Shown piece after piece: positions 1 to 64,000 of a stretch of 64,000 bases of DNA. The notes beneath the pieces were generated by a model. The model made no database searches, was not told the DNA's origin, and worked only from the letters and a program-made list of their open reading frames with translations. Source of the DNA: Cryptosporangium aurantiacum (lineage in GTDB: Bacteria > Actinomycetota > Actinomycetes > Mycobacteriales > Cryptosporangiaceae); contig NZ_FRCS01000009.1 of the NCBI RefSeq assembly GCF_900143005.1, positions 62,001 to 126,000 of the forward strand. Reading direction: 5' to 3'. A program made the translations under genes and the position numbers. Positions within the stretch are counted from its first letter, which is position 1; every line of letters begins with the position of its first letter.

Positions 1-180
1 CCCGAAATGGTGCTGGCACACGGGCTGGGGAGGCTCGGGAGCGAGGAGGCAGACCTCCGCGACGCAATCACCACGCAGCTGGACACTCCCTACCGTGACG
101 CCTGGCCGAGGCGTTCGAGCAGGGCTAGAGCGAGTAAGAGATCGGTGCCATCCAGTCCGAATGGGACTAAAGTAGACGCT
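1..180. other. Left edge, no confident gene
   Basis: The plus-strand frame that carries the membrane protein beginning at 181 stays open back to the window edge. Its residues before 181 are polar, lack any membrane character and look unrelated to what follows. This may be the 3' part of another gene or non-coding DNA. The last 15 bases hold a TAAAGT box at 168-173 that could be a -10 element for a leaderless start at 181. Confidence 0.4.
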
Positions 181-651
181 ATGACGTACGCCGTGACCCT
201 GATCGTCCATATCGTGGCGGGGGTGGCCGGTGTCCTGTTCGGTCCGGTGGTGCTGTACGCGGCCGCAGCGGGGCGTGTCAGCGGCCTCGCCGGCGCTTAC
301 CACGTGTCGGTCCTGCTCGTCTGCGTCTCCGCGGTGGTGTTGTCGGTTCTGGACTTCACCAACCTGTGGTGGTTCCTGCTGGTCGCTGCGGGGAGCTACT
401 CCTTCGCGCTGCGGGCGGTCACCGTGGCGCGGAGGCGTCACGCGGGCTGGCTGCCCCGCTACATCCGCAGTCAGGGCGGGGCCTACATCGCGCTGTGGAC
501 CGCCATCGTCGTGGTTAGCGTCAACGAAGTACCCGTGGTGTGGCTCATCCCAACAGCGGTCGGTGTGCCGGTGATCGAGTGGCTCTCCCACCGCGCCCAC
601 ACCGCGAACGCGACGATCGCTACCGCGGTCGATGACGAGGTCGTGCCGTGA
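181..651 (+). CDS. Small multi-pass membrane protein (DUF2306-like)
   Basis: A 156-residue protein with about five hydrophobic segments: roughly residues 3-30, 38-55, 60-78, 100-117 and 118-133. A basic stretch rich in Arg lies after segment three, and the C-terminus is short and polar. The pattern resembles small DUF2306-type membrane proteins of unknown function; the assignment rests on general look only. ATG 181 was chosen because hydrophobic sequence starts there and a TAAAGT box sits 7 bases upstream, which fits a leaderless mRNA. The frame is open further upstream, so a longer protein cannot be excluded. No neighbour suggests a role. Confidence 0.6.
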   Translation: MTYAVTLIVHIVAGVAGVLFGPVVLYAAAAGRVSGLAGAYHVSVLLVCVSAVVLSVLDFTNLWWFLLVAAGSYSFALRAVTVARRRHAGWLPRYIRSQGGAYIALWTAIVVVSVNEVPVVWLIPTAVGVPVIEWLSHRAHTANATIATAVDDEVVP

Positions 652-954
652 ACGCGGGCGCGATCAGCCTTCGACGCGGGTAGCACCGGGATCAGGTTGC
701 ATGGCGCCAGCGATCGACGCGGGATCCCAGGACGGCTCACCAGGCTGGAGGGCGTCAGCGCGTGCGACGGCAAGACCGGGCCGGACTACGACGGCCAGCT
801 CGACGATCTGGCCCGCGTGTGCGCGTCCGATGACGTCGACGCGCTGAGCGCGAACACCAGCGAACGACGGCGGGTCTGGGCCCGGCAGAACCTGGCCCAG
901 ACCCGCAGCGTTTGCGTTCAGACGCGACCGCCTATGCGGCGGCCGTTTCTGGAG
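652..954. other. 303-base stretch without a supported gene
   Basis: Open frames exist on both strands, as expected at this base composition. None has a convincing start with ribosome site or a recognisable domain. A plus-strand frame around 750-920 encodes acidic sequence that could be a decayed fragment, but this cannot be shown. No strong hairpin was seen. Confidence 0.4.
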
Positions 955-1158
955 CTACAGCGGGCGGATGTTGGCCGCCTGCGGGCCCTTCTGACCCTGG
1001 GTCACGTCGAATTCGACCGCCTGGCCGTCGCTCAGCTCCTTGTAACCCTGCGTCTGGATCGCCGAGTAGTGGGCGAAGACGTCCGCGCCGCCCCCGTCGG
1101 GTGCGATGAACCCGAACCCCTTCTCTGCGTTGAACCACTTCACGGTGCCAGTAGCCAT
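955..1158 (-). CDS. Cold-shock protein, CspA family
   Basis: A 67-residue single cold-shock domain, the usual size for CspA-type RNA chaperones that bind single-stranded RNA and DNA in the cytoplasm. RNP1 is visible as KGFGFI (residues 13-18) and RNP2 as VFAHY (27-31). The N-terminus [10 protein letters not shown] is close to the family consensus. The start is ATG at 1158, with an AGAGGAC ribosome site just upstream; the frame is open further back, but that part has no domain. It lies downstream of the EF-Tu gene on the same strand, with 220 bases and a GC-rich hairpin between, so it is probably transcribed on its own. Confidence 0.95.
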
Positions 1159-1339
1159 ACTGTGTCCTCTGAAAGCGCGGCCCCATTGCGAACCACTCAC
1201 GCTAAGGCTGCCAGGTTCAGATCCCTCGTCAAGGCTCGAACGAAACAATTCGCTCACGCCACCACTTTCGTGTCCGTCCTCCGGGCACCAGCCGACCTCG
1301 GCGACGGCCCGACAGCAGGGCACCGGACGGGCGATTCGG

Positions 1340-1367
1340 GGCCCGGCCGGGAGTTCCCGGCCGGGCC
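1340..1367 (-). terminator. GC-rich hairpin after the EF-Tu gene
   Basis: Perfect 12-bp inverted repeat, arms 1340-1351 and 1356-1367, with a 4-base AGTT loop. It lies 11 bases beyond the EF-Tu stop codon and before the cold-shock gene. No T run follows, as is common for actinomycete terminators. Confidence 0.7.
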
Positions 1368-1378
1368 GCGACGGTGTT

Positions 1379-2569
1379 TCAGTCCAGCAGTGCGGTGATC
1401 GTGCCGGCGGCGACCGTGCGGTTGCCCTCACGGACGGCGAAGCCCAGGCCGACCTCGAGCGCGACCGGCTTGCTCAGAACCACCACGACCGCGTCGAGGG
1501 TGTCACCCGGCATCACGATCTCCACCCCGTCCAGTTCCAGCCCACCCGACACGTCGGTCGTGTGGAAGTAGAACTGGGGCCGGTAGTTGGCCTCGAACGG
1601 CGTGTGCCGGCCGCCCTCGGCGTAGGTCAGCGCGTACATCGTTGCCCGGAACCGCTGGTGGGGCGTGACGCTGCCGGGCACCGCCACCACCTGGCCGCGC
1701 TGCACCTGCTCGCGCTTGACCCCGCGGAGCAGGACCGCGGCGTTGTCGCCGGCCTGTGCCGAGTCGAGGGACTTGCCGAACATCTCCAGGCCCGTGGCGA
1801 CGCTCGCCACCGTGGGCCCGAGGCCGACAACCTCGACCGGGTCGCCGACGCGCAGCGTGCCACGCTCGACCTTGCCGGTGACGACGGTGCCCCGGCCGCT
1901 GATCGACAAGACGTTCTCGATCGGCATCAGGAACGGCTCGCCGAGCTCGCGTGGCGGCACCGGCACGTAGTCGTCGACCGCGTCGAGCAGGTCGGTGATG
2001 GACTGCACCCAGCGCGGGTCGCCCTCCAGCGCCCGCAGCGCGCTGACCGGAACGACCGGTACCTCGTCGCCGGGGAATCCGTACTCCGACAGCAACTCGC
2101 GGACCTCCAGCTCGACCAGGTCGAGCAGCTCGGAGTCCTCGACGGTGTCGCTCTTGTTGAGCGCCACCACCAGGTACGGCACGCCGACCCGCCGGGCGAG
2201 CAGCACGTGCTCGCGGGTCTGCGGCATCGACCCGTCCTGCGCCGACACGACGAGAATCGCGCCGTCCACCTGCGCCGCCCCCGTGATCATGTTCTTCACG
2301 TAGTCGGCGTGACCGGGCATGTCCACGTGCGCGTAGTGGCGCGTCGGCGTCTCGTACTCGACGTGCGCGATGGTGATGGTGATCCCGCGCGCGGCCTCCT
2401 CCGGCGCCTTGTCGATGCCCTCGAACGCGACGTACCGGTTGGCGGCCGGGTCGCGGTCGGCGAGCACCTTCGTGATGGCGGCGGTCAGGGTCGTCTTGCC
2501 GTGGTCGACGTGTCCCATCGTCCCGACGTTGACGTGCGGCTTGTCGCGGATGAACTGGCTCTTGGCCAT
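1379..2569 (-). CDS. tuf: Elongation factor Tu, divergent extra copy (EF-Tu3-like)
   Basis: A full-length 396-residue EF-Tu, the GTPase that brings aminoacyl-tRNA to the ribosome. The G1 box GHVDHGKT is at 19-26, the G3 box reads DMPGH (83-87; E. coli DCPGH) and the G4 box is NKSD. Domains 2 and 3 are complete, with RGTVVTG and a PQFYF segment. It is not beside rpsL, rpsG or fusA, so it is probably not the housekeeping copy. Compared with remembered E. coli EF-Tu, Gln124 is Arg here (residue 127), and Arg373 and Gly380 are Gly and Asn. Substitutions at Gln124 give kirromycin resistance in E. coli, and the Streptomyces ramocissimus EF-Tu3 paralogue is reported drug-resistant. Start ATG 2569 matches the family N-terminus. 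Confidence 0.93.
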
Positions 2570-2902
2570 AGCGTCCTCACTGGTGGTAAGGCTTTGTTCG
2601 GAGGTCGACCGCGGCCTCGGCCGCGTCAGAACCCGCGCAGGTGGCAGCGACCCTTCCCCGGGGTTCTGCTGCCGGTGGGGAAGGGTCAGCTTCGGGTATC
2701 GACGCCGTTGAGCGAGAACGCGCGCACGGGAGCCACCGACGAGGGCAGCTGCAGACCGAACGCGAACATGAGGATCACGGTAGCCGGGAACACCAGACGC
2801 CCCGAATCAATTTCCGGTGAGGCCGCCCACTCGCGGCCAGAGCGCGGACCCAAACCGCGCGGCGCGGCGCGGGTCGGGAGCGGCGCTGCGTAGGCTGATC
2901 GG
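2570..2902. other. Divergent promoter region between EF-Tu and GlxA-type regulator
   Basis: This 333-base gap separates two genes read in opposite directions and should hold both promoters. Apart from the hairpin at 2649-2687 nothing is clear. Open frames here are shadows without ribosome sites. Confidence 0.5.
2649..2687 (-). promoter_or_regulatory. Hairpin in the 5' leader of the EF-Tu gene
   Basis: Perfect 11-bp inverted repeat, arms 2649-2659 and 2677-2687, with a 17-base loop, centred about 100 bases before the EF-Tu start. It could be an attenuator, a protein-binding leader element, or a terminator of something upstream. No T run follows it on the minus strand. Confidence 0.45.
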
Positions 2903-3853
2903 GTGTCGCCCTCCCGCTTGCGTCGTGTGGCGGTGCTCGTGCTGGAGGGTGCGAAACCGCTCGACGTCGGCATCCCCGCCCAGGTATTCACGACGCGCGC
3001 GAGCATGCCGTACGAGGTGCGGGTCTGTGGCGCTGCCCCCGGCATGGTGACCGGCGGTGACGGGCTGTCCTACCACGTCGCCGACGGCCTGGACGCGCTG
3101 GCATGGGCCGAGATCGTCTTTGTGCCCGGGTACCGGTTCCCGGACCGGGACGATCCGCCGCCGGCCGTCGTCGACGCGCTGCGGGAGGCCCACGACCGGG
3201 GCGCGCGGCTCGCCGCGATCTCCACCGGCGCGTTCGCGCTCGCCGCGACCGGCCTGCTCGACGGCAAGCGGGCGACGACGCACTGGCACTACACGCGGGC
3301 GCTGGCGGCGCGGTACCCGCTCGTGCGGGTCGACGAGAACGTGCTGTTCGTCGACGAGGGGAGCGTCCTGACGTCGGCGGGTGCGGCGTCCGGCATCGAC
3401 CTGTGCCTGCACATCGTCCGGGGTGACCTCGGCGTGGCGGCGTCGAACCACGCGGCCAGGCGGCTGGTCGCCGCGCCGTACCGGAGCGGTGGCCAGGCCC
3501 AGTACGTGCCGCGCAGCGTGCCGGAGCCGCTCGGCGAACGGTTCGCCGCCACCCGCGAGTGGGCGCTGCACCGGCTCGGCGAACCGCTGACGCTCGACGC
3601 GCTCGCGCGCCACGCGGCGGTGTCGCCCCGTACGTTCTCCCGGCGATTTGCCGAAGATACCGGGTACACGCCGATGCAATGGGTGATGCGCGCCCGCGTC
3701 GATCTGGCCCGTGAGCTGCTCGAACGCTCGGAGCGCAGCGTCGAGCAGATCGCCGCGGACGTCGGGCTCGGCACCGCCACGAACCTTCGGCTGCATTTCC
3801 AGCGGATCCTCGGCACGACGCCGAGCGAGTACCGGCGGACGTTCTCCGAGTAG
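2903..3853 (+). CDS. GlxA-family transcriptional regulator (DJ-1/PfpI plus AraC HTH)
   Basis: A 316-residue protein with an N-terminal DJ-1/PfpI-like domain (about 8-175) and a C-terminal AraC-type double helix-turn-helix (about 215-312, with LARHAAVSPRTFSRRF and the second helix pair ending TPSEYRR). Such proteins usually sense a small molecule through the DJ-1 fold and activate nearby genes. The nucleophile-elbow Cys common in this fold appears replaced: the segment reads AISTGAF where relatives have a Cys before TGAF, so an enzyme role is unlikely. The GTG start at 2903 gives a natural domain boundary but has no strong ribosome site. GAPDH follows 72 bases later on the same strand and may or may not be its target. 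Confidence 0.85.
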   Translation: MSPSRLRRVAVLVLEGAKPLDVGIPAQVFTTRASMPYEVRVCGAAPGMVTGGDGLSYHVADGLDALAWAEIVFVPGYRFPDRDDPPPAVVDALREAHDRGARLAAISTGAFALAATGLLDGKRATTHWHYTRALAARYPLVRVDENVLFVDEGSVLTSAGAASGIDLCLHIVRGDLGVAASNHAARRLVAAPYRSGGQAQYVPRSVPEPLGERFAATREWALHRLGEPLTLDALARHAAVSPRTFSRRFAEDTGYTPMQWVMRARVDLARELLERSERSVEQIAADVGLGTATNLRLHFQRILGTTPSEYRRTFSE

Positions 3854-3925
3854 CTGGCGAGATCCTTTCGAACCGTGGCGCTCGCGCCACTGCCCCGGCG
3901 AAAACGGCCGAGCGAGACTCGGAGC

Positions 3926-4921
3926 ATGACTCGCATCGCCATCAACGGTTTCGGACGGATCGGCCGCAACGTGCTGCGCGCACTGCTCGAGCGGAACAGC
4001 AAGCTGGAGGTCGTCGCCGTCAACGACCTCACCGAGCCCGCCGCGCTGGCGCGGCTGCTCGCGTTCGACACGACCGCCGGCCGGCTCGGCCGCCCGGTGA
4101 CCACCGACGGGGACACGCTCGTCGTCGACGGCCGCCGGATCCGGGTGCTCGCCGAGCGGGAGCCCGCCGAGCTGCCGTGGGCCGAACTCGGCGTCGAGAT
4201 CGTGCTGGAGGCCACCGGCCGCTTCACCTCGGCGGCGGCCGCCCGCGCCCACCTCGACGCGGGCGCGGCGAAGGTCCTGGTCGGCGCACCGTCGGACGGC
4301 GCGGACGTCACGCTCGCCTACGGCGTGAACACCGACGCGTACGACCCGGCCGCGCACACGATCGTCTCCAACGCGTCCTGCACGACCAACGCGCTCGCGC
4401 CGCTGGCCGCGGTACTCGATGAGCTGGCCGGCATCGAGCACGGCTTCATGACCACCGTGCACGCCTACACGCAGGAGCAGAACCTGCAGGACGGCCCGCA
4501 CCGCGACGCCCGCCGGGCCCGCGCGGCCGCGGTCAACATCGTGCCGACGACGACCGGCGCGGCGAAGGCGATCGGTCTGGTGCTGCCGCAGCTGCACGGC
4601 AAGCTGTCCGGCGACTCGATCCGGGTGCCGGTGCCGGTGGGCTCGATCGTCGAGCTGAACACGACCGTCGCCCGGGACGTCACCCGCGACGAGGTCCTGG
4701 CCGCGTACCGCGCGGCGGCCGACGGGCCGCTGGCCGGTGTGCTCGAGTACTCCGAGGACGCGCTGGTGTCGTCGGACATCGTCGGGAACCCGGCCTCGTC
4801 GATCTTCGACTCGGCCCTGACCCGTGTGGACGGCCGGCACGTGAAGGTCGTCGCCTGGTACGACAACGAGTGGGGCTTCTCCAACCGCGTCATCGACACG
4901 CTGGAGCTGCTGAGCCGCTGA
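3926..4921 (+). CDS. gap: Glyceraldehyde-3-phosphate dehydrogenase, type I
   Basis: A 331-residue enzyme that oxidises and phosphorylates glyceraldehyde 3-phosphate with NAD in glycolysis, or runs in reverse. The Rossmann start INGFGRIGRNV is at 5-15. The active-site Cys is residue 152 in SNASCTTN, and the C-terminal WYDNEWGFSNR motif is complete. Start ATG 3926 follows GGAG by one base spacing less than ideal but matches the family N-terminus. It is not clustered with pgk or tpi, so it may be a second isozyme. The facing TetR gene ends only 3 bases after its stop. Confidence 0.95.
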   Translation: MTRIAINGFGRIGRNVLRALLERNSKLEVVAVNDLTEPAALARLLAFDTTAGRLGRPVTTDGDTLVVDGRRIRVLAEREPAELPWAELGVEIVLEATGRFTSAAAARAHLDAGAAKVLVGAPSDGADVTLAYGVNTDAYDPAAHTIVSNASCTTNALAPLAAVLDELAGIEHGFMTTVHAYTQEQNLQDGPHRDARRARAAAVNIVPTTTGAAKAIGLVLPQLHGKLSGDSIRVPVPVGSIVELNTTVARDVTRDEVLAAYRAAADGPLAGVLEYSEDALVSSDIVGNPASSIFDSALTRVDGRHVKVVAWYDNEWGFSNRVIDTLELLSR

Positions 4922-4924
4922 CGC

Positions 4925-5512
4925 TCACGCCTCCAGCACCGCGAGCGTCGTCGTTCTCAGCTCGGCGAACGCGGTGGCGGACGCCTCGGCGGGAAAGCGC
5001 GGGTCGTCCAGACGCTGCTCGACGTCGGCCAGCACCATCACGACGTGCAGGTTGACGATCCGGAGGCGTTCGTCGGTCAGCCCGGGCAGCCGCCGGGCGA
5101 ACAGCCCGAACACCTCCCGCATCCCGGAGTAGTACTCACCGGCGAACGGCCAGTCGCGGTAGCGGCCGGCCAGCACGAACCGGCTGATGAAGCGCGCGTA
5201 CCAGCTGACGCCGCGGTGCGCGACCAGGTGCTCGGCGAGCGGTGTGAGATAGGCGTCGACCAGGGCCGGGAGCTCACGCTCCCGGCCTTTGGCGTGCACG
5301 TCGTCGAGCAGCGCTCGGCGGCGCGCGTCGAGCGGGGCCATGCGGTACTCGTACAGCGCCGTCACCAGCCCCGCCTTGTCGCCGAAGTGGTACTGCACGG
5401 CGGAGTTGTTGCGCTGCCCGGCCGCCGCGCCGATCTCGCGCAGCGACACCTCGAAGCCCCGCTCGGCGAACATCCGCTCGGCGGCGACGAGGATCTCGTC
5501 CTTCGTTCCCAT
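4925..5512 (-). CDS. TetR-family transcriptional repressor
   Basis: 195 residues. The N-terminal TetR helix-turn-helix covers about 5-50 (KDEILVAAERMFAERGFEVS, then YHFGDKAGL). The helical C-terminal ligand domain is not recognisable by function. It is read away from the carrier/sulfatase pair at 5580-8689, and a perfect 9-3-9 inverted repeat lies between the two start sites. It therefore probably represses that operon and itself, released by the transported substrate or its product. ATG 5512 matches the typical TetR N-terminus. It converges on gap with a 3-base gap. Confidence 0.9.
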   Translation of the reverse strand: MGTKDEILVAAERMFAERGFEVSLREIGAAAGQRNNSAVQYHFGDKAGLVTALYEYRMAPLDARRRALLDDVHAKGRERELPALVDAYLTPLAEHLVAHRGVSWYARFISRFVLAGRYRDWPFAGEYYSGMREVFGLFARRLPGLTDERLRIVNLHVVMVLADVEQRLDDPRFPAEASATAFAELRTTTLAVLEA

Positions 5513-5527
5513 TGCCTTTCCCTACCA

Positions 5528-5548
5528 GTTAAGACAACCTGTCTTAAC
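5528..5548. promoter_or_regulatory. Probable TetR operator, perfect dyad
   Basis: GTTAAGACA, 3-base spacer ACC, TGTCTTAAC: a perfect 9-bp inverted repeat. It starts 15 bases upstream of the TetR start and ends 31 bases before the carrier start. It is AT-richer than its surroundings, as expected for a divergent operator/promoter. Confidence 0.85.
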
Positions 5549-5579
5549 CTACACACGGCCTAGCGGGAAGAGGTCGGCC

Positions 5580-6449
5580 GTGGCCGGAGCGGCACTGATC
5601 ATCCTCGCGGTCCTGATGCTCGGGTTAGGCCTGAGCCTGACGGTCGGCGACTTCCGTCGTGTCGGTCGATACCGGGCCAGCATCGCGGCGGCGCTGGTCT
5701 GCCAGCTCGTGCTGCTGCCGCTGGTCTGCTTCGGGATCGTCACCGCGCTGCAGCTGCCGCCGGTGTCCGCGATGGGCATGATGCTGATCGCCGCCGTGCC
5801 CGGCGGGCCGACGGCAGGCATCTACTCGCACCTGTTCGGCGGCGACGTGGCGTTCAACCTGACGCTGACCGCGATCAACTCGGTGCTCTCGGTCGTGACG
5901 CTGCCGATCGTCGTCGGGCTCTCGCTGCGGCACTTCCTCGGCAGTCGCGACGGCATCGGCCTGCAGTTCGGCGAGGTGCTGAAGGTCGTCCTGATCGTGC
6001 TGATCCCGATCGTGATCGGCATGGTCATCCGGGCCAGGGCCCCCGGGGTCGCGGCCCGCAGCGAGCGCGCCTACCGGATCATCGCCGGAAGCGTGCTGGC
6101 CGGCTTTGTCGTGTTCGGCGTGGTGAGCTACGCGGGGACGCTGGTGGACGCGGTCACGACCGTGGTGCCTGCCGCCCTCCTGTTCGGCGTCGCGAGCCTC
6201 GGCACCGGCTACCTGGCCGGTGTGCTGACACGCGCCGGTCACCGGGTCTCGATCGCGGCCTGCATGGAGATCGGCTTCCACAACGGCGCGATGGCCATCT
6301 CGATCGCGATCGGCGTGCTCGGCAGCCTGTCGATGGCCGTCCCGCCTGCCCTCTACGGCCTGGTGATCCTGGTGCTCGCCGGGGTCGTGGGCTTCTTCGT
6401 CAGCCGCGGCGGACGGCGTCCCGCCGCCAGAGAAAGGCGCGCCCGATGA
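5580..6449 (+). CDS. Bile acid:sodium symporter family (BASS/SLC10-like) carrier
   Basis: A 289-residue integral membrane protein with eight to ten hydrophobic helices. It has the Gly- and Pro-rich VPGGPTAGIYSHL segment (about 78-90) and the GFHNGAMAISIAIG segment (about 231-244) seen in the BASS family, which moves organic anions with sodium. GTG 5580 was chosen because the hydrophobic N-terminus starts there and a GGAAGAGG ribosome site lies 6-7 bases upstream. The stop overlaps the sulfatase start by 4 bases (ATGA), so both are translated together. The natural inference is import of a sulfated amphipathic substrate, perhaps a steroid or bile-type sulfate. The TetR operator upstream should control it. 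Confidence 0.82.
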   Translation: MAGAALIILAVLMLGLGLSLTVGDFRRVGRYRASIAAALVCQLVLLPLVCFGIVTALQLPPVSAMGMMLIAAVPGGPTAGIYSHLFGGDVAFNLTLTAINSVLSVVTLPIVVGLSLRHFLGSRDGIGLQFGEVLKVVLIVLIPIVIGMVIRARAPGVAARSERAYRIIAGSVLAGFVVFGVVSYAGTLVDAVTTVVPAALLFGVASLGTGYLAGVLTRAGHRVSIAACMEIGFHNGAMAISIAIGVLGSLSMAVPPALYGLVILVLAGVVGFFVSRGGRRPAARERRAR

Positions 6450-8689
6450 CCTCCGAACCGATTTTCCGCCGGGCGGAAAGGCCGCCGGACGGCGCGCCGA
6501 ACATCGTCGCGATCGTCCTCGACGACACCGGCTTCGCCCAGCTCGGGTGCTTCGGCTCGGACCTCGCGACGCCGAACATCGACCGGCTCGCCGCCGCCGG
6601 GCTGCGGTACAACAGCTTCCACGTCACCGCGATGTGTTCGCCGACGCGCGCGTCGTTCCTCACCGGACGCAACCACCACGCGATCGGCATGGGGTTCGTG
6701 GCCGACCTGCCGCTGGACCACCACGGATACACCGCGCGCATCCCGCGGTCGGCGGCGACGCTGCCCCGCGTGCTGCGTGACCACGGTTATTCGACGCTCG
6801 CGGTCGGCAAGTGGCACCTGGTGCCGCGGTTCGAACGCTCCGCGGCCGGGCCGTTCACGCACTGGCCGCTGGGCCAGGGCTTCGAGCGGTACTACGGCTT
6901 CCTCAACGGCGACGCCAACCACTACGCGCCGACGCTGGTGCGCGACAACCACTACGTCGACCCGCCCGCGACGCCCGAGGAGGGGTACCACCTCACCGAG
7001 GACCTCACCGACCAGGCCATTCGTTACCTGCAGGACCAGCAGTACGCCGCGCCGGGCAAGCCGTTCTTCCTCTACTTCGCGCTCGGCGCCGCGCACTCAC
7101 CGCACCACGTCGCACGGGAGTGGGTAGAGCCCTACCGCGGCCGGTTCGACCGGGGCTGGGACGCCTGGCGGGACGACGTGTTCGCGCGACAGCTCCAATC
7201 CGGCCTGATACCGGCGGACACCGAGCTGACCCCGCGTCCGGACTGGGTGCCCGCCTGGGACAGCCTGGACGACGACGCGCGCCGCATGTACGCGCGGCAG
7301 CAGGAGGTCTTCGCCGGGTTCCTCACCCACGCCGACGCCCAGATCGGCCGGTTGCTCGACCACCTGGACGAGACCGGCCAGGCCGACAACACGATCGTCC
7401 TGCTGTTCTCCGACAACGGTGCGAGCGGTGAGGGCAGCGTCGACGGCAGCGTCAACGAGCACCGGTTCACCGCGGGGATCCCGGAGTCGCTCGCCGACAA
7501 CCTCGAGCACTACGACGACTGGGGCGGGCCGGAGACCTACAACCACTACTCGTGGGGCTGGGCGTGGGCGGGAAACACCCCGTTCCGGCTCTGGAAGCGA
7601 TACACGTGGCTGGGCGGGACCCGGGTGCCGCTGGTGGTCCGCTGGCCCGCGGAAACCGCCGCGACCGGCGGTGTGCGCACGTCGTTCGCGCACGTCGTCG
7701 ATCTGTTCCCGACGTTGTTGGACGCGGTGGGGATCGACGCGCCGGACGTCGTCGACGGGATCGAACAGCAACCGATCGACGGCGCGAGCCTCCGCGCGGG
7801 TTTCACCGATCCGGACGCCCCGGCGCCACGCGACACCCAGTACTTCGAGATGCTCGGGTCCCGCTCGATCATCCACGGCACGTGGAAGGCGACCACCGAC
7901 CACGTCGCCCGCGGCATCGTCGACGAAGAGAAGCTGATGACCGGCAGCCGCACGTTCGCCGAGGACCGCTGGTCGCTGTTCGACCTCGCACACGACTACG
8001 CCGAGGCGCGTGACCTGGCCGCCCAGCACCCCGGCACGATCGCCGAACTCGAACGGCTCTGGGACGCCGAAGCCGAACGGAACCACGTACTGCCGCTGTA
8101 CGACAGCCTCACCGACCGGATCGCGCACCTGATCTTCCCGGTCTGGCCGGCCGGGCCCGAGCGTACGTACCGGCCGGGGGCCTCGCCGATCTGCGACGAG
8201 TCGCTGCCGCTGCTGATGGGCGGCTTCCGGATCTCCGCCGACGCCGAGGCCGGTGACGACGCCGACGGTGCCCTGCTCGCGCTCGGCGACCGGCACGGCG
8301 GCTTCGCGCTCTACGTCGCCGACGAGCACCTCACGTTCACGTACTCGCGAGCGGGTGAAATGCTCGAAGTCCGCGCCGACCGGCCGGTCCCGTCCGGCGC
8401 GCACACGTTCGCGGTGACCTACGCCCCGGGCGCGAACGGCGGCCAGTTCGTGCTGTTCCACGACGACACGATGGTGGGGAGCACCGGCTTCGCCGGTGGA
8501 CTGCCGCCCGCGGTGCAGCACGGTGGGGCGGGTTTACGTCTCGGTTTCGACGCCGGCCTGCCGGTATCCGGACGCTACCGAGTGCCGCACCGCTGGAACG
8601 GCGAGCTGTTCGCGGTGCGCATCCAGACGCCGCCCGCCGTGCGGCTCGACCCCGTCGCCGAACTCCGCACCGCACTTCATGCTGACTAA
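6446..8689 (+). CDS. Type I (formylglycine) sulfatase, arylsulfatase-like
   Basis: A 747-residue sulfatase of the alkaline-phosphatase superfamily that hydrolyses sulfate esters. The metal site starts with LDDTGF (Asp26, Asp27). The signature CSPTRAS has Cys64 as the residue to be turned into formylglycine, followed by LTGRN. Further ligands are in VGKWHL and FSDNGAS. About 200 C-terminal residues form a beta-rich region typical of long actinobacterial arylsulfatases. There is no signal peptide, so it probably acts in the cytoplasm on substrate imported by the overlapping carrier. The stop overlaps the stop of the facing M20 gene by 4 bases. A formylglycine-generating enzyme is needed and is not in the window. 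Confidence 0.93.
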   Translation: MTSEPIFRRAERPPDGAPNIVAIVLDDTGFAQLGCFGSDLATPNIDRLAAAGLRYNSFHVTAMCSPTRASFLTGRNHHAIGMGFVADLPLDHHGYTARIPRSAATLPRVLRDHGYSTLAVGKWHLVPRFERSAAGPFTHWPLGQGFERYYGFLNGDANHYAPTLVRDNHYVDPPATPEEGYHLTEDLTDQAIRYLQDQQYAAPGKPFFLYFALGAAHSPHHVAREWVEPYRGRFDRGWDAWRDDVFARQLQSGLIPADTELTPRPDWVPAWDSLDDDARRMYARQQEVFAGFLTHADAQIGRLLDHLDETGQADNTIVLLFSDNGASGEGSVDGSVNEHRFTAGIPESLADNLEHYDDWGGPETYNHYSWGWAWAGNTPFRLWKRYTWLGGTRVPLVVRWPAETAATGGVRTSFAHVVDLFPTLLDAVGIDAPDVVDGIEQQPIDGASLRAGFTDPDAPAPRDTQYFEMLGSRSIIHGTWKATTDHVARGIVDEEKLMTGSRTFAEDRWSLFDLAHDYAEARDLAAQHPGTIAELERLWDAEAERNHVLPLYDSLTDRIAHLIFPVWPAGPERTYRPGASPICDESLPLLMGGFRISADAEAGDDADGALLALGDRHGGFALYVADEHLTFTYSRAGEMLEVRADRPVPSGAHTFAVTYAPGANGGQFVLFHDDTMVGSTGFAGGLPPAVQHGGAGLRLGFDAGLPVSGRYRVPHRWNGELFAVRIQTPPAVRLDPVAELRTALHAD

Positions 8690-9876
8690 CCGGCCAGGCT
8701 CGCCCCGGCCAGGTAGCCCGCCAGCAGCGCCGACGCGACCTGCCCGACCACCTCGTCGCCGGGCAGGTAGCGGGCGTCGTGCAGCATCGGCCCGCCGGGG
8801 CCCTCCCCGGTGCCGACGAAGTGCATGAGGATCGGCACCTGGGCGCCGTAGGTGGCGAAGTCGTCCGAGCCGCAGGACGCGAAGCTCGCGGTCGGCACCC
8901 CGAACGACGTCAGCCACTCGCGGGACGCCGCGGCCAGCGTGGCGTCGTTGACCAGCGCCGGTTCGCCCCGCCGGACCCGGTACTCGCCGGTGCACCCGGC
9001 GGCCTCGGCGATTCCGGCGACGGTACGCGCGAGCCGCTCGTGCACCCGCACCCGGTCCTGCTCGCGCATCGCCCGCACGGTGCCCGACGCGCGGGCGGTG
9101 TCCGGCAGGATGTTCGGCGCGTTCGAACCCTCGATCTGCGGCACCGTGACCACCACCGGGTGCAGCGGGCTCGTCGCGGAGCGCGCGGCCTCGGGCAGCG
9201 CGAGCACCGCCCGGCACAGCGGGGGCACCGGATCCGCGGCCAGGTGCGGGTACGCGCCGTGACCTCCGCGGCCGGTCATCACGATGTCCACTTCGTCCAC
9301 CGACGCGTTGACCGGCCCGGCGTCCGCCGTGACGCACCCGGCGGCCACCAGCGGCTGTACGTGCGCGGCGATCAGCGCCCGGACGTGGTGGTCGAGCAAC
9401 CGTCCCGAGTCCACCACGTCGGCGGCGCCGGTGGGGCCGACCTCCTCCCGCGGCTGCAGCAGCGCGACCAGCCCGACCGGCAGCTCCACCCGACGGGCCG
9501 CGCGCACCACCGCAACCAGTGCGGCCAGGTGCACGTCGTGCCCGCAGGCGTGCATCGCTCCGTTCGGCGACGCGAACGGCGCCCCGGTGAGCTCGGCGAG
9601 CGGCAGCGCGTCGAGTTCCGCGCGCAGCCCGACGGCCGGGCCCGGCGGGCCCAGCCGCAGCAACCGGCCGGTGCCCGCGATCGGCTCCGCGTGGAGACCG
9701 ATCGCGTCGACGACGCGCTTCGCGGTCGGCTCCTCCTCGCCGGAGACGTAGGGGGACGCGTGCAACTCGTGCCGCAGCGCGACCGCGTGCGGCAGCTCGG
9801 CGTCCAGCGCGGTCCGCCACGCCGCCGCGAGTGCGTTCAACGGGTCTGACGCCTCCACCGTGTCCGGGGCCTTCAC
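8686..9876 (-). CDS. M20-family amidohydrolase (hippurate/N-acyl amino acid type)
   Basis: A 396-residue metal-dependent amidase. It has HACGHDVHLAAL (metal ligands and catalytic region), a following EEVGPTGA segment, and the dimerisation-domain motif TGRGGHGAYPHLAADP. These enzymes remove the acyl group from N-acyl amino acids or similar amides. The frame is open upstream, but the natural start is GTG 9876, overlapping the stop of the preceding amidohydrolase as GTGA. It is the last gene of the operon 15103-8686. With a glutamine-synthetase-like ligase and a FluG-type amidohydrolase beside it, it may cleave a gamma-glutamyl or other amide intermediate; that role is inferred. Confidence 0.9.
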   Translation of the reverse strand: MKAPDTVEASDPLNALAAAWRTALDAELPHAVALRHELHASPYVSGEEEPTAKRVVDAIGLHAEPIAGTGRLLRLGPPGPAVGLRAELDALPLAELTGAPFASPNGAMHACGHDVHLAALVAVVRAARRVELPVGLVALLQPREEVGPTGAADVVDSGRLLDHHVRALIAAHVQPLVAAGCVTADAGPVNASVDEVDIVMTGRGGHGAYPHLAADPVPPLCRAVLALPEAARSATSPLHPVVVTVPQIEGSNAPNILPDTARASGTVRAMREQDRVRVHERLARTVAGIAEAAGCTGEYRVRRGEPALVNDATLAAASREWLTSFGVPTASFASCGSDDFATYGAQVPILMHFVGTGEGPGGPMLHDARYLPGDEVVGQVASALLAGYLAGASLAG

Positions 9877-10982
9877 CGGGCGTAGACGCGTTCGGCGTTG
9901 CCGTGCGCCACCAGGTGGCCGATCCGTTCGGCGTCCGCGGCTGCCCACTCGCCGCTCTCGACCCGGTCGCGGAGCAGCGCGGCCAGCGCCACCCGGAACG
10001 CGTGCGCGCCCAGCACGTACAGCTCCGGTGCGCCGTACGCGTCCGACGAGTACAGCAGCCGGGTGAACGGCGTGACCTCGGCGACCTCGGCCAGCACCTC
10101 GACGCTGCGGCGGGGCCCGACGTAGTGCAGCACCGACCCGACGTCCACCTGGACGTTCGGATACACGCACGCCAGATAGGACGCCTGCCGGTGCCACGGC
10201 CAGCAGTGCAGCAGCATCACCGGGACGCGGTGCCGGCGGATCCAGTCGGTCAGCAGCGTCGGGTCGACGTCGGTCATCCGGATGTCGCTGTCACCGAAGC
10301 CGACGTGGAACTGAATGGGCAGCCCGAGCCCGAGCGCCGCCTCCAGCGTCAGCCGTTGCAGCACCGGATCGGCCAGGCGCGTACCACCGGTCCCCAGCCA
10401 CCGGGCGGCGGCCGTGGTCACCTCGGCGTCGGTCGGGGGCGCCGGATCGAGCCGGAACCCGGTGCGGTAGGCGGCGACCGACTTGACCCCGGCGGCCCCG
10501 GTCTCGGCCACCGTGGCGGCGAGGCGCGACGCGAACGCCTCGCCGAACTCGTCCGGTTCGACGCCGTCGGCGGCCAGCGCTTCGGCGACCGACTCCAGCC
10601 GGACGATGTGGTCGGCGGGGCTGCCGGTCAGCGCGGTGATCTGCTCGGGCGTCGTCAGGCCGGACGGGTTGTGGCCGGTGTCCACGAGGAACCGCGCGGT
10701 CCCGGTGGCGGCCAGGAAGCGCCGGTTGACCTCAGCGGTGCCCAACTCGGCGCGGCGGGCCAGGTAGTCCTCGGGCGACGCGTGCGGCGGGAGGTCCAGC
10801 AGCGGTGCGCAGTGGCGCCGGATCGCCAGCCCGATCGGCGTGTCGAAGTTGGTCTCGCCCGCCGGTGGGGCGCCGCCCTCGCTGATCAGCGCCTCGACGC
10901 CCGCGCGGTCCTGTTCCGCGGTGACGACCCCGTGACAGTGGTGGTCGACCAGAGGAAACTCCGTGGTGCTCAATACACCCAC
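9873..10982 (-). CDS. Amidohydrolase, FluG N-terminal domain type
   Basis: A 369-residue TIM-barrel metal-dependent hydrolase of amidohydrolase family 2. HHCHG near residue 15 gives first-strand metal ligands, IQFHVGFGDSD and LLHCWPWHRQ give further His, and LLYSSDAYG holds the late Asp. Fungal FluG fuses such a domain to a glutamine synthetase domain. Here the two are separate but overlapping genes (13 bases shared), a well-known arrangement in actinobacteria. The GTG start at 10982 lies within the end of the ligase gene; a TTG a few codons later is an alternative. Substrate unknown; it may hydrolyse a glutamylated amine made by the neighbour. Confidence 0.82.
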   Translation of the reverse strand: MGVLSTTEFPLVDHHCHGVVTAEQDRAGVEALISEGGAPPAGETNFDTPIGLAIRRHCAPLLDLPPHASPEDYLARRAELGTAEVNRRFLAATGTARFLVDTGHNPSGLTTPEQITALTGSPADHIVRLESVAEALAADGVEPDEFGEAFASRLAATVAETGAAGVKSVAAYRTGFRLDPAPPTDAEVTTAAARWLGTGGTRLADPVLQRLTLEAALGLGLPIQFHVGFGDSDIRMTDVDPTLLTDWIRRHRVPVMLLHCWPWHRQASYLACVYPNVQVDVGSVLHYVGPRRSVEVLAEVAEVTPFTRLLYSSDAYGAPELYVLGAHAFRVALAALLRDRVESGEWAAADAERIGHLVAHGNAERVYAR

Positions 10983-12361
10983 CGATACGCTTCGGCGACG
11001 ACCTCGGGTGGCCGCTTCTCCATCCGGGCGATCTCACCGCGCCGCACACCGGCGATCGCGTCGACGAGGTACTCACCCCACGCCTTCGCCGGCAACGGGC
11101 TCGCGGTGAACTCCGCCAGCGCGTCGTCCAGCGTCGTCGGGAGCCGGCGAATGCCGCGGGCCGCGAGCTCGTCGGCGGAGAACCGGGACGGGTCGCCGGT
11201 GATCTCCTCCGGGAGCCGCACCCCGCGATCCAGGCCGTCCAGGCCCGCGGCGAGCAGGCCGGACAGCGCCAGGTACGGGTTGGCCGCCAGGTCGATGGCC
11301 TTGACCTCCAGGTTGGCCGCGCTCTGCCGGGCGCCGGCCGTACCGGTCACCACCCGCAGCGCGGCTTCGCGCGTCTCGTGGCCCCAGCAGGCATACACAC
11401 CGGCCCAGTGCGACGGCTGCATCCGCAGGTAGCTGGCCGGGCTGGGCGTGTTCACCGCGGCTAGCGCCGGAAGCGCGTCGAGGATGCCCGCGGTGATCGC
11501 CTCGGCCTCGGGCGTCAACCCGTACCGGCCGGTGCCGGTCCCGTGCAGGTTGACGTCGTCCCGCCAGGCCGACAGGTGCACGTGACCGCCGTTGCCCACG
11601 CCACCGGCCAGCACCGTGGGAGCGAACGAGATCCGCAGCCCGTGCCGCTGCGCCAGTGTCCGCAGCACGTGCCGGACCAGCACCGAGCGGTCCGCGGCGG
11701 CGACCGGGTCGGTCGCGCCGACCGAGATCTCGAACTGGCCGGGCGCGTACTCCGGGTGGATCTGGTCGACGCTGATGTGCAGTTGTTCGAGCGTCGCCAG
11801 CACGTCGCCGCAGAACTCGCTCAGCTCGGCCAGCCGGGTCAGCCCGTACGCCGGGCCCCGGCAGGCCGGCGCGAAGTCCGGCCAGGGGACGTCGTCCCGG
11901 CCGAGGACGAACTCGATCTCGACCGCGGCCCGGAACGTGAGGCCGCGCGCCACGGCGTCGGCGACCGTGCGCCGCAGCAGCGACCGGGAGCAGTTGACGT
12001 GCGGGACGCCGTCCTGGGTCAGGCGGTCGACCGGCGCCCACGCCCAGCCGGGCTGCGACGCCGGCACGGCAAGCTGGTCCAGGTCGGGGTAGAGGCGCAG
12101 GTCGCCGTCGGGGCCGCCCTGCTTGTCGGTGCCCACGATCATGTCGTCGGCGAGGAACAGGTCGAACACCGGTGACATGCCGACGCCCCACTGCACCGCG
12201 GCGTCCAGCTTGGTGACCGGCACGGCTTTCACCCGGGCGATGCCCGCGGTGTCGACGTAGGTCAGCGCGACGCCGTGCACGCCCTGCCCGGCGAGGCCGG
12301 CGGCCAGCTGTTGCGCGCGCGCCACCTCGCCGGGGCGGCCGCCGGGTGCCGGATCCGTCAT
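10970..12361 (-). CDS. Glutamine synthetase-like ligase (GlnA3/GlnA4 type)
   Basis: 463 residues with the full glutamine synthetase fold. EIEFVLG (about 147-153) and a later QFEIS segment provide metal ligands, and NGGHVHLSAWRD holds the conserved His. GS-like paralogues of Streptomyces gamma-glutamylate polyamines or ethanolamine instead of ammonia. The setting between an amino acid/amine permease and two amidohydrolases fits catabolism of an amine through a gamma-glutamyl intermediate rather than nitrogen assimilation. The adenylylation site of true GlnA was not recognised. ATG 12361 overlaps the permease stop as ATGA. Confidence 0.85.
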   Translation of the reverse strand: MTDPAPGGRPGEVARAQQLAAGLAGQGVHGVALTYVDTAGIARVKAVPVTKLDAAVQWGVGMSPVFDLFLADDMIVGTDKQGGPDGDLRLYPDLDQLAVPASQPGWAWAPVDRLTQDGVPHVNCSRSLLRRTVADAVARGLTFRAAVEIEFVLGRDDVPWPDFAPACRGPAYGLTRLAELSEFCGDVLATLEQLHISVDQIHPEYAPGQFEISVGATDPVAAADRSVLVRHVLRTLAQRHGLRISFAPTVLAGGVGNGGHVHLSAWRDDVNLHGTGTGRYGLTPEAEAITAGILDALPALAAVNTPSPASYLRMQPSHWAGVYACWGHETREAALRVVTGTAGARQSAANLEVKAIDLAANPYLALSGLLAAGLDGLDRGVRLPEEITGDPSRFSADELAARGIRRLPTTLDDALAEFTASPLPAKAWGEYLVDAIAGVRRGEIARMEKRPPEVVAEAYRWVY

Positions 12362-13827
12362 GCGCGCTCCTTCGCCGCGGTCAGGCCCTCGTCGGCGGTC
12401 AGCGCCTCACCGGCGCGGCGGGCCAGACGTGGTGCGGCCAGCACGAACACGAGCCCGGCGAGCAACCAGAGCGCGGCGACGACCGGTGCGATCAGGCTGC
12501 GGCCCTCGGGTAGCGGTATGACGTTGCGGTAGAGCGTGTACCCCAGCACGATCAACCCCCCGACCGGTACGACGACTTCCCAGGTGCGGACGCGGGGGTC
12601 TCGGTCGATGAACAGCAGACGGATGACGCCGACCGAAGCCAGGACATAGACCACCAGCAGCACCAAGGTACCGATCACTCCGGCCGCGACGAAGACCGAG
12701 AGCGACGTGTCGTCGGTGCCGGTGCGGTAGACCAGCCACAGCAGCACCTCGATCACCGCCGCCGCGACCGCGACGCCGATCGCCGCGCCGACCGGGGTGC
12801 GCTTGGTGGGGGAGACCCTGGCCAGCGGCGCCGGGGCGATCCCGTCCCTGGCCATCGCGTAGAGCAGCCGCGACGCGCCGACCGAACAGGCGAGCGCGCA
12901 GCCGAACGCGCTGATCGCCGCGCCCAGGCTGATCAGGTCGCCCAGCCAGGCGCCGACGTACTGCGTGCCGAGGTCACCGAAGAGCGAGCCGGAGTTCGCG
13001 AACGCGTCCAAGCCCGCCGCGTCGGTGCCGAACCCCATCACCTCGACCCAGGTGACGAAGACGAAGTAGAGCCCGCCGAAGATCGCGGTGCCGAGGATCG
13101 CGCGGGGGATGTCGCGGCGGGGGTGGCGCGTCTCCTCGCCGAGCGTCGCCGCGGCTTCGAAGCCCGCGAACGACAAGAACCCGAAGACGACGCCGAGGAA
13201 CAGGGCGCTGGTCGCGGTCCCGTCCGGCACCGTGAACGGCGAGAACGTGACGCTCTGGCCGCCGGGCGCGTCGTCGCCGAGGAGCTTGACCAGGATGACG
13301 ACCGCGACGATCAGGATCAGCGCGACGGTCGCGGCCTCGACCACCAGCAGGACGCGGGTGCCGAGCCGGATCGGGGACACCGTGAGCCAGAGAACGCCGA
13401 GCAGCACCAGCGCGGCCAGCGGGAGCACGATCCAGTCCGGCGGTGCGTCCCAGAGCCCGGTGCCGTCCAGGAACGCGACCAGGAACCGTGCGGACGCGGT
13501 GGACGTCACGACCGCGTAGAACAGGTACGTGCCGAGCAGCCCCCAGCCGGCCACGACGCCGGGGCGTGCCCCGAGCGTCGCGCCGACAAAGCCGTAGACC
13601 GATCCGGAGTGGTGAAACTTCTGGGTCAGGCGCACGAACGTGTACGCGACGAGCAGGACTCCGACGGTGGCCAGCGCGAACGTGAGCGGAACCGCGCGCC
13701 CGACGTTGCCCACCATGCCCTGTGGATTGATGTTCGCCGCCATCGACGGCGCCATGAGGGCGACGGAGATCCCGACGGCCTCCCAGATGCTCAGTTCACG
13801 GCCGAGCCGCGGCCCATCACCAGCCAC
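12358..13827 (-). CDS. APC-superfamily amino acid/amine permease
   Basis: 489 residues with about twelve to thirteen membrane helices. The start LGRELSIWEAVGISVALMAP carries the usual APC first helix. A conserved GFEAAATLGEE segment (after helix 6) is typical of amino acid and polyamine permeases. The frame continues 13 codons upstream, but GAGGAG lies 6 bases before GTG 13827, so that start was chosen. It is the second gene of the operon, 10 bases after the MFS gene and overlapping the GS-like gene. Likely imports the amine or amino acid that the downstream enzymes process. Confidence 0.9.
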   Translation of the reverse strand: MAGDGPRLGRELSIWEAVGISVALMAPSMAANINPQGMVGNVGRAVPLTFALATVGVLLVAYTFVRLTQKFHHSGSVYGFVGATLGARPGVVAGWGLLGTYLFYAVVTSTASARFLVAFLDGTGLWDAPPDWIVLPLAALVLLGVLWLTVSPIRLGTRVLLVVEAATVALILIVAVVILVKLLGDDAPGGQSVTFSPFTVPDGTATSALFLGVVFGFLSFAGFEAAATLGEETRHPRRDIPRAILGTAIFGGLYFVFVTWVEVMGFGTDAAGLDAFANSGSLFGDLGTQYVGAWLGDLISLGAAISAFGCALACSVGASRLLYAMARDGIAPAPLARVSPTKRTPVGAAIGVAVAAAVIEVLLWLVYRTGTDDTSLSVFVAAGVIGTLVLLVVYVLASVGVIRLLFIDRDPRVRTWEVVVPVGGLIVLGYTLYRNVIPLPEGRSLIAPVVAALWLLAGLVFVLAAPRLARRAGEALTADEGLTAAKERA

Positions 13828-13837
13828 GCGGTACTCC

Positions 13838-15103
13838 TCATTCGCCGGATGCCGCGTGGGTCCCACGCGGGCCTCGGATTGAGGTATCCCACTCCGCCAC
13901 CGATGTGGACAAGGGGGTGCGGGGAACTCGCTTCCCCGGCAGACGGAGACTTAACGGAACCAGAACTCCGGCGACACAGGCCGAGCCCGCCAGCGCCAGC
14001 AGCGGGTAGCCACCCGCTCCGACCAGGACGCCGGAGAGCGCACCCCCGACCGCGGCAGCCAGCCCCATCCCGACCTCGCCGGTCGCCTCCAGCCGCGGCC
14101 GGTCGTCCGGCGCGGCCCGGCCGACCAGCGCCGCGCTGCCGGCGACGACCGCGGCGCTCCACCCGAGGCCGAGCAGCGCGACCGCGAGCGTGAGCGCGAC
14201 CGGCGAGTCGGCACCCCAGGCGGCGATCGACGTCGCGGCCAGGAGCACGACACAGGCGGCGAGCGCGCCACCGCCGATCCCGGCCCGGTCGATCAGCCGG
14301 GCGCTCAGCGGCGCCGGGGCGAACATCGCGGCGATGTGGACGCTGACCACGACGCCGACCAGCCCGAGGCCGGCGCCGGCGTGATGGAGCTGTACGGGCG
14401 CCATCGTCATCGTCGCGACCATCACCAGGTTCGCGACGCTCAGCACGGCGACCGCGACGACCGGCTGTCCGCGCAGGCGGCTCCTCCGGGCGCGGCTGTT
14501 CCTGGCGAGCGCCATCGTGGCCTCGCGGTCCGGACGACGACGACCAGCGGCGACCGCCCACCCGACAGCGGCTCCGACGAAGACCACCGCCGCCGTTAGG
14601 AAGGTCGCGGAGAAGGCCGGGGCTCCGGCGAGCCCGGCGGTCGGTGCCAGGAGATTCGGCCCGATCACCGCGCCCACGGAGACCGCCGCGAGCACCGACG
14701 AGACCGCCCGCGCCGCGCTGCCGGTGCGGGCGAGGTCCACGGCGGCGTACCGGGCCAGCGCGACCGCGGCGGCACCGGCACCGGTCAGCAGGCTGCCGAT
14801 CAGCACCAGCGGAAGGCTCGCCAGCACGGCCGCGCCACTCAGTACGGCGCAGCCGACGGCCGCCGCCGCGGCGCCGAGCCCGAGCCCGGCCCCGCGTCCG
14901 CGGCGCCGTGACCAGGCGGCGATCAGCGGGGCCGATCCCGCGGCGCCGAGAACCTGAAGCGTCTGCGGCAGCCCGGCGGCGGCGACGCCGACGGTGAGCT
15001 CCCCGGCCAGCAGCGTCGCCGCCACGCCGGCCAGCGTCTGCGCCAGGCCTCCGAGTGCGGTGGCGAGCCACAGCGCGGGCAGTGACCACTCGTTTCGTGA
15101 CAT
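13838..15103 (-). CDS. MFS transporter
   Basis: 421 residues and about twelve hydrophobic helices split by a basic cytoplasmic loop near residues 195-215, the plan of major facilitator proteins. No substrate motif was recognised. It is the first gene of a five-gene minus-strand operon with a permease, a GS-like ligase and two amidases. It may export a product or toxic amine, or import a substrate. ATG 15103 was chosen; the divergent Lrp/AsnC gene starts 42-90 bases away, so both are probably controlled from the shared gap. Confidence 0.85.
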   Translation of the reverse strand: MSRNEWSLPALWLATALGGLAQTLAGVAATLLAGELTVGVAAAGLPQTLQVLGAAGSAPLIAAWSRRRGRGAGLGLGAAAAAVGCAVLSGAAVLASLPLVLIGSLLTGAGAAAVALARYAAVDLARTGSAARAVSSVLAAVSVGAVIGPNLLAPTAGLAGAPAFSATFLTAAVVFVGAAVGWAVAAGRRRPDREATMALARNSRARRSRLRGQPVVAVAVLSVANLVMVATMTMAPVQLHHAGAGLGLVGVVVSVHIAAMFAPAPLSARLIDRAGIGGGALAACVVLLAATSIAAWGADSPVALTLAVALLGLGWSAAVVAGSAALVGRAAPDDRPRLEATGEVGMGLAAAVGGALSGVLVGAGGYPLLALAGSACVAGVLVPLSLRLPGKRVPRTPLSTSVAEWDTSIRGPRGTHAASGE

Positions 15104-15193
15104 GCCGAGGACGCTAGGAAAGTCGCGGCCGGGGGAGCAGGGCCGATGACTATCGGACTCGCGCCGGGACCTCGCGTTCGCAAGGCTGTTCCG

Positions 15194-15709
15194 GTGAATT
15201 CCTTACGTTCGGAATATGCCCTGGACGACGTCGACTGGCGCATCCTGACCGAGCTCCAGCGGGACGGCAGGCTCTCGTTCAACGAGCTGGGCCGCCGGAT
15301 CCATCTCTCGGCTCCGTCCGTCGCCGACCGGGTCCGCAAGCTCGAGCAGGCCGGAGTGATCACCGGGTATCGCGCGGTAGTCGACCCGCAGCGTGCCGGC
15401 CACGGCATCACCGCGTTCGTCCAGCTGCGGTGTGCGCTCGGCAGCTGCCTGCTCCGCACCGGCCGGGCGGCCGACTACCCCGAGGTCGTCGAGATCCACA
15501 AGCTGTCCGGAGCGCACTGCACGATCCTCAAGCTGCGCGCGACGACGCTGGCGCACCTGGAGGGTGTGATCGAGCAACTCGGCAGGCACGGCGAGATGCA
15601 CACCCACGTCGTGCTGTCGACACAGTTCGACGAACCGACGGTGAGCCGACCGGGAACCGTCGACCGCCCGGTCACTCCGGCGACGGGCTGGACCAGCCCG
15701 GCCGACTGA
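15194..15709 (+). CDS. Lrp/AsnC-family transcriptional regulator
   Basis: 171 residues. The N-terminal AsnC helix-turn-helix covers about 10-60 (DDVDWRILTELQRDGRLS, then HLSAPSVADRVRKLEQAG). The C-terminal RAM ligand-binding domain runs to about residue 145, and the tail is poorly conserved. Such regulators respond to amino acids and often control the adjacent divergent operon, here the permease/GS-like/amidohydrolase set. GTG 15194 was preferred; an in-frame ATG at 15146 would add 16 residues without domain content. Confidence 0.88.
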   Translation: MNSLRSEYALDDVDWRILTELQRDGRLSFNELGRRIHLSAPSVADRVRKLEQAGVITGYRAVVDPQRAGHGITAFVQLRCALGSCLLRTGRAADYPEVVEIHKLSGAHCTILKLRATTLAHLEGVIEQLGRHGEMHTHVVLSTQFDEPTVSRPGTVDRPVTPATGWTSPAD

Positions 15710-15720
15710 CGCCGCCTCGA

Positions 15721-15780
15721 AGATATTGACGTTCATCGATACGTGAGGCATCGTGTACCCATCGATGTTCATCAATATCT
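15721..15780. promoter_or_regulatory. Two ArsR-type dyad operators upstream of arsM
   Basis: Two 20-base arms, 15721-15740 and 15761-15780, are inverted copies of each other with 17 of 20 matches. Each also contains a smaller dyad: ATTGA-N6-TCGAT on the left, ATCGA-N6-TCAAT on the right. The arrangement, 19 bases before the arsM start, fits repression by an ArsR protein bound at two sites. The block is AT-rich relative to its surroundings. Confidence 0.75.
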
Positions 15781-15798
15781 GACGACGGAGGAAACCTC

Positions 15799-16743
15799 AT
15801 GGGTGAAAACGCGGTGCGCGAGCAGGTGCGGCAGCGGTACGCCGCGGCTGCGCTGGCGGTGACGGCCCCCGGGGACGAAGGAGTCTCGTGTTGCGGGCCG
15901 ACCGCGGCGACGGAGATCGACGAGTCGTTCGGCGCCGGTCTCTACGGTGACGACGTCGAGGGCCTGCCCGCCGAAGCGGTCGCGGCGTCGCTCGGCTGCG
16001 GCAACCCGCTCGCGGTCGCCGATCTCGCACCCGGTGAGCGGGTGCTGGACCTGGGCTCCGGCGGAGGCATCGACGTGCTGCTCTCCGCCCGGCGAACCGG
16101 ACCGACCGGCAAGGCGTTCGGCCTGGACATGACCGACGAGATGCTCGCGCTGGCCCGCGCGAACGCGGCGAAGGCCGGCGCGACGAACGTCGAGTTCCTG
16201 AAGGGGCAGATCGAGGCGATCCCGCTCCCTGCCGACTCCATCGACGTCGTGATCTCCAACTGCGTGATCAACCTGTCGACCGACAAGGCCGCCGTGCTCG
16301 CGGAGATGTTCCGGGTGCTCGCGCCGGGCGGACGGATCGGGATCAGCGACGTCGTCGCCGAGGACCACCTGAGCCCGGCCGACCGCGCCGAACGCGGCAG
16401 TTACGTCGGGTGCATCGCCGGAGCGCTGTCCCGCGCCGAATACCTCGAGGGCCTGGCTGCGGCCGGCTTCACGGACGCCTCGGTGACGTTCACCCACGAG
16501 GCCGCGTCCGGCCTGCACGGCGCGATCATCCGCGCCACGAAGCCGATGGGGGGTGCGCCGACGGTCAGCGAGGCGACGGTCAGCGAGGCGACGGCCAGCG
16601 AGGCGCTCTCCGGCGTGGCCTCGGCGGGCGAGGAGGCGGCCGGCTGTTGCGGTCCGGCCGCCCAGGAGACCTGCTGTGCTCCGTCGGCGAAGAGCGAGTG
16701 CTGCGGCGACTCGCACGCGTCGGGCACCTGCGGCTGCCGGTGA
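15799..16743 (+). CDS. arsM: Arsenite S-adenosylmethionine methyltransferase ArsM, Cys-rich tail
   Basis: 314 residues. A Rossmann methyltransferase core has the SAM motif LDLGSGGGID (83-92). Three Cys at 67, 155 and 205 lie where ArsM enzymes bind As(III). It methylates arsenite, giving volatile or less toxic species. After residue 250 there is a pentapeptide repeat (TVSEA, TVSEA, TASEA), then a tail with eight Cys (283, 284, 292, 293, 301, 302, 311, 313), three as CC pairs, which may hold extra metalloid. Start ATG 15799 has GGAGG 8 bases upstream. ArsR-type dyads precede it. Confidence 0.93.
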   Translation: MGENAVREQVRQRYAAAALAVTAPGDEGVSCCGPTAATEIDESFGAGLYGDDVEGLPAEAVAASLGCGNPLAVADLAPGERVLDLGSGGGIDVLLSARRTGPTGKAFGLDMTDEMLALARANAAKAGATNVEFLKGQIEAIPLPADSIDVVISNCVINLSTDKAAVLAEMFRVLAPGGRIGISDVVAEDHLSPADRAERGSYVGCIAGALSRAEYLEGLAAAGFTDASVTFTHEAASGLHGAIIRATKPMGGAPTVSEATVSEATASEALSGVASAGEEAAGCCGPAAQETCCAPSAKSECCGDSHASGTCGCR

Positions 16744-16761
16744 TCCGGTCGTCCGACGCGG

Positions 16762-17235
16762 TCACCCGGTGGGCGGGCGCTCCTTGTGGCCGGCTTCCAG
16801 CAGCCTGATCATCTCCGCGATGCGCTGCGGTCGCTGTTCGGGACGGCGCTTGGTGGCGTCGATCCACCGCAGGTAGGCGCGCCGGTAGAACTGCGCGAGC
16901 GAATCGAAGAACGCCGCCGCCGCCGGGCTGGCGTCCAGCGCTGCGGCGACGTCGTCGGCGAGGTCGCCGCGCTGCGGTCCCTCGGGTTCGATCTCGACGG
17001 TCACGGCATCACCGACGCCCAGCCCACAGCCGCGTAGCCAGGCCGGTCCGAGCGTGAAGCCGAACGCGTCATCGCCGCGCTGCACGACCCCGCGGACAGG
17101 CATGCCGTTGACGGTGCCCCGAACGTGATGGCGGGGTTTGACGCCCCACACGCCGTCAGGATCGAACGGCACCGGGATGAGCACGTGCCCGCGCGGCGCA
17201 GCAGCCGCGGCGGTGGCGAACCGTCGACTCGTCAT
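16762..17235 (-). CDS. DUF1905/OmdA (YdeI-like) family protein
   Basis: 157 residues. The first half (about 20-80) is a small beta domain of the DUF1905 type. The C-terminal half is helical, with YRRAYLRWIDATKRRPEQR and a following IAEMIRLLE helix, the hallmark of YdeI/OmdA proteins. These are linked loosely to bacteriocin protection or antimicrobial tolerance; the biochemical role is unknown. ATG 17235 was chosen because the family domain starts soon after. It sits inside the arsenic island between arsM and arsC, but nothing ties it to arsenic. Confidence 0.8.
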   Translation of the reverse strand: MTSRRFATAAAAAPRGHVLIPVPFDPDGVWGVKPRHHVRGTVNGMPVRGVVQRGDDAFGFTLGPAWLRGCGLGVGDAVTVEIEPEGPQRGDLADDVAAALDASPAAAAFFDSLAQFYRRAYLRWIDATKRRPEQRPQRIAEMIRLLEAGHKERPPTG

Positions 17236-17274
17236 GACCCCATAGTGTCGGCCCACCGGCGCGGTACGAGGGAT

Positions 17275-17676
17275 TCACGCCGTCAACTCGGCGAGCAGCT
17301 TCTCGACCCGTCCGCGAATCTCGTCGCGGACCTGGCGGACGACCTCGATGCCCTGCCCGGCCGGGTCGGTGAGTTCCCAGTCCTCGTACCGCTTGCCGGG
17401 GAAGATCGGGCAGGTGTCGCCGCAGCCCATCGTGATCACGGCGTCGGAGGCCTGCACTGCTTCGGTGGTGAGGATCTTCGGCTTCTGGTCGGTGATGTCG
17501 ATGCCGACCTCGCGCATCGCCTCGACCGCGACCGGGTTGATCGACTCGGCCGGGGCCGATCCGGCGGAGCGCACCTCGACGGCGTCACCGGCGAGGTGGG
17601 TGACCCATCCGGCGGCCATCTGGGAACGGCCCGCGTTGTGGACGCAGACGAACAAGACGCTGGGCTTGCTGGACAT
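17275..17676 (-). CDS. arsC: Arsenate reductase ArsC, LMW-phosphatase type
   Basis: 133 residues, the usual length. The P-loop CVHNAGRS (Cys11 to Arg17) binds and attacks arsenate, and TDPAGQG carries the general-acid Asp. Cys85 and Cys89 lie in MGCGDTCP. This short form resembles corynebacterial enzymes that use mycothiol and mycoredoxin, rather than the thioredoxin-linked S. aureus form with wider Cys spacing. It reduces arsenate to arsenite for efflux or methylation. It follows the ArsR-ArsC fusion gene by 24 bases and is probably in the same operon. Confidence 0.93.
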   Translation of the reverse strand: MSSKPSVLFVCVHNAGRSQMAAGWVTHLAGDAVEVRSAGSAPAESINPVAVEAMREVGIDITDQKPKILTTEAVQASDAVITMGCGDTCPIFPGKRYEDWELTDPAGQGIEVVRQVRDEIRGRVEKLLAELTA

Positions 17677-17700
17677 CAGTGAGTTCCTCGGGTTGGTGGG

Positions 17701-18396
17701 TCAGGCGTGGGTCACGACGTGCGCGAGACGGTCGACGCGTGCGGTGAGCTGCTGGTAGGCGGCTTCGAAGGCGTCGTCGGTGTCGGCGGGCGCGGGGTCG
17801 GGGACCGACCAGTGCAGGTGACGCTCGGCGTCGGTGAGTTCCTCGTGGGCGTTGTCGCAGACGGCGACGAGCAAGTCGCCGGGGCGGACGACGTCGGCGA
17901 GCCGAGCCGTGGTGGTCGCGTCGAGGTGGAGTCCGTGGCGGCGGGCGGTCCGGAGAGCGCGGGAGTGGACGCGGGGCGCCGGGTGGGTTCCGGCGGAGGC
18001 GGCCGGGACGGGGCTGACCTGTGCCCACGCGGCGGCCGCCAGCTGGGATCGGGCGGAGTTGCGGGTGCAGACGAAGACCACTCGCGGCGCGTTCTCGGTG
18101 GGCAGCCCCGCCGCTAACGGGGTGGTCAGCCGTGCCGCAGCCGGATCGTCGAGGACGAGTTGGAGGTAGCTGCGCCGGCGGTCACCCTCCGACCGGCCGC
18201 GTCGGATCAACCCGGCGTCCTCCAGGACACGGAGGTGGTGAGCGAGGAGGTTGGTCGGGACGCCGAGCTGGGCGCCCAGCTCTCCCGGGGAGGCGTCGCT
18301 CAGCGCGAGCCGGTCGGCGATCGCCAGGCGGACGGGCTCGCCGAGGGCGGCGTGCATGGCCGCGCGTCGCCGGACGTCGTCGGGAACCGCAGCCAC
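17701..18396 (-). CDS. ArsR-type HTH fused to LMW-phosphatase/arsenate reductase domain
   Basis: 231 residues. Residues 1-85 form a winged helix-turn-helix of the ArsR class (LGAQLGVPTNLLAHHLRVLE). Residues 103-231 form a low-molecular-weight phosphatase/ArsC domain with CTRNSARS (Cys110 to Arg116). Fusions like this occur in actinobacteria and may join sensing to arsenate reduction. No paired metalloid Cys is evident in the HTH part, so the sensor may be the catalytic domain. The start GTG 18396 has GAGGTG 6 bases upstream. A 9-6-9 dyad lies in the short gap to the divergent aquaporin gene. Confidence 0.9.
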   Translation of the reverse strand: MAAVPDDVRRRAAMHAALGEPVRLAIADRLALSDASPGELGAQLGVPTNLLAHHLRVLEDAGLIRRGRSEGDRRRSYLQLVLDDPAAARLTTPLAAGLPTENAPRVVFVCTRNSARSQLAAAAWAQVSPVPAASAGTHPAPRVHSRALRTARRHGLHLDATTTARLADVVRPGDLLVAVCDNAHEELTDAERHLHWSVPDPAPADTDDAFEAAYQQLTARVDRLAHVVTHA

Positions 18397-18415
18397 CTGT
18401 TCACCTCAACCGATA

Positions 18416-18439
18416 TTGACTCAACGAATCTTGAGTCAA
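18416..18439. promoter_or_regulatory. ArsR-type operator between fusion regulator and aquaporin
   Basis: TTGACTCAA, 6-base spacer, TTGAGTCAA: a perfect 9-bp inverted repeat in the 56-base gap between two divergent starts. The position covers both promoters. It differs in sequence from the arsM dyads apart from the TTGA core. Confidence 0.85.
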
Positions 18440-18452
18440 GTATGGTGGCCCC

Positions 18453-19190
18453 ATGTCAGGAGTCAAGGGGGACGGGTCCCCGCCGCTGGTCCGGCCGCTG
18501 CTCGCCGAAGGGCTGGGTAGCGCGCTGCTCGCTGCGCTGGTGGTGGGCTCCGGCATCGCCGCACAGCAGCTCTCCGACGACGTCGGCCTGCAGTTGCTGG
18601 AGAACGCGGCAGCGACCGCGGCCGGGCTGTTCGCGATCATCCTGATGTTCGGGCCGGTCAGCGGCGCGCACTTCAACCCGGTCGTGTCGCTGGCCGACGC
18701 GGTCTTCGGCGGGCTGCCGTGGCGGACCGCCGCGGCCTACGTTCCGGTGCAGGCGCTCGGGTGTATCGCCGGGGCGGTGCTCGCGAACGCGATGTTCGCC
18801 GCACCCGCGGTGAGCATCAGCACGACCGAGCGGGCCACCGGCCCACACCTGCTCGCCGAGGTGGTCGCGACCGCCGGGCTGGTGCTGGTGATCTTCTCGC
18901 TGGCGCGGTCCGGCCGGGCGGCCACCGCTCCGGCCGCGGTGGCCGCCTACATCGGTGCCGCCTACTGGTTCACCTCATCCACCAGCTTCGCCAACCCTGC
19001 GATCACGATCGGCCGGATGTTCTCCGACACGTTCGCCGGGATCGCGCCGTCGTCCGCACCCGCGTTCGTCCTCGCGCAGCTGATCGGTGGCGCTCTCGGC
19101 GTGGTGCTGATCCGGGTGCTCTACCCGGCTCTCCGCTCCGAGCAGGCCGCCCGCGCGGTCCTGCCCGCCGACGCGTCCACCCCGCGCTGA
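18453..19190 (+). CDS. Aquaporin/MIP-family channel, arsenite-type
   Basis: 245 residues and six membrane helices with two half-helices: HFNPVVS (first motif NPV instead of NPA) and FANPAIT (second motif). MIP channels in ars operons, such as AqpS of Sinorhizobium meliloti, let arsenite leave the cell down its gradient after arsenate reduction. No ArsB or Acr3 pump is visible nearby, so this channel and ArsM would be the exits. ATG 18453 begins the protein; the shared dyad lies just upstream. ArsR follows 65 bases downstream on the same strand. Confidence 0.88.
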   Translation: MSGVKGDGSPPLVRPLLAEGLGSALLAALVVGSGIAAQQLSDDVGLQLLENAAATAAGLFAIILMFGPVSGAHFNPVVSLADAVFGGLPWRTAAAYVPVQALGCIAGAVLANAMFAAPAVSISTTERATGPHLLAEVVATAGLVLVIFSLARSGRAATAPAAVAAYIGAAYWFTSSTSFANPAITIGRMFSDTFAGIAPSSAPAFVLAQLIGGALGVVLIRVLYPALRSEQAARAVLPADASTPR

Positions 19191-19221
19191 GCCCCGCAGC
19201 CCTCGCGTCCGCTCGGATCGA

Positions 19222-19234
19222 CGATTGTCAATCG
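19222..19234. promoter_or_regulatory. Short dyad upstream of arsR
   Basis: CGATT-GTC-AATCG, a perfect 5-3-5 inverted repeat 21 bases before the arsR start. The TCAAT half resembles the arsM dyad arms. Plausible autoregulatory site; short enough to arise by chance. Confidence 0.5.
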
Positions 19235-19255
19235 GAGCGTGGCATACTCAGAGCC

Positions 19256-19624
19256 ATGGCCACGACCCCCGCCTCGCTGCCCCTCGCGTTCGGCGCCTGC
19301 TGCTCACCGCTGACCGGCGGCGAGCTGAGCGAGGAAGACGCGGCGGCCCTCGCACGGGTGTTCAAGGCGCTCGGCGACCCCACGCGGGTGCGGCTGGTCT
19401 CGCTGATCGCCGCGTCGCCCGACGGCGAAGCGTGCATCTGCGACCTCATCGCGCCGGTCGGGCTGGCCCAGCCGACCGTCTCCCACCACATGAAGCTGCT
19501 CGCCGACGCCGGGCTGGTGACCCGCACCCAACGCGGCAAGTGGGCCTACTTCCGCATCGTCCCCGAGGCGCTGTCCGCGGCGGCCCGCGCCCTCACGCCG
19601 GTCGAGGCCGCCGCGCAGGCCTGA
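19256..19624 (+). CDS. arsR: ArsR/SmtB-family arsenic-responsive repressor
   Basis: 122 residues. A winged helix-turn-helix spans about 30-100, with the recognition helix in QPTVSHHMKLL. Candidate As(III) ligands are Cys15-Cys16 near the N-terminus and Cys60-x-Cys62 (ACICDL) at the DNA-binding domain. An N-terminal CC pair with a core Cys recalls the corynebacterial ArsR type; the CXC recalls the classic type. It should repress the ars genes until arsenite binds. Start ATG 19256 matches the domain layout. It probably acts at the dyads at 15721, 18416 and 19222. Confidence 0.92.
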   Translation: MATTPASLPLAFGACCSPLTGGELSEEDAAALARVFKALGDPTRVRLVSLIAASPDGEACICDLIAPVGLAQPTVSHHMKLLADAGLVTRTQRGKWAYFRIVPEALSAAARALTPVEAAAQA

Positions 19625-19658
19625 GGTCCGGACCGGGGCGAGCGCGGGGGGCGGTCTC

Positions 19659-20405
19659 TCAGGCCCGGCCGAGGACGCAGAACTCGTGACCCTCCGGGTC
19701 GGTCAGGCACGTCCACGGGACGTCGCCCTGGCCGAGGTCGAGGTCGGTGGCGCCGAGCGCCCGCAGCCGGGCCACCTCCGCCGCGGTGTCGTCACCCGGG
19801 TACGGCAGCAGGTCGAGATGGACACGGTCCGGTACGGACTTTCCGCCCGGCGTGCGGAGGAACTCGAGATACGGGCCGGCGCCCCCGGCGGACCGCAGCG
19901 CCGCGAAGTCGTCGTTCTCGTCCTGCAGGGTCCAGTCCATCGCCTCGCCCCAGAAGCGGGCCATCACCCGGGGGTCCTCGCAGTCGACGACGACCGCGGC
20001 GATCGGCCCGGTGTCCCGGTAGATCTCCCGAGGCTCCAGCACGCAGAACTCGTTTCCCTCCGGGTCGGCGAGGACCACCCACGGCAGGTCGCCCTGGCCC
20101 ACGTCGACGGGTGTCGCACCGAGTTTCCGGAGGCGCTCGACCAACTCCGCCTGGTGGTCCGCCGAGGCGGTGGCGAGATCGAGGTGCGTACGGTTCTTGG
20201 TGGTCGACTTCGGGTCCGGGACCGGAACGACGTCGATACCGAGGACGACCGGGTCCGGCCAGACCAGGCCGCCGGGAGGTCCGACGTAGGTGGTCACCCC
20301 GGACTCTCCGGGGTAGGCGCTCCAGCCGAGGGCCTCCGCCCAGAACCGGCCGACCGCCGAGTGGTCACGAGCCTTGATGTTCACGTGAGCGGGTCGCAGC
20401 GCCAT
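19659..20405 (-). CDS. Two-domain VOC (glyoxalase/bleomycin-resistance) family protein
   Basis: 248 residues built of two similar VOC domains, about 5-125 and 133-247. Each ends with the DPEG-x-EFCVLE/L pattern (DPEGNEFCVLE and DPEGHEFCVLG). The domain supports metal-dependent lyases, dioxygenases and drug-binding proteins. Actinobacterial members of this Glyoxalase_6-like type are of unknown substrate. ATG 20405 is the family start. It converges on arsR and shows no functional tie to it. Confidence 0.88.
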   Translation of the reverse strand: MALRPAHVNIKARDHSAVGRFWAEALGWSAYPGESGVTTYVGPPGGLVWPDPVVLGIDVVPVPDPKSTTKNRTHLDLATASADHQAELVERLRKLGATPVDVGQGDLPWVVLADPEGNEFCVLEPREIYRDTGPIAAVVVDCEDPRVMARFWGEAMDWTLQDENDDFAALRSAGGAGPYLEFLRTPGGKSVPDRVHLDLLPYPGDDTAAEVARLRALGATDLDLGQGDVPWTCLTDPEGHEFCVLGRA

Positions 20406-20488
20406 GCCGGCGATCCTAGGCGCGACTGCCGCCCCGACCGCCCGGCGAGAGCTGGTTCACGCTGCCCGGCGAGCGCTGAGCCCGACGC

Positions 20489-21304
20489 TCAGGGCTTGCG
20501 GCCGACGGCGGCGTACTGCGCGATGTCGCGAGCGGCCGGGCGCGGCTGCGGCTCCTCCTCGGCCCGCCACTCGGCGAGCGGCACCAGGCCGGGCTCGAGC
20601 AGTTCCAGGCCGTCGAAGAACCGTTCGATCCGGGCGCGGTCGCGGGCGTGGAAGTCGCTGGAGGGCCCCTCGGCCTTGTCGAGCGCCGCCCGGGTCGCCG
20701 GATCCATGAAGTCGTTGGTGCCGTGGCTCATCACCAGGTAGCTCCCCGACGGCAGCGCGTCGAGCAGGCGCGCGACCTTCGCATACGGGTCGGCGGACTC
20801 GTCGACGAAGTGCAGCACCGCGACGAGCATCAGCGCGACCGGCTGCGAGAGGTCCAGGACGTCGGCCAGGTTCTCGTCGGCGAGGATGCGCTCGGGGTCG
20901 CGGAGGTCGGCGTCCAGATAGGTGGTGCGGCCCTCGGGCGTGCTGGTCAGCAGCGCCCGGGCGTGCACCAGCACCATCGGATCGTTGTCCACGTAGACGA
21001 CGCGGGTCTCGGGCGCGAGGGCCTGCGCGACCTCGTGGGTGTTGTTGGCGCTCGGCAAGCCGGTGCCGATGTCGAGGAACTGGCGGACGCCGGCGTCCTT
21101 GGTCAGGTGGGTCACTGCCCGCCGCAGGAACGCGCGGTTCTCCAGGACCGCCAGGCGGGCCGTCGGGAACGCGGCGGCGATCGCGTCTCCGGACGCGCGG
21201 TCGGCGGCGAAGTTGTCCTTGCCGCCCAGCCAGTAGTCGTACCGGCGGGCCGGGTGCGCCGTCGACGTGTCGATCGGGAGCGAGGCCGCGAACTCACTGG
21301 TCAC
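20489..21304 (-). CDS. SAM-dependent methyltransferase, DUF574 type
   Basis: 271 residues of the actinobacteria-specific methyltransferase family once called DUF574. The N-terminus has HPARRYDYWLGGKDNFAADR, typical of the family. A SAM site FLDIGTGLPS lies near 75-84, an acidic YVDNDP segment after it, and SHGTNDF late. The substrate is unknown. These are often found near secondary-metabolism or regulatory genes. GTG 21304 was used as start. It is apparently a single-gene unit. Confidence 0.88.
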   Translation of the reverse strand: MTSEFAASLPIDTSTAHPARRYDYWLGGKDNFAADRASGDAIAAAFPTARLAVLENRAFLRRAVTHLTKDAGVRQFLDIGTGLPSANNTHEVAQALAPETRVVYVDNDPMVLVHARALLTSTPEGRTTYLDADLRDPERILADENLADVLDLSQPVALMLVAVLHFVDESADPYAKVARLLDALPSGSYLVMSHGTNDFMDPATRAALDKAEGPSSDFHARDRARIERFFDGLELLEPGLVPLAEWRAEEEPQPRPAARDIAQYAAVGRKP

Positions 21305-21478
21305 TGCTTCTCCCGTACACGATCGTGACGGCTGTTGCCGCGCTTGACGTCATCGTACGGTCCTGGAATCCACTTGTGACACTCGGTGTCCCATTCAGGG
21401 CGGGGTCGCTGTCACATTCTCCGGGTCCTCGGTTGTCGGATGCCTGACCGCGCACGACGAGAAGCGGAGGATGTCGTC

Positions 21479-21790
21479 ATGAAGCGAGCACTGCACCGAG
21501 CGCTGGTGGATCGCGTTCTGCACGGCGAGGGCCGGGCGTCCGCGCAACTGCGGGCCGGTGCCTTCGACAACGACGGGCTTCCCGCGCCGCTGGACACGCT
21601 GATCGGCACGGTCGCCGCGGGGCCCGGACACGTCACCGACGCGGACTTCGCCGCGGCACTCGCGTCGGGCGTGACCGAGGATCAGCTGTTCGAACTGGTG
21701 ATCTGCGCCGCGGTCGGCCGGTCCTCGCGGTTGTACGACGCGGGGATGGCAGCCCTGGCCGAAGCGACCGCCGGGGGAGGCACCGACTGA
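21479..21790 (+). CDS. Small carboxymuconolactone decarboxylase/AhpD-like protein
   Basis: 103 residues, all helical, with a C-terminal VTEDQLFELVICAAVGRSS segment like the last helices of the AhpD/CMD fold. The paired Cys of the peroxidase-type members is absent; there is a single Cys in VICAAVG. It may form a complex or obligate pair with the next gene, whose start overlaps its stop (TGATG). ATG 21479 was chosen over upstream in-frame codons because a GGAGG ribosome site lies about 6-9 bases before it. Confidence 0.7.
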   Translation: MKRALHRALVDRVLHGEGRASAQLRAGAFDNDGLPAPLDTLIGTVAAGPGHVTDADFAAALASGVTEDQLFELVICAAVGRSSRLYDAGMAALAEATAGGGTD

Positions 21791-22371
21791 TGCGCCCCGA
21801 CGTCCTGAACCGCGGCTACCGTCCGGCGACGAAGCTGATGTTCCGGCTCATCCGGCTGTTCTCCGGCCACCCGATGCCGGACGCGGCCAAGATCGTCTTC
21901 TACCGGCCCGACTTCTACGGTGCTCCGGCCAAGAAGTTCACCCACGAGGCGATGCGCGGGCCGTCGGCCTGGTCGGTCGCCGACCGTGAGCTCATGGCGG
22001 CGTTCGTGTCCACGGTCAACGGGTCGGCGTTCTGCGTGGCCGCGCACACCGCGACCGCGGCGCGGGCCTACCGGGACGAGGCGCTGGTCGCCGCGGTGCT
22101 GTCCGACCTCGAGTCGGCGCCGGTCGCCGAACCGTTGCGGGCCACGTTGCGGATGCTGGGCACGTTGACCGCGGAGGGAACGGTCACCGCCGAGCAGATG
22201 CGCACGGTGCTCGCTGCCGGCGTCTCGCCGCAGCAGGTCGAGGACGCGTTGGCGGTCTGCGCCGCGTTCGACACGACCAGCAGGCTCGCCGACGCGTTCG
22301 GCTTCGAGTTGCTCAGCGACGAGGGCTTCGAGGCAGGAGCGAAGTACTTGCTCAAGCGCGGGTACCGATAG
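21790..22371 (+). CDS. AhpD-like/carboxymuconolactone decarboxylase family protein
   Basis: 193 residues. The CMD-type core includes a segment NGSAFCVAAHTATA (about 77-90). In peroxidase-related members this reads NGC-x2-C-x2-AH; here the first Cys is Ser, while the second Cys and the His remain. Redox activity through a CXXC pair is therefore doubtful. It overlaps the shorter CMD-like protein before it and is followed 9 bases later by a DinB-family gene, so the three form an operon. Function unknown. Confidence 0.8.
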   Translation: MRPDVLNRGYRPATKLMFRLIRLFSGHPMPDAAKIVFYRPDFYGAPAKKFTHEAMRGPSAWSVADRELMAAFVSTVNGSAFCVAAHTATAARAYRDEALVAAVLSDLESAPVAEPLRATLRMLGTLTAEGTVTAEQMRTVLAAGVSPQQVEDALAVCAAFDTTSRLADAFGFELLSDEGFEAGAKYLLKRGYR

Positions 22372-22380
22372 GAGCACGAG

Positions 22381-22965
22381 GTGACTGCACCCGATCCCAA
22401 GGCTGACTTCCGGCACTACCTGGACGAGGCGCGGAACGTTCTGCTGTGGAAGCTGGACGGGCTGTCGGAGTACGACGTCCGCCGGCCGCTGGTGCCGACC
22501 GGCACCAACCTGCTCGGGCTGGTCAAACACGCGGCGACCGTGGAGGCCGGCTACTTCGGTGCGACGTTCGGCAGGCCGTTCCCGGAGCCGATGCCCTGGG
22601 CGGAGGACGGTGCGGAGCTCAACGCCGACATGTGGGCCACCGCCGAGGAGTCGAGAGACCAGATCACCGAGCTCTACCGGCGCGTCTGCGGGCACGCGGA
22701 CGCCACGATCGAGGCGCTCGACCTGGACGCGATCGGATACGTGCCGTGGTGGGGCCCCGAACGCCGCGCGGTGACGCTGCATCGCGTCCTCGTGCACGTG
22801 ATCGCGGAGACCCACCGGCACGCCGGTCACGCGGACATCGTCCGCGAACTGCTCGACGGGAACGTCGGGCGGCGCTGGGTGGGCGACAACCTCCCCGACA
22901 GCGACCGCGGCTGGTGGAGCGCGTACCGCGATCGCCTCGAGGACGTCGCCCGCCGGTTCGGCTGA
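22381..22965 (+). CDS. DinB-fold (DUF664-type) protein, possible thiol transferase
   Basis: 194 residues with a four-helix bundle of the DinB superfamily. Candidate metal His are in LVKHAATVEAGYF (about 49) and in LVHVIAETHRHAGHADIV (about 139-153). In actinobacteria, many such proteins are mycothiol-dependent transferases or isomerases; others are unassigned. The GTG start follows AGGAG by 7 bases. It is the third gene of a small operon with two CMD-like proteins, which hints at a shared redox or detoxification job (inference). Confidence 0.82.
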   Translation: MTAPDPKADFRHYLDEARNVLLWKLDGLSEYDVRRPLVPTGTNLLGLVKHAATVEAGYFGATFGRPFPEPMPWAEDGAELNADMWATAEESRDQITELYRRVCGHADATIEALDLDAIGYVPWWGPERRAVTLHRVLVHVIAETHRHAGHADIVRELLDGNVGRRWVGDNLPDSDRGWWSAYRDRLEDVARRFG

Positions 22966-22975
22966 TCCCGCCGGT

Positions 22976-23731
22976 TCAGAACACCGAGTACCCGCCGTCG
23001 ACGACGACCTCGTTGCCGGTGTGGAACGTCAGCGCCGGATCCGCGAGGAACGCCGCGACCTCGTGGAACTCCTCCGGAATGCCCCACCGCCGCACCGGCG
23101 TCCGTGCCGTCGTCGCGGCCATGAACCGGTCGTCGGCCTGGAGGGTCTCGGTCATCGGGGTCCGGGTCCAGCCGGGCAGCAGGATGTTGCACCGGACCCG
23201 GTAGCGGGCCAGTTCGACGGCGAGCGTCCGGCCGAGACCGAGCAGGCCGGTCTTGCTGGCGGAGTAGGCCGCGAGCCCGGTACCGCCGTAGCGGCTCACC
23301 GTCGAGGAGACGACGACGATCGAGCCGCCGCTGTCCTGCGCGACGAACCGCCGCGCCGCCTCCCGGGTACTCAGGAACGCCCCGTCGAGGTTGGTGCGCA
23401 ACACGCGGTGCCACCGGTCCAGCGTCATCTCGGTGATCGGTGCGCCGTCGGTGACGCCCGCGTTGGCGACCAGGCAGCCGAGCGGCCCGAGCTCGGTGAC
23501 GGTCTGCTCCATCGCCGCGGCGACCGCGTCCTCGTCGGTGACGTCGCAGCCGACCGCGAGCGCGCGGACGCCGTAGCCGGTGATCTCCGCGACCGTTTCC
23601 GCGCTGCGCTTCTCGTCGCGGGCCCAGATCGCCACGTCGGCGCCTGCCTTGGCCATACCGACGGCCATCGCCCGCCCGATGCCGCTGTTCCCTCCGGTGA
23701 CGACGGCGGTCAACCCGGTCAGGTCGGTCAC
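22976..23731 (-). CDS. Short-chain dehydrogenase/reductase
   Basis: 251 residues, classical SDR. The dinucleotide site is TGGNSGIG (12-19), the NAG motif is in LVANAGVT, and the catalytic Ser is in VVVSST with YSASK giving Tyr and Lys. The C-terminus GNEVVVDGGYSVF is standard. It reduces or oxidises an alcohol/ketone with NAD(P); the substrate is not predictable. GTG 23731 has GGAGG 5 bases upstream. It converges on the DinB gene and stands alone. Confidence 0.92.
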   Translation of the reverse strand: MTDLTGLTAVVTGGNSGIGRAMAVGMAKAGADVAIWARDEKRSAETVAEITGYGVRALAVGCDVTDEDAVAAAMEQTVTELGPLGCLVANAGVTDGAPITEMTLDRWHRVLRTNLDGAFLSTREAARRFVAQDSGGSIVVVSSTVSRYGGTGLAAYSASKTGLLGLGRTLAVELARYRVRCNILLPGWTRTPMTETLQADDRFMAATTARTPVRRWGIPEEFHEVAAFLADPALTFHTGNEVVVDGGYSVF

Positions 23732-23800
23732 GGCAGCCTCCGGGCAGCTCTGCGAACGGTCGTTAACTTCCCCGTTCCCGGATCATGCCAGAAGCCGCGG

Positions 23801-24784
23801 TCAGCGGGGGAGGGCCGGCGCGGTGCGACGCCGGTAACACTCGGCGCGGGCGCGGACGAAGTGCTCCCCGGGCTCGCCGCCGAAGTACATCCACGGGGAC
23901 GTGGTGACCTGATCACCGAGAACGTCGAACATCTCGGCGGCGGCGTCGAACTCGTCGGCAAGCCAGAACGGCATCGCGAGCCGGTTGTGATCGGACTGCC
24001 AGCCGAGCCGGCCCCGATAGGCCGGGTGGCGCACTGACCGGTCGGCCGCGGCGTGCAGCTCGGCGCGGGTGTCCGGCCGGAGCAGGTGTTCCTGGCTCTT
24101 GCCCCCTTCCCGCCCGAGGTAGAGCCAGCGCTCGATGTGCGCGTCGGCCACCAGGACGGCCAGCCCGGTCTCCGGCGGCGCGCTCGCGGCCGTGTCGACG
24201 GCGAACCCGTGCATCAACTCGTCGGAGCCGCCCCACTTCCGGCAGAGCTGCATGAACAGCCCGGCGTGCGCGCCGAGGTGCCAGCGGGACCGGGCGACGG
24301 CCTCGCGGAACCGGCGCTGCGCCTCCTCGACGCCGAGCCCCATGCCGACGCCGCACACGATCAGCTCCGACCAGGCGGTCGGGTCGTGCGGGTTCCGGGC
24401 GGCCGCCTCGGTCAGGTAGTCGTGGGCGAACCGCAGCCGGCGCAGGAAGATCTGAAACTGGGCTCGCGAGGTCTTGCTGGCCCACTTCGCGCCGCGTGCC
24501 ATCCAGGCCCAGTCGATGGCGTGCGCACCGCGGACCAGCATCGGCAGGTGCGAGCGGGGTTCGGCCTCGGCCCATTCGCCCGCCCAGGCCTGGACGCCCT
24601 TCGACCGGCTGATCAGCCCGACGTAGAAGTCCAGCGCGCCGGGGTCCTCGACGCCGCGCAGGAACTCGTGCACCGCGCGCCAGTCGCGGCGTTCCACGTC
24701 GGCCAGTAACCGGGCGGCGCCCGGGTCGCCCATCGTCCGATCGACGGTGGGAACGGGCACGGACTGCCGCCGGAACGGCGCCAT
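23801..24784 (-). CDS. Tetratricopeptide-like protein of unknown function (DUF4034-like)
   Basis: 327 residues, helical and rich in Trp. The segment LFMQLCRKWGGSDELMHGF (about 188-206) and the preceding WSELIVCGVGMGLG resemble a Streptomyces family often listed as DUF4034. Repeated helix pairs suggest a TPR-like scaffold. There is no signal peptide or membrane segment, so it is cytoplasmic. Start ATG 24784 has a clear AGGAGG 8 bases upstream. It is divergent from the duplicated-domain protein at 24898. No function can be assigned. Confidence 0.75.
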   Translation of the reverse strand: MAPFRRQSVPVPTVDRTMGDPGAARLLADVERRDWRAVHEFLRGVEDPGALDFYVGLISRSKGVQAWAGEWAEAEPRSHLPMLVRGAHAIDWAWMARGAKWASKTSRAQFQIFLRRLRFAHDYLTEAAARNPHDPTAWSELIVCGVGMGLGVEEAQRRFREAVARSRWHLGAHAGLFMQLCRKWGGSDELMHGFAVDTAASAPPETGLAVLVADAHIERWLYLGREGGKSQEHLLRPDTRAELHAAADRSVRHPAYRGRLGWQSDHNRLAMPFWLADEFDAAAEMFDVLGDQVTTSPWMYFGGEPGEHFVRARAECYRRRTAPALPR

Positions 24785-24897
24785 CGTGGCATCCTCCTAT
24801 CTCGACGCGGCGCCAGGCGCCGATGGCCCCGCACCATACCGGGCTTGTCACGGTTTCGGTTGCGGTTGCCCTGCGCCGGCGGCTAGCTTCCAACCTC

Positions 24898-25680
24898 GTG
24901 TCCGATCCCCGCACGGTCCTGGGCGGGTTCGCCGCTCTCAAGGTCGACGGCGTCCCGCACGACGTGTTGATCCTCCCGTCCGGGCTGCTCTTGATGCCCA
25001 ACCAGAAGCAGCCCGGCTCCGACGTCAAGCGGCTGAACGGCCTGGTGGCCGAGGTCGGTATCGAGGAGCTGATCCGGCGGAACCGGTTCGTCCGGTTCGA
25101 GGACGTGAGCCACTCCCAGGTCCACCGGCGTACACCGCTCAAGGTCGACCTGGATCTGCTCGGCGGCGGCAGCATGACGCTTGCCGCGGGCTGGACCACA
25201 CCGCTGCTCACGAAGAACAGCGACCGGGACCTGTGCGACCTGCTGGCCGAGATTCCCGCCACGCGGCCGATGCCCGCGGACGGCTACGAGAACGCCGCGC
25301 GGGCCTGGGCCGAGGACGCGATGGTGCTGGACGGCGTCGCCAACGTCACCGCGAACGACATCCCCTACGACCTGCTCGTGTTCGACGTCGGGCTGGTGCT
25401 GATCGGCGAGCCGGGCCCGTTCGAGAAGGGGCAGGAGCGGCTCACCAAGCTGCTGACGAATCTGCCGCCGCACGAGATCGTCGGCCGGAACTGGTTCATC
25501 CGGTACGAGGAAGTCGTCGACGCGCGGATCGTCAAGACGCTGCCGCTGCGCGCCGAACTGGAGCTGTACGACGGTCTTCACCTGAAGATCGGCGAGCGGA
25601 TGGTGAGCCAGACCCTCACCGACCAGGGCCGCGACGTCCTGGTCGACGCGTTCCGCTCGGTGGGCGCCGACGCGCCGTGA
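24898..25680 (+). CDS. Unknown protein made of two repeated domains
   Basis: 260 residues. Residues 19-97 and 155-233 are related: VPHDVLILPSGLLLM matches IPYDLLVFDVGLVLI, RNRFVRFEDV matches RNWFIRYEEV, and PLKVDLDLLGG matches PLRAELELYDG. The repeat period is about 136 residues. The beta-strand pattern recalls plate-like PH or YokE-type folds, but no family was recognised. There is no membrane segment. GTG 24898 was chosen where homology-like order begins; an ATG at 24823 is possible, and no strong ribosome site favours either. Divergent from the DUF4034-like gene. Confidence 0.65.
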   Translation: MSDPRTVLGGFAALKVDGVPHDVLILPSGLLLMPNQKQPGSDVKRLNGLVAEVGIEELIRRNRFVRFEDVSHSQVHRRTPLKVDLDLLGGGSMTLAAGWTTPLLTKNSDRDLCDLLAEIPATRPMPADGYENAARAWAEDAMVLDGVANVTANDIPYDLLVFDVGLVLIGEPGPFEKGQERLTKLLTNLPPHEIVGRNWFIRYEEVVDARIVKTLPLRAELELYDGLHLKIGERMVSQTLTDQGRDVLVDAFRSVGADAP

Positions 25681-25759
25681 GTTGATCGCTCTCCCCGGCG
25701 CAAGCCGAACCCTGCTGCGGTGCTGCCTGTTGGCCGCCTCCTGGCCGTGGGGAACTCGC

Positions 25760-25786
25760 TTGAATGACGTTTTGAACGTTATTCAA
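25760..25786. promoter_or_regulatory. 27-bp dyad in an AT-rich gap
   Basis: TTGAATGACGTT, 3-base centre TTG, AACGTTATTCAA: two 12-base arms with 11 complementary positions and one G-T pair. It lies 79 bases after the duplicated-domain gene and 155 bases before the small membrane protein gene. The surrounding 25760-25910 is strikingly AT-rich for this genome. It could be an operator or a terminator; the absence of a T run and the promoter-like surroundings favour an operator. Confidence 0.6.
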
Positions 25787-25941
25787 CTTCCTGTCTTTAG
25801 TGACGGAATTGGGGAGCGAATTTCTCGGTGAAAGCCGAGGGTCGAGGGTTGAACATTGTCGTTCCACCCCGGAGAATTCATATTCTTGACCGACCATGAA
25901 TGATCATGCCCGGTCGGGCTCGCCACCATCGACTAGGGAAG

Positions 25942-26394
25942 ATGACATTGGGGAGTCTCGGAGCAACAGCTGACCTGGAATTACCCGCCGCTCCAGTACT
26001 GCAGCCACTGGAATGGCCGACCGCGCCGTTGCCGACCCCACCCCCGACCCGGCGGCCGCCACTCGCCGGTGCGGTGGCCGGCGTGCTCTGCGGTGCGCTC
26101 GCCGTCGGTGGCCTCTGGCTCGGCTCGGTCTGGCTCGACACGCCGGCGCAGGCCCCGACCGGCGACGCCGCCGTGGCCTGCGCGATCCTCGAAGGCCTCC
26201 CGGCGGCCTCCGCCACGTCCACCGGGGCACGCCTCTACGCCGCGAGCGAGCTGTCCGCGACGGCGGCCGGGGACGACGAGCGGTGGACCCGGCTGGCCGA
26301 GTCCACCCGGCGGGCCTATCTGTCGAGCGAGGACCGGAACAACGCCGCGGTCGACGAGCACGTCGAAGCCGCTGTCGGCGAGTGCAGGCGCTGA
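25942..26394 (+). CDS. Small membrane-anchored extracytoplasmic protein, unknown
   Basis: 150 residues: a Pro-rich N-terminal cytoplasmic part (about 1-35), one membrane helix (about 38-60) and an outside domain of about 85 residues with two Cys (in VACAILEG and GECRR), which may form a disulfide. No family recognised. ATG 25942 follows AGGGAAG; an in-frame ATG at 25900 adds basic residues only. An AT-rich 260-base region with a long dyad precedes it, suggesting specific regulation. Confidence 0.65.
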   Translation: MTLGSLGATADLELPAAPVLQPLEWPTAPLPTPPPTRRPPLAGAVAGVLCGALAVGGLWLGSVWLDTPAQAPTGDAAVACAILEGLPAASATSTGARLYAASELSATAAGDDERWTRLAESTRRAYLSSEDRNNAAVDEHVEAAVGECRR

Positions 26395-26400
26395 GCCGGG

Positions 26401-27363
26401 TCAGAGATCCAGCACGAGTTTCGGGCAGGCGGCGCGGGACACGCAGATGAACATCGTGTCGTTCGCGGCGCGTTCCTCCGCCGTGAGCAGGCTGTCGCGG
26501 TGGTCGACCGCGCCGTCGAGCACCGGCGTCTCGCAGGTGCCGCACGTGCCCTCGCGGCAGGAGAACAGCACGAACACCCCGGCCGCGTCGGCGACGTCCA
26601 GGATCGACTGATCCGGTGGCACGGTGAGCGTCTTGCCGCTCTGCGCCAGCTCCACCTCGAACGACTCGTGCCGCACCGGCTCGCCCTGCTCCTTCGGGGC
26701 GAACCGCTCGACGTGCAGCGTCCCGGACGGCCACGACGCACACCGCTCCTCGACGGCCCGCAGCAGCGGTTCGGGCCCGCAGCAGTAGACGAGCGTGTCC
26801 GCGCGCGGCGGCCCGAGGATCGCGTCCAGATCGAGCAGGCCGTGTTCGTCCTGCGGACGGAAGACGACCCGCGGCCCGTGGGCCGCGGTCAGCTCCGCGC
26901 GGAAGGCCATCGACGCGGAGGTGCGCCCGCCGTAGTGCAGTTCCCACTCCGCTCCGGACGCCGTCGCGGCCGCCATCATCGGCAGGAGCGGCGTGATCCC
27001 GATGCCGCCCGCGATGAACACGTACCGCGCGGCGGGCTCCAGCGCGAAGTGGTTGCGCGGCCCGCGGACGTCGACGACGTCACCTTCGGCGAGCTTGTCG
27101 TGGACGTACTGGGAGCCGCCGCGCCCCTCGGTCTCGCGGAGCACGGCGACGCGCCAGGTCGAACGGTCGGCGGGGTCGCCGCAGAGCGAGTACTGCCGCA
27201 CCAGGTCGGGGCCGAGGGCCACGTCGACGTGCGCGCCGGGTGACCAGACCGGGAGCGCGGCGCCGCTCGGGTCCTGCAGGTCGAGCGCCACCACACCGTC
27301 GGCGACGGCGGAACGGCGGACGATCCGGAGGCGAAGGTCGACCTCGTCGTGGGTGCTGTGCAC
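26401..27363 (-). CDS. Phthalate-dioxygenase-reductase/VanB-type oxidoreductase
   Basis: 320 residues in the order flavin domain, NAD domain, 2Fe-2S ferredoxin. RQYSL (about 56-60) binds the flavin, GGIGITP (about 118-124) the nucleotide, and CREGTCGTCE with a later Cys the plant-type 2Fe-2S cluster. It passes electrons from NADH to a terminal oxygenase, most likely the Rieske protein at 27719-28786 in the same operon. GTG 27363 has GGAGAGG upstream. It is closely similar to the reductase at 35882-36859, so the two are paralogues. Confidence 0.93.
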   Translation of the reverse strand: MHSTHDEVDLRLRIVRRSAVADGVVALDLQDPSGAALPVWSPGAHVDVALGPDLVRQYSLCGDPADRSTWRVAVLRETEGRGGSQYVHDKLAEGDVVDVRGPRNHFALEPAARYVFIAGGIGITPLLPMMAAATASGAEWELHYGGRTSASMAFRAELTAAHGPRVVFRPQDEHGLLDLDAILGPPRADTLVYCCGPEPLLRAVEERCASWPSGTLHVERFAPKEQGEPVRHESFEVELAQSGKTLTVPPDQSILDVADAAGVFVLFSCREGTCGTCETPVLDGAVDHRDSLLTAEERAANDTMFICVSRAACPKLVLDL

Positions 27364-27443
27364 GTGTGCCTCTCCTCGCTGATGCGGCAGTTCACGTCAG
27401 GATGCCATTCATCGATGGCGCAGTCGTGGTCTCCCGACGAACA

Positions 27444-27722
27444 TCACACCGGGACGACGTCCCGGCGCCGGGAGGGTGGAGCCGGCGGGACCACCAGCGC
27501 ACCACCGGCGGGGTGATCGGGGTGGGCGAGCAGCCATTCCCAGAGCGTCACCGGGTCCTCGGCGTCGCTCTCCGCACCGCAGTGGCAGCGGCCGTGCAGC
27601 CGGTCCGACCCGGGCACCCAATCCACGTGCAACACCCGCTTCCCAGCGCCCGGGCGAGCGCCCGCGCCCGGGCGAGCGCCCGCGCCCGGGCCCGGGCTCG
27701 GCCCCGCGTCCGGGGGCGTCAT
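27444..27722 (-). CDS. 92-residue CxC protein coupled to the Rieske oxygenase
   Basis: A small protein whose ATG overlaps the stop of the Rieske oxygenase (ATGA). It starts with a low-complexity Pro-Gly-Ala-Arg stretch (residues 7-27, GARPGA repeats), followed by a conserved-looking core, VLHVDWVPGSDRLHGRCHCG and a Trp-rich helix with EDPVTLWEWLLAHPDH. The C-x-C could bind metal or take part in redox. No family recognised. Its place between oxygenase and reductase suggests an accessory role in the oxygenase system. The reading frame continues upstream only as a shadow. Confidence 0.7.
   Translation of the reverse strand: MTPPDAGPSPGPGAGARPGAGARPGAGKRVLHVDWVPGSDRLHGRCHCGAESDAEDPVTLWEWLLAHPDHPAGGALVVPPAPPSRRRDVVPV
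27646..27690. repeat. 18-bp GC tandem repeat inside the small coupled gene
   Basis: Unit GCGCCCGGGCGAGCGCCC occurs at 27646-27663 and 27664-27681, followed by a partial copy. It encodes the GARPGA repeats of the 92-residue protein and is likely to vary in copy number between strains. Confidence 0.8.
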
Positions 27723-28786
27723 CGGGTCGCGGGCGTCGGAAGACCGGCTGCCGACCCCGCCGCGGCGAGTTTCGCCATCATCCGCCGCGCCGCCAGACCG
27801 CCGGTGTCGATGTTGATCGACAGCTCCTGGTACCCGTCGGCCTCGTCGGCGATGACCCGCTCCAGAACGTCGAGCGCCGTGACGTCCTGCAGCACGACCG
27901 TGCGGTTGTTCTCGGCGAGGAAGTCCGACACGCCCTGGTCGTCCAGCGCGAAGTCCCGCGCCACCGCCCAGAAGTCGTGCGTCGAGTGCTCGGTCTCCGG
28001 CGTGATCGCGTAGACGACCTCGACGTGGAACGCGTCCGGGTCGGTGCCGTCGGCGTTCGGCAGCACGCCGACCGGAGCGATCCGCGAGTGCAGCGTGTAG
28101 AGGCAGGGCGGCAGGTACTCGATGTCCTGCCACCGCGTGATCCGCCCGGTGATCCCGGTGGACTTCGCGTAGAACGGCGGGCACGCGGCGTCGGCCATGT
28201 GCCGCGACACCGAGATGATCCCGGCGTCCTCGTCGACCTCGGTCGTGATCGGCGTCTCCGCGACCTCGGGCGTCCCGATGTACCCGCCGTGCAGATACGT
28301 CTCGTGGGAGAGGTCGAGCAGGTTGTCGATGAGCAGGCTCGCCCTGGCCGCGAGCGGCTCCATGCCGGACACGGTGGTCCAGCCCTCCTGGGCGAGCCAC
28401 GGCGCCCGGGGGATCCGCGCCGAGGGAGCGAGCGCGGGGTCCCCGATGAACACCCAGACGAACGAGTCCTGCTCCACGACCGGGTACGACCGCAGCCGCG
28501 CGGTCCGCGGCACCCGGGTCTGGCCCGGCACGGCCACGCACACCCCGTCCGCGCCGTACGTGAAGCCGTGATACCCGCAGACGACCGTGTCGCCGACCAG
28601 GTGGCTCGGCTTCTCCGAGAGGGGGAAGCGGCGGTGTACGCACCGATCCGACATCGCGGTCACCGCACCGGCTTCGGTCCGCCAGAACAGGATCGACTCG
28701 CCACAGATCGTCCGCGAGAACAGGTCCCGCCCGATCTCCCGGCCATAGGCGGCCACGTACCACTGATTACGCACGATCGACGTCAT
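27719..28786 (-). CDS. Rieske non-heme iron oxygenase, vanillate O-demethylase (VanA) type
   Basis: 355 residues. The Rieske 2Fe-2S site is Cys49, His51, Cys70 and His73. The mononuclear iron site includes Asp158, His161 and His166 in DNLLDLSHETYLH. The N-terminus NQWYVAAYGREIG is typical of the VanA-type oxygenases that remove methyl groups from methoxyaromatics or hydroxylate related rings. It has no small beta subunit, as expected for this class. Electrons should come from the PDR-type reductase two genes downstream. ATG 28786 was chosen. The exact substrate is not predictable. Confidence 0.92.
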   Translation of the reverse strand: MTSIVRNQWYVAAYGREIGRDLFSRTICGESILFWRTEAGAVTAMSDRCVHRRFPLSEKPSHLVGDTVVCGYHGFTYGADGVCVAVPGQTRVPRTARLRSYPVVEQDSFVWVFIGDPALAPSARIPRAPWLAQEGWTTVSGMEPLAARASLLIDNLLDLSHETYLHGGYIGTPEVAETPITTEVDEDAGIISVSRHMADAACPPFYAKSTGITGRITRWQDIEYLPPCLYTLHSRIAPVGVLPNADGTDPDAFHVEVVYAITPETEHSTHDFWAVARDFALDDQGVSDFLAENNRTVVLQDVTALDVLERVIADEADGYQELSINIDTGGLAARRMMAKLAAAGSAAGLPTPATR

Positions 28787-28926
28787 CGTCAGCCCTTTCG
28801 TGCCGTCGGTGCCGGTCAGTGTGGGGCGGCACCCGCGGGCTTGCCGACCACCACTTCCGGAATGCGGAAGGTTTCCGGAATCCGAGAGGGCTGCGGCGGA
28901 CGCACATTTCGGTCCACACTGACCCC

Positions 28927-30150
28927 ATGGCGCCCGCCGACGAGCCCGGCTCGGACACGCGACGGCGCGCGCTCGTCGCCGCGATCGACGAGTGGCGGGC
29001 CGAGGTGGGCGCTCCGATCGACGCGCGCGTGCGCGCGGCGATGCTCACGGTGCCGCGCGAGGCGTTCGTGCCGGGCCTCCCGCTGGCCGACGTCTACGAC
29101 GAGCAGGCCGCGCTCGTCACCAAGCGGGACACCCGCGGCGTGCCGGTCAGCTCGGTGTCGGCGCCGTCGATCGTCGCGATGATGCTCACCCAGCTCGACG
29201 TCCGGCCGGGGCAGCGCGTCCTGGAGATCGGCAGCGGCGGTTACAACGCCGCGCTGCTCCGGGAGATCGTCGGCCCGACCGGCCGGGTCACCACCGTCGA
29301 CGTCGACGCGGACGTGGTCGCGCGGGCCCGCCGTTGCCTGGCCGCGGTCGGCCGCACCGACGTCGCGGTCGTGCACGCCGACGGCGAGTTCGGCGTCCCG
29401 GACTCCGCGCCGTACGACCGGATCGTGGTGACCGTCGAGGCCGCGGACATACCGCCCGCCTGGGTCGAACAGCTCGTCGAGGGCGGGCGCCTGGTGGTCC
29501 CGCTGCGGATGTGCGGGCTGACCCGCTCGGTCGTTTTTCACCGCGTCGGTCGGACGCTCGTCAGCAGCGGATACGAGCTGTGCGGCTTTGTCCGGATGCG
29601 CGGCGCCGGGGAGCGGCGGGAGCGTCGGGTACCGCTGCGCGAGGACGAGGTCTACCTGGTGCTGGACGACGGCCAGGACGCCGACGCGCGCGCCCTCCGC
29701 AGCGCGCTCGGCCAGGCCCGGATCGAGGTGCCGACCGGGGTGGTCATCGGCCCGAAGGAGCCCTACGTCGAGCACCTCGACCTCTGGCTGGCGACGACGC
29801 TGTCCGGCTTCTGCCTGCTCGTGCCGACCGAGGGCGCGGTGGAGCGCGGGCTGGTCAACCCGGCCTGGGGCGGCGGTGGCGCGGCGGCGCTCACGCGCGG
29901 CGGGACGTTCGCCTACCGGTCGTGGAGGCGGCGCGGCGACCAGGCGGAACTCGGCGTGACCGCTCACGGCCCGGAAGCGATGGCGCTCGCCGCGGAGTTC
30001 GCGGACGCCCACCGGGCGTGGGCGCAGGACCGGCAGCTCGCGTCACCGGCCCGGATCACCGTGTATCCCGCCGGCACGCCGGACGCCGACCTCCCGGCCG
30101 GGTACGTGCTCGACCGGCCGCACACGCGCACGGTCGTCAGCTGGCCCTGA
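28927..30150 (+). CDS. PCMT-like methyltransferase with C-terminal extension (FxLD-system type)
   Basis: 407 residues. The first 210 resemble protein-L-isoaspartate O-methyltransferase: VPREAFVPG, then SVSAPSIVAMML and the SAM site VLEIGSGGYNAALL (about 98-111). The extra C-terminal domain matches the layout of methyltransferases known from FxLD-type lanthipeptide clusters. No precursor peptide or lanthipeptide synthetase is visible nearby, so it is an orphan here. ATG 28927 was used, where the homology-like sequence starts; the frame is open upstream. Divergent from the Rieske operon. Confidence 0.82.
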   Translation: MAPADEPGSDTRRRALVAAIDEWRAEVGAPIDARVRAAMLTVPREAFVPGLPLADVYDEQAALVTKRDTRGVPVSSVSAPSIVAMMLTQLDVRPGQRVLEIGSGGYNAALLREIVGPTGRVTTVDVDADVVARARRCLAAVGRTDVAVVHADGEFGVPDSAPYDRIVVTVEAADIPPAWVEQLVEGGRLVVPLRMCGLTRSVVFHRVGRTLVSSGYELCGFVRMRGAGERRERRVPLREDEVYLVLDDGQDADARALRSALGQARIEVPTGVVIGPKEPYVEHLDLWLATTLSGFCLLVPTEGAVERGLVNPAWGGGGAAALTRGGTFAYRSWRRRGDQAELGVTAHGPEAMALAAEFADAHRAWAQDRQLASPARITVYPAGTPDADLPAGYVLDRPHTRTVVSWP

Positions 30151-30254
30151 CCCGCGCCTTCATCCACCGTTCCGCGGACGGCCGCCCGGGCTTCACAGGA
30201 CTCCCGCTAATTTCTGGGTCCATTCCAGACACCAAGAAACGGGGTACGTGTGCC

Positions 30255-30743
30255 GTGAGGAAAACGCTCGGGGCGATTTTCGCCCTCCTCCTACTGACCA
30301 CAGGGATCGTCGCGTTCACACCGCAGGCCGCATCGGCCGCGGCGGCGCGCAATCCCTCGCTGATCATCAACGGCTACGTCGAAGACGGCTGCCTGAGCGC
30401 CAACTACTCCAACTCCTACATCGCCGACTGCGGCAGCGGCTCCCGCTTCCACCTGTGGCGTCGGGTCGCCCTGCCGCTCGGCGGGTTCCGGCTGCAGAAC
30501 AACGGGAGCGGGCTCTGTCTCGCGATGAACGAGGGGCTGGACGTCTTCGTGACGAACTGCTCGTCCGCCACCCTCAACCCCTACCAGGACTGGCAGGCCG
30601 CCGCGAACAGCGGGACCTGGACCAACATCCGCCACCGCGCAAGCGGCGCGTGCATGAGCGCCAACGGCATGGCCAAGGACACCTATGGCGTCCGGGGCGG
30701 TTGCAACTTCGACGCAGACGGACGGAAGTGGCTGTTCTCGTAA
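30255..30743 (+). CDS. Secreted small protein with ricin-B-lectin-like fold
   Basis: 162 residues. The signal peptide is clear: basic VRKTLG, a hydrophobic core to about residue 20, and an ASA cleavage site near residue 28. The exported part has spaced Cys and short repeats such as GSGLCLAMN, NPYQDWQA and SGACMSANG, which look like a beta-trefoil carbohydrate-binding (ricin B) domain. It may bind polysaccharide outside the cell. The start GTG 30255 was chosen at the natural signal-peptide beginning. A strong 15-bp hairpin follows its stop. Confidence 0.78.
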   Translation: MRKTLGAIFALLLLTTGIVAFTPQAASAAAARNPSLIINGYVEDGCLSANYSNSYIADCGSGSRFHLWRRVALPLGGFRLQNNGSGLCLAMNEGLDVFVTNCSSATLNPYQDWQAAANSGTWTNIRHRASGACMSANGMAKDTYGVRGGCNFDADGRKWLFS

Positions 30744-30754
30744 AGTTGTCCGGC

Positions 30755-30788
30755 TACCGACGTATCAGCCAGCGCTGATACGTCGGTA
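30755..30788. terminator. Bidirectional terminator, 15-bp perfect stem
   Basis: Arms 30755-30769 and 30774-30788 are perfectly complementary, with a CAGC loop. The hairpin sits between two convergent genes (secreted lectin-like protein and MaoC), 11 and 13 bases from their stops, so it should stop transcription from both sides. Confidence 0.9.
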
Positions 30789-30801
30789 ACTGGCCACAGA
30801 A

Positions 30802-31263
30802 TCAGCGGGGGCCGTACGTGCGGAAGATCGGCTCCGCGATGCACACCGGCTTGGGGGCGCCCTCGGCCTCGATCACGGCCGCGATCGTGAGCTGGTAACC
30901 CCCGGCGACCTCCTCGACGTCCTTCAGCGTCGCGGTGAGGCGGATCTTCGAGCCCACCGGCACCGGCGCCGGGAACCGCACCTTGTTCAGGCCGTAGTTC
31001 ACGCCCATCGTCGCGTCGGTCACGGTCAGGACCTGCGACCACATCGGGATCAGCAGCGACAGCGTCAGGTAGCCGTGGCCGATCGGGCCGCCGAACGGGC
31101 TCTCCGCCGCGGCCCGCTCCGGGTCCACGTGGATCCACTGGTGGTCGTCGGTGGCGTCGGCGAACAGGTTCACCCGCTGCTGGGTGACCTCGAACCAGTC
31201 GCTGACCCCGAGCTGGGTGCCCTTCAGGCCGGGCAGCTCGGCGACCGTCGTCGTAGTCGTCAT
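30802..31263 (-). CDS. MaoC-like (R)-specific enoyl-CoA hydratase
   Basis: 153 residues, single hot-dog domain. The catalytic signature FADATDDHQWIHVDPERA (about 35-52) gives the hydratase Asp and His, and a following GGPIGHGYLTLSL is standard. It adds water across 2-enoyl-CoA. It is the last gene of a four-gene operon with a CoA ligase, an amidohydrolase and an SDR; its ATG overlaps the ligase stop (ATGA). With the SDR it could form a hydratase/dehydrogenase pair for beta-oxidation of an unusual acid. Confidence 0.9.
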   Translation of the reverse strand: MTTTTTVAELPGLKGTQLGVSDWFEVTQQRVNLFADATDDHQWIHVDPERAAAESPFGGPIGHGYLTLSLLIPMWSQVLTVTDATMGVNYGLNKVRFPAPVPVGSKIRLTATLKDVEEVAGGYQLTIAAVIEAEGAPKPVCIAEPIFRTYGPR

Positions 31264-32780
31264 ACGGAAACATCCTTCCGGAGGTCGGGCTTACGGATCT
31301 TGCCGGTGGCGGTCTTGGGCAGCGCGTCCACGAACCGGATTCGGCGGGGCACCTTGAACCCGGCGAGCCGGGCCCGGAGCGCGGCCCGCACCGTGTCCTC
31401 GTCGGCCGCCGAGCCCGGGGCGACGACGACGAACGCGACGCCCACCTCGCCCCACCGCTCGTCGGGCACACCGATCACGGCTGCCTCCTCGACGTCCGGC
31501 AGGTCACGGAGCGCGGACTCGACCTCGGCCGGGTACACGTTCTCGCCGCCGGAAATGTACATGTCCTTGTACCGGTCGCGGATGTAGAGGAAGCCGTCGG
31601 AGTCCACGCTGCCCGCGTCGCCGGAGTGGTACCAGCCGTCGACGAGGACCTCGGCGGTGCGGTCCGGCTCGTTCCAGTAGCCGGCCATGATGTTCGGGCC
31701 CTGGAGCACGACCTCGCCGATCTCACCCGGCGCGGCCTCGGTTCCGTCCGGCCGCACCACGCGGACGTCGGTGAAGAACTGCGGACGCCCGGCGGAGCCG
31801 ACCTTCGCCACCGCGTCGCCCGCGTCGAGGACGGTGCCGGCCGGTGCCGACTCGGTCATGCCGTACGCCTGCTGCACGGTGATGCCCCGGTCGAGCCAGG
31901 TGCGCAGCGTCTCGGCCGGAAGCGGCGCACCGGCGGCGGCCACGGTCCGCAGCGTCGAGAGATCGCGTGCGCGGAAGCCCGGTTCGCGGCTCAGCGCGTC
32001 GAGCATCGTCGGGACGCCGAAGAAGCTGTTGATCCGCTGCTCCTCGATCAGCGCGAGCAGGCCCGCCGCGTCGAACGACCGAACGATCACCGCGCACCCG
32101 CCACGCAGCAGCGTCGGGTTCACGGTGCCGTTGAGCCCGCCGATGTGGAACAGCGGCGCCACCGCGAGCGTCCGCTCGTCCTGGGCGAAGTCGAAGCCGA
32201 GGATCTGGCTCATGCACGCCCACGTCATGTTGCCGTGGGTGAGCACCGCGCCCTTCGGGCGTCCGGTGGTGCCGGACGTGTACATGATCAGGCACGGGTC
32301 CTCGAGCGTGACCCGCGCGTCGCGGGGCTCGGGGTCGGTGAGTAACTCCTCGTACGGCAGCGAGCCCTCGCCTCCGGCGAGCGGTGGTTCCGCGGTTACC
32401 CACGTACGGACCGAGGTCGTGGACCGGAGCTCGTCGGCGACGGTCCCGTGATCCCGGCCGTGGACGACGACCGACGCGCCGGAATGTCCGATGACGTACG
32501 CCGCCTCGGACGCCGTGAACCGGGCGTTGACCGGCACCCACACCGCCCCGAGCTGCCCGCAGGCGTACAGCGTCTCCAGCGCGGCGGGGTGGTTGAGTCC
32601 CAGCCACGCGACCCGGTCGCCCGGGCGGACGCCGAGGCCGGCGAGCGCACCGGCGACCCGCCGCACCCGGTCGGAGAACTCCCGGTGCGACGTCGTGACG
32701 CCCTCGAACCAGAGCGCGTCCCGGTCGGGGGAGATGCGGCGGCGGCGCTCCGGCCAGGAGCCGAGCCCGGCGTTACGCAC
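31260..32780 (-). CDS. Acyl-CoA ligase (AMP-forming)
   Basis: 506 residues of the ANL superfamily. The ATP loop YTSGTTGRPKGA is at about 167-178, the adenylate site YGMTE later, then YHSGDAG and the C-terminal catalytic Lys in LPKTATGKIRK. It activates a carboxylic acid, aromatic or aliphatic, to its CoA thioester. GTG 32780 overlaps the amidohydrolase stop by 8 bases, and the stop overlaps the MaoC start. It probably commits the substrate of this operon to CoA-bound degradation. Confidence 0.93.
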   Translation of the reverse strand: MRNAGLGSWPERRRRISPDRDALWFEGVTTSHREFSDRVRRVAGALAGLGVRPGDRVAWLGLNHPAALETLYACGQLGAVWVPVNARFTASEAAYVIGHSGASVVVHGRDHGTVADELRSTTSVRTWVTAEPPLAGGEGSLPYEELLTDPEPRDARVTLEDPCLIMYTSGTTGRPKGAVLTHGNMTWACMSQILGFDFAQDERTLAVAPLFHIGGLNGTVNPTLLRGGCAVIVRSFDAAGLLALIEEQRINSFFGVPTMLDALSREPGFRARDLSTLRTVAAAGAPLPAETLRTWLDRGITVQQAYGMTESAPAGTVLDAGDAVAKVGSAGRPQFFTDVRVVRPDGTEAAPGEIGEVVLQGPNIMAGYWNEPDRTAEVLVDGWYHSGDAGSVDSDGFLYIRDRYKDMYISGGENVYPAEVESALRDLPDVEEAAVIGVPDERWGEVGVAFVVVAPGSAADEDTVRAALRARLAGFKVPRRIRFVDALPKTATGKIRKPDLRKDVSV

Positions 32781-33642
32781 GGCCCAGGCCCAGAGCGCGA
32801 ACCGCGTTCTCCTTCATGATCAGCGGCCGGACGTCGTCGGCGATCTCGAGTTTTTCGAAGTCGCGGATCCACCGCTCGGGCCGCAGCAGCGGATAGTCGG
32901 AACCGAACAGGACCTGGCGCTTGAGCTGGCGGTTCGCGGCGTGCACCAGCTGCGGCGGGAAGTACTTCGGCGACCAGCCGGACAGGTCGATGTAGACGTT
33001 CGCCTTGTGGGTGGCGATCGAGATCGCCGCGTCCTGCCAGGGCACCGACGGGTGGGCCATGATGATCGTCAGCCCGGGGAAGTCCGCGGCGACGTCGTCG
33101 ATCAGCATCGGGTCGGAGTAGCGCAGCTTGATGCCGCGGCCGCCGGGCAGGCCCGCGCCGATCCCGGTCTGGCCGGTGTGGAAGAGGGCCGGGACCTGCA
33201 GGGCCTCCAGCTCCTCGTACAGCGGGTACGCGCGCGGGTCGTTGGGCGCGAAACCCTGGAAGCTCGGGTGGAACTTGAAGCCGCGGACGCCGTGCTCTTC
33301 GACGAGGCGGCGGGCGGCCCTGACGCCGGCCTTCCCGCGCGCCGGGTCGATCGAGCCGAACGGGATGAGGACGTCGGGGTGCTGCGCGGCCAGGCCGGCG
33401 ATCTCCTCGTTGGACAGCGCGGGCTGGCCGGTCGCGGCTTCGGCGTCGACGGTGAAGATCACCGCGGCCATGCGGAGCTTGCGGTAGTCGTCGGCGATCT
33501 CGGGGACCGTCGGGTCGTACGGGTCGCCCTTGAAGTACTTGGCCGCGGCGGTGCTCAGCTCGTCGTCCAGCGCGAGGTGCCCGTGCTGGTCGGCGTGCAC
33601 GTGCACGTGGACGTCGATCGCGACGAGGTCGTCGATGTTCAT
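32773..33642 (-). CDS. Amidohydrolase-2 family hydrolase or decarboxylase
   Basis: 289 residues, TIM barrel. First-strand metal ligands are in AIDVHVHVHADQHG (about 8-21), then KFHPSFQGF, LFHTGQTG, IMAHPSVPW and GSDYPLL with the final Asp. The family includes decarboxylases such as ACMSD and gamma-resorcylate decarboxylase as well as lactonases. Substrate unknown. It lies between the SDR (ATGA overlap) and the CoA ligase, so it acts in the same pathway. ATG 33642 was chosen. Confidence 0.88.
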   Translation of the reverse strand: MNIDDLVAIDVHVHVHADQHGHLALDDELSTAAAKYFKGDPYDPTVPEIADDYRKLRMAAVIFTVDAEAATGQPALSNEEIAGLAAQHPDVLIPFGSIDPARGKAGVRAARRLVEEHGVRGFKFHPSFQGFAPNDPRAYPLYEELEALQVPALFHTGQTGIGAGLPGGRGIKLRYSDPMLIDDVAADFPGLTIIMAHPSVPWQDAAISIATHKANVYIDLSGWSPKYFPPQLVHAANRQLKRQVLFGSDYPLLRPERWIRDFEKLEIADDVRPLIMKENAVRALGLGRA

Positions 33643-34547
33643 CGGGGCGGCTCCGGCAGCTGCTGGCCCACGGTCTGCGCCGACGGAGCGAACGTGTCGG
33701 CCCAGACGTCGGCGATCGCGTCGGCCGACCAGCCGGTCCCGTCGGCGAACTCGACGACGATCTCGGACGGGTGGCTCCAGAGCGCGAGCCGGTCACCGCC
33801 GATGCCGACCGCCTGACCGGTGATGCCCGCGGCGGCGTCGGAGGCGAGGAACGCGACCAGCCCGGCGGCGTCCTCCGGCGTGCCGAAGCCCAGCTCCTGG
33901 CGGGCGAACGCGGGCAGCGGCTCACCGGCCCGCAGCGCGTCGATGTACGGCTTGAGGAACGGCACGGTCTCGGTCATCGCGGTCGCGGCGACCGGCACCA
34001 CGGCGTTGACCGTGATCTGCGCCCTGGCCAGCTCCATCGCCCAGGTGCGGACCATGCCGACGATGCCGGCCTTGGCCGCGGCGTAGTTCGTCTGCCCGAA
34101 GTTGCCGACCTGGCCGGTGGGGGAGCCGATGCAGATGATCCGGCCACCCTCGCCCTGCTCGCGAAGTTTGATCGAGGCGGCACGGGTGGCGGTGAACGTT
34201 CCGCGCAGGTGGGTGGTGATCACCGCGTCGAACTGCTCGTCGGTCATCTTCCACAGCGTGGTGTCGCGCAGAATGCCGGCGTTGTTGACCAGGATGTCCA
34301 GGCGGCCGTACTCGGCGACGGCCCGGTCCACGAGCGCCTGGGCGGCCTCGCTGGTGCCGACCGGCACGACCTCGGCCACGGCCCGACCGCCGGCCTCGGT
34401 GATCGTGTCGACGGCGGCCTTCGCCACCGCCTCGTCCACGTCGTTGACGACCACCGCCGCGCCGTGCGTGGCCAGCCGCTGGGCGTAGGCCAGACCCAGA
34501 CCACGCCCGCTGCCGGTGACGATCGCTACCTTGCCTGTCAGGTCCAT
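33639..34547 (-). CDS. SDR with C-terminal extension, MFE-2-type hydroxyacyl dehydrogenase
   Basis: 302 residues. The SDR core has TGSGRGLG (about 11-18), VVVNDVD, NNAG and YAAAK. The order VVVND and the extra 50 residues after the core resemble the (3R)-hydroxyacyl-CoA dehydrogenase domain of multifunctional enzyme type 2. The frame is open 25 codons upstream, but ATG 34547 begins the domain. It is the first gene of the operon ending in MaoC and lies opposite the MarR gene, with 94 bases between. Confidence 0.88.
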   Translation of the reverse strand: MDLTGKVAIVTGSGRGLGLAYAQRLATHGAAVVVNDVDEAVAKAAVDTITEAGGRAVAEVVPVGTSEAAQALVDRAVAEYGRLDILVNNAGILRDTTLWKMTDEQFDAVITTHLRGTFTATRAASIKLREQGEGGRIICIGSPTGQVGNFGQTNYAAAKAGIVGMVRTWAMELARAQITVNAVVPVAATAMTETVPFLKPYIDALRAGEPLPAFARQELGFGTPEDAAGLVAFLASDAAAGITGQAVGIGGDRLALWSHPSEIVVEFADGTGWSADAIADVWADTFAPSAQTVGQQLPEPPR

Positions 34548-34641
34548 GTCGCTGCCTCTTCGCACCTGATGGGGGATGTGTACTCCGGGGACGACGGTAA
34601 GGTTAACCGTTGAGAGTGTCAATTAATGAGGAGATCATCTA

Positions 34642-35082
34642 ATGCCGTTCGTCGACAACATCGGCTTTCTGATGTCCCGGGCGAGCGGTCAGCTGGTGCG
34701 CGCCACGAACGCCGCGCTGGCCGACGAGGGGCTCCGGGTGCGGCAGTACTCGGTGCTGGCCCTGGTCTGCGAGTCCGCGCAGGGCGAATCGCAGCGTGAC
34801 CTCGCCGAAGTGCTGGGGCTCGACCCGAGCCAGGTCGTCGCGCTCGTCGACGACCTGGACCGGGCCGGGCTGGTCGAACGTCGTCCGTCACCGGCCGACC
34901 GGCGGACGAAGCTCGTCGTGCCGACCGACCGGGGCCGGGCCGTCCGCGAGCGGGCCGCCGAGCGCGCCGACGCCCGGCTCACCGACGCGCTCGGCGCGCT
35001 GACCGCGGCCGAGCAGGAGACGCTGCGCGCGCTGCTGGCCCGGGTGGTGGACCTGGACGTCACCCCTCGGGTATCTCCCTAA
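34642..35082 (+). CDS. MarR-family transcriptional regulator
   Basis: 146 residues. Winged helix-turn-helix about 40-105, with SQRDLAEVLGLDPSQVVALV as recognition region and RRPSPADRRTK as the wing. It likely senses an aromatic or acyl-CoA ligand and controls the divergent SDR operon; the gap contains the palindrome GGTTAACC at 34601-34608. A GAGGAG ribosome site lies 8 bases before ATG 34642. An IclR gene follows 1 base after its stop. Confidence 0.9.
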   Translation: MPFVDNIGFLMSRASGQLVRATNAALADEGLRVRQYSVLALVCESAQGESQRDLAEVLGLDPSQVVALVDDLDRAGLVERRPSPADRRTKLVVPTDRGRAVRERAAERADARLTDALGALTAAEQETLRALLARVVDLDVTPRVSP

Positions 35083-35083
35083 C

Positions 35084-35842
35084 GTGGCGCGTTCCCCGTC
35101 CGGTGACTCGATGGTCGACCGGGTGGTCCGGGTGCTGGAGGCGTTCGACCCGGACACCCCGGTCCTGACCGTCTCCGCTCTCGCGGCGCGCGCCGGGCTA
35201 CCGCTGTCCACCACGTCCCGGCTGGTCGACCAGCTCGTCGGCCACGGCCTGCTGGGACGCGACAGCGCGCGCCGGGTGCGGATCGGCGTACGGATGTGGG
35301 AGCTGGCGTCCCGCGCGTCGCCAACGCTCGGCCTGCGCAGTGCCGCGATGCCGTTCCTGGAGGACCTGCACGCGGTCGTCGGGCACCACGTCCAGCTCGG
35401 CGTGCTGGAGCAGCGCGAGGTCCTGTTCGTCGAGCGGCTGTCGGCGCCGGGCGCGGTCATCAACCTCACCCAGATCGCCGGGAGGCTGCCGCTGCACGCG
35501 TCGTCGGGCGGGCTGATCCTGCTCGCGCACGCCCCATCCGATCTGCAGGAGGCGGTGCTCGCCGGCCCGCTCCGCGGGTACACCGACCGGACGATCACCG
35601 ACGCCAGGACGCTGCGCCGCACGCTGGCGCAGGTGCGCACGCAGGGGTTCGTGCACTGTCCCGGCCACATCCACCCGGACGCGGCCGGGGTCGCGGTGCC
35701 GGTGCGCGACCGGTCCGACGCGGTCGTGGCCGCGCTGGCGGTCGTAGTGCCGAACGACGACCGGGCGCTGGGCACGGTGCCGCTGCTGCGGGCGATGGCC
35801 CGGGGCATCCAGGCGTCCATCGGACCCATTGAATGGAACTGA
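35084..35842 (+). CDS. IclR-family transcriptional regulator
   Basis: 252 residues. The N-terminal winged helix (about 8-70, with LPLSTTSRLVDQL) is followed by the IclR effector-binding GAF-like domain (about 80-250). IclR proteins commonly control aromatic-acid catabolism. It is followed 39 bases later by the reductase and P450 genes, the likely targets. GTG 35084 is just after the MarR stop and lacks a ribosome site; ATG 35111 is an alternative start. Confidence 0.9.
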   Translation: MARSPSGDSMVDRVVRVLEAFDPDTPVLTVSALAARAGLPLSTTSRLVDQLVGHGLLGRDSARRVRIGVRMWELASRASPTLGLRSAAMPFLEDLHAVVGHHVQLGVLEQREVLFVERLSAPGAVINLTQIAGRLPLHASSGGLILLAHAPSDLQEAVLAGPLRGYTDRTITDARTLRRTLAQVRTQGFVHCPGHIHPDAAGVAVPVRDRSDAVVAALAVVVPNDDRALGTVPLLRAMARGIQASIGPIEWN

Positions 35843-35881
35843 CGTTGTGACCGGGGTTACCCGGCGCTGATCCTCGGCGGC

Positions 35882-36859
35882 ATGCCCGCTGCTGCGCATG
35901 CTCTTCTTCCGTCCTCCACCGGACTGTCGGCCCTGCGCGTCGCCGCCAAGACTCCGCTGGCCGACGGGGTCTGCGGATTGACGCTCGTCGCCCCGGACGG
36001 TGGCCGGCTCCCGGATTGGACGCCCGGCGCCCACCTCGACGTTCTCTTGCCCGGTGACGTCACAAGGCAGTACTCGCTGTGTGGAGATCGCTGGAACCCG
36101 ACGTCGTACCGGGTCGCGGTCTTACGCGAGCTCGCCGGGCGGGGTGGCTCCGCGTACGTCCACGACACGCTGTCGATCGGCGACCTGGTGGGCGTCGGCG
36201 GGCCGCGGAACAACTTCCCGCTGGTCCCGGCCGCGCACTACGTGTTCGTGGCCGGCGGGATCGGGATCACGCCGATCCTGCCGATGATCCAGCACGCCGA
36301 GCTGCTCGGGACGCCGTGGACGCTGCTCTACGGCGGCCGCACCCGCTCGTCGATGGCGTTCCTGCCGGAGCTGGCCGCGTACGGCGACCGGGTGCGGATC
36401 CGGCCGCAGGACGAGTACGGGCTGCTGGACCTCGCGTCGACGCTGGAGTCGATGCCCGCGGGCGCGAAGGTGTACTGCTGCGGGCCCGGCCCGCTGCTGG
36501 ACGCGATCGAAGCGTCGTGTTCGACGCTGGCGCCGGGCACGCTGCGGACCGAGCGGTTCGTGCCGAAGGAGCAGGGCCCGCCGGTGCGCAGCACGCCGTT
36601 CGCGGTCGAGCTGGAGCGCAGCGGCGTGACGGTGACCGTCGCCCCCGGCACCAGCGTGCTGGAGGCGATGGCCGCCGCCGGGGTGCCCGTGCTCTCGTCC
36701 TGCCGCCAGGGCACCTGCGGGACCTGCGAGACGGCGGTGCTCGACGGCGTGCCCGACCACCGCGACTCGCTGCTCACCGACGCCGAACGCGCGGCCGGTC
36801 GCAGCATGTTCGTCTGCGTGTCCCGCTCCTGCGGCGACCGCCTCGTCCTCGACGCCTGA
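35882..36859 (+). CDS. PDR/VanB-type reductase partner of a P450
   Basis: 325 residues with flavin site RQYSL, nucleotide site GGIGITP and C-terminal 2Fe-2S CRQGTCGTCE plus Cys. The same three-part plan as the reductase at 26401-27363, with long identical stretches such as VYCCGP and SRDSLLT-like endings. The P450 gene follows 9 bases later, so this NADH reductase probably feeds it directly, replacing the usual separate ferredoxin and ferredoxin reductase. ATG 35882 lacks a good ribosome site; the exact start is uncertain by a few codons. Confidence 0.92.
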   Translation: MPAAAHALLPSSTGLSALRVAAKTPLADGVCGLTLVAPDGGRLPDWTPGAHLDVLLPGDVTRQYSLCGDRWNPTSYRVAVLRELAGRGGSAYVHDTLSIGDLVGVGGPRNNFPLVPAAHYVFVAGGIGITPILPMIQHAELLGTPWTLLYGGRTRSSMAFLPELAAYGDRVRIRPQDEYGLLDLASTLESMPAGAKVYCCGPGPLLDAIEASCSTLAPGTLRTERFVPKEQGPPVRSTPFAVELERSGVTVTVAPGTSVLEAMAAAGVPVLSSCRQGTCGTCETAVLDGVPDHRDSLLTDAERAAGRSMFVCVSRSCGDRLVLDA

Positions 36860-36868
36860 GGGGTTTTC

Positions 36869-38059
36869 ATGACGCTCGCACTGACCTCCATGGACGCCGA
36901 TCCGTTCGGCCCGGAGATCCTCGAAGACCCGCTGCCGTTCCAGGCCGCGCTGCGCGACGCCGGCCCGGTCGTCCACCTGTCCACGTACGACGTCTACGGG
37001 CTCGGCCGCTACGCCGAAGTGCACGCCGCCCTCACCGACTGGCAGAACTTCCAGTCCGCGGCCGGCGTCGGGCTCTCGAACTTCCGCGTCGAGAAGCCGT
37101 GGCGTCCGCCGAGCCTGCTGCTGGAAGCGGATCCGCCGCACCACGACGCGCCCCGCCACGTCCTCGAACCGATCCTCACACCGCGCGCGCTCCGCGCGCT
37201 CCGGCCGCGCTGGCTGGCCTCCGCCGAACAGCTGGTCGACGAGGTGCTCGGCGCGGGTGACATCGACCTGGTCACCGCGGTCGCGCAGGCGTTCCCGCTC
37301 CGCGTCTTCCCGGACGCCGTCGGCCTGCCGGACGCCGGGCGGGAGAACCTGCTGCCCTACGGTGACCACGCGTTCAACGCGTTCGGACCGTCCAACGAGC
37401 TGGTCGCCAAGGGCCTGCCGCGGATCGGCGAACTGTCCGCCTGGGTCAACGCCCAGTGCGCCCGCGAGGTGCTGGCCCCGGACGGGTTCGGCGCCCAGAT
37501 CTGGGCCGCCGCCGACCGCGGCGACATCACCCCTGAACAAGCGCCGCTGATCGTCCGCTCGCTGCTCACCGCCGGGGTCGACACGACCGTGCACGGGCTG
37601 GGCGCCGCGCTCTACGCGTTCGCGACCCACCCCGACCAGTGGGACCGGTTCCGCGCCGCCCCGACCCTGGCGCGGGTCGCGTTCGACGAGGCCGTGCGGC
37701 TCGAATCGCCGGTGCAGACGTTCTTCCGCACCGCGACCAGGGACATGCGGATCGGCGACACGGTCGTCCCGGAGGGCCACAAGATCCTGATGTTCCTCGG
37801 CGCGGCCAACCGCGACCCGCGGCGCTGGGCCGACCCCGACCGGTTCGACCTCGGACGGGACCCGTCCGCGCACGTCGGCTTCGGGATGGGCATCCACCAG
37901 TGCGTCGGCCAGCACGTGGCGCGGCTGGAGGCCGAGGCCGTGCTGACCGCGCTCGCCGCCCGGGTGTCCCGGATCGAGCTGACCGGCCCACCCGTGCGCC
38001 ACCACAACAACACGCTGCGCGCGTTCGCCGCGCTGCCGGCCCGCCTGATCACCGGCTGA
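36869..38059 (+). CDS. Cytochrome P450, CYP199-like (para-substituted benzoate type)
   Basis: 396 residues. The heme loop GFGMGIHQCVG has Cys345, and the I-helix has AGVDTT with Asp238-Thr239. The B-C region WRPPSLLLEADPP places Arg79 and Ser82 with the same three-residue spacing as Arg92 and Ser95, which hold the substrate carboxylate in CYP199A4 (from memory). That enzyme demethylates 4-methoxybenzoate; a similar aromatic acid is therefore the best guess here. It is soluble and cytoplasmic, coupled to the PDR-type reductase before it. Its end overlaps the facing HAD gene by 11 bases. Confidence 0.9.
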   Translation: MTLALTSMDADPFGPEILEDPLPFQAALRDAGPVVHLSTYDVYGLGRYAEVHAALTDWQNFQSAAGVGLSNFRVEKPWRPPSLLLEADPPHHDAPRHVLEPILTPRALRALRPRWLASAEQLVDEVLGAGDIDLVTAVAQAFPLRVFPDAVGLPDAGRENLLPYGDHAFNAFGPSNELVAKGLPRIGELSAWVNAQCAREVLAPDGFGAQIWAAADRGDITPEQAPLIVRSLLTAGVDTTVHGLGAALYAFATHPDQWDRFRAAPTLARVAFDEAVRLESPVQTFFRTATRDMRIGDTVVPEGHKILMFLGAANRDPRRWADPDRFDLGRDPSAHVGFGMGIHQCVGQHVARLEAEAVLTALAARVSRIELTGPPVRHHNNTLRAFAALPARLITG

Positions 38060-38702
38060 GCAGATCCGGGAGGTCCGCGACGCTGCCGACGACGTGCGTC
38101 GGGTGCTCGGCGTCCAGCTCCTCGCGGGTCTGCGCACCGGAGAGCACACCGACGACGAGGCCCGCACCGGCGGCGTGCCCGGCGCGGATGTCGAGCACGG
38201 TGTCACCGGCGGCGAGCACCTGTGCCGGATCGTCCACACCGGTGCGGCGCATCGCCTCCCGGATCAGGTGCGGCTCCGGACGACCGGCCGCCACCTCGGA
38301 CGCGCAGACCACGGCGTCCAGCTGATCACCGACCCGCCAGCCGAGCGCGGCGAGCAGCGGGTCGGTGACCTGGCGGTCGAAGCCGGTGGTCAGCGCGGCC
38401 CGGACACCCGTGGCGCGCAGTGCCGCCAGCGCCTCCGGAACACCCGGGATCGGACGCGGCGGCGCCGCGGCATAGGCCTCCCGCAGCCGTTCCACGAACC
38501 GCGCGTGCAGCGTCTCGGTGGCCGCCCGGTCACCGGTGAGCGCCGCCAGCGCCTCGCGCTTGTCCGCGCCCATCCAGCGGCGGATGTCAGCGTCGGCGGC
38601 CGGGGTTCCGTGCTCCGCGACGACCTCGGCGAGGACCCGGTAGACCGCACCACCCTCGTCGACGGTGGTCCCGGCGATGTCGAGCGCGACGAGTCGGATC
38701 AC
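38049..38702 (-). CDS. Phosphonatase-like HAD hydrolase (PhnX-like)
   Basis: 217 residues. The HAD nucleophile motif is DIAGTTVDEGG with Asp8; AGTT is shared with phosphonoacetaldehyde hydrolase. In the cap, WMGADKREAL puts Lys48 about 40 residues after the nucleophile, close to the Schiff-base Lys spacing of true PhnX (Asp12 to Lys53). It could cleave the C-P bond of a phosphonoaldehyde. Such phosphonatase-like proteins (TIGR03351 as recalled) occur with the FAD oxidoreductase found upstream here. GTG 38702 overlaps the PhnE stop as GTGA. Last gene of the operon. Confidence 0.85.
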   Translation of the reverse strand: MIRLVALDIAGTTVDEGGAVYRVLAEVVAEHGTPAADADIRRWMGADKREALAALTGDRAATETLHARFVERLREAYAAAPPRPIPGVPEALAALRATGVRAALTTGFDRQVTDPLLAALGWRVGDQLDAVVCASEVAAGRPEPHLIREAMRRTGVDDPAQVLAAGDTVLDIRAGHAAGAGLVVGVLSGAQTREELDAEHPTHVVGSVADLPDLLSR

Positions 38703-39532
38703 GGTGTGCTCCCCAGATGGCGACGGACGTACGCGGACAGCTGGTCGACGGCCACGATGAGGACGAGCACCACCAGGATGTGGGTCAGCATCTGGTCGAA
38801 CTGGAACAGCTGGATGGATTGGTTGATCAGGAAGCCGATGCCGCCGGCGCCGACCAGTCCGAGGACCAGCGACGAGCGGACGTTGACGTCGAACCGGTAG
38901 AGCAGCAGGCCGACGAGCTGCGGCGTGACAGTCGGCAGCAACGCGTGTGCCGCCACCTGGATGCGCCCCGCACCGGCCGATCGGAGCGCCTGGGAGGGAC
39001 CGGGGTCGGCGTCCTCGAGCGACTCGGCCCACAGCTTGCCCATCACGCCGACGTTGTGGCACACGAGCGCGAGGACGCCGGGGAACGGGCCGAGGCCGAC
39101 CGCGGTCACGAAGATCAGCGCGAACACGACGTCGGGCACCGCGCGCAGGAACGACAGCAGCGCGCGAGCCGCCTGGTAGGCCCAGGCCGTCGGTGCGGTG
39201 TTGCGGGCGGCCAGCAGCGCGAACACGAGCGTCGCCGGAATCGACAACGTCGTGCCGAGCAGCCCGATCCAGAGCGTCACCAGGGCAGCGGAGGCGCTGT
39301 CGCGCAGCACGTCGGCCGAGAAGTCCGGCGGGATCGCCTCGGCGAGGAAGTCCGCCATCCCACGCCAGCCCTCGACCAGCGCGGCTGCCGAGATCTCGGT
39401 GGTGTCCCACGCGACGACGTGCGCGGCCACGACGACCGCGGCGATCGCCCAGCCGACGATCAGCGCCCGGGGACGCCGCGGTTTCGGCGGCACCGCGAGG
39501 CGGCGCGCGGTCAGGGGTCCGGTTCCGGTCAT
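38699..39532 (-). CDS. phnE: Phosphonate ABC transporter permease PhnE
   Basis: 277 residues and about six membrane helices. The permease signature around HNVGVMGKLWAESLEDAD contacts the ATPase, and RSSLVLGLVGAGGIGFLI is typical of PhnE/PtxC proteins. It forms the membrane channel for phosphonate (or phosphite) import. ATG 39532 overlaps the PhnC stop (ATGA), and the stop overlaps the HAD start. Substrate is inferred from the cluster rather than from residues. Confidence 0.92.
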   Translation of the reverse strand: MTGTGPLTARRLAVPPKPRRPRALIVGWAIAAVVVAAHVVAWDTTEISAAALVEGWRGMADFLAEAIPPDFSADVLRDSASAALVTLWIGLLGTTLSIPATLVFALLAARNTAPTAWAYQAARALLSFLRAVPDVVFALIFVTAVGLGPFPGVLALVCHNVGVMGKLWAESLEDADPGPSQALRSAGAGRIQVAAHALLPTVTPQLVGLLLYRFDVNVRSSLVLGLVGAGGIGFLINQSIQLFQFDQMLTHILVVLVLIVAVDQLSAYVRRHLGSTP

Positions 39533-40230
39533 GGGGCGGGTTCCAAGGCCGAGACGTACAGCGACTCGACCGGCTGCGACGGGTCGCCGTCCAGCACGAC
39601 CCGGCCGTCCCGCAGGCCGACGATCCGGTCGGCGTGCCTGCGGGCGAGGTCGGGCTGGTGCAGGACCGCGAGCACGGCCAGCTGCTCGTCGTGCGCCAGC
39701 TCGGCGAGCAGCGCGAGAACCTGCTCGGCGGCGGCCGGGTCCAGCGCCGACACCGGCTCGTCGGCGAGCAGCACCGGGGCGCGCTGGCAGAGCGCCCGGG
39801 CAACCGCGACCCGCTGCTGCTGGCCGCCGGACAGGCTGCCCGCGCGGTCGTGCGCCCGGTCGGCGAGCCCGACGCGGTCCAGGCAGGCCATCGCCTCCTC
39901 GCGGACGACCCGCGGGAACACCAGCGACCGGTGCAGCGGCAGCCGTCCCAACGCGCCGGCGCAGACGTTCTCCAGCGCGCTGCGCCGCCGCACCAGGTGG
40001 ATCTGCTGGAACACCAGAGCGATGTCCAGCGGGCCGCGCCGCCGTCCGTCGACGGTCACCGTGCCCCCGGCGGCCGGGGTGAGCCCGGCCGCCGCCCGCA
40101 ACAGCGTGGACTTGCCCGAGCCGTTCGCGCCGAGCACCGCGAGCAGCTCACCGGCGGACACCGTCACGTCGACCCCGTGCAGTACGGCCCGGGAGCCGTA
40201 CTGCACGCGGACGCCGCGGAGGGCGAGCAT
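39529..40230 (-). CDS. phnC: Phosphonate ABC transporter ATP-binding protein PhnC
   Basis: 233 residues. Walker A GANGSGKST (about 34-42), Q-loop VFQQ, signature LSGGQQQR, Walker B VLLADEP, and the switch His in AVLHQ. It powers phosphonate uptake with PhnE and PhnD. ATG 40230 overlaps the PhnD stop by one base (TGATG). In the operon FAD oxidoreductase, phnD, phnC, phnE, HAD. Confidence 0.93.
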   Translation of the reverse strand: MLALRGVRVQYGSRAVLHGVDVTVSAGELLAVLGANGSGKSTLLRAAAGLTPAAGGTVTVDGRRRGPLDIALVFQQIHLVRRRSALENVCAGALGRLPLHRSLVFPRVVREEAMACLDRVGLADRAHDRAGSLSGGQQQRVAVARALCQRAPVLLADEPVSALDPAAAEQVLALLAELAHDEQLAVLAVLHQPDLARRHADRIVGLRDGRVVLDGDPSQPVESLYVSALEPAP

Positions 40231-41138
40231 CAGACGTCCTTCTCAGTGAGCTTCAGTGCGGTGGCGAGGTCGAAGAGCGGCTGGTACGTGGCCTTGTCCA
40301 CCGCGACGAGCTTGCCGGGCGGGTCGACGTCCAGCAGCGCGGCGAGCTTCGCGACGGCGTCCGGGTCGAGGTCGAGCAGCGCGTCCTCGACGGCCTTCTT
40401 GAACTCCGGGTCGAGGTCACCGCGGACCGTGATCGGGTCGTTCGGGATCGGCTCCGACGTCCAGATCTTGCGGAACTTCGAGGCGTCGAACGTGCCGGAG
40501 CTCGTCGCGCTGGCCTCCTGCTGCGAGTTGATCTCCGCGGCGTCGACCGAGCCGTTCACCAGCGCCAGCAGCGCCTCCGGGTGCCCACCGGCGTACTTCA
40601 GCTTGACGTCCTTCTGTGCGATGCCGGCGTCGATCAGCGCCTTGCGCGGCAGCGCGTCGCCCGAGGTCGAGCCGACCGACGACAGCGCGAGCGTCTTGTC
40701 CTTCAGCTGCTCGATGCCGGTGAGCGGCGAGTCCTTCGCCACCCAGATCGCGGCGGTGTAGCTGGACAGCTTCCCGGTCGCGTCGCCGAACGACGCGACG
40801 GCCTCGGCGTTCGCCCGCTGGCTGGCGAACACGTAACCGAGCGGGCCGAAGATCGCGAGGTCGAGTTTGCCGTTCTCCATGGCCAGTACTTCGGCCGAGT
40901 AGTCCTCGGTGATCCGCACGGTCACCGGGCAGTCGAGCTTCTTCTCCAGCGCGTCACCGAGGATCTCGGCGGCCGGGGTGAGCTTGGCCGGGTCCTCGAA
41001 CGGCTCGACGCCGAAGCGGATCTCACCGCCGGGGCAGGTGGGCGACGCGGACGCCGAGTCGGCGTCACCGCCGCAGGCAGCGAGCGTCAGAGCCAGGCAG
41101 GCGGTGGCCGCCAGCGCGAGGGAACGACGGACGAACAC
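40230..41138 (-). CDS. phnD: Phosphonate-binding lipoprotein PhnD
   Basis: 302 residues. A lipoprotein signal ends in LTLAAC, so the mature protein would be lipid-anchored outside the membrane. The rest is a PhnD/PtxB-type binding protein: IRFGVEPFEDPAKLTP at its start, then NGKLDLAIFGPLGYV and a segment with SVGSTSGDALPRKAL, which line the ligand pocket in relatives. It captures phosphonates for PhnCE. GTG 41138 was chosen because AAGGAGA lies 8-10 bases upstream and the signal peptide starts there; upstream open frame is shadow. Confidence 0.92.
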   Translation of the reverse strand: MFVRRSLALAATACLALTLAACGGDADSASASPTCPGGEIRFGVEPFEDPAKLTPAAEILGDALEKKLDCPVTVRITEDYSAEVLAMENGKLDLAIFGPLGYVFASQRANAEAVASFGDATGKLSSYTAAIWVAKDSPLTGIEQLKDKTLALSSVGSTSGDALPRKALIDAGIAQKDVKLKYAGGHPEALLALVNGSVDAAEINSQQEASATSSGTFDASKFRKIWTSEPIPNDPITVRGDLDPEFKKAVEDALLDLDPDAVAKLAALLDVDPPGKLVAVDKATYQPLFDLATALKLTEKDV

Positions 41139-41161
41139 GGGGGGTCTCCTTGGGGAGGGGC

Positions 41162-42265
41162 TCAGAGCGAGTCGAGGACGGTGGGGGCGAGCCCGAAGGC
41201 GGTGGTCATGCCGATCCCGGACGTCACCGAGACCGCGGTGACGCCGGAACCGACCGGCGCGCGGAGGAACTCGCCGTCCGCGCTGGCGTACGTGCCCTGC
41301 CAGCGGCGGACGACGGTGAGGTCGGAGCGGCCCAGCAGCGCCCGGGTCTCGGCCAGCAACAGCTCGTCGAGCTGCTCGGACGACCAGGGCTCGGGCGTGC
41401 GGGCGTAGGCGTGGGTGTCCCCGACGACGAGGTCGCCGTCCGGGAGCTGGGTGAGCATGTGGTTGACGACCGCGTCCAGCAGGTCCGGCCGTTCGGCGCG
41501 CCACCGCTCGCGGAGCGCGCGGGCGCCGTCGGTGCCGGCCAGCGCCGGGTAGCGGAGCATCGAGCTTCCGGTGAGCACGGCCGGGTCGATCCGCAGACCG
41601 GGCACGCGCAGCTGGAGCATCTGCAGCCGGCACCGCTGCAGAGCGGCGTCCTCGGCGACCGCGGGCAGCAGCCGGTCGAGGTCGTGGCCGACACAGACCA
41701 CGATTCGCCGGGCGCGCAGTTCGCCGCGACCGGTGCGGACCAGGCCCGGTTCGACGCCGAGCACCGGCGTGCCCCAGCGGATCCGGACCCCGGGCTGCGC
41801 GCTCAGCCAGGCCGCGATCGCGCCTGCGGCGCGGCGCTGTTCGATCCGCAGGTCCCGGGGGAGCAGTGCACCGCCGTGCAGGTTCTCCACCTCCACGGGG
41901 ACGCGGTGCGCGACCTGCTCGGGGGTCAGCAGCCGGACCTCGTCGTGGCCGCGGAGCGCGGCGAGTTCGTCCAGCGCGGCCATCTCCTCGGCGGCCCGTG
42001 CCACGACGACCGTGCCGCACTCGGCGACCCCGAACCCGGCCGCGAGGCCCAGCCGGAGCCAGGTGCCGCGGGCCCGATCGGCGTAGGCGAGCGCCTCGCC
42101 GGTCTGCGCGGTGATGCACGCGTGGCCGAAGTTGCGCACCGAGGCCCCGACCGCGCGCTCGTCGCGGTCCACGACGGTCACGGTGAGGCCGCGGTTGACT
42201 GCGTCGACGGCGTGGGCGAGCCCGACGATGCCGGCGCCGACGACGACGAGATCCGAGGTGGTCAC
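41162..42265 (-). CDS. Phosphonate-associated FAD-dependent oxidoreductase (DAO family)
   Basis: 367 residues. The FAD-binding motif VVGAGIVGLAHA starts at about residue 8, and the C-terminal DAO-type end has GMTTAFGLAP. The close family, TIGR03364 as recalled (HpnW proposed), is found beside phosphonate transporters and phosphonatase-like hydrolases. Related phosphonate-cluster FAD enzymes oxidise aminophosphonates to phosphonoaldehydes; that reaction would feed the HAD enzyme. First gene of the operon, 23 bases before phnD. GTG 42265 is the start; a 16-bp dyad lies 39 bases upstream. Confidence 0.85.
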   Translation of the reverse strand: MTTSDLVVVGAGIVGLAHAVDAVNRGLTVTVVDRDERAVGASVRNFGHACITAQTGEALAYADRARGTWLRLGLAAGFGVAECGTVVVARAAEEMAALDELAALRGHDEVRLLTPEQVAHRVPVEVENLHGGALLPRDLRIEQRRAAGAIAAWLSAQPGVRIRWGTPVLGVEPGLVRTGRGELRARRIVVCVGHDLDRLLPAVAEDAALQRCRLQMLQLRVPGLRIDPAVLTGSSMLRYPALAGTDGARALRERWRAERPDLLDAVVNHMLTQLPDGDLVVGDTHAYARTPEPWSSEQLDELLLAETRALLGRSDLTVVRRWQGTYASADGEFLRAPVGSGVTAVSVTSGIGMTTAFGLAPTVLDSL

Positions 42266-42303
42266 GGTGGGGACGGTGTCAGCCGCTCGCGGGGCCGGTC
42301 AAT

Positions 42304-42319
42304 ACTTGTATTGACAAGT
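42304..42319. promoter_or_regulatory. GntR-type operator upstream of the FAD/phnDCE operon
   Basis: ACTTGT-ATTG-ACAAGT, a perfect 6-4-6 inverted repeat in the divergent gap between the FAD oxidoreductase and GntR genes. It overlaps another dyad, CAATAC-TT-GTATTG at 42300-42313. The same 16-mer, with one change, occurs before the alcohol dehydrogenase gene at 44316-44331. Confidence 0.85.
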
Positions 42320-42388
42320 CATCGGGTGTTCACCTGCGCGGTGGAAACGCGCCACGTCGCGTCGGGTGGCGCTTGTATAGTTCGTCGG

Positions 42389-43141
42389 GTGGCGGCCCCT
42401 ATGCACCGAACCGTGGCCGCGGAGCTGCGTCGGCGGATCCACAGCGGACACCTCCCGATCGGCGCGTCGTTGCCCTCCGAGGCCGAGCTCTGCCGCGAGT
42501 TCGCCGCTTCCCGCGGCCCGGTCCGGCAGGCGCTGGCCGCGCTGCGCGAGGAAGGGCTGATCGGGGGCGGGCAGGGTAAGCGCCCGGTGGTCCTGGACGC
42601 CGTCCCCGCGCAGCCGTTCGAGTCGTTCCTGTCGTTCACCCGGCGGGCGGAGATCACCGGCCACGTCCCGGGCCAGCGGCTGCAGGAGATCGCGCTGCGC
42701 CGGGTCGACCCGGTGGTGGCGGGCGCGCTGCAGATCGAACCGGACGCCCTCGCGGTGCAGTTGCTGCGGCTGCGGCTGCTGGACGGGCGGCCGGCGATGC
42801 TGGAGCGGATGACGTACGTCGAGCAGGTCGGCCGTCCGCTGCTCTCCGCCGATCTGAACGCCGGCTCGATCTACGCGTTCCTGTCCGCGCGCGGCGTCGA
42901 CCTGCACGCCGCCCGGCACACGTTCGACGCGGTCGCGGCCGACGCCACCGACTCGGCGCTGCTGGACGTGCCGGTGGGGGCGCCGCTGCTGCGCGAACGG
43001 CGCCTGACCACGGACTCGGGCGGGGTGCCGATCGAGTGGTCGGACGACCGGTATCGCCCGGATATCGCGACCGTAACGGTGACGAACCACCGCAACGCTC
43101 GCGCCGAGGGAACCGGCTCCGCCCGAGCCGAGATCGCGTAG
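42389..43141 (+). CDS. GntR-family (HutC/PhnF-like) regulator of the phosphonate genes
   Basis: 250 residues. The N-terminal GntR winged helix (about 7-70) shows LRRRIHSGHLPIGASLPSEA and SRGPVRQALAAL. The C-terminal UTRA effector domain covers about 90-240. PhnF, a relative, controls phosphonate and phosphate uptake. It likely binds the shared ACTTGT dyads. GTG 42389 lies about 8 bases after a TATAGT box (42376-42381), which fits a leaderless mRNA; ATG 42401 is the other candidate. The alcohol dehydrogenase gene ends 4 bases beyond it on the opposite strand. Confidence 0.9.
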   Translation: MAAPMHRTVAAELRRRIHSGHLPIGASLPSEAELCREFAASRGPVRQALAALREEGLIGGGQGKRPVVLDAVPAQPFESFLSFTRRAEITGHVPGQRLQEIALRRVDPVVAGALQIEPDALAVQLLRLRLLDGRPAMLERMTYVEQVGRPLLSADLNAGSIYAFLSARGVDLHAARHTFDAVAADATDSALLDVPVGAPLLRERRLTTDSGGVPIEWSDDRYRPDIATVTVTNHRNARAEGTGSARAEIA

Positions 43142-43145
43142 GGGT

Positions 43146-44288
43146 TCAGTCGCGCGGTGCCACCGCTTGGCGGGGTGCCGGGCCGCGGTGGGCCGCCGCG
43201 AACGCGGCGTCCAGGTCGTCGAGGCGGTACCTGCCGCCGACCAGCTTCGCGAACGGCGCGTCCCGGTGGGTGGCGGCGAGGAACCCGACCGCGGTCCGGA
43301 GGTCGGCCGCCCGGTAGTTGTGGACGCCGATCACCCGGTGGAGGCCGCGCACCAGCCGTTCCGGGTCGAACGGCACGGCCGGGCCGGGGGAGACCGATCC
43401 GGCCAGGACCGCGGTGCCGCCGATCGCGAGGGCGGCCAGCGCGGACTGCACCGCCGACGGTGCGCCGGAGAGTTCCAGCACGAGGTCGGCGTCCCGGAGG
43501 TCGGCGCCGTCCGCGGCGACCTCGTGCGCGCCGAACTCCACCGCCCGCGCGCGCCGGCCGGGGTCGGGGTCGACGGCCACCACGTGCGCGTTCGCCCGGG
43601 CCAGCATCGCGACCGCGGTGAGGCCCAGCATCCCCGCGCCACTCACCACCGCCCGCCCCCCATCGGCGCCAACCCCGTCGGCGGGCGCCCGGTCGGCGTC
43701 CGGCTCGTGCGTTGTTGTTCGGGCCGCCACGCGGCCGTTCCCGGCTGACCAGGGAAGCATCCAGCCGGCGGCGGCCAGGGTCGCGGCGACGGTCGCGGTC
43801 GCGCAGGAGGCGGGCGCTGCCACCTCGTCCGGCACCTCGGCCGGAACGGCGACGATCGTCGTGCCCGGCAGCAGCACGCAGTGGGTGGCGAAGCCCCCGG
43901 TCAGCGGCCGCGCCGCGGTGAGCGGTTCGTGCCCGTACTTCCGCAGCGCGACGCACTTCTGCGGCAGGCCACGGCGACAGCGCGGGCACTCGCCGCACGA
44001 GGCGGTCACCGACCATACGACCCGCAGGCCCTCGGTCACCGTTGTGCCGTCGGCGCACCGCGGCTCGCCCGGCCCGACCGCCACCACCCGCCCGACCTGC
44101 TCGTGCCCGAGCACGCCGGGCGCGGGCCCCGGACGACGCCCGCTCGCGGTGTGGAGGTCGCTGCCGCAGACGGTCGCGAGGTCCACCTCGACCAGGACCT
44201 CGCCGCGCCCCAGGTCGGGAACGGGCGTGCGGACGATCGTGAACGGGAGCCCGGGGCCGTCCCAGCGGGCGTAGCGTGCCAGTGCCAT
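43146..44288 (-). CDS. Phosphonate-associated zinc alcohol dehydrogenase
   Basis: 380 residues, medium-chain dehydrogenase fold. Catalytic zinc ligands are in VCGSDLH and GHEQVG, structural zinc Cys in CGECPRC with a later Cys, and the nucleotide site in SGAGMLGL. A low-complexity insert of about 25 residues (HEPDADRAPADGVGADGG) precedes that site. The close family was proposed as phosphonate-associated (TIGR03366, HpnZ, as recalled). It may oxidise a hydroxyalkyl phosphonate. Its operator is nearly identical to that of the FAD/phnDCE operon, so it belongs to the same regulon. Confidence 0.85.
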   Translation of the reverse strand: MALARYARWDGPGLPFTIVRTPVPDLGRGEVLVEVDLATVCGSDLHTASGRRPGPAPGVLGHEQVGRVVAVGPGEPRCADGTTVTEGLRVVWSVTASCGECPRCRRGLPQKCVALRKYGHEPLTAARPLTGGFATHCVLLPGTTIVAVPAEVPDEVAAPASCATATVAATLAAAGWMLPWSAGNGRVAARTTTHEPDADRAPADGVGADGGRAVVSGAGMLGLTAVAMLARANAHVVAVDPDPGRRARAVEFGAHEVAADGADLRDADLVLELSGAPSAVQSALAALAIGGTAVLAGSVSPGPAVPFDPERLVRGLHRVIGVHNYRAADLRTAVGFLAATHRDAPFAKLVGGRYRLDDLDAAFAAAHRGPAPRQAVAPRD

Positions 44289-44315
44289 GCCCCGACGCTG
44301 TCATGTCACCGTGGC

Positions 44316-44331
44316 ACTTGTATTGATAAGT
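44316..44331. promoter_or_regulatory. Second GntR-type operator, upstream of the alcohol dehydrogenase
   Basis: ACTTGT-ATTG-ATAAGT, 15 of 16 bases identical to the site at 42304-42319. It lies 28 bases before the ATG of the minus-strand alcohol dehydrogenase gene. The duplication links the two transcription units. Confidence 0.85.
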
Positions 44332-44450
44332 TGGGCGCTGTTCGCCCGGCCGTCGACTCCCGGTCATGTTCGTCCCCGCATGGGTTCCGGTGCGGCCCTT
44401 TGAGGCCCACCATGGAGTGATCCAGCTCAACGTCGGAGCGAGGAGAACCC

Positions 44451-45563
44451 ATGAAGACGCTGGCAGCCGTCGTCCATCAGCCCGGCAAACCCATCGAGAT
44501 CGAGGAACTGGAACTGGACAAGCCCCGCGACGGTGAGGTGCTGATCCGGTACCTCTACGCGGGCCTGTGCCACTCCGACATCCACATCGCTCACGGCGAC
44601 CTGGAAGCCCGGTTACCGATGGTGCTGGGCCACGAGGGGGCCGGCGTCATCGAAGAGGTCGGGCCGGGTGTCACCAGGGTCAAGCCCGGCGACCACGTGG
44701 TCTGCTCGTTCATCCCGAACTGCGGCGTGTGCCGCTACTGCGCGACCGGTCGGCAGTCCATCTGCGACATGGGCGCCACGATCCTCGAGGGCGCGCTGCC
44801 GGGCGAGCGATTCCCGGTCAGCGGACCCGCCGGTCAGTACGGGACGATGTGCATCCTGGGGACGTTCAGCCAGTGGGGTGTCATCCACCAGAACTCGGTG
44901 GTCAAGGTCGACGAGAGCCTGCCGCTGGACAAGGCCGTCCTGGTGGGCTGCGGCGTCCCGACCGGGTGGGGATCGGTCGTGAACACCGCCGAGGTGACGG
45001 CCGGTGACACGGTCGTCGTCCTCGGCGTCGGCGGGATCGGGATCAACGCGGTGCAGGCCGCGGCCTACGCCGGAGCCCAGTACGTCGTGGCGATCGACCC
45101 GCTGGCCAACAAGCGGGAGAAGGCGCTCGAACTCGGCGCGACCCACGCGTTCGCCAGCGGCGCCGAGGCGCTGGAACCGGTGGCCGATCTGACCCATGGG
45201 CAGATGGCCGACGCCGCGATCCTGTCGCCAGGCCTGCTCACCACGGAGAACGTCGTGGACGGCTTCACGCTCGTCGGCAAGGCGGGCATCGTGGTGCTGA
45301 CCGGCCTGAACAAGCTGGACGAGATCAACGTCCAGCTGCCGGGCACGGTCATGACGCTGTTCCGGAAGCAGCTGCGCGGCAGCCTGTTCGGCGACTGCAA
45401 CCCGACCGCCGACATCCCCCGGCTGCTCGGCCTCTACCAGAGCGGCGCCCTGAAACTGGACGAGATCATCACCCGGACCTACCGCCTGGAGGAGGTCAAC
45501 CGCGGATACGAGGACCTGCTCGACGGCGCGAACGTCCGCGGCGTCGTGGTGCACGAGCACTGA
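44451..45563 (+). CDS. Zinc alcohol dehydrogenase, NDMA/mycofactocin-dependent type
   Basis: 370 residues, medium-chain zinc dehydrogenase. GLCHSDIH and LGHEGAG carry the catalytic zinc ligands, NCGVCRYCATGRQSIC the structural zinc Cys, and LGVGGIGINAVQAAA the nucleotide site. The N-terminus and overall length fit the actinobacterial family whose NAD stays bound and is re-oxidised by mycofactocin (or NDMA in vitro). No mycofactocin genes are in the window. ATG 44451 was chosen. A strong 19-bp hairpin follows its stop. It lies beside the phosphonate module but has no shared operator of its own. Confidence 0.85.
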   Translation: MKTLAAVVHQPGKPIEIEELELDKPRDGEVLIRYLYAGLCHSDIHIAHGDLEARLPMVLGHEGAGVIEEVGPGVTRVKPGDHVVCSFIPNCGVCRYCATGRQSICDMGATILEGALPGERFPVSGPAGQYGTMCILGTFSQWGVIHQNSVVKVDESLPLDKAVLVGCGVPTGWGSVVNTAEVTAGDTVVVLGVGGIGINAVQAAAYAGAQYVVAIDPLANKREKALELGATHAFASGAEALEPVADLTHGQMADAAILSPGLLTTENVVDGFTLVGKAGIVVLTGLNKLDEINVQLPGTVMTLFRKQLRGSLFGDCNPTADIPRLLGLYQSGALKLDEIITRTYRLEEVNRGYEDLLDGANVRGVVVHEH

Positions 45564-45567
45564 CTCC

Positions 45568-45609
45568 GTAGTACCCCGGGCTACCGCCGACGGTGGCCCG
45601 GGGTGCTAC
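45568..45609 (+). terminator. Strong hairpin terminator after the alcohol dehydrogenase
   Basis: Arms 45568-45586 and 45591-45609 form a 19-bp stem with two G-T pairs and a CCGA loop, 4 bases after the stop codon. The downstream universal stress protein gene must use its own promoter. Confidence 0.9.
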
Positions 45610-45623
45610 GGCATAGTGGTGCC

Positions 45624-46064
45624 GTGGCGCAGCGTTCCGTGCGGGATGGGCGGGGACTCATTCTCGCGGGGGTGGACGGCAGCCCCACGTCGGTGCGGGC
45701 CGGTGCGTACGCCGCCGGTCTGGCTCGGCGGCAGAACGCCGACTTCCTCGTCGTCTACGTCGCGACGCGCCCCGCGCTGGCCTCGATGTCCCCGGAGGCG
45801 GTGGCGCTCGCCGAGGAGGCCGTCGAGCAGTCGGTCGCCGAGCTGAAGGAGAGCGTCGAGTCGTCGGCGGCCTGGGCCGGCGTGCCGGTGCGGTTCCTGG
45901 CGGTCCGCGGGGACCCGTACACCGAGATCTGCCGGATCGCCGGTGAGGAGCGCGCCGACGCGGTCGTGGTCGGCGCGTCGACGCACGCCGGTCATCGCTG
46001 GGTGGGTTCGCTCGCCGTCCGCCTGGTGAAAGCCGGCCGCTGGCCGGTCACCGTGGTGCCCTGA
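45624..46064 (+). CDS. Universal stress protein, UspA family
   Basis: 146 residues, one Usp domain. It begins with ILAGVDGSPTS and has a nucleotide-site-like GASTHAGHRWVGS near the C-terminus, then PVTVVP. These cytoplasmic proteins help survival under stress or starvation; some bind ATP. GTG 45624 lies only 14 bases after the end of the previous hairpin with a CATAGT box before it, consistent with a leaderless start. The frame is open a little upstream. Confidence 0.88.
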   Translation: MAQRSVRDGRGLILAGVDGSPTSVRAGAYAAGLARRQNADFLVVYVATRPALASMSPEAVALAEEAVEQSVAELKESVESSAAWAGVPVRFLAVRGDPYTEICRIAGEERADAVVVGASTHAGHRWVGSLAVRLVKAGRWPVTVVP

Positions 46065-46094
46065 CACCCCCGCTCGCCGGGGGCCGCGCCGCGC

Positions 46095-46123
46095 GGCCGG
46101 GTGTCCCTCTCTCACACCCGGCC
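46095..46123 (+). terminator. Hairpin terminator after the universal stress protein gene
   Basis: GGCCGGGTGT and ACACCCGGCC, a perfect 10-bp stem at 46095-46104 and 46114-46123 with a 9-base loop, 31 bases beyond the stop. Confidence 0.85.
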
Positions 46124-46246
46124 GGGGCCCGTTGGCTGCTCCCCGGGGAGGAGCAGGACGGGAGCGCGTGGCCCGCGGCGGTGGAGGCAACCGACGCCGC
46201 AACCGATGGGGCGGTCGAGCCTTCGCATCCCCCCGAGGTACAGGAC

Positions 46247-46531
46247 ATGACACAACTCTCGAGCGTTACGCACGCCACCACGGTGGCGCCCCAGGCGGTG
46301 ACCGCACCGCTGGCGTCGGTCGCCGACCGGCCGTTCGCCTACGTGCTGCGCGGCCTGGTCGGCGTGCAGCTGGCGCGACCCGCTCCGGCGGCGCCGCCGG
46401 AGCCGAAAGGCATGCCGGTCGTCGCTCCGGTCGTCATCGGCCCGCGCGGACCGGCGACGATCGGCGCGTTCACGCTCGGCCGCCTCGTTCTGACCGGCAG
46501 CCCGACGTTCCCGGAGATCCCTCCGGTGTAG
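46247..46531 (+). CDS. 94-residue hypothetical protein
   Basis: A small protein, MTQLSSVTHATTV at its start, with hydrophobic stretches (about 33-47 and 60-90) and a Pro/Ala-rich centre; no family recognised. A GAGG element lies 10 bases before ATG 46247. It is isolated between two terminator-like hairpins, 46095-46123 and 46519-46548; the second overlaps its stop codon. That layout supports a real, separately transcribed gene. An upstream in-frame ATG at 46181 would add acidic residues. Function unknown. Confidence 0.55.
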   Translation: MTQLSSVTHATTVAPQAVTAPLASVADRPFAYVLRGLVGVQLARPAPAAPPEPKGMPVVAPVVIGPRGPATIGAFTLGRLVLTGSPTFPEIPPV

Positions 46532-46548
46532 CTGGCTACACCGGAGGG
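46519..46548 (+). terminator. Palindromic terminator over the stop of the 94-residue gene
   Basis: Arms CCCTCCGGTGTAGC and GCTACACCGGAGGG, 14 bp perfect with a 2-base centre, so the loop in RNA would be about 6 bases. The stop codon TAG at 46529-46531 lies inside the left arm. Confidence 0.8.
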
Positions 46549-46612
46549 AGTACGAATACCGGCACCATCGGGAGGACGCTCCGGGGACCGCCGGATTTCT
46601 ACCGTCAGCGGC

Positions 46613-46840
46613 ATGAACGAGAAGCTGCGACTGCGCCGGAATCCGACCCTCTGGACCGGGGTCGTCGTGACGCTGCTCGGCGTCGCGTTCAACCTCGGCT
46701 GGCTGTTCGTGCCGCCGTTCGTCTGGTGGCGCGCACCCGAGTTGATCCCGATGCCCGAGGCCCTCATCGGCTGGTGGATCGTCCTGCTGGGGCTCAGCAC
46801 GATCGGCTACGCGGTCGCCAGGCACGGACGCCGGCGATGA
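46613..46840 (+). CDS. Small two-helix membrane protein coupled to a multicopper oxidase
   Basis: 75 residues with two membrane helices (about 14-35 and 50-66), basic ends and a Trp-rich loop (VWWRAPELIPMPEAL). No family recognised. Its stop overlaps the multicopper oxidase start as ATGA, so the two are made together; a role in anchoring or maturing the exported oxidase is a reasonable guess. ATG 46613 lies after a weakly conserved ribosome site. Confidence 0.75.
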   Translation: MNEKLRLRRNPTLWTGVVVTLLGVAFNLGWLFVPPFVWWRAPELIPMPEALIGWWIVLLGLSTIGYAVARHGRRR

Positions 46841-48354
46841 CCGTGCGGCGCCGTACGGTGCTCCGGTGGGCGGGCGCCGTGACCGGGTTGCTCGTCGTGC
46901 CACCGGCCGGGTTCGCCGGGTACGTGTGGGTCGACGCGGGCCGGAGCAACACCGGCACGCTGACGTTCCGCAACCCGCTGCGGATCCCGCCGGAGCTCAC
47001 CCCGCAGATCGACGCCGACGGCCGCCGCCGCTTCCGGCTCACGCTGCAGGAGGGGCAGACCGAGCTGCTGCCGGGCAAGCAGACGCCGACCTGGGGCGCC
47101 AACGGGACGATCCTCGGCCCGACGCTGCGGGCCCGCCGCGGTGATCAGGTCGCGGTCGACGTCACGAACCGGCTCCCGGAGACCACGTCGCTGCACTGGC
47201 ACGGCATGCACCTGCCCGCGGCGGCCGACGGCGGACCGCACCAGCCGATCGCGCCCGGCGCCACGTGGCGGCCGGCGTGGACAGTCGAGCAGCGCGCGGC
47301 CACCCTCTGGTACCACCCGCACCTCCACCGCACCACCGCAAAACACGTCTACCGCGGCGTCGCAGGGCTGTTCCTGATCGACGACCCGGAGTCCGAGGCG
47401 CTCCCGCACCGCTACGGCGTCGACGACATCCCGCTGATCCTGCAGGACCGCAACTTCACCGACGACGGACGCTTCGACGAGGCGAACCTCGGGTTCGGCG
47501 GCGTGGCCACCACCGGCCTGCTGGGTGACGACATCCTGGTCAACGGAACCTACGATCCGCACGTCGCCGTGCGGACCCGCCAGGTGCGGTTCCGGCTGGT
47601 CAACGGCTCCAACGCGCGGGTCTACGACCTCGCGTTCTCCGACCGCCGGTCGTACGCGCTGGTCGCCACCGACGCCGGGCTGCTCGAGACGCCCCAGCGG
47701 CTGGAGCGGTTGCGGCTCTCGCCGGGCGAGCGGGCCGAGATCGTCGTGCCGTTCCGCCGGGGGGAGCGGGTCGTGCTGCGCTCGTCGAGGCCGGCGATCG
47801 GGGGCAACGTCTTCACGCGTCGGCTGGCCGGCGGGGCCGACACGTTCGACCTGCTGGAGATCCGGGCCGCCGACACGCTCGACGCGTCACCACCGCTGCC
47901 GGGGCGGTTGACCCGGGTGCGGCGGCCGGCGGTCACGGTCCGGGAGCCGTTTCGGCTGGAACTCGGCGAGTTCCACCTCAACGGCGAGGTGATGGACCAC
48001 GCGCGGATGGACCGCGTCGTGCAGGCCGGTGCGGTCGAGCGCTGGGAGATCCGCAACCCGGGCCAGAACGTGCACAACATCCACGTCCACGGCGCCTCGT
48101 TCTACGTCCTGTCCCGCGACGGCGGGGAACCAGCGCCGGCCGACCGCGGTGAGAAGGACACCGTGTACGTGCCGCCGGACGGTTCGGTGACGCTCGCCGT
48201 CCGGTACGGCTCCCACTCCGATCCGCGGCTGCCGTACATGTACCACTGTCATCTCCTCGCGCACGAGGACGCGGGGATGATGGGCCAGTACCTCGTCGTG
48301 TCGGCCGCCGACGCGACACGGGTGCCCGCCCGGCACGAGAGCCACGGGGACTGA
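46837..48354 (+). CDS. Multicopper oxidase, CueO/laccase-like, Tat-exported
   Basis: 505 residues. The N-terminus RRRTVLRWAG resembles a twin-arginine signal with a hydrophobic core after it. Copper motifs: HWHGMHLPA, WYHPHLH, NIHVHGASF and HCHLLAHEDAGMM, which supply the trinuclear cluster and a type 1 copper with axial Met. It oxidises cuprous ions, phenols or similar donors with oxygen outside the cytoplasm. The upstream two-helix protein overlaps it; a two-component system follows 13 bases later, so copper or envelope stress control is plausible. Confidence 0.93.
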   Translation: MTVRRRTVLRWAGAVTGLLVVPPAGFAGYVWVDAGRSNTGTLTFRNPLRIPPELTPQIDADGRRRFRLTLQEGQTELLPGKQTPTWGANGTILGPTLRARRGDQVAVDVTNRLPETTSLHWHGMHLPAAADGGPHQPIAPGATWRPAWTVEQRAATLWYHPHLHRTTAKHVYRGVAGLFLIDDPESEALPHRYGVDDIPLILQDRNFTDDGRFDEANLGFGGVATTGLLGDDILVNGTYDPHVAVRTRQVRFRLVNGSNARVYDLAFSDRRSYALVATDAGLLETPQRLERLRLSPGERAEIVVPFRRGERVVLRSSRPAIGGNVFTRRLAGGADTFDLLEIRAADTLDASPPLPGRLTRVRRPAVTVREPFRLELGEFHLNGEVMDHARMDRVVQAGAVERWEIRNPGQNVHNIHVHGASFYVLSRDGGEPAPADRGEKDTVYVPPDGSVTLAVRYGSHSDPRLPYMYHCHLLAHEDAGMMGQYLVVSAADATRVPARHESHGD

Positions 48355-48367
48355 CCGGAGGGGGACG

Positions 48368-49585
48368 ATGCGCGCCGTCGACGTACTGCTGGCCGTCGCC
48401 AGCGCCGCGGCCGTCACGGTCGCGGTGGCGGTCAGCCCGGAGTCGCCCCCGCCGGGCGCGCTGCTGGCCGCCGCGACCCTCGGTCTGACGCTCGGGGCGG
48501 CGCTGCTGGTCCGGCGCCGGTGGCCGGTCGCCGTGCTGATCGGCTCGCTGGTCGCGGTCCTCACGTATGACTCCACCGGCTACCCGGGGATCGCGCCGCT
48601 GTGGCCGCTGCTGGTGCCGCTCTACACGGTGGCGCGGGCAGGACGGTTGCTCACCGGCGCCGTGGTGGGCGCGACCGCGATGCTGATCGGTGCCGGCTGG
48701 GTGCTGCACGCGGGGGTACCGGTGCTGGAGCTGCTCGACGGAATGGTCCGGGAGATCGCGGTCTACGCGCTCGCGCTGGTCGCCGGAGCGGCGGTCCGCA
48801 CCCGGGACCGGTTCGCCGCGGAGTTCACCGCGCGGCTCGCCGCCGAGCGTCGTCAGCAGGAGCGGGAGGCCGAGCAGCGGGTGCTCACCGAGCGGCTCCG
48901 GATCGCCCGCGAGCTGCACGACGTCACCGCGCACACGGTCGCGGTCGTCGGGATCCAGATCGCGCTCGCGAAGGAGCTCATCGACCGCGACCCGGCCGCG
49001 GCCCGCGACCTGCTCGAAGGCACCCGCAAGATCAACGTGGACGCGATCGGCGAGCTGCAGGCCACGGTCACGCTGCTGCGGGAGGCCGACGCCGAGGAGC
49101 CACGCCGTTCGCCGCCGGACGAGAGCCAGATCGACGAACTCGTCCGCCGCGCCGCCGACAGCGGCCTGCGGGTGGAGCTGATCCGTTCCGGTGTCACCGA
49201 TCCGCTGCCGCCCGCCGTGGGGCTGACCGCGTACCGCATCGTCCAGGAGGCCCTCACCAATGTGCTCCGCCATGCCGACGCCGCGTCGGCGCACGTCGTC
49301 CTCGACCGGGCCGCGGACGGTCTGACGGTGACGGTCACCGACGACGGCCGCGGCTGTGACGCGGACTCGTGGGGCCACGGCCTCACCGGCATGCGGGAGC
49401 GCGCGCTGAGCCTCGGCGGTGCCCTCTCCGCGGGGCGGCCGGAGGCCGGTGGGTTCCGCGTGCAGGCCTGGCTGCCGACCGAGGCCGCGGTAGCCGAGGT
49501 GGCCCAGTCCGAGCCAGCACTGTCCGAGTCAGCCCTGTCCGAGTCAGCACTGTCCGAGTCAGCCCTGTCCGAGGTGGCCGAGTGA
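48368..49585 (+). CDS. Sensor histidine kinase, NarL/DesK type
   Basis: 405 residues. Four to five membrane helices fill residues 1-140. A coiled linker leads to the HisKA_3 box with His in LRIARELHDVTAHTV (about residue 184), then the ATP domain with DDGRGCDADSWGHGLTGM. The C-terminal tail is a pentapeptide repeat, LSESA three to four times. It phosphorylates the overlapping response regulator (GTGA). The signal is unknown; the copper oxidase gene lies just upstream. The start ATG 48368 follows GGAGGGGG. Confidence 0.92.
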   Translation: MRAVDVLLAVASAAAVTVAVAVSPESPPPGALLAAATLGLTLGAALLVRRRWPVAVLIGSLVAVLTYDSTGYPGIAPLWPLLVPLYTVARAGRLLTGAVVGATAMLIGAGWVLHAGVPVLELLDGMVREIAVYALALVAGAAVRTRDRFAAEFTARLAAERRQQEREAEQRVLTERLRIARELHDVTAHTVAVVGIQIALAKELIDRDPAAARDLLEGTRKINVDAIGELQATVTLLREADAEEPRRSPPDESQIDELVRRAADSGLRVELIRSGVTDPLPPAVGLTAYRIVQEALTNVLRHADAASAHVVLDRAADGLTVTVTDDGRGCDADSWGHGLTGMRERALSLGGALSAGRPEAGGFRVQAWLPTEAAVAEVAQSEPALSESALSESALSESALSEVAE

Positions 49586-50244
49586 CGATCCGGGTGTTGC
49601 TCGCCGACGACCAGCAGCTGGTCCGCGTCGGCCTGCGTAGCCTGCTCGAACTCGACGGGGACATCCAGGTGGTCGCGGAGGCCGCCGACGGGCCGGAGGC
49701 GCTGCGCGAGGCCGAGCGCGTCACGCCCGACGTCGCGCTGCTCGACATCCGGATGCCGCACCTCGACGGGCTCGAGGTCACCCGGCGGCTCGCCGCGACG
49801 CAGCCCGGCATCCGGGTCGTGATCCTGACGACGTTCGAGACCGACGCGTACATCTTCGAGGCGTTGCGGTCGGGCGCCAGCGGGTTCCTCGCGAAGACCG
49901 TCAGCCACGACGAGCTGTGCCGGGCGGTGCGGGTGGTGGCCGGGGGAGAGGCGCTGCTCAGCCCGAGCGTCACCCAGCGCGTCATCGCGGAGTTCACCCG
50001 GCGCGTGGAGCCGCCCCGGGCCGCACCGGAGCGGCTGTCCGTGCTCACCGATCGGGAGCGGGAGGTGCTCGCGCTGATCGCCGCCGGGCTCAACAACGGC
50101 GAGATCGGCGAGACGCTGGCGATGAGCCCGCTGACCGCGAAGACCCACGTCACGCGCATCATCACGAAGCTCGGCGTCCGCGACCGGGCGCAGCTGGTGA
50201 TGCTCGCCTACGAGACCGGCCTGGTCCGCCCCAGCGGCGGTTAG
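49582..50244 (+). CDS. NarL/LuxR-family response regulator
   Basis: 220 residues. The receiver domain (about 1-120) has the acidic pair in LLADDQQ, the phospho-acceptor Asp in LLDIRMPH (about 54) and Lys in FLAKTVS. The LuxR-type helix-turn-helix is at about 150-210 (LTDREREVLALIAAGLNNGEI, then TAKTHVTRIITKL). It is the partner of the histidine kinase with which it overlaps by 4 bases. GTG 49582 is the natural start. Confidence 0.95.
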   Translation: MTIRVLLADDQQLVRVGLRSLLELDGDIQVVAEAADGPEALREAERVTPDVALLDIRMPHLDGLEVTRRLAATQPGIRVVILTTFETDAYIFEALRSGASGFLAKTVSHDELCRAVRVVAGGEALLSPSVTQRVIAEFTRRVEPPRAAPERLSVLTDREREVLALIAAGLNNGEIGETLAMSPLTAKTHVTRIITKLGVRDRAQLVMLAYETGLVRPSGG

Positions 50245-50309
50245 TGCAGTGGCCCGGGTGGCCTATGCTGTGCGCCGATGCGACCCTCGGTGCCCGGATC
50301 GACGATGTC

Positions 50310-51596
50310 GTGACCGCGACCATCGTTCTCCGTGTCGTCACGGGCCGGTTGCAGCCGGACGAGTACGTCTTCGACCAGCGAACCACCTGTGTGATCGGTC
50401 GCGCCGACGGCTGCCGGCCACAGCTGCCCGACGACGAACACCACCGCCGGGTCTCTCGTCACCACTGCCTGCTCGACCTCAACCCGCCGGCCGCGCGCGT
50501 CCGCGACTTCGGCAGCTTGAACGGCACCTACCTGAACGGCGTGCGGATCGGCAGGCGTCCGCCGGGGCGCAGCGCCGAAGACGCCGCCGGTGAGGTCTAC
50601 CCCGAGCACGACTTGGCCGACGGTGACGAACTTCGGGTGGGTGACACGACCTTCCGGGTCAGCATCGAGCAGCCGGTCTCCGCTCGAGAACCCGAAGCGC
50701 CCGCCGACGCCCATCCGCGGGCGGTCGCCGAACGTATTCTCGCGGCCGCCGACGCCCGGCGTCCCGGGCTCGCCTCGATCGCGGGCTACACCTTGCTCCG
50801 CGAACTCGGCCGCGGTGGCAACGGGGCGGTCTACCTCGCCAGCCGGTCGGGCGGCACGCCGGTCGCTCTGAAGATCATGCTGCCGCGAGTCGCCGGGAAC
50901 GAGAAGGCTCGGGAGCAGTTTCTCCGGGAAACCGAGGTCACCCGGCAGTTACGCCACCCGCACGTCGCCGCGCTGTACGAGGCAGGCGCCGCCGAGGGCG
51001 GCTTCTACTTCACGGTGGAGTACTGCGACGGCGGCAGCATGGACGCTCTCCTGGAGCGCGCCGGCGGGACGTTACCGGTCCGTCAGGCCGTCGAGATCGC
51101 GGTCCAGGCGCTGGAGGGACTCGAGTACGCCCACGCGCAGGGCATCGTGCATCGTGATCTGAGCCCGCACAACATTCTGCTCACCGGCACGGGCGATCAG
51201 CTGATGGCCAAGATCGCGGATTTCGGGCTGGCGAAGGCGTTCGACCAAGCCGGCCTCTCGGGGCTGACCCGGACCGGCGCCGTGGCAGGAAAGCCGGTCT
51301 ACCTGCCGCGGCAACAGATGATCAACTTCCGCGAAGCCCGGCCCGAGGTCGACGTGTGGAGCCTCGCGGCCTGCCTCTACCAGGCGCTCACCGGGGAGTT
51401 TCCCCGCGACTTCTCCTCGGGCCGTGACCCGTGGCTGATCGTCCTGCAGGATCCCGCGGTGCCGATCCGCGACCGCGATCCGGGGGTGCCTGCGGCGCTC
51501 GCGGAGGTTATCGACCGGGCGCTGGAGGAGAATCCCCAACCCGGCATCGCGACCGCGGCCGACCTGCGGCACGCGCTGCGCTCCGCTCTCCGTTAG
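50310..51596 (+). CDS. Ser/Thr protein kinase with N-terminal FHA domain
   Basis: 428 residues. A complete FHA phosphothreonine-binding domain comes first (about 20-115: GRADGCRP, RVSRHHC, DFGSLNGTYLNG). The kinase domain (about 155-428) has GRGGNGAVYLA, VALKI, HRDLSPHNILL and DFGLAKAF. The usual APE motif is missing; the activation segment reads GKPVYLPRQQM instead. There is no membrane helix, so it is a soluble kinase, unlike the PASTA type. GTG 50310 fits the FHA domain; an ATG at 50265 would add 15 residues. It converges on the WD40 kinase gene. Confidence 0.88.
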   Translation: MTATIVLRVVTGRLQPDEYVFDQRTTCVIGRADGCRPQLPDDEHHRRVSRHHCLLDLNPPAARVRDFGSLNGTYLNGVRIGRRPPGRSAEDAAGEVYPEHDLADGDELRVGDTTFRVSIEQPVSAREPEAPADAHPRAVAERILAAADARRPGLASIAGYTLLRELGRGGNGAVYLASRSGGTPVALKIMLPRVAGNEKAREQFLRETEVTRQLRHPHVAALYEAGAAEGGFYFTVEYCDGGSMDALLERAGGTLPVRQAVEIAVQALEGLEYAHAQGIVHRDLSPHNILLTGTGDQLMAKIADFGLAKAFDQAGLSGLTRTGAVAGKPVYLPRQQMINFREARPEVDVWSLAACLYQALTGEFPRDFSSGRDPWLIVLQDPAVPIRDRDPGVPAALAEVIDRALEENPQPGIATAADLRHALRSALR

Positions 51597-51606
51597 CAGC
51601 TGACGC

Positions 51607-54600
51607 TCACCGTCCGGTGCGGAATCGGCCGAGTAGGCCGCGCCCTTCCTTCGGCGTCCCGGGGACTCGCAGGTCCCAGTCCAGCTCCCACAGCCGTACC
51701 GTTCGGTCTTTGCCGCCGGACAGGACGTACCGATCGTCGCGGCTCAGGCTCAGCGTCCGCACCGTGTCGGTGTGCCCGTCGAGCGTGCGCAGGCGTCGGC
51801 CGGTGCGCAGGTCCCACAGCTGGACACGCAGCTCGTCCGGGTGCGTGACGACCGGGCCGCCCAGCTCGGGCACACCGCGGGAGACCGCGAACCGGCCATC
51901 GTTCGTCACGTGGATCGTCGAGATCACGCTCTGCGCGTCGATCACGTGCCGGCGGCGACCGGTGGCGGTGTCCCAGATCCGGATCGTCTTGTCAGCGTTG
52001 GCGGACACGACCTGCCGCGCGTCCGGCGTGAACGTGACGGCCATCGGGGTCGACCCGCGTTCCCGGAACGTTCGCAGGTGGCGCCCCGTCGTGACATCCC
52101 ACAGTGTGACGCCGGCATCGTTGTCCCTGGTCGTGGACAGCGCGAGCCGGCCGTCGGCCGAGACCGACAGGCCGTAGACACCACCCCCTTCGGTCGACAG
52201 CCCATGGGGCGGACAGGCCTCGATCGTCGCGGTGCACCGGCCGGTCGCCACCTCCCAGGTGCGGATGGTGCCGTCGAGGGACGCGGACACGGCGACCTCA
52301 CCGTCGGCGCGCAGCTCCATCCGGCGGGTATTGGCGGTATGCCCGTCGAGGGTGCGGACCCGTCGGCCGGAGTCCACGTCCCAGACCTCGACGGACCGCC
52401 CGCCGCGCGCCAACACCACGGTCCGGTCGTCGTGGCTGAGCGCCACCGAGCCCGGAAAAAGGTCGTCGGTGGGGCCGACGTCGAGCGTGCGCACACACCG
52501 GCCGCTCTCCAGGTCCCAGACACGCATGGTCTGGTCCCGGCTGACCGAGACCGCCAGCCGGTGGCCGAGGCTCGACGCGTTGATCGCACCCTCGTGCCCC
52601 TCGAAGACCCGCACCGGCCAGGCACCGCGGAGTCCGATGCGTTCGGTCACCTGCCCCAGCCGTCGCCAGGCCGCGAGAACGTCGGGCGCCCGCTCGTATC
52701 CGGGGGTGTCGCGCGCTTCGGTCAGTACGGTCAGCGCGTGCGGGTAGTGCCCGGCCGTGATCGCCTGCTCGCCGTCGTCCAGCATCGTGGTGATGCGCTC
52801 GGCCACCCCGGCCAGCTCGGCGTGGGACCGCGGCCGGCACAGTTCGAACGAACCGGGCACCCCGACCGGCAGCCGCCAGAACCGCACCTCGTCGTCCGCC
52901 CCGGTCAGGGCATGCCGGCCGTCGGCGCTCAGCGCCACGAGCCAGACACCGTGGGAAGTATCGTCCTGCCGCAGCGTGTACAGGCAGCGGCCGGTACCGA
53001 GTTCCCACAGCCGCACGGTCTTGTCGTCGCTGCCGGACAGCCCGTAGCGGCCGTCACCGCTCATCGCCACCGAATTCACGTCGCTCGTGTGGCCGTGGAG
53101 GACCCGGACGCAGCGGCCGGTCTCCGAATCCCACAGCCCGAGCGTCTGGTCGGAACCACCGGTCAGCGCGAGCCGGCCGTCCGCGCTCAGCGCCACCGCA
53201 CCCACCACGGTGTCCGCGCGGGGCAGCCGCGTGGCGGAGCCGGTGGCGGTGTTCCAGATGGAGGGCGTGTCGATCACGTCGCTTCCGGACATCGCGAACC
53301 GGCCGTCCGCGCTGAGGGCGGCGTGGGTCGTGGAGACGCCGCCCGCGATCAGACGGCAGCTGTGCGCGGTGCCGAGCCGGCGAGGCCGGCCGCCCCACGG
53401 GAGCTCCCACAACAGCACGTCGTTCTCGCCGGACTCCCTGCCGTTGCGGCCGTGACCCCACCCGGCCGACAGCAGGACGCGGCCGTCGGCGCTCACCGCG
53501 AGCGACTCCACACCCAGCGGGTGAGCGGCGATCGTGCCCTCCCGCCGGACCTGCGCGGTGTCCCAGAGGTGCACCCACCCGGGACCGCCGAACTCGTGCG
53601 GGCGACCGCCGTCGAAGACCGCGACTCGGCCGTCCGCGGACAAAGCCGCCGCCCGGACCCGATGGGTGCGGTCGTAGCCGTCCAGCGGCTGTGCCCCAGG
53701 CTCGGACGTCCGCCACAGCAACACCTGGGATTGGCCCTTCCCGTGCGGGGACCGGCGTCCGCGCCGGGTTCCGCGCTCGCTCCACCCGGCGGCCAGGGCG
53801 ATCGTGGCGTCAGCGCTGAGGCTCAGCGCGCTCGGTTCGCCACCGACCTCGAGGGAGCCCAGCAGCCGCGCGGGAACGACCGTGGCCGCGTTCGCCGACC
53901 GCAGCGTCCGCGCGACCTCGCTGTCGTTCGGCGAGAGCCGGGCCGCCGCGTCGAGCGGCGGCATCGCCGCGTTCCGATCGCCCCGCTCCACGTGGACGGC
54001 CGCGAGGAGACGCAGCACGCGGGTCGAGTCGCCGGCGCTCAGGCGGACCCGCTCCAGGGCGTCCAGCAGATCCTGGTCGGTCCCGCGGCTGGTACGCCAG
54101 CGCAGCAGGCCCAGGTTGTAGACCGCCTCCGGGTGCTGGGGGTCGGCCAGGTGAGCCTCGGCGAACGCGGCCTCCGCCTCCTCCGGCCGGCCGAGGTCGA
54201 GGAGGGACAGCGCGCGGTTGTTGAGCTGATCGGCGCGGAGCTCGGCGGGTAACGACGCCGCGCGCGGATAACGCCCGCCGGTCGCGGCGGCCCAGATCTC
54301 GATCAGCTCGGCCGCCACCGCGCGCATCGACGCCGGCCGTTCGGACGGGTCGTCCGCCAGGCAGCGCGCCAGCAGGTCGGCCAGCGCGCGGGGGATCGGC
54401 ACCGGATGGTCGTCGTGACCGTCCCGCGCGTCGGCCAGCGCGAGCCCGGCCGCGGGACCGGCCATCCAGGACACGCCGCCGACGCACATCTCCAGCACGC
54501 TGACCGCGAAGCTCCACACGTCGGTGCGACGCCCCACCGGTAAGCCTGCCGCTTGCTCCGGCGACGCGTACGCCGGGGTCATACCCGCACCTTCGACGAG

Positions 54601-55152
54601 CACGCTCGCTCCGCTGCCGCCCTGCTCGACCGAGGCCGCCGGCACGGTTCGCATCCGCGCCAGCCCGAAGTCGCTCACCTTCGCGGTGCCGCTGCGGTCC
54701 AGCAGGACGTTGGCGGGCTTGACGTCCTGATGCACCAGGCCCCGGGCATGAGCGTGGTCGAGTCCCCAGGCGATCTGCACCGCGAAGTCCAGCACCCGCG
54801 ACAGCCGATCCGCCGGGCCGCCCCGGTAGAGCCGCCCGTCGTCGATCCAGTCGCGCAGGCTGCCGCCGTCGAGGTACTCGGCGAACACGCGCGGCTCCCC
54901 GTCCAGCGTGCGGACGTAGTGGCAGCCGCAGACGTGCGGGTGCAGGCCCAGCGACACCCAGGTCTCGGCTTCGCGGACGAACCGCTCACGGTCGGCCTCG
55001 CCACGGAAGAATTCCGGATGCGGGCTCTTGACCGCCAGATCGGTCTCCCAGCCGAGGTGGCGCACGTGGTAGACGACGCCCATCCCGCCGCGGCCGAGCA
55101 CACCGAGCACGTCGTAGAGATCGATGATCCGGTCACCGGGCCGCCACTCCAT
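51607..55152 (-). CDS. Ser/Thr protein kinase with TPR and WD40 propellers
   Basis: 1181 residues. The kinase domain (about 10-285) has GRGGMGVVYHV, LAVKSP, DFGLARM and PAYASPEQ. The catalytic loop reads HQDVKPAN, where Gln replaces the usual Arg of HRD, so activation-loop control may differ. TPR-like helices follow (about 310-420). The rest is at least ten WD40 repeats ending in LWD/IWD-type strands, enough for two seven-blade propellers. No membrane segment. ATG 55152 fits the kinase N-terminus. Such proteins are large scaffolds that may phosphorylate their bound partners. Confidence 0.92.
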   Translation of the reverse strand: MEWRPGDRIIDLYDVLGVLGRGGMGVVYHVRHLGWETDLAVKSPHPEFFRGEADRERFVREAETWVSLGLHPHVCGCHYVRTLDGEPRVFAEYLDGGSLRDWIDDGRLYRGGPADRLSRVLDFAVQIAWGLDHAHARGLVHQDVKPANVLLDRSGTAKVSDFGLARMRTVPAASVEQGGSGASVLVEGAGMTPAYASPEQAAGLPVGRRTDVWSFAVSVLEMCVGGVSWMAGPAAGLALADARDGHDDHPVPIPRALADLLARCLADDPSERPASMRAVAAELIEIWAAATGGRYPRAASLPAELRADQLNNRALSLLDLGRPEEAEAAFAEAHLADPQHPEAVYNLGLLRWRTSRGTDQDLLDALERVRLSAGDSTRVLRLLAAVHVERGDRNAAMPPLDAAARLSPNDSEVARTLRSANAATVVPARLLGSLEVGGEPSALSLSADATIALAAGWSERGTRRGRRSPHGKGQSQVLLWRTSEPGAQPLDGYDRTHRVRAAALSADGRVAVFDGGRPHEFGGPGWVHLWDTAQVRREGTIAAHPLGVESLAVSADGRVLLSAGWGHGRNGRESGENDVLLWELPWGGRPRRLGTAHSCRLIAGGVSTTHAALSADGRFAMSGSDVIDTPSIWNTATGSATRLPRADTVVGAVALSADGRLALTGGSDQTLGLWDSETGRCVRVLHGHTSDVNSVAMSGDGRYGLSGSDDKTVRLWELGTGRCLYTLRQDDTSHGVWLVALSADGRHALTGADDEVRFWRLPVGVPGSFELCRPRSHAELAGVAERITTMLDDGEQAITAGHYPHALTVLTEARDTPGYERAPDVLAAWRRLGQVTERIGLRGAWPVRVFEGHEGAINASSLGHRLAVSVSRDQTMRVWDLESGRCVRTLDVGPTDDLFPGSVALSHDDRTVVLARGGRSVEVWDVDSGRRVRTLDGHTANTRRMELRADGEVAVSASLDGTIRTWEVATGRCTATIEACPPHGLSTEGGGVYGLSVSADGRLALSTTRDNDAGVTLWDVTTGRHLRTFRERGSTPMAVTFTPDARQVVSANADKTIRIWDTATGRRRHVIDAQSVISTIHVTNDGRFAVSRGVPELGGPVVTHPDELRVQLWDLRTGRRLRTLDGHTDTVRTLSLSRDDRYVLSGGKDRTVRLWELDWDLRVPGTPKEGRGLLGRFRTGR

Positions 55153-55243
55153 CGCTCACCCTCCCGGGTGGCCATTCTCCTGACGAGCGCGGTCACACGG
55201 AACCCATGGACGCCGAGGCGTCGCAGGAGTAGCTTGTGCGTCC

Positions 55244-55259
55244 CCAAGCAATTGCTTGG
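55244..55259. promoter_or_regulatory. Perfect 16-bp palindrome before the cholesterol-oxidase-like gene
   Basis: CCAAGCAATTGCTTGG is its own reverse complement. It lies 32 bases before the ATG of the flavoenzyme gene and in the divergent gap with the WD40 kinase. It looks like a TetR- or MarR-type operator. No such regulator gene lies beside it. Confidence 0.75.
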
Positions 55260-55291
55260 TCGGGCACTTCTCAACGACGAGAGGAGTGGTT

Positions 55292-57016
55292 ATGGGTTCC
55301 GCACGCCCGTTCGACCGGCCCCTACACCGCCGCACCGTCCTCCGAGGCGCGGCCGCGCTGGCCGCCGCCGGCTTCGCCGGGGAAGCGTTCACGCTCCCCG
55401 CCGCGGCCGCCACGATCCCGGCTCCGCCGAGCTTCCCCGCCGGGATCGAGCTCTACCAGCAGGCCTACGTCAACTGGTCCGGCGAGATCGACCTCGCCGA
55501 CGTCTGGACCTGCGCACCCGCCACCCCGGCGGACGTCGTCACGGTCGCCAACTGGGCCCGGGCCAACGGCTACCGGGTCCGTCCGAAAGGGATGAGCCAC
55601 GGCTGGGCGCCCACGCTGCTGCCCGCCGGGGCCGACGTCACCAAGGTCGTCCTCGTCGACCTGACCAAACACCTCCGCGGGATCAGCGTCGGCAGCGGAC
55701 GCGTCACGGTCCAGGCGGGCGCGACCATCGACCAGCTGACGGTCGCGCTGGAGAACGCCGGCTACGGCCTCGCGGCGCTGACCGCACCCGGCAACCTGAC
55801 GGTCGGTGGTGTCCTCGCGATCGGCGCCCACGGCTCCGCGGTCCCGGCGAACGGCGAGACACGGATCCCCGGCACCAGCTACGGGACGCTGAGCAACCTC
55901 GTCCTCTCGCTGACCGTCGTCGCTTGGGACGCCACCGCGGGCGCGTACGTCCTGAAGACCTACACCCGCACCCAGCCGCAGATCGCCGCGTTCCTCGTCC
56001 ACCTCGGCCGGGCGTTCGTGGTCAGCGCCGTGCTGCAGGTCGGCGCCAACACGCGGTTGCGCTGCCAGAGCTTCTACGACATTCCGACCGCGACGCTGTT
56101 CGCCGCGCCGGGGACGAGCGGCCGGACGATCGAGAGCTACCTGGCCCGGAGCGGACGCATCGAAGCGATCTGGTTCCCGTTCACCGATCGGCCGTGGCTC
56201 AAGGTCTGGACGATCGCGCCCTCCAAGCCGGTGCTCTCCCGCTCGGTCAGCGCGCCCTACGCGTACACGTTCGCGAACTTCCTGTCCGAGGAGCAGAGCG
56301 ACTTCCTGTCCCGGATCGTCGCCGGTGATACCAGCGGAACACCCGCGTTCGAGAACTTCCAGATCTCGGTCGTCGGCTCCGGCCTGATCGTCACCGGCAC
56401 CTGGGACATCTGGGGCTGGTCGAAGAACCTCCTGCTTTACGTCCAGCCGACGACGCTGCGGATCGTCGAGGCCGGCTACGCCGTCCTGACGTCGCGGGCG
56501 AACGTCCAGCGGGTGATCCACGAGTTCTACGTCCGCTACCAGGCGCGCATCAGCGCCTATCAGGCGCAGGGCAAGTTCCCGATGAACGGGCCGGTGGAGA
56601 TCCGGGTGACCGGCGTCGACACACCGGCCGACGTCAGCGGCGGCGGGGTCAGCCCGCAACTCTCGGCCGCGCGTCCGCGCCCGGACCGCCCGGACTGGAA
56701 CGCGGTGGTCTGGCTGGACATGGGCACGATCCCGGGCACGCCCGACGCCGACAGCTTCTACGCCGAGATGGAATCCTGGATCGTCGCGAACTACAGCGGC
56801 GACTACGCGACCGTGCGGCCGGAGTGGTCGAAGGCCTGGGCGGTCACCCCGGCGGGCGCCTGGACCGACACCGCCGCGCTCACCGGCCGCATCCCCGCCG
56901 CGCTGCGGGCCGGCCAGCCGGCCGGTGACAACTGGGACACGGCGCGGGCGACGCTCAACGCCGCCGATCCGCACCGAATATTCAGCAACACGTTCCTCGA
57001 CACGCTGCTGCCGTAG
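55292..57016 (+). CDS. FAD-linked oxidase, type II (covalent) cholesterol-oxidase-like
   Basis: 574 residues. A Tat-type signal (HRRTVLRGAAALAAAGF, ending in Ala-rich sequence near 40) is followed by a vanillyl-alcohol-oxidase-type FAD domain. GMSHGW contains His103, which sits where the type II cholesterol oxidase of Brevibacterium sterolicum attaches FAD. The C-terminal half resembles the cholesterol oxidase substrate domain. It would oxidise a sterol or another alcohol outside the cell, giving hydrogen peroxide. ATG 55292 has GAGGAG 5-6 bases upstream. Confidence 0.87.
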   Translation: MGSARPFDRPLHRRTVLRGAAALAAAGFAGEAFTLPAAAATIPAPPSFPAGIELYQQAYVNWSGEIDLADVWTCAPATPADVVTVANWARANGYRVRPKGMSHGWAPTLLPAGADVTKVVLVDLTKHLRGISVGSGRVTVQAGATIDQLTVALENAGYGLAALTAPGNLTVGGVLAIGAHGSAVPANGETRIPGTSYGTLSNLVLSLTVVAWDATAGAYVLKTYTRTQPQIAAFLVHLGRAFVVSAVLQVGANTRLRCQSFYDIPTATLFAAPGTSGRTIESYLARSGRIEAIWFPFTDRPWLKVWTIAPSKPVLSRSVSAPYAYTFANFLSEEQSDFLSRIVAGDTSGTPAFENFQISVVGSGLIVTGTWDIWGWSKNLLLYVQPTTLRIVEAGYAVLTSRANVQRVIHEFYVRYQARISAYQAQGKFPMNGPVEIRVTGVDTPADVSGGGVSPQLSAARPRPDRPDWNAVVWLDMGTIPGTPDADSFYAEMESWIVANYSGDYATVRPEWSKAWAVTPAGAWTDTAALTGRIPAALRAGQPAGDNWDTARATLNAADPHRIFSNTFLDTLLP

Positions 57017-57042
57017 GCAGAGGCATCCCGCGTCCACCCCGG

Positions 57043-57067
57043 CGCCCGCTCATCCTTCGAGCGGGCG
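57043..57067. terminator. Hairpin between convergent genes
   Basis: CGCCCGCTC and GAGCGGGCG form a 9-bp stem at 57043-57051 and 57059-57067 with a 7-base loop. It overlaps the last codons of the minus-strand gene and lies 26 bases beyond the stop of the flavoenzyme gene, so it may serve both. Confidence 0.65.
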
Positions 57068-57580
57068 TGCCGGTTGGTGGACGGGTTGCAAGCCGAGATC
57101 GCGGCGCGCCGCCGCGTAGAACTCCATCCGAGCGTCGAACTGACGGTTCACCGACTCGTCCCACGCGACCGGGTCGCGTGTCGCGTCGCGGGCGGAGCGT
57201 TCCAGCGTGGCCACCGTACCGAACCACGCCGACGCGGCCTCGAGCACTTCGGCCGACCCGAGGAGCAGCAGCGTTTCCCAGGCCAGGTCGCGGGCCTCGA
57301 CCGACTCGGCCAGCAGCAGTTCGCCGGCCTCGGGCGCCAGCGGATGAGGATGCGGGCGCGGATCTTCGCCGATCTGCGCGGCGACCCGCAGCATCGTGTT
57401 GACGTTGGACTTCATCGCGCGGCTGTAGTCGCGGTAGGCGGCCAGCCGGCGTTCGAGGGAGCGGCTGTCCTGGTCGCGCCGGAAACGCGCCCGGTCGCCG
57501 ATCGTCGCGACGGCGAGCGACCCGGCCGCTCCGACGAGGACTCCCAGTAGCGCAGGCAGCTGCTCCAGCAGTGTGGCCAC
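57050..57580 (-). CDS. Membrane-anchored protein of unknown function
   Basis: 176 residues with one N-terminal hydrophobic segment (about 8-28, PALLGVLVGAAGSLAVATIGD) and a long, charged, helical cytoplasmic part with RDQDSRSLERRLAAYRDYSRAM. No family recognised; similar anchored helical proteins are common in actinomycetes. GTG 57580 was chosen as the only start before the hydrophobic segment. Convergent with the flavoenzyme gene, divergent from the HTH-WD40 gene. Confidence 0.7.
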   Translation of the reverse strand: MATLLEQLPALLGVLVGAAGSLAVATIGDRARFRRDQDSRSLERRLAAYRDYSRAMKSNVNTMLRVAAQIGEDPRPHPHPLAPEAGELLLAESVEARDLAWETLLLLGSAEVLEAASAWFGTVATLERSARDATRDPVAWDESVNRQFDARMEFYAAARRDLGLQPVHQPARPLEG

Positions 57581-57784
57581 GTCAGCACGGTAGACCGCAC
57601 GACGCAGGCCCGGAGAGCGGTCGGCGCGGCTGCCGCCCCCTCCAGCGGCAGCCGCGCCGGTCGGTCGAGCGCACGCGGCACCCGCGACCGACTACTCCGG
57701 CCACTGTCGTACCGGGCGGAACGTCCGCGTCGGGTCGGCGACGGTCTATTGCTCTCCGCGACGGTTTATTCGACGCTGTGCTAC

Positions 57785-59131
57785 GTGCCACGCTCGGAAC
57801 GCGCTGTTGATCCAACCGCGGGGCCGATCCAGGCGTTCGCGGCCGAACTGCGCAAGCTTCGCGAAGAAGCAGGAAAGCCGACGTTCGCTGCGATGGCCCG
57901 CCGGAGCGGACGCTCGCGCACCGCGCTGTCCGAGGCCTCCGGCGGCGACCAGCTTCCCCGGTGGGAGACCGTCGAGGGTTACGTCCGGGCCTGCGACGGC
58001 GACCCGCAGACGTGGCGCTTCCGGTGGGAACGCGTCCAGGAGCAGCTGGCCGAAGCCCGCGCGGCGACCGGCCCGGCCCTGCAGGCCCCTGCCGACGAGG
58101 ATGTAGCGGCCGAGGCTACCGACGCCCCGGTCGCTCGCCGCCGCCGCTGGTTCCTCGCCGGCGTCGGCGTCAGCGCCGTCCTCCTGGCGGTCGCGCTCAC
58201 GCTCGGGGTCGCGCTCCGATCCCCGGACTCCGGCCCGCCCACGCTGGGTGGCGAGCCGGGCGGATCGCGCCTCGTCGGCTTCGCGCACCTCACCCCGGAC
58301 GAGCTGTTCGTCGCCGGCCCCGGCGGCGTCCGGATCTGGAACACGACCGAGCGGCGGACGACGACGCACGCGCTCGGGGGCGGAGACGTGCGCGCGACGA
58401 CCGCGGCCTTCGACGCACTGAACCGCCACGTCGTCTCGGTCGGGGGAGCGGACGGACTGGTCCGTATCTTCGACACCGAGACCGGCCGGCCGAGCTACAG
58501 CGTCGGCAATCGGAGCAACGGCCGGGTCACCGCGATCGCGTTCGACCCGTACGAGCGGTACGTCCTCGCGGTCGCCGACTCGGCCGGGTACGTGACGCTG
58601 TGGAACACCACGACCGGCGCCCTCCTCCGGCGGATCACACTGACGAGCCCGCCGGCGACGCTGATGACGTTCGACTCCCTGACCCGCAACCGGCTGGCGA
58701 CGAGTAGCGAGGACGGCCCGGTGACGATCTGGGAGACCGACACCGGCGCCCAGGTTCGCACGCTGCACGGCCGAACCGACCACACGGTGTCGCTCCTCTT
58801 CGACCCGCTGACGCCGAACACGCTGGTCACCGGGCACCGGGGCGGCACCGTCCGGGTGTGGGACTCCAGTAACGGAAAGCTGGTGCGGGAGTTCGGCGGT
58901 CCGGCGGAGCTCACCGCGCTGGCGTTCCATCCGCTGATCCGCAACAGCATCGCGTGCGCGGACAGCGGTGGTGACGTCTCGATCCGCGACGTCACCACCG
59001 GCCGGAAGGTGCACACCCTGTCCGGCGACGCGCCGGTGACGTCGGTGGCGTACGCGCTCGACGGCCGCACGCTCGCGGTCGCGTACGCGGACGGAGACGT
59101 TCGGCTCTGGCCGATCGAGGACTGGCAGTGA
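57785..59131 (+). CDS. HTH-transmembrane-WD40 protein
   Basis: 448 residues. An XRE-like helix-turn-helix covers about 12-75 (IQAFAAELRKLREEAGKPTF, then SRTALSEASGG). One membrane helix follows after RRRRW (about 122-145), and then an outside WD40 propeller of about six repeats. The same layout, an intracellular HTH with an extracellular beta-propeller, is known from actinobacterial families. It could sense an outside ligand and signal inward. GTG 57785 was used; upstream in-frame starts add only 12 residues. Confidence 0.85.
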   Translation: MPRSERAVDPTAGPIQAFAAELRKLREEAGKPTFAAMARRSGRSRTALSEASGGDQLPRWETVEGYVRACDGDPQTWRFRWERVQEQLAEARAATGPALQAPADEDVAAEATDAPVARRRRWFLAGVGVSAVLLAVALTLGVALRSPDSGPPTLGGEPGGSRLVGFAHLTPDELFVAGPGGVRIWNTTERRTTTHALGGGDVRATTAAFDALNRHVVSVGGADGLVRIFDTETGRPSYSVGNRSNGRVTAIAFDPYERYVLAVADSAGYVTLWNTTTGALLRRITLTSPPATLMTFDSLTRNRLATSSEDGPVTIWETDTGAQVRTLHGRTDHTVSLLFDPLTPNTLVTGHRGGTVRVWDSSNGKLVREFGGPAELTALAFHPLIRNSIACADSGGDVSIRDVTTGRKVHTLSGDAPVTSVAYALDGRTLAVAYADGDVRLWPIEDWQ

Positions 59132-59162
59132 CCCGGTTTCTCCGACAACTGTCCGCAAACTC

Positions 59163-59192
59163 TTGACGGCGTTACTCGGGAGGCATTAGACA
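59163..59192 (+). promoter_or_regulatory. Sigma-70-like promoter for the molybdenum hydroxylase operon
   Basis: TTGACG at 59163-59168 and TAGACA at 59187-59192, 18 bases apart, about 55 bases before the first gene of the operon. The -10 lacks a final T, so strength is uncertain. Confidence 0.5.
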
Positions 59193-59247
59193 GTCGCACA
59201 GCACCGAGCGCTGAGCACTCGCACAGCGAACGGAGGAGCGAAGCCTG

Positions 59248-61572
59248 ATGCCACCCATTGCCGCCGCCCGTTACGCGGGCACTCGCGTCCCGCGGGTCGA
59301 AGACCTGCGCCTACTCACCGGCCACGGCACCTTTGTGGACGACGTCGTGCGACCGGGCATGCTGCACGCGCACTTCGTCCGCAGCCCGATGGCCCGGGCC
59401 CGAATCCTGCAGATCGACGCGTCCGAGGCGCTGGCGCTCGACGGGGTCCACGCGGTGTTCACCGCCGCGGACCTGAACGCCGACGTCGTCGACCACTGGT
59501 ACTCGATCATCGGGCGGCACGTCCCGGACACCCCGCGACCCCCGCTGGCCGACGGCGAGGTGCGCTTCGTCGGGGACCCGGTCGCGCTCGTCGTGGCCGT
59601 CGACCGGTACGTCGCCGAGGACGCCGCCGAGCATGTCTTCGTCGATTACGACCCGCTGGAGCCGCTCGTCGACTACGAGGCCGCCGCGGGCTCCGACGAC
59701 CGCGTGCACGCCGACTACCCCGGCAACATCGCGGGTGAGCTGGGCGGACGTCCCGCCGAGGAATTGGCCGGGATCTTCGCGGGCGCCCCACACGTCGTCG
59801 ATCAGACGCTGTACCAGCAGGCCTACGCGGCCGTCCCGATGGAGACCCGCGGGCTGGTCGTCGAGTACTCGGCGCCGACCGGCGAGATGACGATCTGGGC
59901 GTCCACGCAGTCACCGCACGAGGTTCGGCTGTTCTGCTCCCGGACGCTCGGAATGCCGGAACACAAGGTCCGGGTCGTCATGCGGGACACCGGCGGCGGA
60001 TTCGGGCAGAAGACCGTCCCGCAGCGCGAGGACATGTGCCTGATGATCGCGGCCCGCAAGGTCCCGGTCGCGATCAAGTGGATCGAGGACCGGCAGGAGA
60101 ACCTCGCGTCGGCCGGCCAGGGACGCCACGAGCACGGCACCGCCCGGATGGCGTTCGACGACGAGGGCCGGATCCTGGCGGCGTCGATCGACCACGTGCA
60201 GGACGCGGGCGCGTACCCGGTGCCCTGGCCGGTGCAGACCGCCGCGGTCGTCGGAATTCTGTACCCCGGGCCGTACCGGGTGCCGGCGGCCACGTTCACC
60301 TGCCGGTCGGTGTTCTCCAACACGACGGCCCGCGCGCCGTACCGGGGGCCGTGGCAGTACGAGTCGCTCGCCCGCGAGGTGCTGCTGGACACCGCGGCCC
60401 GCCGGATGAACATCGACCCGGTCGAGTTACGCCGCCGGAACCTGCTGCGGCGGGACGAGATGCCGATGGCGAACCCCAACGGGATGCCGTACAGCGACGT
60501 CACACCGCTGGAGACGTTCGAGCACGCGCTCGAGATCCTCGACTACGACGCGTTCCGCCGGGAGCAGGCGGCCGCTCGTGCGGAGGGCCGCTACCTGGGT
60601 GTGGGGACCTGCAGTTACATCGAGCCGACCACCAGCGGCCACGGGTTCCTCGGCACCGAGGGTGCGACGATCCGGATCGAGCCGTCCGGCGCCGTCAACG
60701 TGTACGTCTCGGGCGGCTCGAGCGGCAACAGCCTGGAGACGACGGCGGTCCAGCTCGCCGCGGACGCGCTCGGCGTCGACATCGAGGACGTCAACACGAT
60801 CCAGGGCGACACCGCGGTGACGCCGTTCGGCGGCGGCACCGGCGGTAGCCGGTCGGGCTCGATGATCGCGGGTGCGGTCGCGCAGACCGCCGCGGTGCTG
60901 CGGGAACGGATCCTGGCGATCGCCGCGCACAAGCTGGAGGCCGCGGTCGAGGACCTGGAACTCGCCCATGGGGTCGCCGGGGTGAAGGGCGCACCCGGGG
61001 CCGGGATCTCGCTCGCCGAGATCGCCGACATCGCGTACTTCAACACCGCGCAGCTCCCGCCCGGTGTGCAGGCCGGGCTGGAGGCCAGCGGCCGGTACCA
61101 GGCGCAGTCCATGATGATCTGGGCGAACGCGACCCACGTCTGCACCTGCGAGGTGGACCCGGTGACCGGCGCGGTCACGATCCTGCGGTACATCGTCAGC
61201 GAGGACTGCGGCCCGATGATCAACCCGAACGTCGTCGAGGGGCAGATCGCGGGCGGCACCGTGCAGGGCATCGGCGGTGCGCTCTACGAACACGCGGCCT
61301 ACGACGCCGACGGCAACCCGCTGACCACGACGTTCATGGACTACCTGCTGCCGACCAGCACGGAAGTGCCGATCATCGAGTACGGCCACGTCGAGACGCC
61401 CGGCCCCGGCGAGGGCGGCTACAAGGGCGTCGGCGAGGGCGGTGCGATCGGTGCTCCACCCGCGGTGGTGAACGCGGTAGCCGACGCGCTGACACCGTTC
61501 GGGGCGGAGATCACCCGGTTGCCGCTCTCCCCGGCGTCCATAGTGGCGTTAATCGACGGGACCGGCGCATGA
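59248..61572 (+). CDS. Molybdenum hydroxylase large subunit (XDH/CoxL family)
   Basis: 774 residues, the molybdopterin-binding subunit. GGGFGQK (about 250-256) and APYRGPWQYE (about 362-371) line the active site, and GEGGAIG near the C-terminus holds the catalytic Glu. The AYXCSFR loop of true form I CO dehydrogenase is absent, so oxidation of CO is unlikely; an N-heterocycle, aldehyde or aromatic CoA substrate is more probable. ATG 59248 has GGAGG 12 bases upstream. The next gene overlaps its stop by 4 bases. Confidence 0.92.
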   Translation: MPPIAAARYAGTRVPRVEDLRLLTGHGTFVDDVVRPGMLHAHFVRSPMARARILQIDASEALALDGVHAVFTAADLNADVVDHWYSIIGRHVPDTPRPPLADGEVRFVGDPVALVVAVDRYVAEDAAEHVFVDYDPLEPLVDYEAAAGSDDRVHADYPGNIAGELGGRPAEELAGIFAGAPHVVDQTLYQQAYAAVPMETRGLVVEYSAPTGEMTIWASTQSPHEVRLFCSRTLGMPEHKVRVVMRDTGGGFGQKTVPQREDMCLMIAARKVPVAIKWIEDRQENLASAGQGRHEHGTARMAFDDEGRILAASIDHVQDAGAYPVPWPVQTAAVVGILYPGPYRVPAATFTCRSVFSNTTARAPYRGPWQYESLAREVLLDTAARRMNIDPVELRRRNLLRRDEMPMANPNGMPYSDVTPLETFEHALEILDYDAFRREQAAARAEGRYLGVGTCSYIEPTTSGHGFLGTEGATIRIEPSGAVNVYVSGGSSGNSLETTAVQLAADALGVDIEDVNTIQGDTAVTPFGGGTGGSRSGSMIAGAVAQTAAVLRERILAIAAHKLEAAVEDLELAHGVAGVKGAPGAGISLAEIADIAYFNTAQLPPGVQAGLEASGRYQAQSMMIWANATHVCTCEVDPVTGAVTILRYIVSEDCGPMINPNVVEGQIAGGTVQGIGGALYEHAAYDADGNPLTTTFMDYLLPTSTEVPIIEYGHVETPGPGEGGYKGVGEGGAIGAPPAVVNAVADALTPFGAEITRLPLSPASIVALIDGTGA

Positions 61573-62444
61573 AGCCCGCCGCGTTCGAGTACCACGCACC
61601 GGACAGCCTCGAGGAGGCCCTCGGCCTCCTCGCCGAACTGGGCGACGAGGCGAAGCCGATCGCGGGGGGGCAGAGCCTGACCCCGATGCTCGCGCTGCGG
61701 CTGGCGTACGTCGACCACCTGATCGACCTGAGGCGGGTCGAGGAGTTGCGCGGCACCGACCGCCGGGACCACGGGCTCTGGCTCGGCGCCACGACGACCC
61801 AGAGCACCGTCCTGCGGTCGGCCGACGTCGCCGCGGTGGCACCGCTGCTGGCCCGCGCGACGCCGCTGATCGGGCACTTCCAGATCCGCAACCGCGGCAC
61901 GCTCGGCGGCTCGATCGCCCACGGTGACGCCGCCGCCGAGTACCCGGCCGTCGCGGTCGCGCTGAGGGCACGGCTCGAGGTCGCGAAGCGGGGCGGGAGC
62001 CGCACGGTCGCCGCGGACGAGTTCTTCACCGGGTTCCTCAGCACGGCGCTGGAACCGGACGAACTGCTGACCGGGGTCCACGTCCCGTCGTGGGGAGCCC
62101 GCAGCGGCTTCGCGATCGAGGAGTTCGCGCGGCGGCACGGCGACTTCGCGATCGCCGGCGCGGCGGTCGCCGTCGCGCTCGACGAAGACGCCCGGATCAG
62201 CCGCTGCGGGATCGGGCTGTTCGGGGTCGGCGCGACACCGGTCCGCGCGGCCGAGATCGAGGCCGAGTTGGTGGGCGCCGCCGTCAAGGAAGTGAACACC
62301 GCAGAGGTGGGCCGGGCAGCACTGTCCGGGCTGGAATCCGTCCCGTCCGACCTGCACGGATCCGCCGCGTACCGCGTTCGCGTCGGCGCGGCCCTGGTCG
62401 ACCGTGCCCTGCAGAACGCCCTCCGGGAGGCGAGCCATGCCTGA
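61569..62444 (+). CDS. Molybdenum hydroxylase FAD subunit (CoxM-like)
   Basis: 291 residues. FAD-binding motifs AGGQSLTPML (about 32-41) and IRNRGTLGGSIAHGD (about 105-119) are complete. It passes electrons from the molybdenum and iron-sulfur centres to an acceptor. ATG 61569 overlaps the large-subunit stop (ATGA). Order L-M-S here differs from the classic M-S-L of cox operons. Confidence 0.94.
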   Translation: MKPAAFEYHAPDSLEEALGLLAELGDEAKPIAGGQSLTPMLALRLAYVDHLIDLRRVEELRGTDRRDHGLWLGATTTQSTVLRSADVAAVAPLLARATPLIGHFQIRNRGTLGGSIAHGDAAAEYPAVAVALRARLEVAKRGGSRTVAADEFFTGFLSTALEPDELLTGVHVPSWGARSGFAIEEFARRHGDFAIAGAAVAVALDEDARISRCGIGLFGVGATPVRAAEIEAELVGAAVKEVNTAEVGRAALSGLESVPSDLHGSAAYRVRVGAALVDRALQNALREASHA

Positions 62445-62910
62445 CGTCGCGATCGAGCTGACGATCAACGGCAGCGTGCGGCGGGACACCGTGCCGCCGC
62501 GGCTCACGCTCGCCGACTACCTGCGGGTCAACTGCAGTCTGACCGGCACCCACCTGGGCTGCGAACACGGCGTCTGCGGTGCCTGCACGGTGCTGCTCGA
62601 CGGCGAAGCGGTCCGGGCCTGCCTGGTGTTCGCGGTCCAGGCCGACGGTGCGGCGGTCACCACGATCGAAGGCATCGCCGGGGCCGACGGTCAGTTGTCC
62701 CCGGTGCAGGCCGCGTTCCGCGACCACCACGGCCTGCAGTGCGGGTTCTGCACGCCGGGATTCGTGATCTCGGTGACCGCGCTGCTGCGCGACAACCCCG
62801 ATCCCACTGACGACGAGATCCGCGAGGGACTGTCGGGGAACCTGTGCCGCTGCACCGGCTATCAGGGCATCTTCGCCGCGGTGCGGGCGGCGGCGGAGGG
62901 GGCGTCGTGA
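62437..62910 (+). CDS. Molybdenum hydroxylase 2Fe-2S subunit (CoxS-like)
   Basis: 157 residues with two 2Fe-2S sites: [15 protein letters not shown] plus Cys (plant type, N-terminal) and CGFCTPGF with CRCTGYQ (C-terminal). Standard small subunit. ATG 62437 has GGAGG 6 bases upstream and overlaps the FAD-subunit stop by 8 bases; upstream in-frame sequence is shadow. Confidence 0.95.
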
Positions 62911-63350
62911 AGCTGGAGAACACGCTGACGATCCCGGTCTCGCCGCCGGAGGCGTGGGCGGTGCTGCTCGACCTGGAGCGGATCGCGCCGTGCGTCCCGG
63001 GCGCGACGCTCACCGGCCGGGACGGCGACCGCTACCGCGGTCGTCTCAAGGTCAAGCTCGGGCCGATCGCGCTGCTCTACGACGGCGTCGTCACGTTCGT
63101 CTCGCAGGACGAGGACGCGAAGGTCGCGGTGCTGGAGGCCACCGGCCGCGAGACCCGCGGCAACGGCACCGCGAAAGCCGCGGTCACGGTCCGGCTCGCG
63201 GGCACCGACCAGAGCACCGACGTGCACGTGGAGACCGACCTCGCGATCACCGGCAAGCCGGCCCAGTTCGGCCGCGGCGCGCTCGCGGAGGTCGCCGGAA
63301 CGCTGATCGGCCAGTTCGCGGCGAACCTCGAGATCGAACTCAAGAAGTGA
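62907..63350 (+). CDS. CoxG-like SRPBCC protein
   Basis: 147 residues of the SRPBCC/CoxG family: [20 protein letters not shown] at the start and the usual beta-strand rhythm after it. CoxG helps recruit or anchor CO-dehydrogenase-type enzymes at the membrane; the C-terminal membrane helix of classical CoxG is missing here. GTG 62907 overlaps the small-subunit stop (GTGA). No CoxD or CoxF-type maturation factors are visible in the window. Confidence 0.88.
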   Translation: MKLENTLTIPVSPPEAWAVLLDLERIAPCVPGATLTGRDGDRYRGRLKVKLGPIALLYDGVVTFVSQDEDAKVAVLEATGRETRGNGTAKAAVTVRLAGTDQSTDVHVETDLAITGKPAQFGRGALAEVAGTLIGQFAANLEIELKK

Positions 63351-63351
63351 G

Positions 63352-63942
63352 ATGCGGCGGATCGCCGGACCCGGGGCGAAGAATCGCGACGTGCTGCTGG
63401 ACGCCGCGGAGCGGCTGATGCTGGAGGAGGGCCACGCGGCGGTCACGTCCCGCCGGGTGGCCCGCGCGGCCGGTCTGAAGCCGCAGCTCGTGCACTACTA
63501 CTTCCGGACGATGGACGACCTGTTCCTCGCGGTGTTCCGGCGGCGTGCCGAGGCGGGGCTGCGGCGGCAAGCCGAGGCCCTCGCGTCGCCGGAGCCGCTG
63601 CGGGCGCTGTGGGAGTTCAGCACCGACACCGCCGGAACGGCGCTGACCATGGAGTTCATGGGGCTGGCCAGCCACCACGAGACGATCCGCGCGGAGATCG
63701 GACGCTACGCCGAGCAGTTCCGGACCGCCCAGGTCGAAGCGCTGACCGGCGTGCTCGAACGGGCGGGCGTACCGGCCGAGGTTCTGCCGCCCGCCGCGCT
63801 GGCCCTGCTGCTGTCGAGCATCGCGCGCACCACCGTGATGGAGCGCGCGATCGGCATGTCGACCGGCCACGACGAGATCCTCGCGCTGGTCGCGAAGCAC
63901 CTCACCGCACTGGAGCATCGACCATCCAGCACGCCGCGGTGA
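63352..63942 (+). CDS. TetR-family transcriptional regulator
   Basis: 196 residues. The N-terminal helix-turn-helix is about 10-58 (NRDVLLDAAERLMLEEG, SRRVARAAGLKPQLVHYYF). It lies 1 base after the coxG-like stop, so it is co-transcribed with the molybdenum hydroxylase genes and probably regulates them. The C-terminal domain gives no ligand clue. ATG 63352 was used. Its 3' end overlaps the facing partial gene by 41 bases. Confidence 0.9.
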   Translation: MRRIAGPGAKNRDVLLDAAERLMLEEGHAAVTSRRVARAAGLKPQLVHYYFRTMDDLFLAVFRRRAEAGLRRQAEALASPEPLRALWEFSTDTAGTALTMEFMGLASHHETIRAEIGRYAEQFRTAQVEALTGVLERAGVPAEVLPPAALALLLSSIARTTVMERAIGMSTGHDEILALVAKHLTALEHRPSSTPR

Positions 63943-64000
63943 ACCGGACCTCGGCGCCGTCGACGAACGGCTCGAACGCCGCCCGCACCGTCCGGATCAC
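63902..64000 (-). CDS. C-terminal fragment of a gene running off the window, methyltransferase-like
   Basis: The last 32 codons of a minus-strand frame with stop at 63902-63904. The visible end, VRAAFEPFVDGAEVRFTAAC, resembles the C-terminal beta-hairpin of class I SAM-dependent methyltransferases. It overlaps the TetR gene end-to-end by 41 bases. Too short for certainty. Confidence 0.4.
   Translation of the reverse strand: MIRTVRAAFEPFVDGAEVRFTAACWMVDAPVR

Follow-up and report, generated by a model that had tools for sequence, protein, structure and literature searches.

What might an actinobacterium gain from an operon in which a gene for a ligase resembling glutamine synthetase (GS-like) is coupled to genes for a permease and two different hydrolases, and which of the adjoining genes belong to it? 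The window analysed here, meaning the whole 64,000-nucleotide stretch of Cryptosporangium aurantiacum DNA, had been described in an earlier note as carrying a five-gene operon for amine catabolism with a divergent regulator. Coordinates and Pfam models place all six genes where that note had put them:

8686-9876, minus strand: predicted M20D-type amidohydrolase (M20), start codon GTG at 9876
9873-10973, minus strand: predicted Amidohydro_2 protein (AHD), PF04909 (Pfam)
10970-12361, minus strand: predicted GS-like ligase, PF00120 (Pfam)
12358-13827, minus strand: predicted APC permease (AA_permease_2), PF13520, E 1.9e-34
13838-15103, minus strand: predicted MFS transporter, PF07690
15146-15709, plus strand: predicted Lrp/AsnC regulator, divergent, PF13404 and PF01037

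Layout and recurrence of the operon

The genes for the APC permease, the GS-like ligase, AHD and M20 follow one another on the minus strand and are linked through 4-base stop/start overlaps (ATGA, TTGA and GTGA). The separate yet overlapping GS-like and AHD genes of the earlier note occupy separate frames, and their overlap is genuine, with a length of 4 bases if AHD starts at TTG 10973 or 13 bases if it starts at GTG 10982. As judged from a Shine-Dalgarno site and from comparison, the most likely start of the permease gene is GTG 13827, which is preceded by GAGGAG and aligns with an ATG inside the Kineosporia ORF (MAGEGPKL); the MFS stop and the permease start would thus be 10 bases apart, with no overlap. 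Genes for a P450 and a SAM-methyltransferase lie upstream of the permease gene in two congeners.

The same four proteins are encoded side by side in Kineosporia (locus L011), with identities of 71% for the permease, 65% for the ligase, 78% for AHD and 62% for M20, and all four are matched at 13 of the 104 AHD loci that we compared from genomes other than that of the window (the permease match at one of these, L169, is distant, at 26%), so that the arrangement exceeds what chance would produce. The 104 loci are a hand-picked subset of the matches that includes many near kin and some loci ended by their contigs, and the genome scan that fed them took the best 80 of at least 567 confirmed stretches. 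AHD was matched in 86 of 298 genomes in one search and in 120 of 394 in another, a small number of these matches being weak or partial. For each genome of the order set the best 6 candidates were scored for AHD, M20 and MFS and the best 11 for Lrp, and absences are to be read at that depth; the AHD of L168, visible in the AHD genome search, was masked in the 104-locus count by an overlapping decarboxylase match.

M20 is a true partner of this module, since it adjoins AHD in 30 of the 33 order-set genomes that have such an M20 (the window genome counted). The other three, all of family f16 (G181, G224 and G031), have M20 without AHD, and no other partner was found at these loci, except that downstream of M20 each of them has a gene of 445-473 aa. 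Conversely, 70 of the 104 AHD loci, some of them ended by a contig, carry no M20 match, and M20 is therefore not essential to the general pathway. In one relative (L156) a YibE/F gene adjoins M20.

Assignment of the encoded proteins

By its sequence, the GS-like protein is an orthologue of Streptomyces GlnA3, with 60-65% identity among the matches listed. In a quick tree of 54 rows, into which L094, L153 and L158 were brought back using match ranges, it falls within a 12-member clade that contains the streptomycete GlnA3 proteins (SH-aLRT 97); the phylogeny proposed in the earlier note thus places it with GlnA3 and not with GlnA4. GlnA3Sc is reported to be a gamma-glutamylpolyamine synthetase whose operon is induced by polyamines (PMC5403932), and all 10 of the 10 metal, glutamate and ATP residues listed in that paper (numbered on L054) are present in the window protein, in an alignment from which four duplicate or near-duplicate GS rows had been removed. 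The equivalents of the ammonia-site residues D50 and Y179 are G63 and A169, as in GlnA3. The best PDB relative is 4hpp (PA5508), and the GGputSyn model NF045547 scores 296.4 bits, below its cut-off of 650. Models, solved relative, residues and clade together argue, as the earlier note had supposed, for a gamma-glutamyl amine ligase rather than a glutamine synthetase that uses ammonia.

At L054 and L056, published primers for SCO6962 and SCO6960 match, with 0-2 mismatches, the GS gene and a 178-aa gene downstream of AHD; this check covered GS ORFs of 330-620 aa and skipped L094, L153, L155, L158, L198, L205 and one of L188. The primers for glnA4 match a different paralogue, L197, in a separate clade from the window protein. 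L004 of the window genome groups with L197 and L199, so the GlnA4 clade is represented in this genome as well. An assignment of the GS-like protein as the orthologue of GlnA4 (SCO1613, the ethanolamine type) was rejected on the clade and on the glnA4 primer matches to L197.

AHD is assigned to the amidohydrolase superfamily as an enzyme of the SCO6961/LSEI_0440/FluG-N type. It matches 2qpx (LSEI_0440) with E 1.8e-42, and its predicted fold (pLDDT 88) matches the same structure with a Z score of 38.7 over 354 residues, followed by 4i6v and uronate isomerases at 20.8-26.6 and by other amidohydrolases and phosphotriesterases at 16-17; the absence of a family from such fold matches does not exclude that family. 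The predicted TIM barrel carries the residues HxH, K, H, H and D in the LSEI_0440-type pattern, which we take to be that of the amidohydrolase superfamily, and H15, H17, K167, H226, H259 and D314 (numbered from GTG 10982) are conserved in 97-102 of the 103 rows of the alignment. A FastTree analysis groups the window protein with the SCO6961-like AHD proteins (12 rows, support 99), in agreement with the ligase clade; this tree and the residue count omit the AHD of L094 (G001), which is split over two frames.

M20 is predicted to be of the M20D type (HipO/YxeP/IAA-amino-acid hydrolase) and is a candidate gamma-glutamyl-amino-acid hydrolase. Its score against TIGR01891 (215.8 bits) lies above the cut-off of 153.75, it matches 1ysj (YxeP) with E 1.5e-48, and C111, H113, E144, E145, H172 and H366, the C, H, E, H and H of which are presumably metal ligands, are invariant in 35 of 35 rows. 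The best solved relatives of the APC permease are cationic amino-acid transporters, and it probably imports the amine or its cationic amino-acid precursor.

A possible pathway and its alternatives

Orthology of the ligase to GlnA3 makes polyamines or diamines the best guess for a substrate that the earlier note had left as an unknown amine, and we favor, with modest confidence, a reading of the operon as a GlnA3-type gamma-glutamylation module through which diamines or polyamines would be used as food. From the observed gene content, coupling, orthology, residues and recurrence we infer all of the following reactions. The permease would import the amine, or else a cationic amino acid that is then decarboxylated to the amine. 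The GlnA3 orthologue would use ATP to join glutamate to one amino group, whereby, to judge from orthology with an assayed enzyme, the amine would be detoxified and that end protected. Enzymes encoded at other places in the genome might then convert the free amino end by oxidation to a carboxylate, after which a hydrolase of the operon would split the product into glutamate and an omega-amino acid, for instance GABA or 5-aminovalerate. Points that weigh against this reading are the GGputSyn score far under its cut-off and the lack of an oxidase or aldehyde dehydrogenase gene in the window operon. The substrates of M20D enzymes are N-acyl amino acids that carry a free carboxylate; gamma-glutamyl-GABA is such a compound, and we therefore chose to assign the release of glutamate to M20 where it is present, leaving to AHD another step that might be coupled to the ligase.

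It is quite plausible, if somewhat short of probable, that the hydrolases divide this labor the other way, AHD freeing glutamate from the gamma-glutamyl acid and M20 serving a linked side route by deacylating N-acyl amino acids or N-acetyl diamines. AHD accompanies the ligase more widely than M20 does (a GS-like match lies nearby at 75 of the 104 AHD loci and an M20 match at 34), and in FluG the counterparts of AHD and the ligase form one protein. M20 also gives a DoeB2-like match, at 166.6 bits against a cut-off of 550, and SCO6961 appears in a review among the hydrolases for that step (PMC9397018). On the other side, the predicted fold of AHD is, after 2qpx, nearest to 4i6v and the uronate isomerases, ahead of other amidohydrolases, and one account describes LSEI_0440 as a protein of unknown activity (PMC6478659). 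The earlier description of two different amidases in one route went further than this fold would support.

The partners that join the module in relatives hint at diamines. Of the 104 AHD loci, 11 have a regulator of the RpiR type; at five, where the ligases are of 37-38% identity or no ligase is matched, a class-III aminotransferase gene on the same strand abuts AHD, M20 or the permease; and at three (families f8, f10 and f23) a PF01276 decarboxylase of the Orn/Lys/Arg type lies beside the module, two of these genes being on the same strand and abutting AHD or M20. One ligase of the decarboxylase loci belongs to the close clade (L181, 55%), one to the sister clade (L168, 37%) and one falls outside (L167, 35%). 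AHD and the decarboxylase occur together in 51 of the 298 order-set genomes (86 with AHD, 80 with the decarboxylase; odds ratio 9.2, kinship ignored). The best model for the decarboxylase is the lysine decarboxylase LdcC, far below its cut-off, and NCBIfam named no substrate for it or for the aminotransferase. Since the loci with these two enzymes mostly have distant ligases, our confidence in the diamine reading is reduced. Twenty hand-picked neighbor genes that were scanned included three decarboxylase genes and one class-III aminotransferase but no aldehyde dehydrogenase. The same scan gave PLP enzymes in L163 and L171 and scattered matches to, among others, MFS proteins (L164, L190), YibE/F, a short-chain dehydrogenase, an epoxide hydrolase, an FAD-binding protein and an ABC transporter.

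The ligase might instead serve another amine (an aromatic or branched monoamine, ethanolamine or isopropylamine), with AHD and M20 acting on its products, which we regard as possible but rather unlikely. PA5508, the nearest solved relative, is reported to prefer bulky amines, catecholamines for example, to linear polyamines (PMC6478659, on Ladner et al. 2012), the window operon has no decarboxylase, and the decarboxylases of its relatives are, as noted, mostly found by distant ligases. Moreover, position 327 is A in the window protein and T in L054 in our alignment (two papers disagree on this residue of GlnA3, one giving W and the other T), and this difference implies an amine pocket not identical to that of GlnA3. 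The closer orthologue is nevertheless GlnA3, a polyamine user, and the ethanolamine type forms the separate GlnA4 clade to which L004 belongs.

A broader proposal, for which we claim only a slim likelihood, is that the GlnA3-AHD pair belongs to a wider actinobacterial unit (RpiR, APC permease, GlnA3-like ligase, class-III aminotransferase, AHD, M20 and sometimes an Orn/Lys/Arg decarboxylase) that would degrade a cationic amino acid or diamine via gamma-glutamyl intermediates, M20 replacing PuuD and AHD carrying out a new, non-amidase reaction. FluG controls sporulation in fungi, and such a reaction would also explain its N-terminal half. We found no description of the wider module (RpiR, aminotransferase, decarboxylase and M20 with GlnA3-AHD) in the portion of the open-licence literature consulted. 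These partners suggest concrete substrates, and the compact four-gene operon is suited to testing them.

That the five genes and Lrp form one system, in which the MFS protein would export excess polyamine or product under Lrp control, is still less likely. The 10 bases between the MFS stop and the permease start make read-through likely, and other MFS-family proteins, non-homologous at the threshold used, adjoin the module in L164 and L190. The M. tuberculosis gene for the MFS pump Rv1877 lies ahead of rv1878 (glnA3), and mutants deleted for the pump are reported to be sensitive to spermine (PMC10956863). Against this, of 18 genomes that have a close Lrp, 14 have MFS adjacent to it, and the pair lies next to AHD in the window genome only; in 13 further genomes it is not close to AHD, among them congeners G001 (about 210 kb away from the operon) and G002 (with no AHD match). 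At the 104 AHD loci compared there is no MFS homologue and one weak Lrp match (35%, more than 6 kb off). Ancestral membership of Lrp and MFS was rejected on these observations, and the two genes, counted as components in the earlier note, are an independent divergent pair. The gene list has been corrected, and they should not enter a pathway model without a test. In the window genome MFS is possibly co-transcribed with the operon, to which the Lrp-MFS unit may have lent its promoter. Scarcely credible, finally, is a true glutamine synthetase that uses ammonia, which despite the PF00120 fold and intact catalytic residues was rejected on G and A at the D50 and Y179 positions and on seven further PF00120 proteins in the genome, including the top scorer L001, presumably the housekeeping enzyme.

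Comparison with known systems

The two halves of fungal FluG correspond, as the earlier note had recognized, to AHD and the GS-like ligase (through 2qpx and 4hpp, respectively), but FluG is a single protein with the amidohydrolase part first, whereas the window has two overlapping genes with the ligase first. The likeness of the SCO6962/SCO6961 pair to FluG has been published, and PA5508 and LSEI_0440 are the two bacterial proteins that took the place of the FluG halves in one study (PMC6478659). Kineosporia (L011, and also the MAG L009) has the four homologues in the same order, with 62-78% identity, as APC-GS-RpiR-AHD-M20; its RpiR/SIS regulator between GS and AHD has no match in the window. 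With the E. coli Puu pathway the proposed route would share the logic of gamma-glutamylation, oxidation and hydrolysis, yet no other gene of the operon is by Pfam of the PuuB, PuuC or PuuD kind. In genus g9 of family f8, presumably the mycobacteria, the proteins have 37-39% (GS) and 42-48% (AHD) identity to those of the window and the ligases form a sister clade to the window clade; Rv1879 of M. tuberculosis is, we assume, an amidohydrolase. In that species, papers describe a row of the MFS pump Rv1877, the GlnA3-like ligase Rv1878 and, as the next gene, Rv1879.

The nearest precedent is glnA3 (SCO6962)-SCO6961-SCO6960 of S. coelicolor, in which an orthologous ligase is followed by an orthologous AHD as in the window, so that the split pair is not new. 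The S. violaceorubidus copies (L054) have 64% (ligase) and 57% (AHD) identity to the window proteins. No match to SCO6960 was found in the 64-kb window, which has the permease gene upstream and M20 downstream; neither adjoins GS-AHD in the streptomycete loci compared, ten of which have only an M20 match of 34-36% on the opposite strand, 0.5 to 5 kb upstream. The core of the operon is thus known from Streptomyces, and the added partners appear to be components of that pathway that have yet to be described.

Gene order and the two hydrolases

Six genes are considered here, five of them on the minus strand and listed in their order of transcription:

13838-15103, minus strand, MFS transporter (first)
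12358-13827, minus strand, APC permease (second)
10970-12361, minus strand, GS-like ligase (third)
9873-10973, minus strand, amidohydrolase AHD (fourth)
8686-9876, minus strand, M20 amidohydrolase (fifth)
15146-15709, plus strand, Lrp/AsnC regulator gene

At three junctions the stop and start codons overlap by four bases, as ATGA (APC/GS), TTGA (GS/AHD) and GTGA (AHD/M20), and AHD has an alternative start, GTG 10982. A convergent sulfatase gene (6446-8689, 747 aa) shares 4 bases with the end of M20; it has a match (40%) in one, L255, of 104 AHD loci that were hand-picked from other genomes, many of them near kin and some cut by contig ends.

The single strong PDB sequence match to AHD is 2qpx (LSEI_0440; E 1.8e-42), and the predicted AHD model (mean pLDDT 88) matches the same structure with Z 38.7 over 354 residues, followed by 4i6v and uronate isomerases (Z 20.8-26.6) and then by other amidohydrolases and phosphotriesterases (Z 16-17). 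Residues H15, H17, K167, H226, H259 and D314, conserved in 97-102 of 103 aligned rows, make up what we take, from the pattern of the amidohydrolase superfamily, to be a full HxH/K/H/H/D metal site. In a FastTree analysis of 106 AHD rows, AHD groups with congener G003 and Kineosporia (4 rows, support 99), within a wider clade that takes in AHD like SCO6961 of S. coelicolor (12 rows, support 99).

M20 exceeds the TIGR01891 cut-off (215.8 vs 153.75), is similar to YxeP and IAA-amino-acid hydrolases, and has its ligand positions conserved in 35/35 rows. Among the 298 genomes of the order set it occurs in 33, including the window genome (E <= 1e-60), and because an AHD match lies at most ~1.2 kb away in 30 of these (a fragment only in G277; G181, G224 and G031 have M20 without AHD), M20 is a true partner of AHD. 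The earlier note had seen two different amidases in one route; the partnership of M20 stands, but the label of amidase is not earned for AHD, since its fold reveals no reaction.

At the locus of congener G001 (L094), the AHD match is broken across two reading frames near codon 309 (8366-9428), which may be a sequencing error or a sign of gene decay; a 397-aa alpha/beta-hydrolase-like gene separates AHD and M20, and a TIR-domain protein (2611-3978) lies ~1.6 kb upstream of the permease. Four loci of family f33, genus g93, which we take to be Streptomyces (L182, L183, L185 and L186), carry a second AHD paralogue with 42-46% identity to the window AHD, and the 15 kb around it contain no GS-like match.

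Kinship of the ligase with GlnA3

The C. aurantiacum genome (9.58 Mb, 44 contigs) encodes eight PF00120 proteins, including the GS-like ligase, whose top NCBIfam model, gamma-glutamylputrescine synthetase, is reached at 296 bits, far under the cut-off of 650, and whose closest solved structure in a PDB search is 4hpp (PA5508). Of at least 567 confirmed stretches in a scan that took a single genome for each species, the best 80 comprise three Kineosporia or MAG loci (65% identity) and otherwise almost exclusively Streptomyces (60-65%). A primer check of seven loci identified the streptomycete locus: published primers for SCO6962 (glnA3) and SCO6960 match L054 (S. violaceorubidus) and L056 with 0-2 mismatches. 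Those for SCO6961, the AHD orthologue, had no match in these two loci at that tolerance; in L088 both primers fall on AHD, and in L073 and L076 the forward one does. The glnA4 primers land on a different paralogue, L197.

The earlier note had proposed a phylogeny against GlnA3 and GlnA4. A quick maximum-likelihood analysis with 54 GS-like sequences places the window ligase in a 12-member clade that also contains streptomycete GlnA3 and Kineosporia (SH-aLRT 97); L197 lies outside it, as do the L168 and L192 ligases. In L054 numbering, it retains all ten residues (E151, E153, E207, E214, N260, G261, H263, H265, R316, R339) listed in PMC5403932, and its ammonia-site positions, G63 and A169, are those of GlnA3. 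Position 327 is A, for which W or T is given in two Streptomyces papers (PMC5403932 and PMC8998196).

The Lrp-MFS pair

The earlier note had counted the MFS protein and the Lrp regulator as members of the system, a view that the relatives do not bear out. Homologues of the window MFS occur at 0/104 AHD loci and an Lrp match at one (35% identity, > 6 kb off); MFS-family proteins other than these homologues adjoin the module in L164 and L190. Lrp matches reach at least 57% identity in 18 genomes, and in 14 of these an MFS homologue (E <= 1e-30) is divergent beside Lrp (exceptions: G096, G068, G035 and G016); for 13 of the 14, no AHD match is near the pair. Among the congeners, G002 carries the pair but lacks an AHD match, G001 has it ~210 kb from AHD, and G003 has the operon with no match to Lrp or MFS. 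For the window ORFs tried, the surroundings of the pair in G001 and G002 have in common only a methyltransferase family (in 4/5 congener loci) and one 43% match. Since the pair is apart from AHD in 13/14 genomes and G003 has the operon without it, we conclude that in this genome either a ready-made Lrp-MFS unit arrived immediately upstream of the operon or the operon arrived next to the unit. The operon may now share the promoter of this unit, because only 10 bases, with a GAGGAG site, separate the MFS end from the APC start.

Arsenic-type genes also adjoin the operon (15799-19190): an ArsM-like arsenite methyltransferase above its NCBIfam cut-off, a low-molecular-weight-phosphatase-family protein, an aquaporin-family channel, and a fusion of an ArsR-type HTH with another domain of that phosphatase family.

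A candidate route and its known counterparts

The 104 AHD loci hold GS-like matches in 75, M20 in 34 (absent from 70), APC in 30, RpiR in 11, a class-III aminotransferase in 5 and an Orn/Lys/Arg-type decarboxylase in 3. One strand of L168 (G221) carries the ligase, permease, aminotransferase, AHD and decarboxylase in succession; L181 (G361) has permease, AHD, M20 and decarboxylase on one strand with RpiR and ligase divergent; and the decarboxylase of L167 (G067) is convergent. In the 298 genomes, a decarboxylase lies no more than 5 kb from AHD twice, against 0.13 such pairs expected (P ~0.008), a rough estimate that assumes 1.7 copies and 6.5 Mb. The two genes also co-occur across these genomes (AHD in 86, decarboxylase in 80, both in 51), but the genomes are kin. 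Only the L181 ligase is near the window's (55%; L168 37%, L167 35%), and ligases at the aminotransferase loci stand at 37-38% or are missing; such distant ligases at most of these loci warn against over-reading the diamine link. By eye from translations, L268 (2454-12765, G538) shows RpiR-AHD-M20-aminotransferase between a homocysteine-methyltransferase-like gene and a branched-chain-amino-acid-type ABC importer.

The best-supported route, which we would cautiously call probable, is one in which a diamine or polyamine would be imported, glutamylated by the GS-like ligase (a step predicted from orthology) and oxidized, with glutamate then released. The import, glutamylation and later cleavage of an unknown amine, as proposed before, survives as a type of route; the earlier note had left the amine unspecified, and the GlnA3 orthology of the ligase favours a diamine or polyamine.

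We found no description of the wider module in the open-licence literature. An export role for the MFS protein is kept open by analogy, because in M. tuberculosis an MFS pump precedes glnA3 and is needed for spermine tolerance (PMC10956863). The split FluG-like pair cannot be offered as new: the separate GS and AHD genes, their polyamine induction and their likeness to fungal FluG are already in print, and in A. nidulans the bacterial LSEI_0440 has taken the place of FluG's N-terminal half (PMC6478659).

Follow-up and report, generated by a model that had tools for sequence, protein, structure and literature searches.

A CYP199A-type cytochrome P450 and a one-piece PDR-type reductase as a probable two-component O-demethylase behind a CouR-like regulator in Cryptosporangium aurantiacum

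The cytochrome P450s CYP199A4 and CYP199A2 of Rhodopseudomonas work with a separate [2Fe-2S] ferredoxin and an FAD reductase. PbdA of Rhodococcus jostii RHA1 works with the reductase PbdB alone, which carries flavin and Fe-S, and the two purified proteins use NADH to demethylate p-methoxybenzoate (kcat/KM 20,000 per M per s), veratrate, and isovanillate; PbdA holds the substrate carboxylate via Arg84, Ser87, and Ser237, and its Ala174 was suggested by the authors as the reason for good veratrate turnover (PMC11530827). The same source also cites a further “two-component system” from Amycolatopsis magusensis. The guaiacol demethylase GcoA/GcoB likewise consists of a P450 and one three-domain reductase (PMC6021390). 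RHA1 additionally carries the Cou genes, which comprise a CoA ligase, an SDR, the amidohydrolase CouO, and the MarR-family regulator CouR, the latter binding the inverted repeat cATTGA-N5-TCAATg between couN and couR (PMC4737184).

The window analysed here, i.e., the whole stretch of 64,000 nucleotides from Cryptosporangium aurantiacum (contig NZ_FRCS01000009.1, positions 62,001 to 126,000), contains a CYP199A gene adjoined by a PDR gene in an operon without a ferredoxin gene (Table 1). The reductase gene terminates with TGA at 36859 and the P450 gene opens with ATG at 36869, leaving the 9-nt spacer GGGGTTTTC; the ORF coordinates thereby confirm the initial annotation, which had placed a one-piece reductase gene 9 bases before the P450 gene. 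Judged by sequence, the pair is very probably a PbdAB-type two-component O-demethylase with a CYP199A P450, which would almost certainly demethylate plant-derived p-methoxybenzoic acids. Such an enzyme system is known in kind, as PbdAB is characterised in Rhodococcus and widespread in actinobacteria, and the only point specific to this locus is its placement directly behind a couR-like gene.

Table 1. Coordinates of the gene pair and of associated features in the window
Feature	Coordinates	Strand	Remarks
Second PDR-type reductase (PDR2)	26401..27363	-	Presumed Rieske partner; 60% identical to the window PDR, other group
VanA-type Rieske oxygenase	27719..28786	-	VanA_C and Rieske domains; not the partner of the window PDR
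MaoC hydratase	30802..31263	-	Neighbouring pathway
Acyl-CoA ligase, CouL-like	31260..32780	-	Neighbouring pathway
Amidohydrolase, CouO-like	32773..33642	-	Neighbouring pathway
SDR, CouN-like dehydrogenase	33639..34550	-	Neighbouring pathway
CouR-box-like operator GTTGA-GAGTG-TCAAT	34609..34623	.	Between SDR and MarR genes; 1 mismatch to ATTGA-N5-TCAAT
MarR-family regulator, CouR-like	34642..35082	+	Best PDB matches 5cyv/3fm5 (CouR of RHA1)
IclR-family regulator, PcaR/PobR-like	35084..35842	+	Accompanies the pair in most relatives; start separated by 1 nt from the MarR stop
PDR/VanB-type NADH reductase, PbdB-like	35882..36859	+	325 aa; flavin-NAD-[2Fe-2S]; groups with CYP199-adjacent PDRs, 91/98
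CYP199A-type cytochrome P450, PbdA-like	36869..38059	+	396 aa; best PDB match 9g9q (PbdA), E 8.7e-196

In a PDB search with the P450, the best solved relatives were PbdA (654 bits) and then CYP199A4 (489 bits), and all families after these scored below 190 bits. A maximum-likelihood tree, which also took in seven further P450s encoded in this genome, joined the P450 with PbdA, CYP199A4, and actinobacterial homologues in one clade (100/100); the seven other P450s fell outside this CYP199 clade, and the nearest named row was that of Kineosporia rhizophila at about 80% identity. Because of this joint clade, a position of the P450 outside CYP199 can be dismissed, and the original CYP199-like assignment stands. 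All catalytic motifs were present, i.e., the heme motif FGMGIHQCVG, ExxR, and the acid-alcohol pair D238-T239. Arg79 and Ser82, which had been read initially as the preserved carboxylate pair of CYP199A4, do align with Arg92/Ser95 of CYP199A4 and Arg84/Ser87 of PbdA, and Ser231 aligns with Ser237 of PbdA, the third carboxylate ligand, such that the Arg-Ser-Ser site of the Rhodopseudomonas enzymes is kept as well. The pocket residues R79, S82, S231, R230, A235, F169, F172, V282, and F285 are identical to those of PbdA (the Phe numbers 173 and 176 of PMC11530827 do not fit the PbdA numbering that fits Arg84 and Ser237, in which the Phe residues are 175 and 178). About a quarter of all P450 residues differ between the two proteins. 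At the veratrate position, A168 corresponds to Ala174 of PbdA, where CYP199A4 has Val. Across 86 sequences, Arg79 and Ser231 were invariant and Ser82 differed once. Position 168 varied (A in 54, L in 25, V in 6, and T in 1), and the exact substrate range can therefore not be read off.

The reductase matched the Pfam domains NAD_binding_1 and Fer2 (the latter at residues 243-315 of 325) and carries the motifs RQYS (62), GGIGITP (125), and C274-x4-C279-x2-C282-x29-C312. The domain order flavin-NAD-[2Fe-2S] with a plant-type C-x4-C-x2-C-x29-C cluster is that of PDR, in agreement with the one-piece PDR-type reductase proposed at the outset. By sequence, the reductase domains of self-sufficient CYP116B enzymes (6kbh, 6laa) were closest, followed by 7ylr and phthalate dioxygenase reductase 2pia (E 5.4e-56). 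In the reductase tree, the window PDR grouped with PDRs preceding CYP199 genes at a node short of 100 (Table 1), and these CYP199-linked PDRs formed a group of their own, apart from both the CYP116B domains and the Rieske-linked PDR2; identity to the CYP199-linked PDRs of other taxa was moderate (about 60-75%). The idea of a split form of P450RhF is thus a loose one: the reductase part of CYP116B/P450RhF proteins (6kbh, 6laa, and the fusion L097 of the same genome) is homologous and alike in domain order, but theirs is fused to a CYP116 P450, whereas here two ORFs encode a CYP199 P450 and a reductase of a different tree group. GcoA/GcoB differs in that GcoA is a CYP255A enzyme and the ferredoxin domain of GcoB is N-terminal, before FAD/NAD (FNR/BenC-like), whereas Fer2 is C-terminal here. 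The same genome also encodes a one-piece P450-PDR fusion of CYP116B layout (745-aa open frame, G000:C2:159462-161606). A candidate natural PDR-P450 fusion in a metagenome-assembled genome of Actinomycetospora (L046:6999-9191) was rejected, as its joined frame results from a frameshift shortly before the PDR gene ends, and close relatives have a normal stop.

The frequency of the arrangement was determined on 80 loci, i.e., the best matches of a genome collection picked by similarity to the window P450. In 79 of them, a PDR gene on the same strand immediately preceded the P450 gene (the 80th P450 starts at a contig end), and the adjacency of the two genes is not due to chance because it recurs in this way. 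The median gap between PDR and P450 genes was about 26 nt (82 pairs measured), an IclR gene was found in the flanks of 71/80 loci, and the PDR was also present in all four actinobacterial plasmid loci read. In the type strain R. jostii NBRC 16295, the P450 (94% identical to PbdA) follows in the order IclR-PDR-P450; of the more than 20 PDR homologues in this genome, the one most similar to the window PDR shares a contig with the PbdA orthologue and has 67% identity, the same as the P450-adjacent copy. From this strain and the cofactor statement of PMC11530827, we infer that PbdB of RHA1 is of the PDR type. CYP199 with a one-piece reductase, initially regarded as unusual, is hence the norm among close actinobacterial relatives, with PbdAB already purified, and the set speaks for these relatives rather than for all CYP199. 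On a Paracoccus plasmid (L013), the CYP199 gene was followed by genes for a ferredoxin and an FAD reductase. The separate ferredoxin and reductase belong to the alphaproteobacterial CYP199 branch, and the common generalisation from the Rhodopseudomonas arrangement is to be corrected accordingly; for users of actinobacterial CYP199 enzymes, the redox partner to clone is the one-piece PDR.

From the sequences, clades, conserved residues, gene adjacency, and downstream genes present, we infer the following reaction. NADH would reduce the flavin of the PDR-type protein, and electrons would pass via the reductase’s own C-terminal [2Fe-2S] domain directly to the heme of the P450, without a separate ferredoxin as intermediary. 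The P450 would hold the substrate carboxylate by Arg79, Ser82, and Ser231 and hydroxylate p-methoxybenzoate, and probably veratrate as well, at the para-methoxy group. The hydroxylated product would then fall apart into formaldehyde and 4-hydroxybenzoate (or vanillate in the case of veratrate), which PobA or the VanA-type Rieske system could convert to protocatechuate for ring cleavage. A para-substituted benzoate, as proposed initially, is supported as the likely substrate by the CYP199 clade and the kept carboxylate residues.

VanA-type oxygenases are usually partnered by PDR/VanB proteins, and with a Rieske oxygenase about 7 kb from the pair, the window PDR might really serve that enzyme and stand before the P450 only incidentally. 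This was rejected as barely credible, since the oxygenase has its own adjacent PDR in another tree group, and since the PDR precedes the P450 in 79 of the 80 loci, with homologues of the window’s Rieske protein in none of the 80 flanks. It is unlikely, if less so, that the window PDR is shared and feeds the P450 plus other oxygenases of the cell. PDR-type domains do support foreign P450s in engineered fusions, and a Pseudonocardia plasmid operon (L011) has a Rieske oxygenase and a P450 with a single PDR; that PDR, however, falls in the Rieske-linked group, and several other PDR homologues are encoded elsewhere in the C. aurantiacum genome. Very improbable, too, is a P450 with a changed substrate (another para-substituted benzoate or a cinnamate) that would put the pair in a pathway other than p-methoxybenzoate demethylation. 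The location of the pair, which immediately follows a CouR-like regulator and a Cou-like p-hydroxycinnamate operon, would be in line with this, as would the several para-substituted benzoates taken by CYP199 enzymes (PMC11530827), but all PbdA pocket residues checked are kept. Moreover, benzoates arising from methoxycinnamates via a Cou-type pathway would themselves be PbdAB substrates, so the placement behind the Cou locus requires no change of substrate.

For the steps after demethylation by the PbdAB-like pair, a PobA-like gene was detected on another contig of the genome (491 bits, below the curated cut-off of 538.7), as was PcaH (protocatechuate 3,4-dioxygenase; 361 bits, over its cut-off) with a second, PcaG-like match beside it. 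Locus and genome together would plausibly provide a route from (methoxy)cinnamates to protocatechuate. With this locus, a well-supported pair of the PbdAB type joins the enzymes under consideration for lignin-derived methoxybenzoates.

The SDR-amidohydrolase-ligase-MaoC operon is divergent to the CouR-like MarR gene, which directly precedes IclR-PDR-P450. CoA ligase, SDR, amidohydrolase, MarR regulator, and an inverted-repeat operator in the divergent gap are shared with the Cou genes of RHA1 (orthology of the Cou enzymes being judged by family and layout); in contrast to both the Cou and the PbdAB loci of RHA1, the couR-like gene and its operator are here followed immediately by the pbd-type operon. 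The CouR-box-like site was the best in the window for ATTGA-N5-TCAAT. At two mismatches, four sites were found in the window versus 1.67 expected, which is not rare by count, and the weight of the match stems from the best site falling in the SDR-MarR gap rather than from the number of matches. A similar site occupied the corresponding position in three congeners. A sigma-70-like match before the couR-like gene was too near the start codon to convince. The Cou-like cluster was present in all three congeners searched and the P450 pair in only one of them (G003), there on another contig; compared with these congeners, the present genome is therefore the only one with the pair directly behind the couR-like gene. 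In a few other genomes (L017, L048, and L053), pbd-type and cou-type genes are linked in different arrangements. With respect to GC content, the operon showed no contrast that would indicate recent arrival (0.73-0.74 at 35-38 kb amid 0.65-0.77).

Given the spacing of the MarR and IclR genes, the couR-like gene and the P450 operon could share a transcript. More tentatively, p-hydroxycinnamoyl-CoA, acting via CouR and the predicted operator, might jointly induce the removal of the side chain and the para-demethylation within a single regulon, a possibility we consider rather doubtful. If true, the enzyme itself would still be a known one, and only its regulation would have been rewired.

On a Rhodococcus pyridinivorans plasmid (L012:4975-7188), the P450 of a PDR-P450 pair of this kind has Ala at the position of the carboxylate residue Ser82, Thr at that of Leu85, and Val at that of Phe285. 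The pair immediately follows the gene of a 662-aa Baeyer-Villiger monooxygenase, which has a long N-terminal extension, and lies near esterase-like hydrolases. Substitutions at the carboxylate residues of PbdA raise the affinity for p-methoxyacetophenone (PMC11530827), and the L012 pair may be a p-methoxyacetophenone demethylase. On the Pseudonocardia plasmid (L011:3659-7191), one operon encodes a Rieske oxygenase (77% to the window’s Rieske protein), a small ORF, one VanB-like PDR, and a CYP199-like P450, and the single reductase may serve both oxygenases. In the window itself, the P450 gene is followed by a convergent operon (38052-42265) of a HAD phosphatase, an ABC permease, an ATPase, a phosphonate-binding protein, and an FAD-dependent oxidoreductase, likely a cluster for phosphonate uptake and breakdown.
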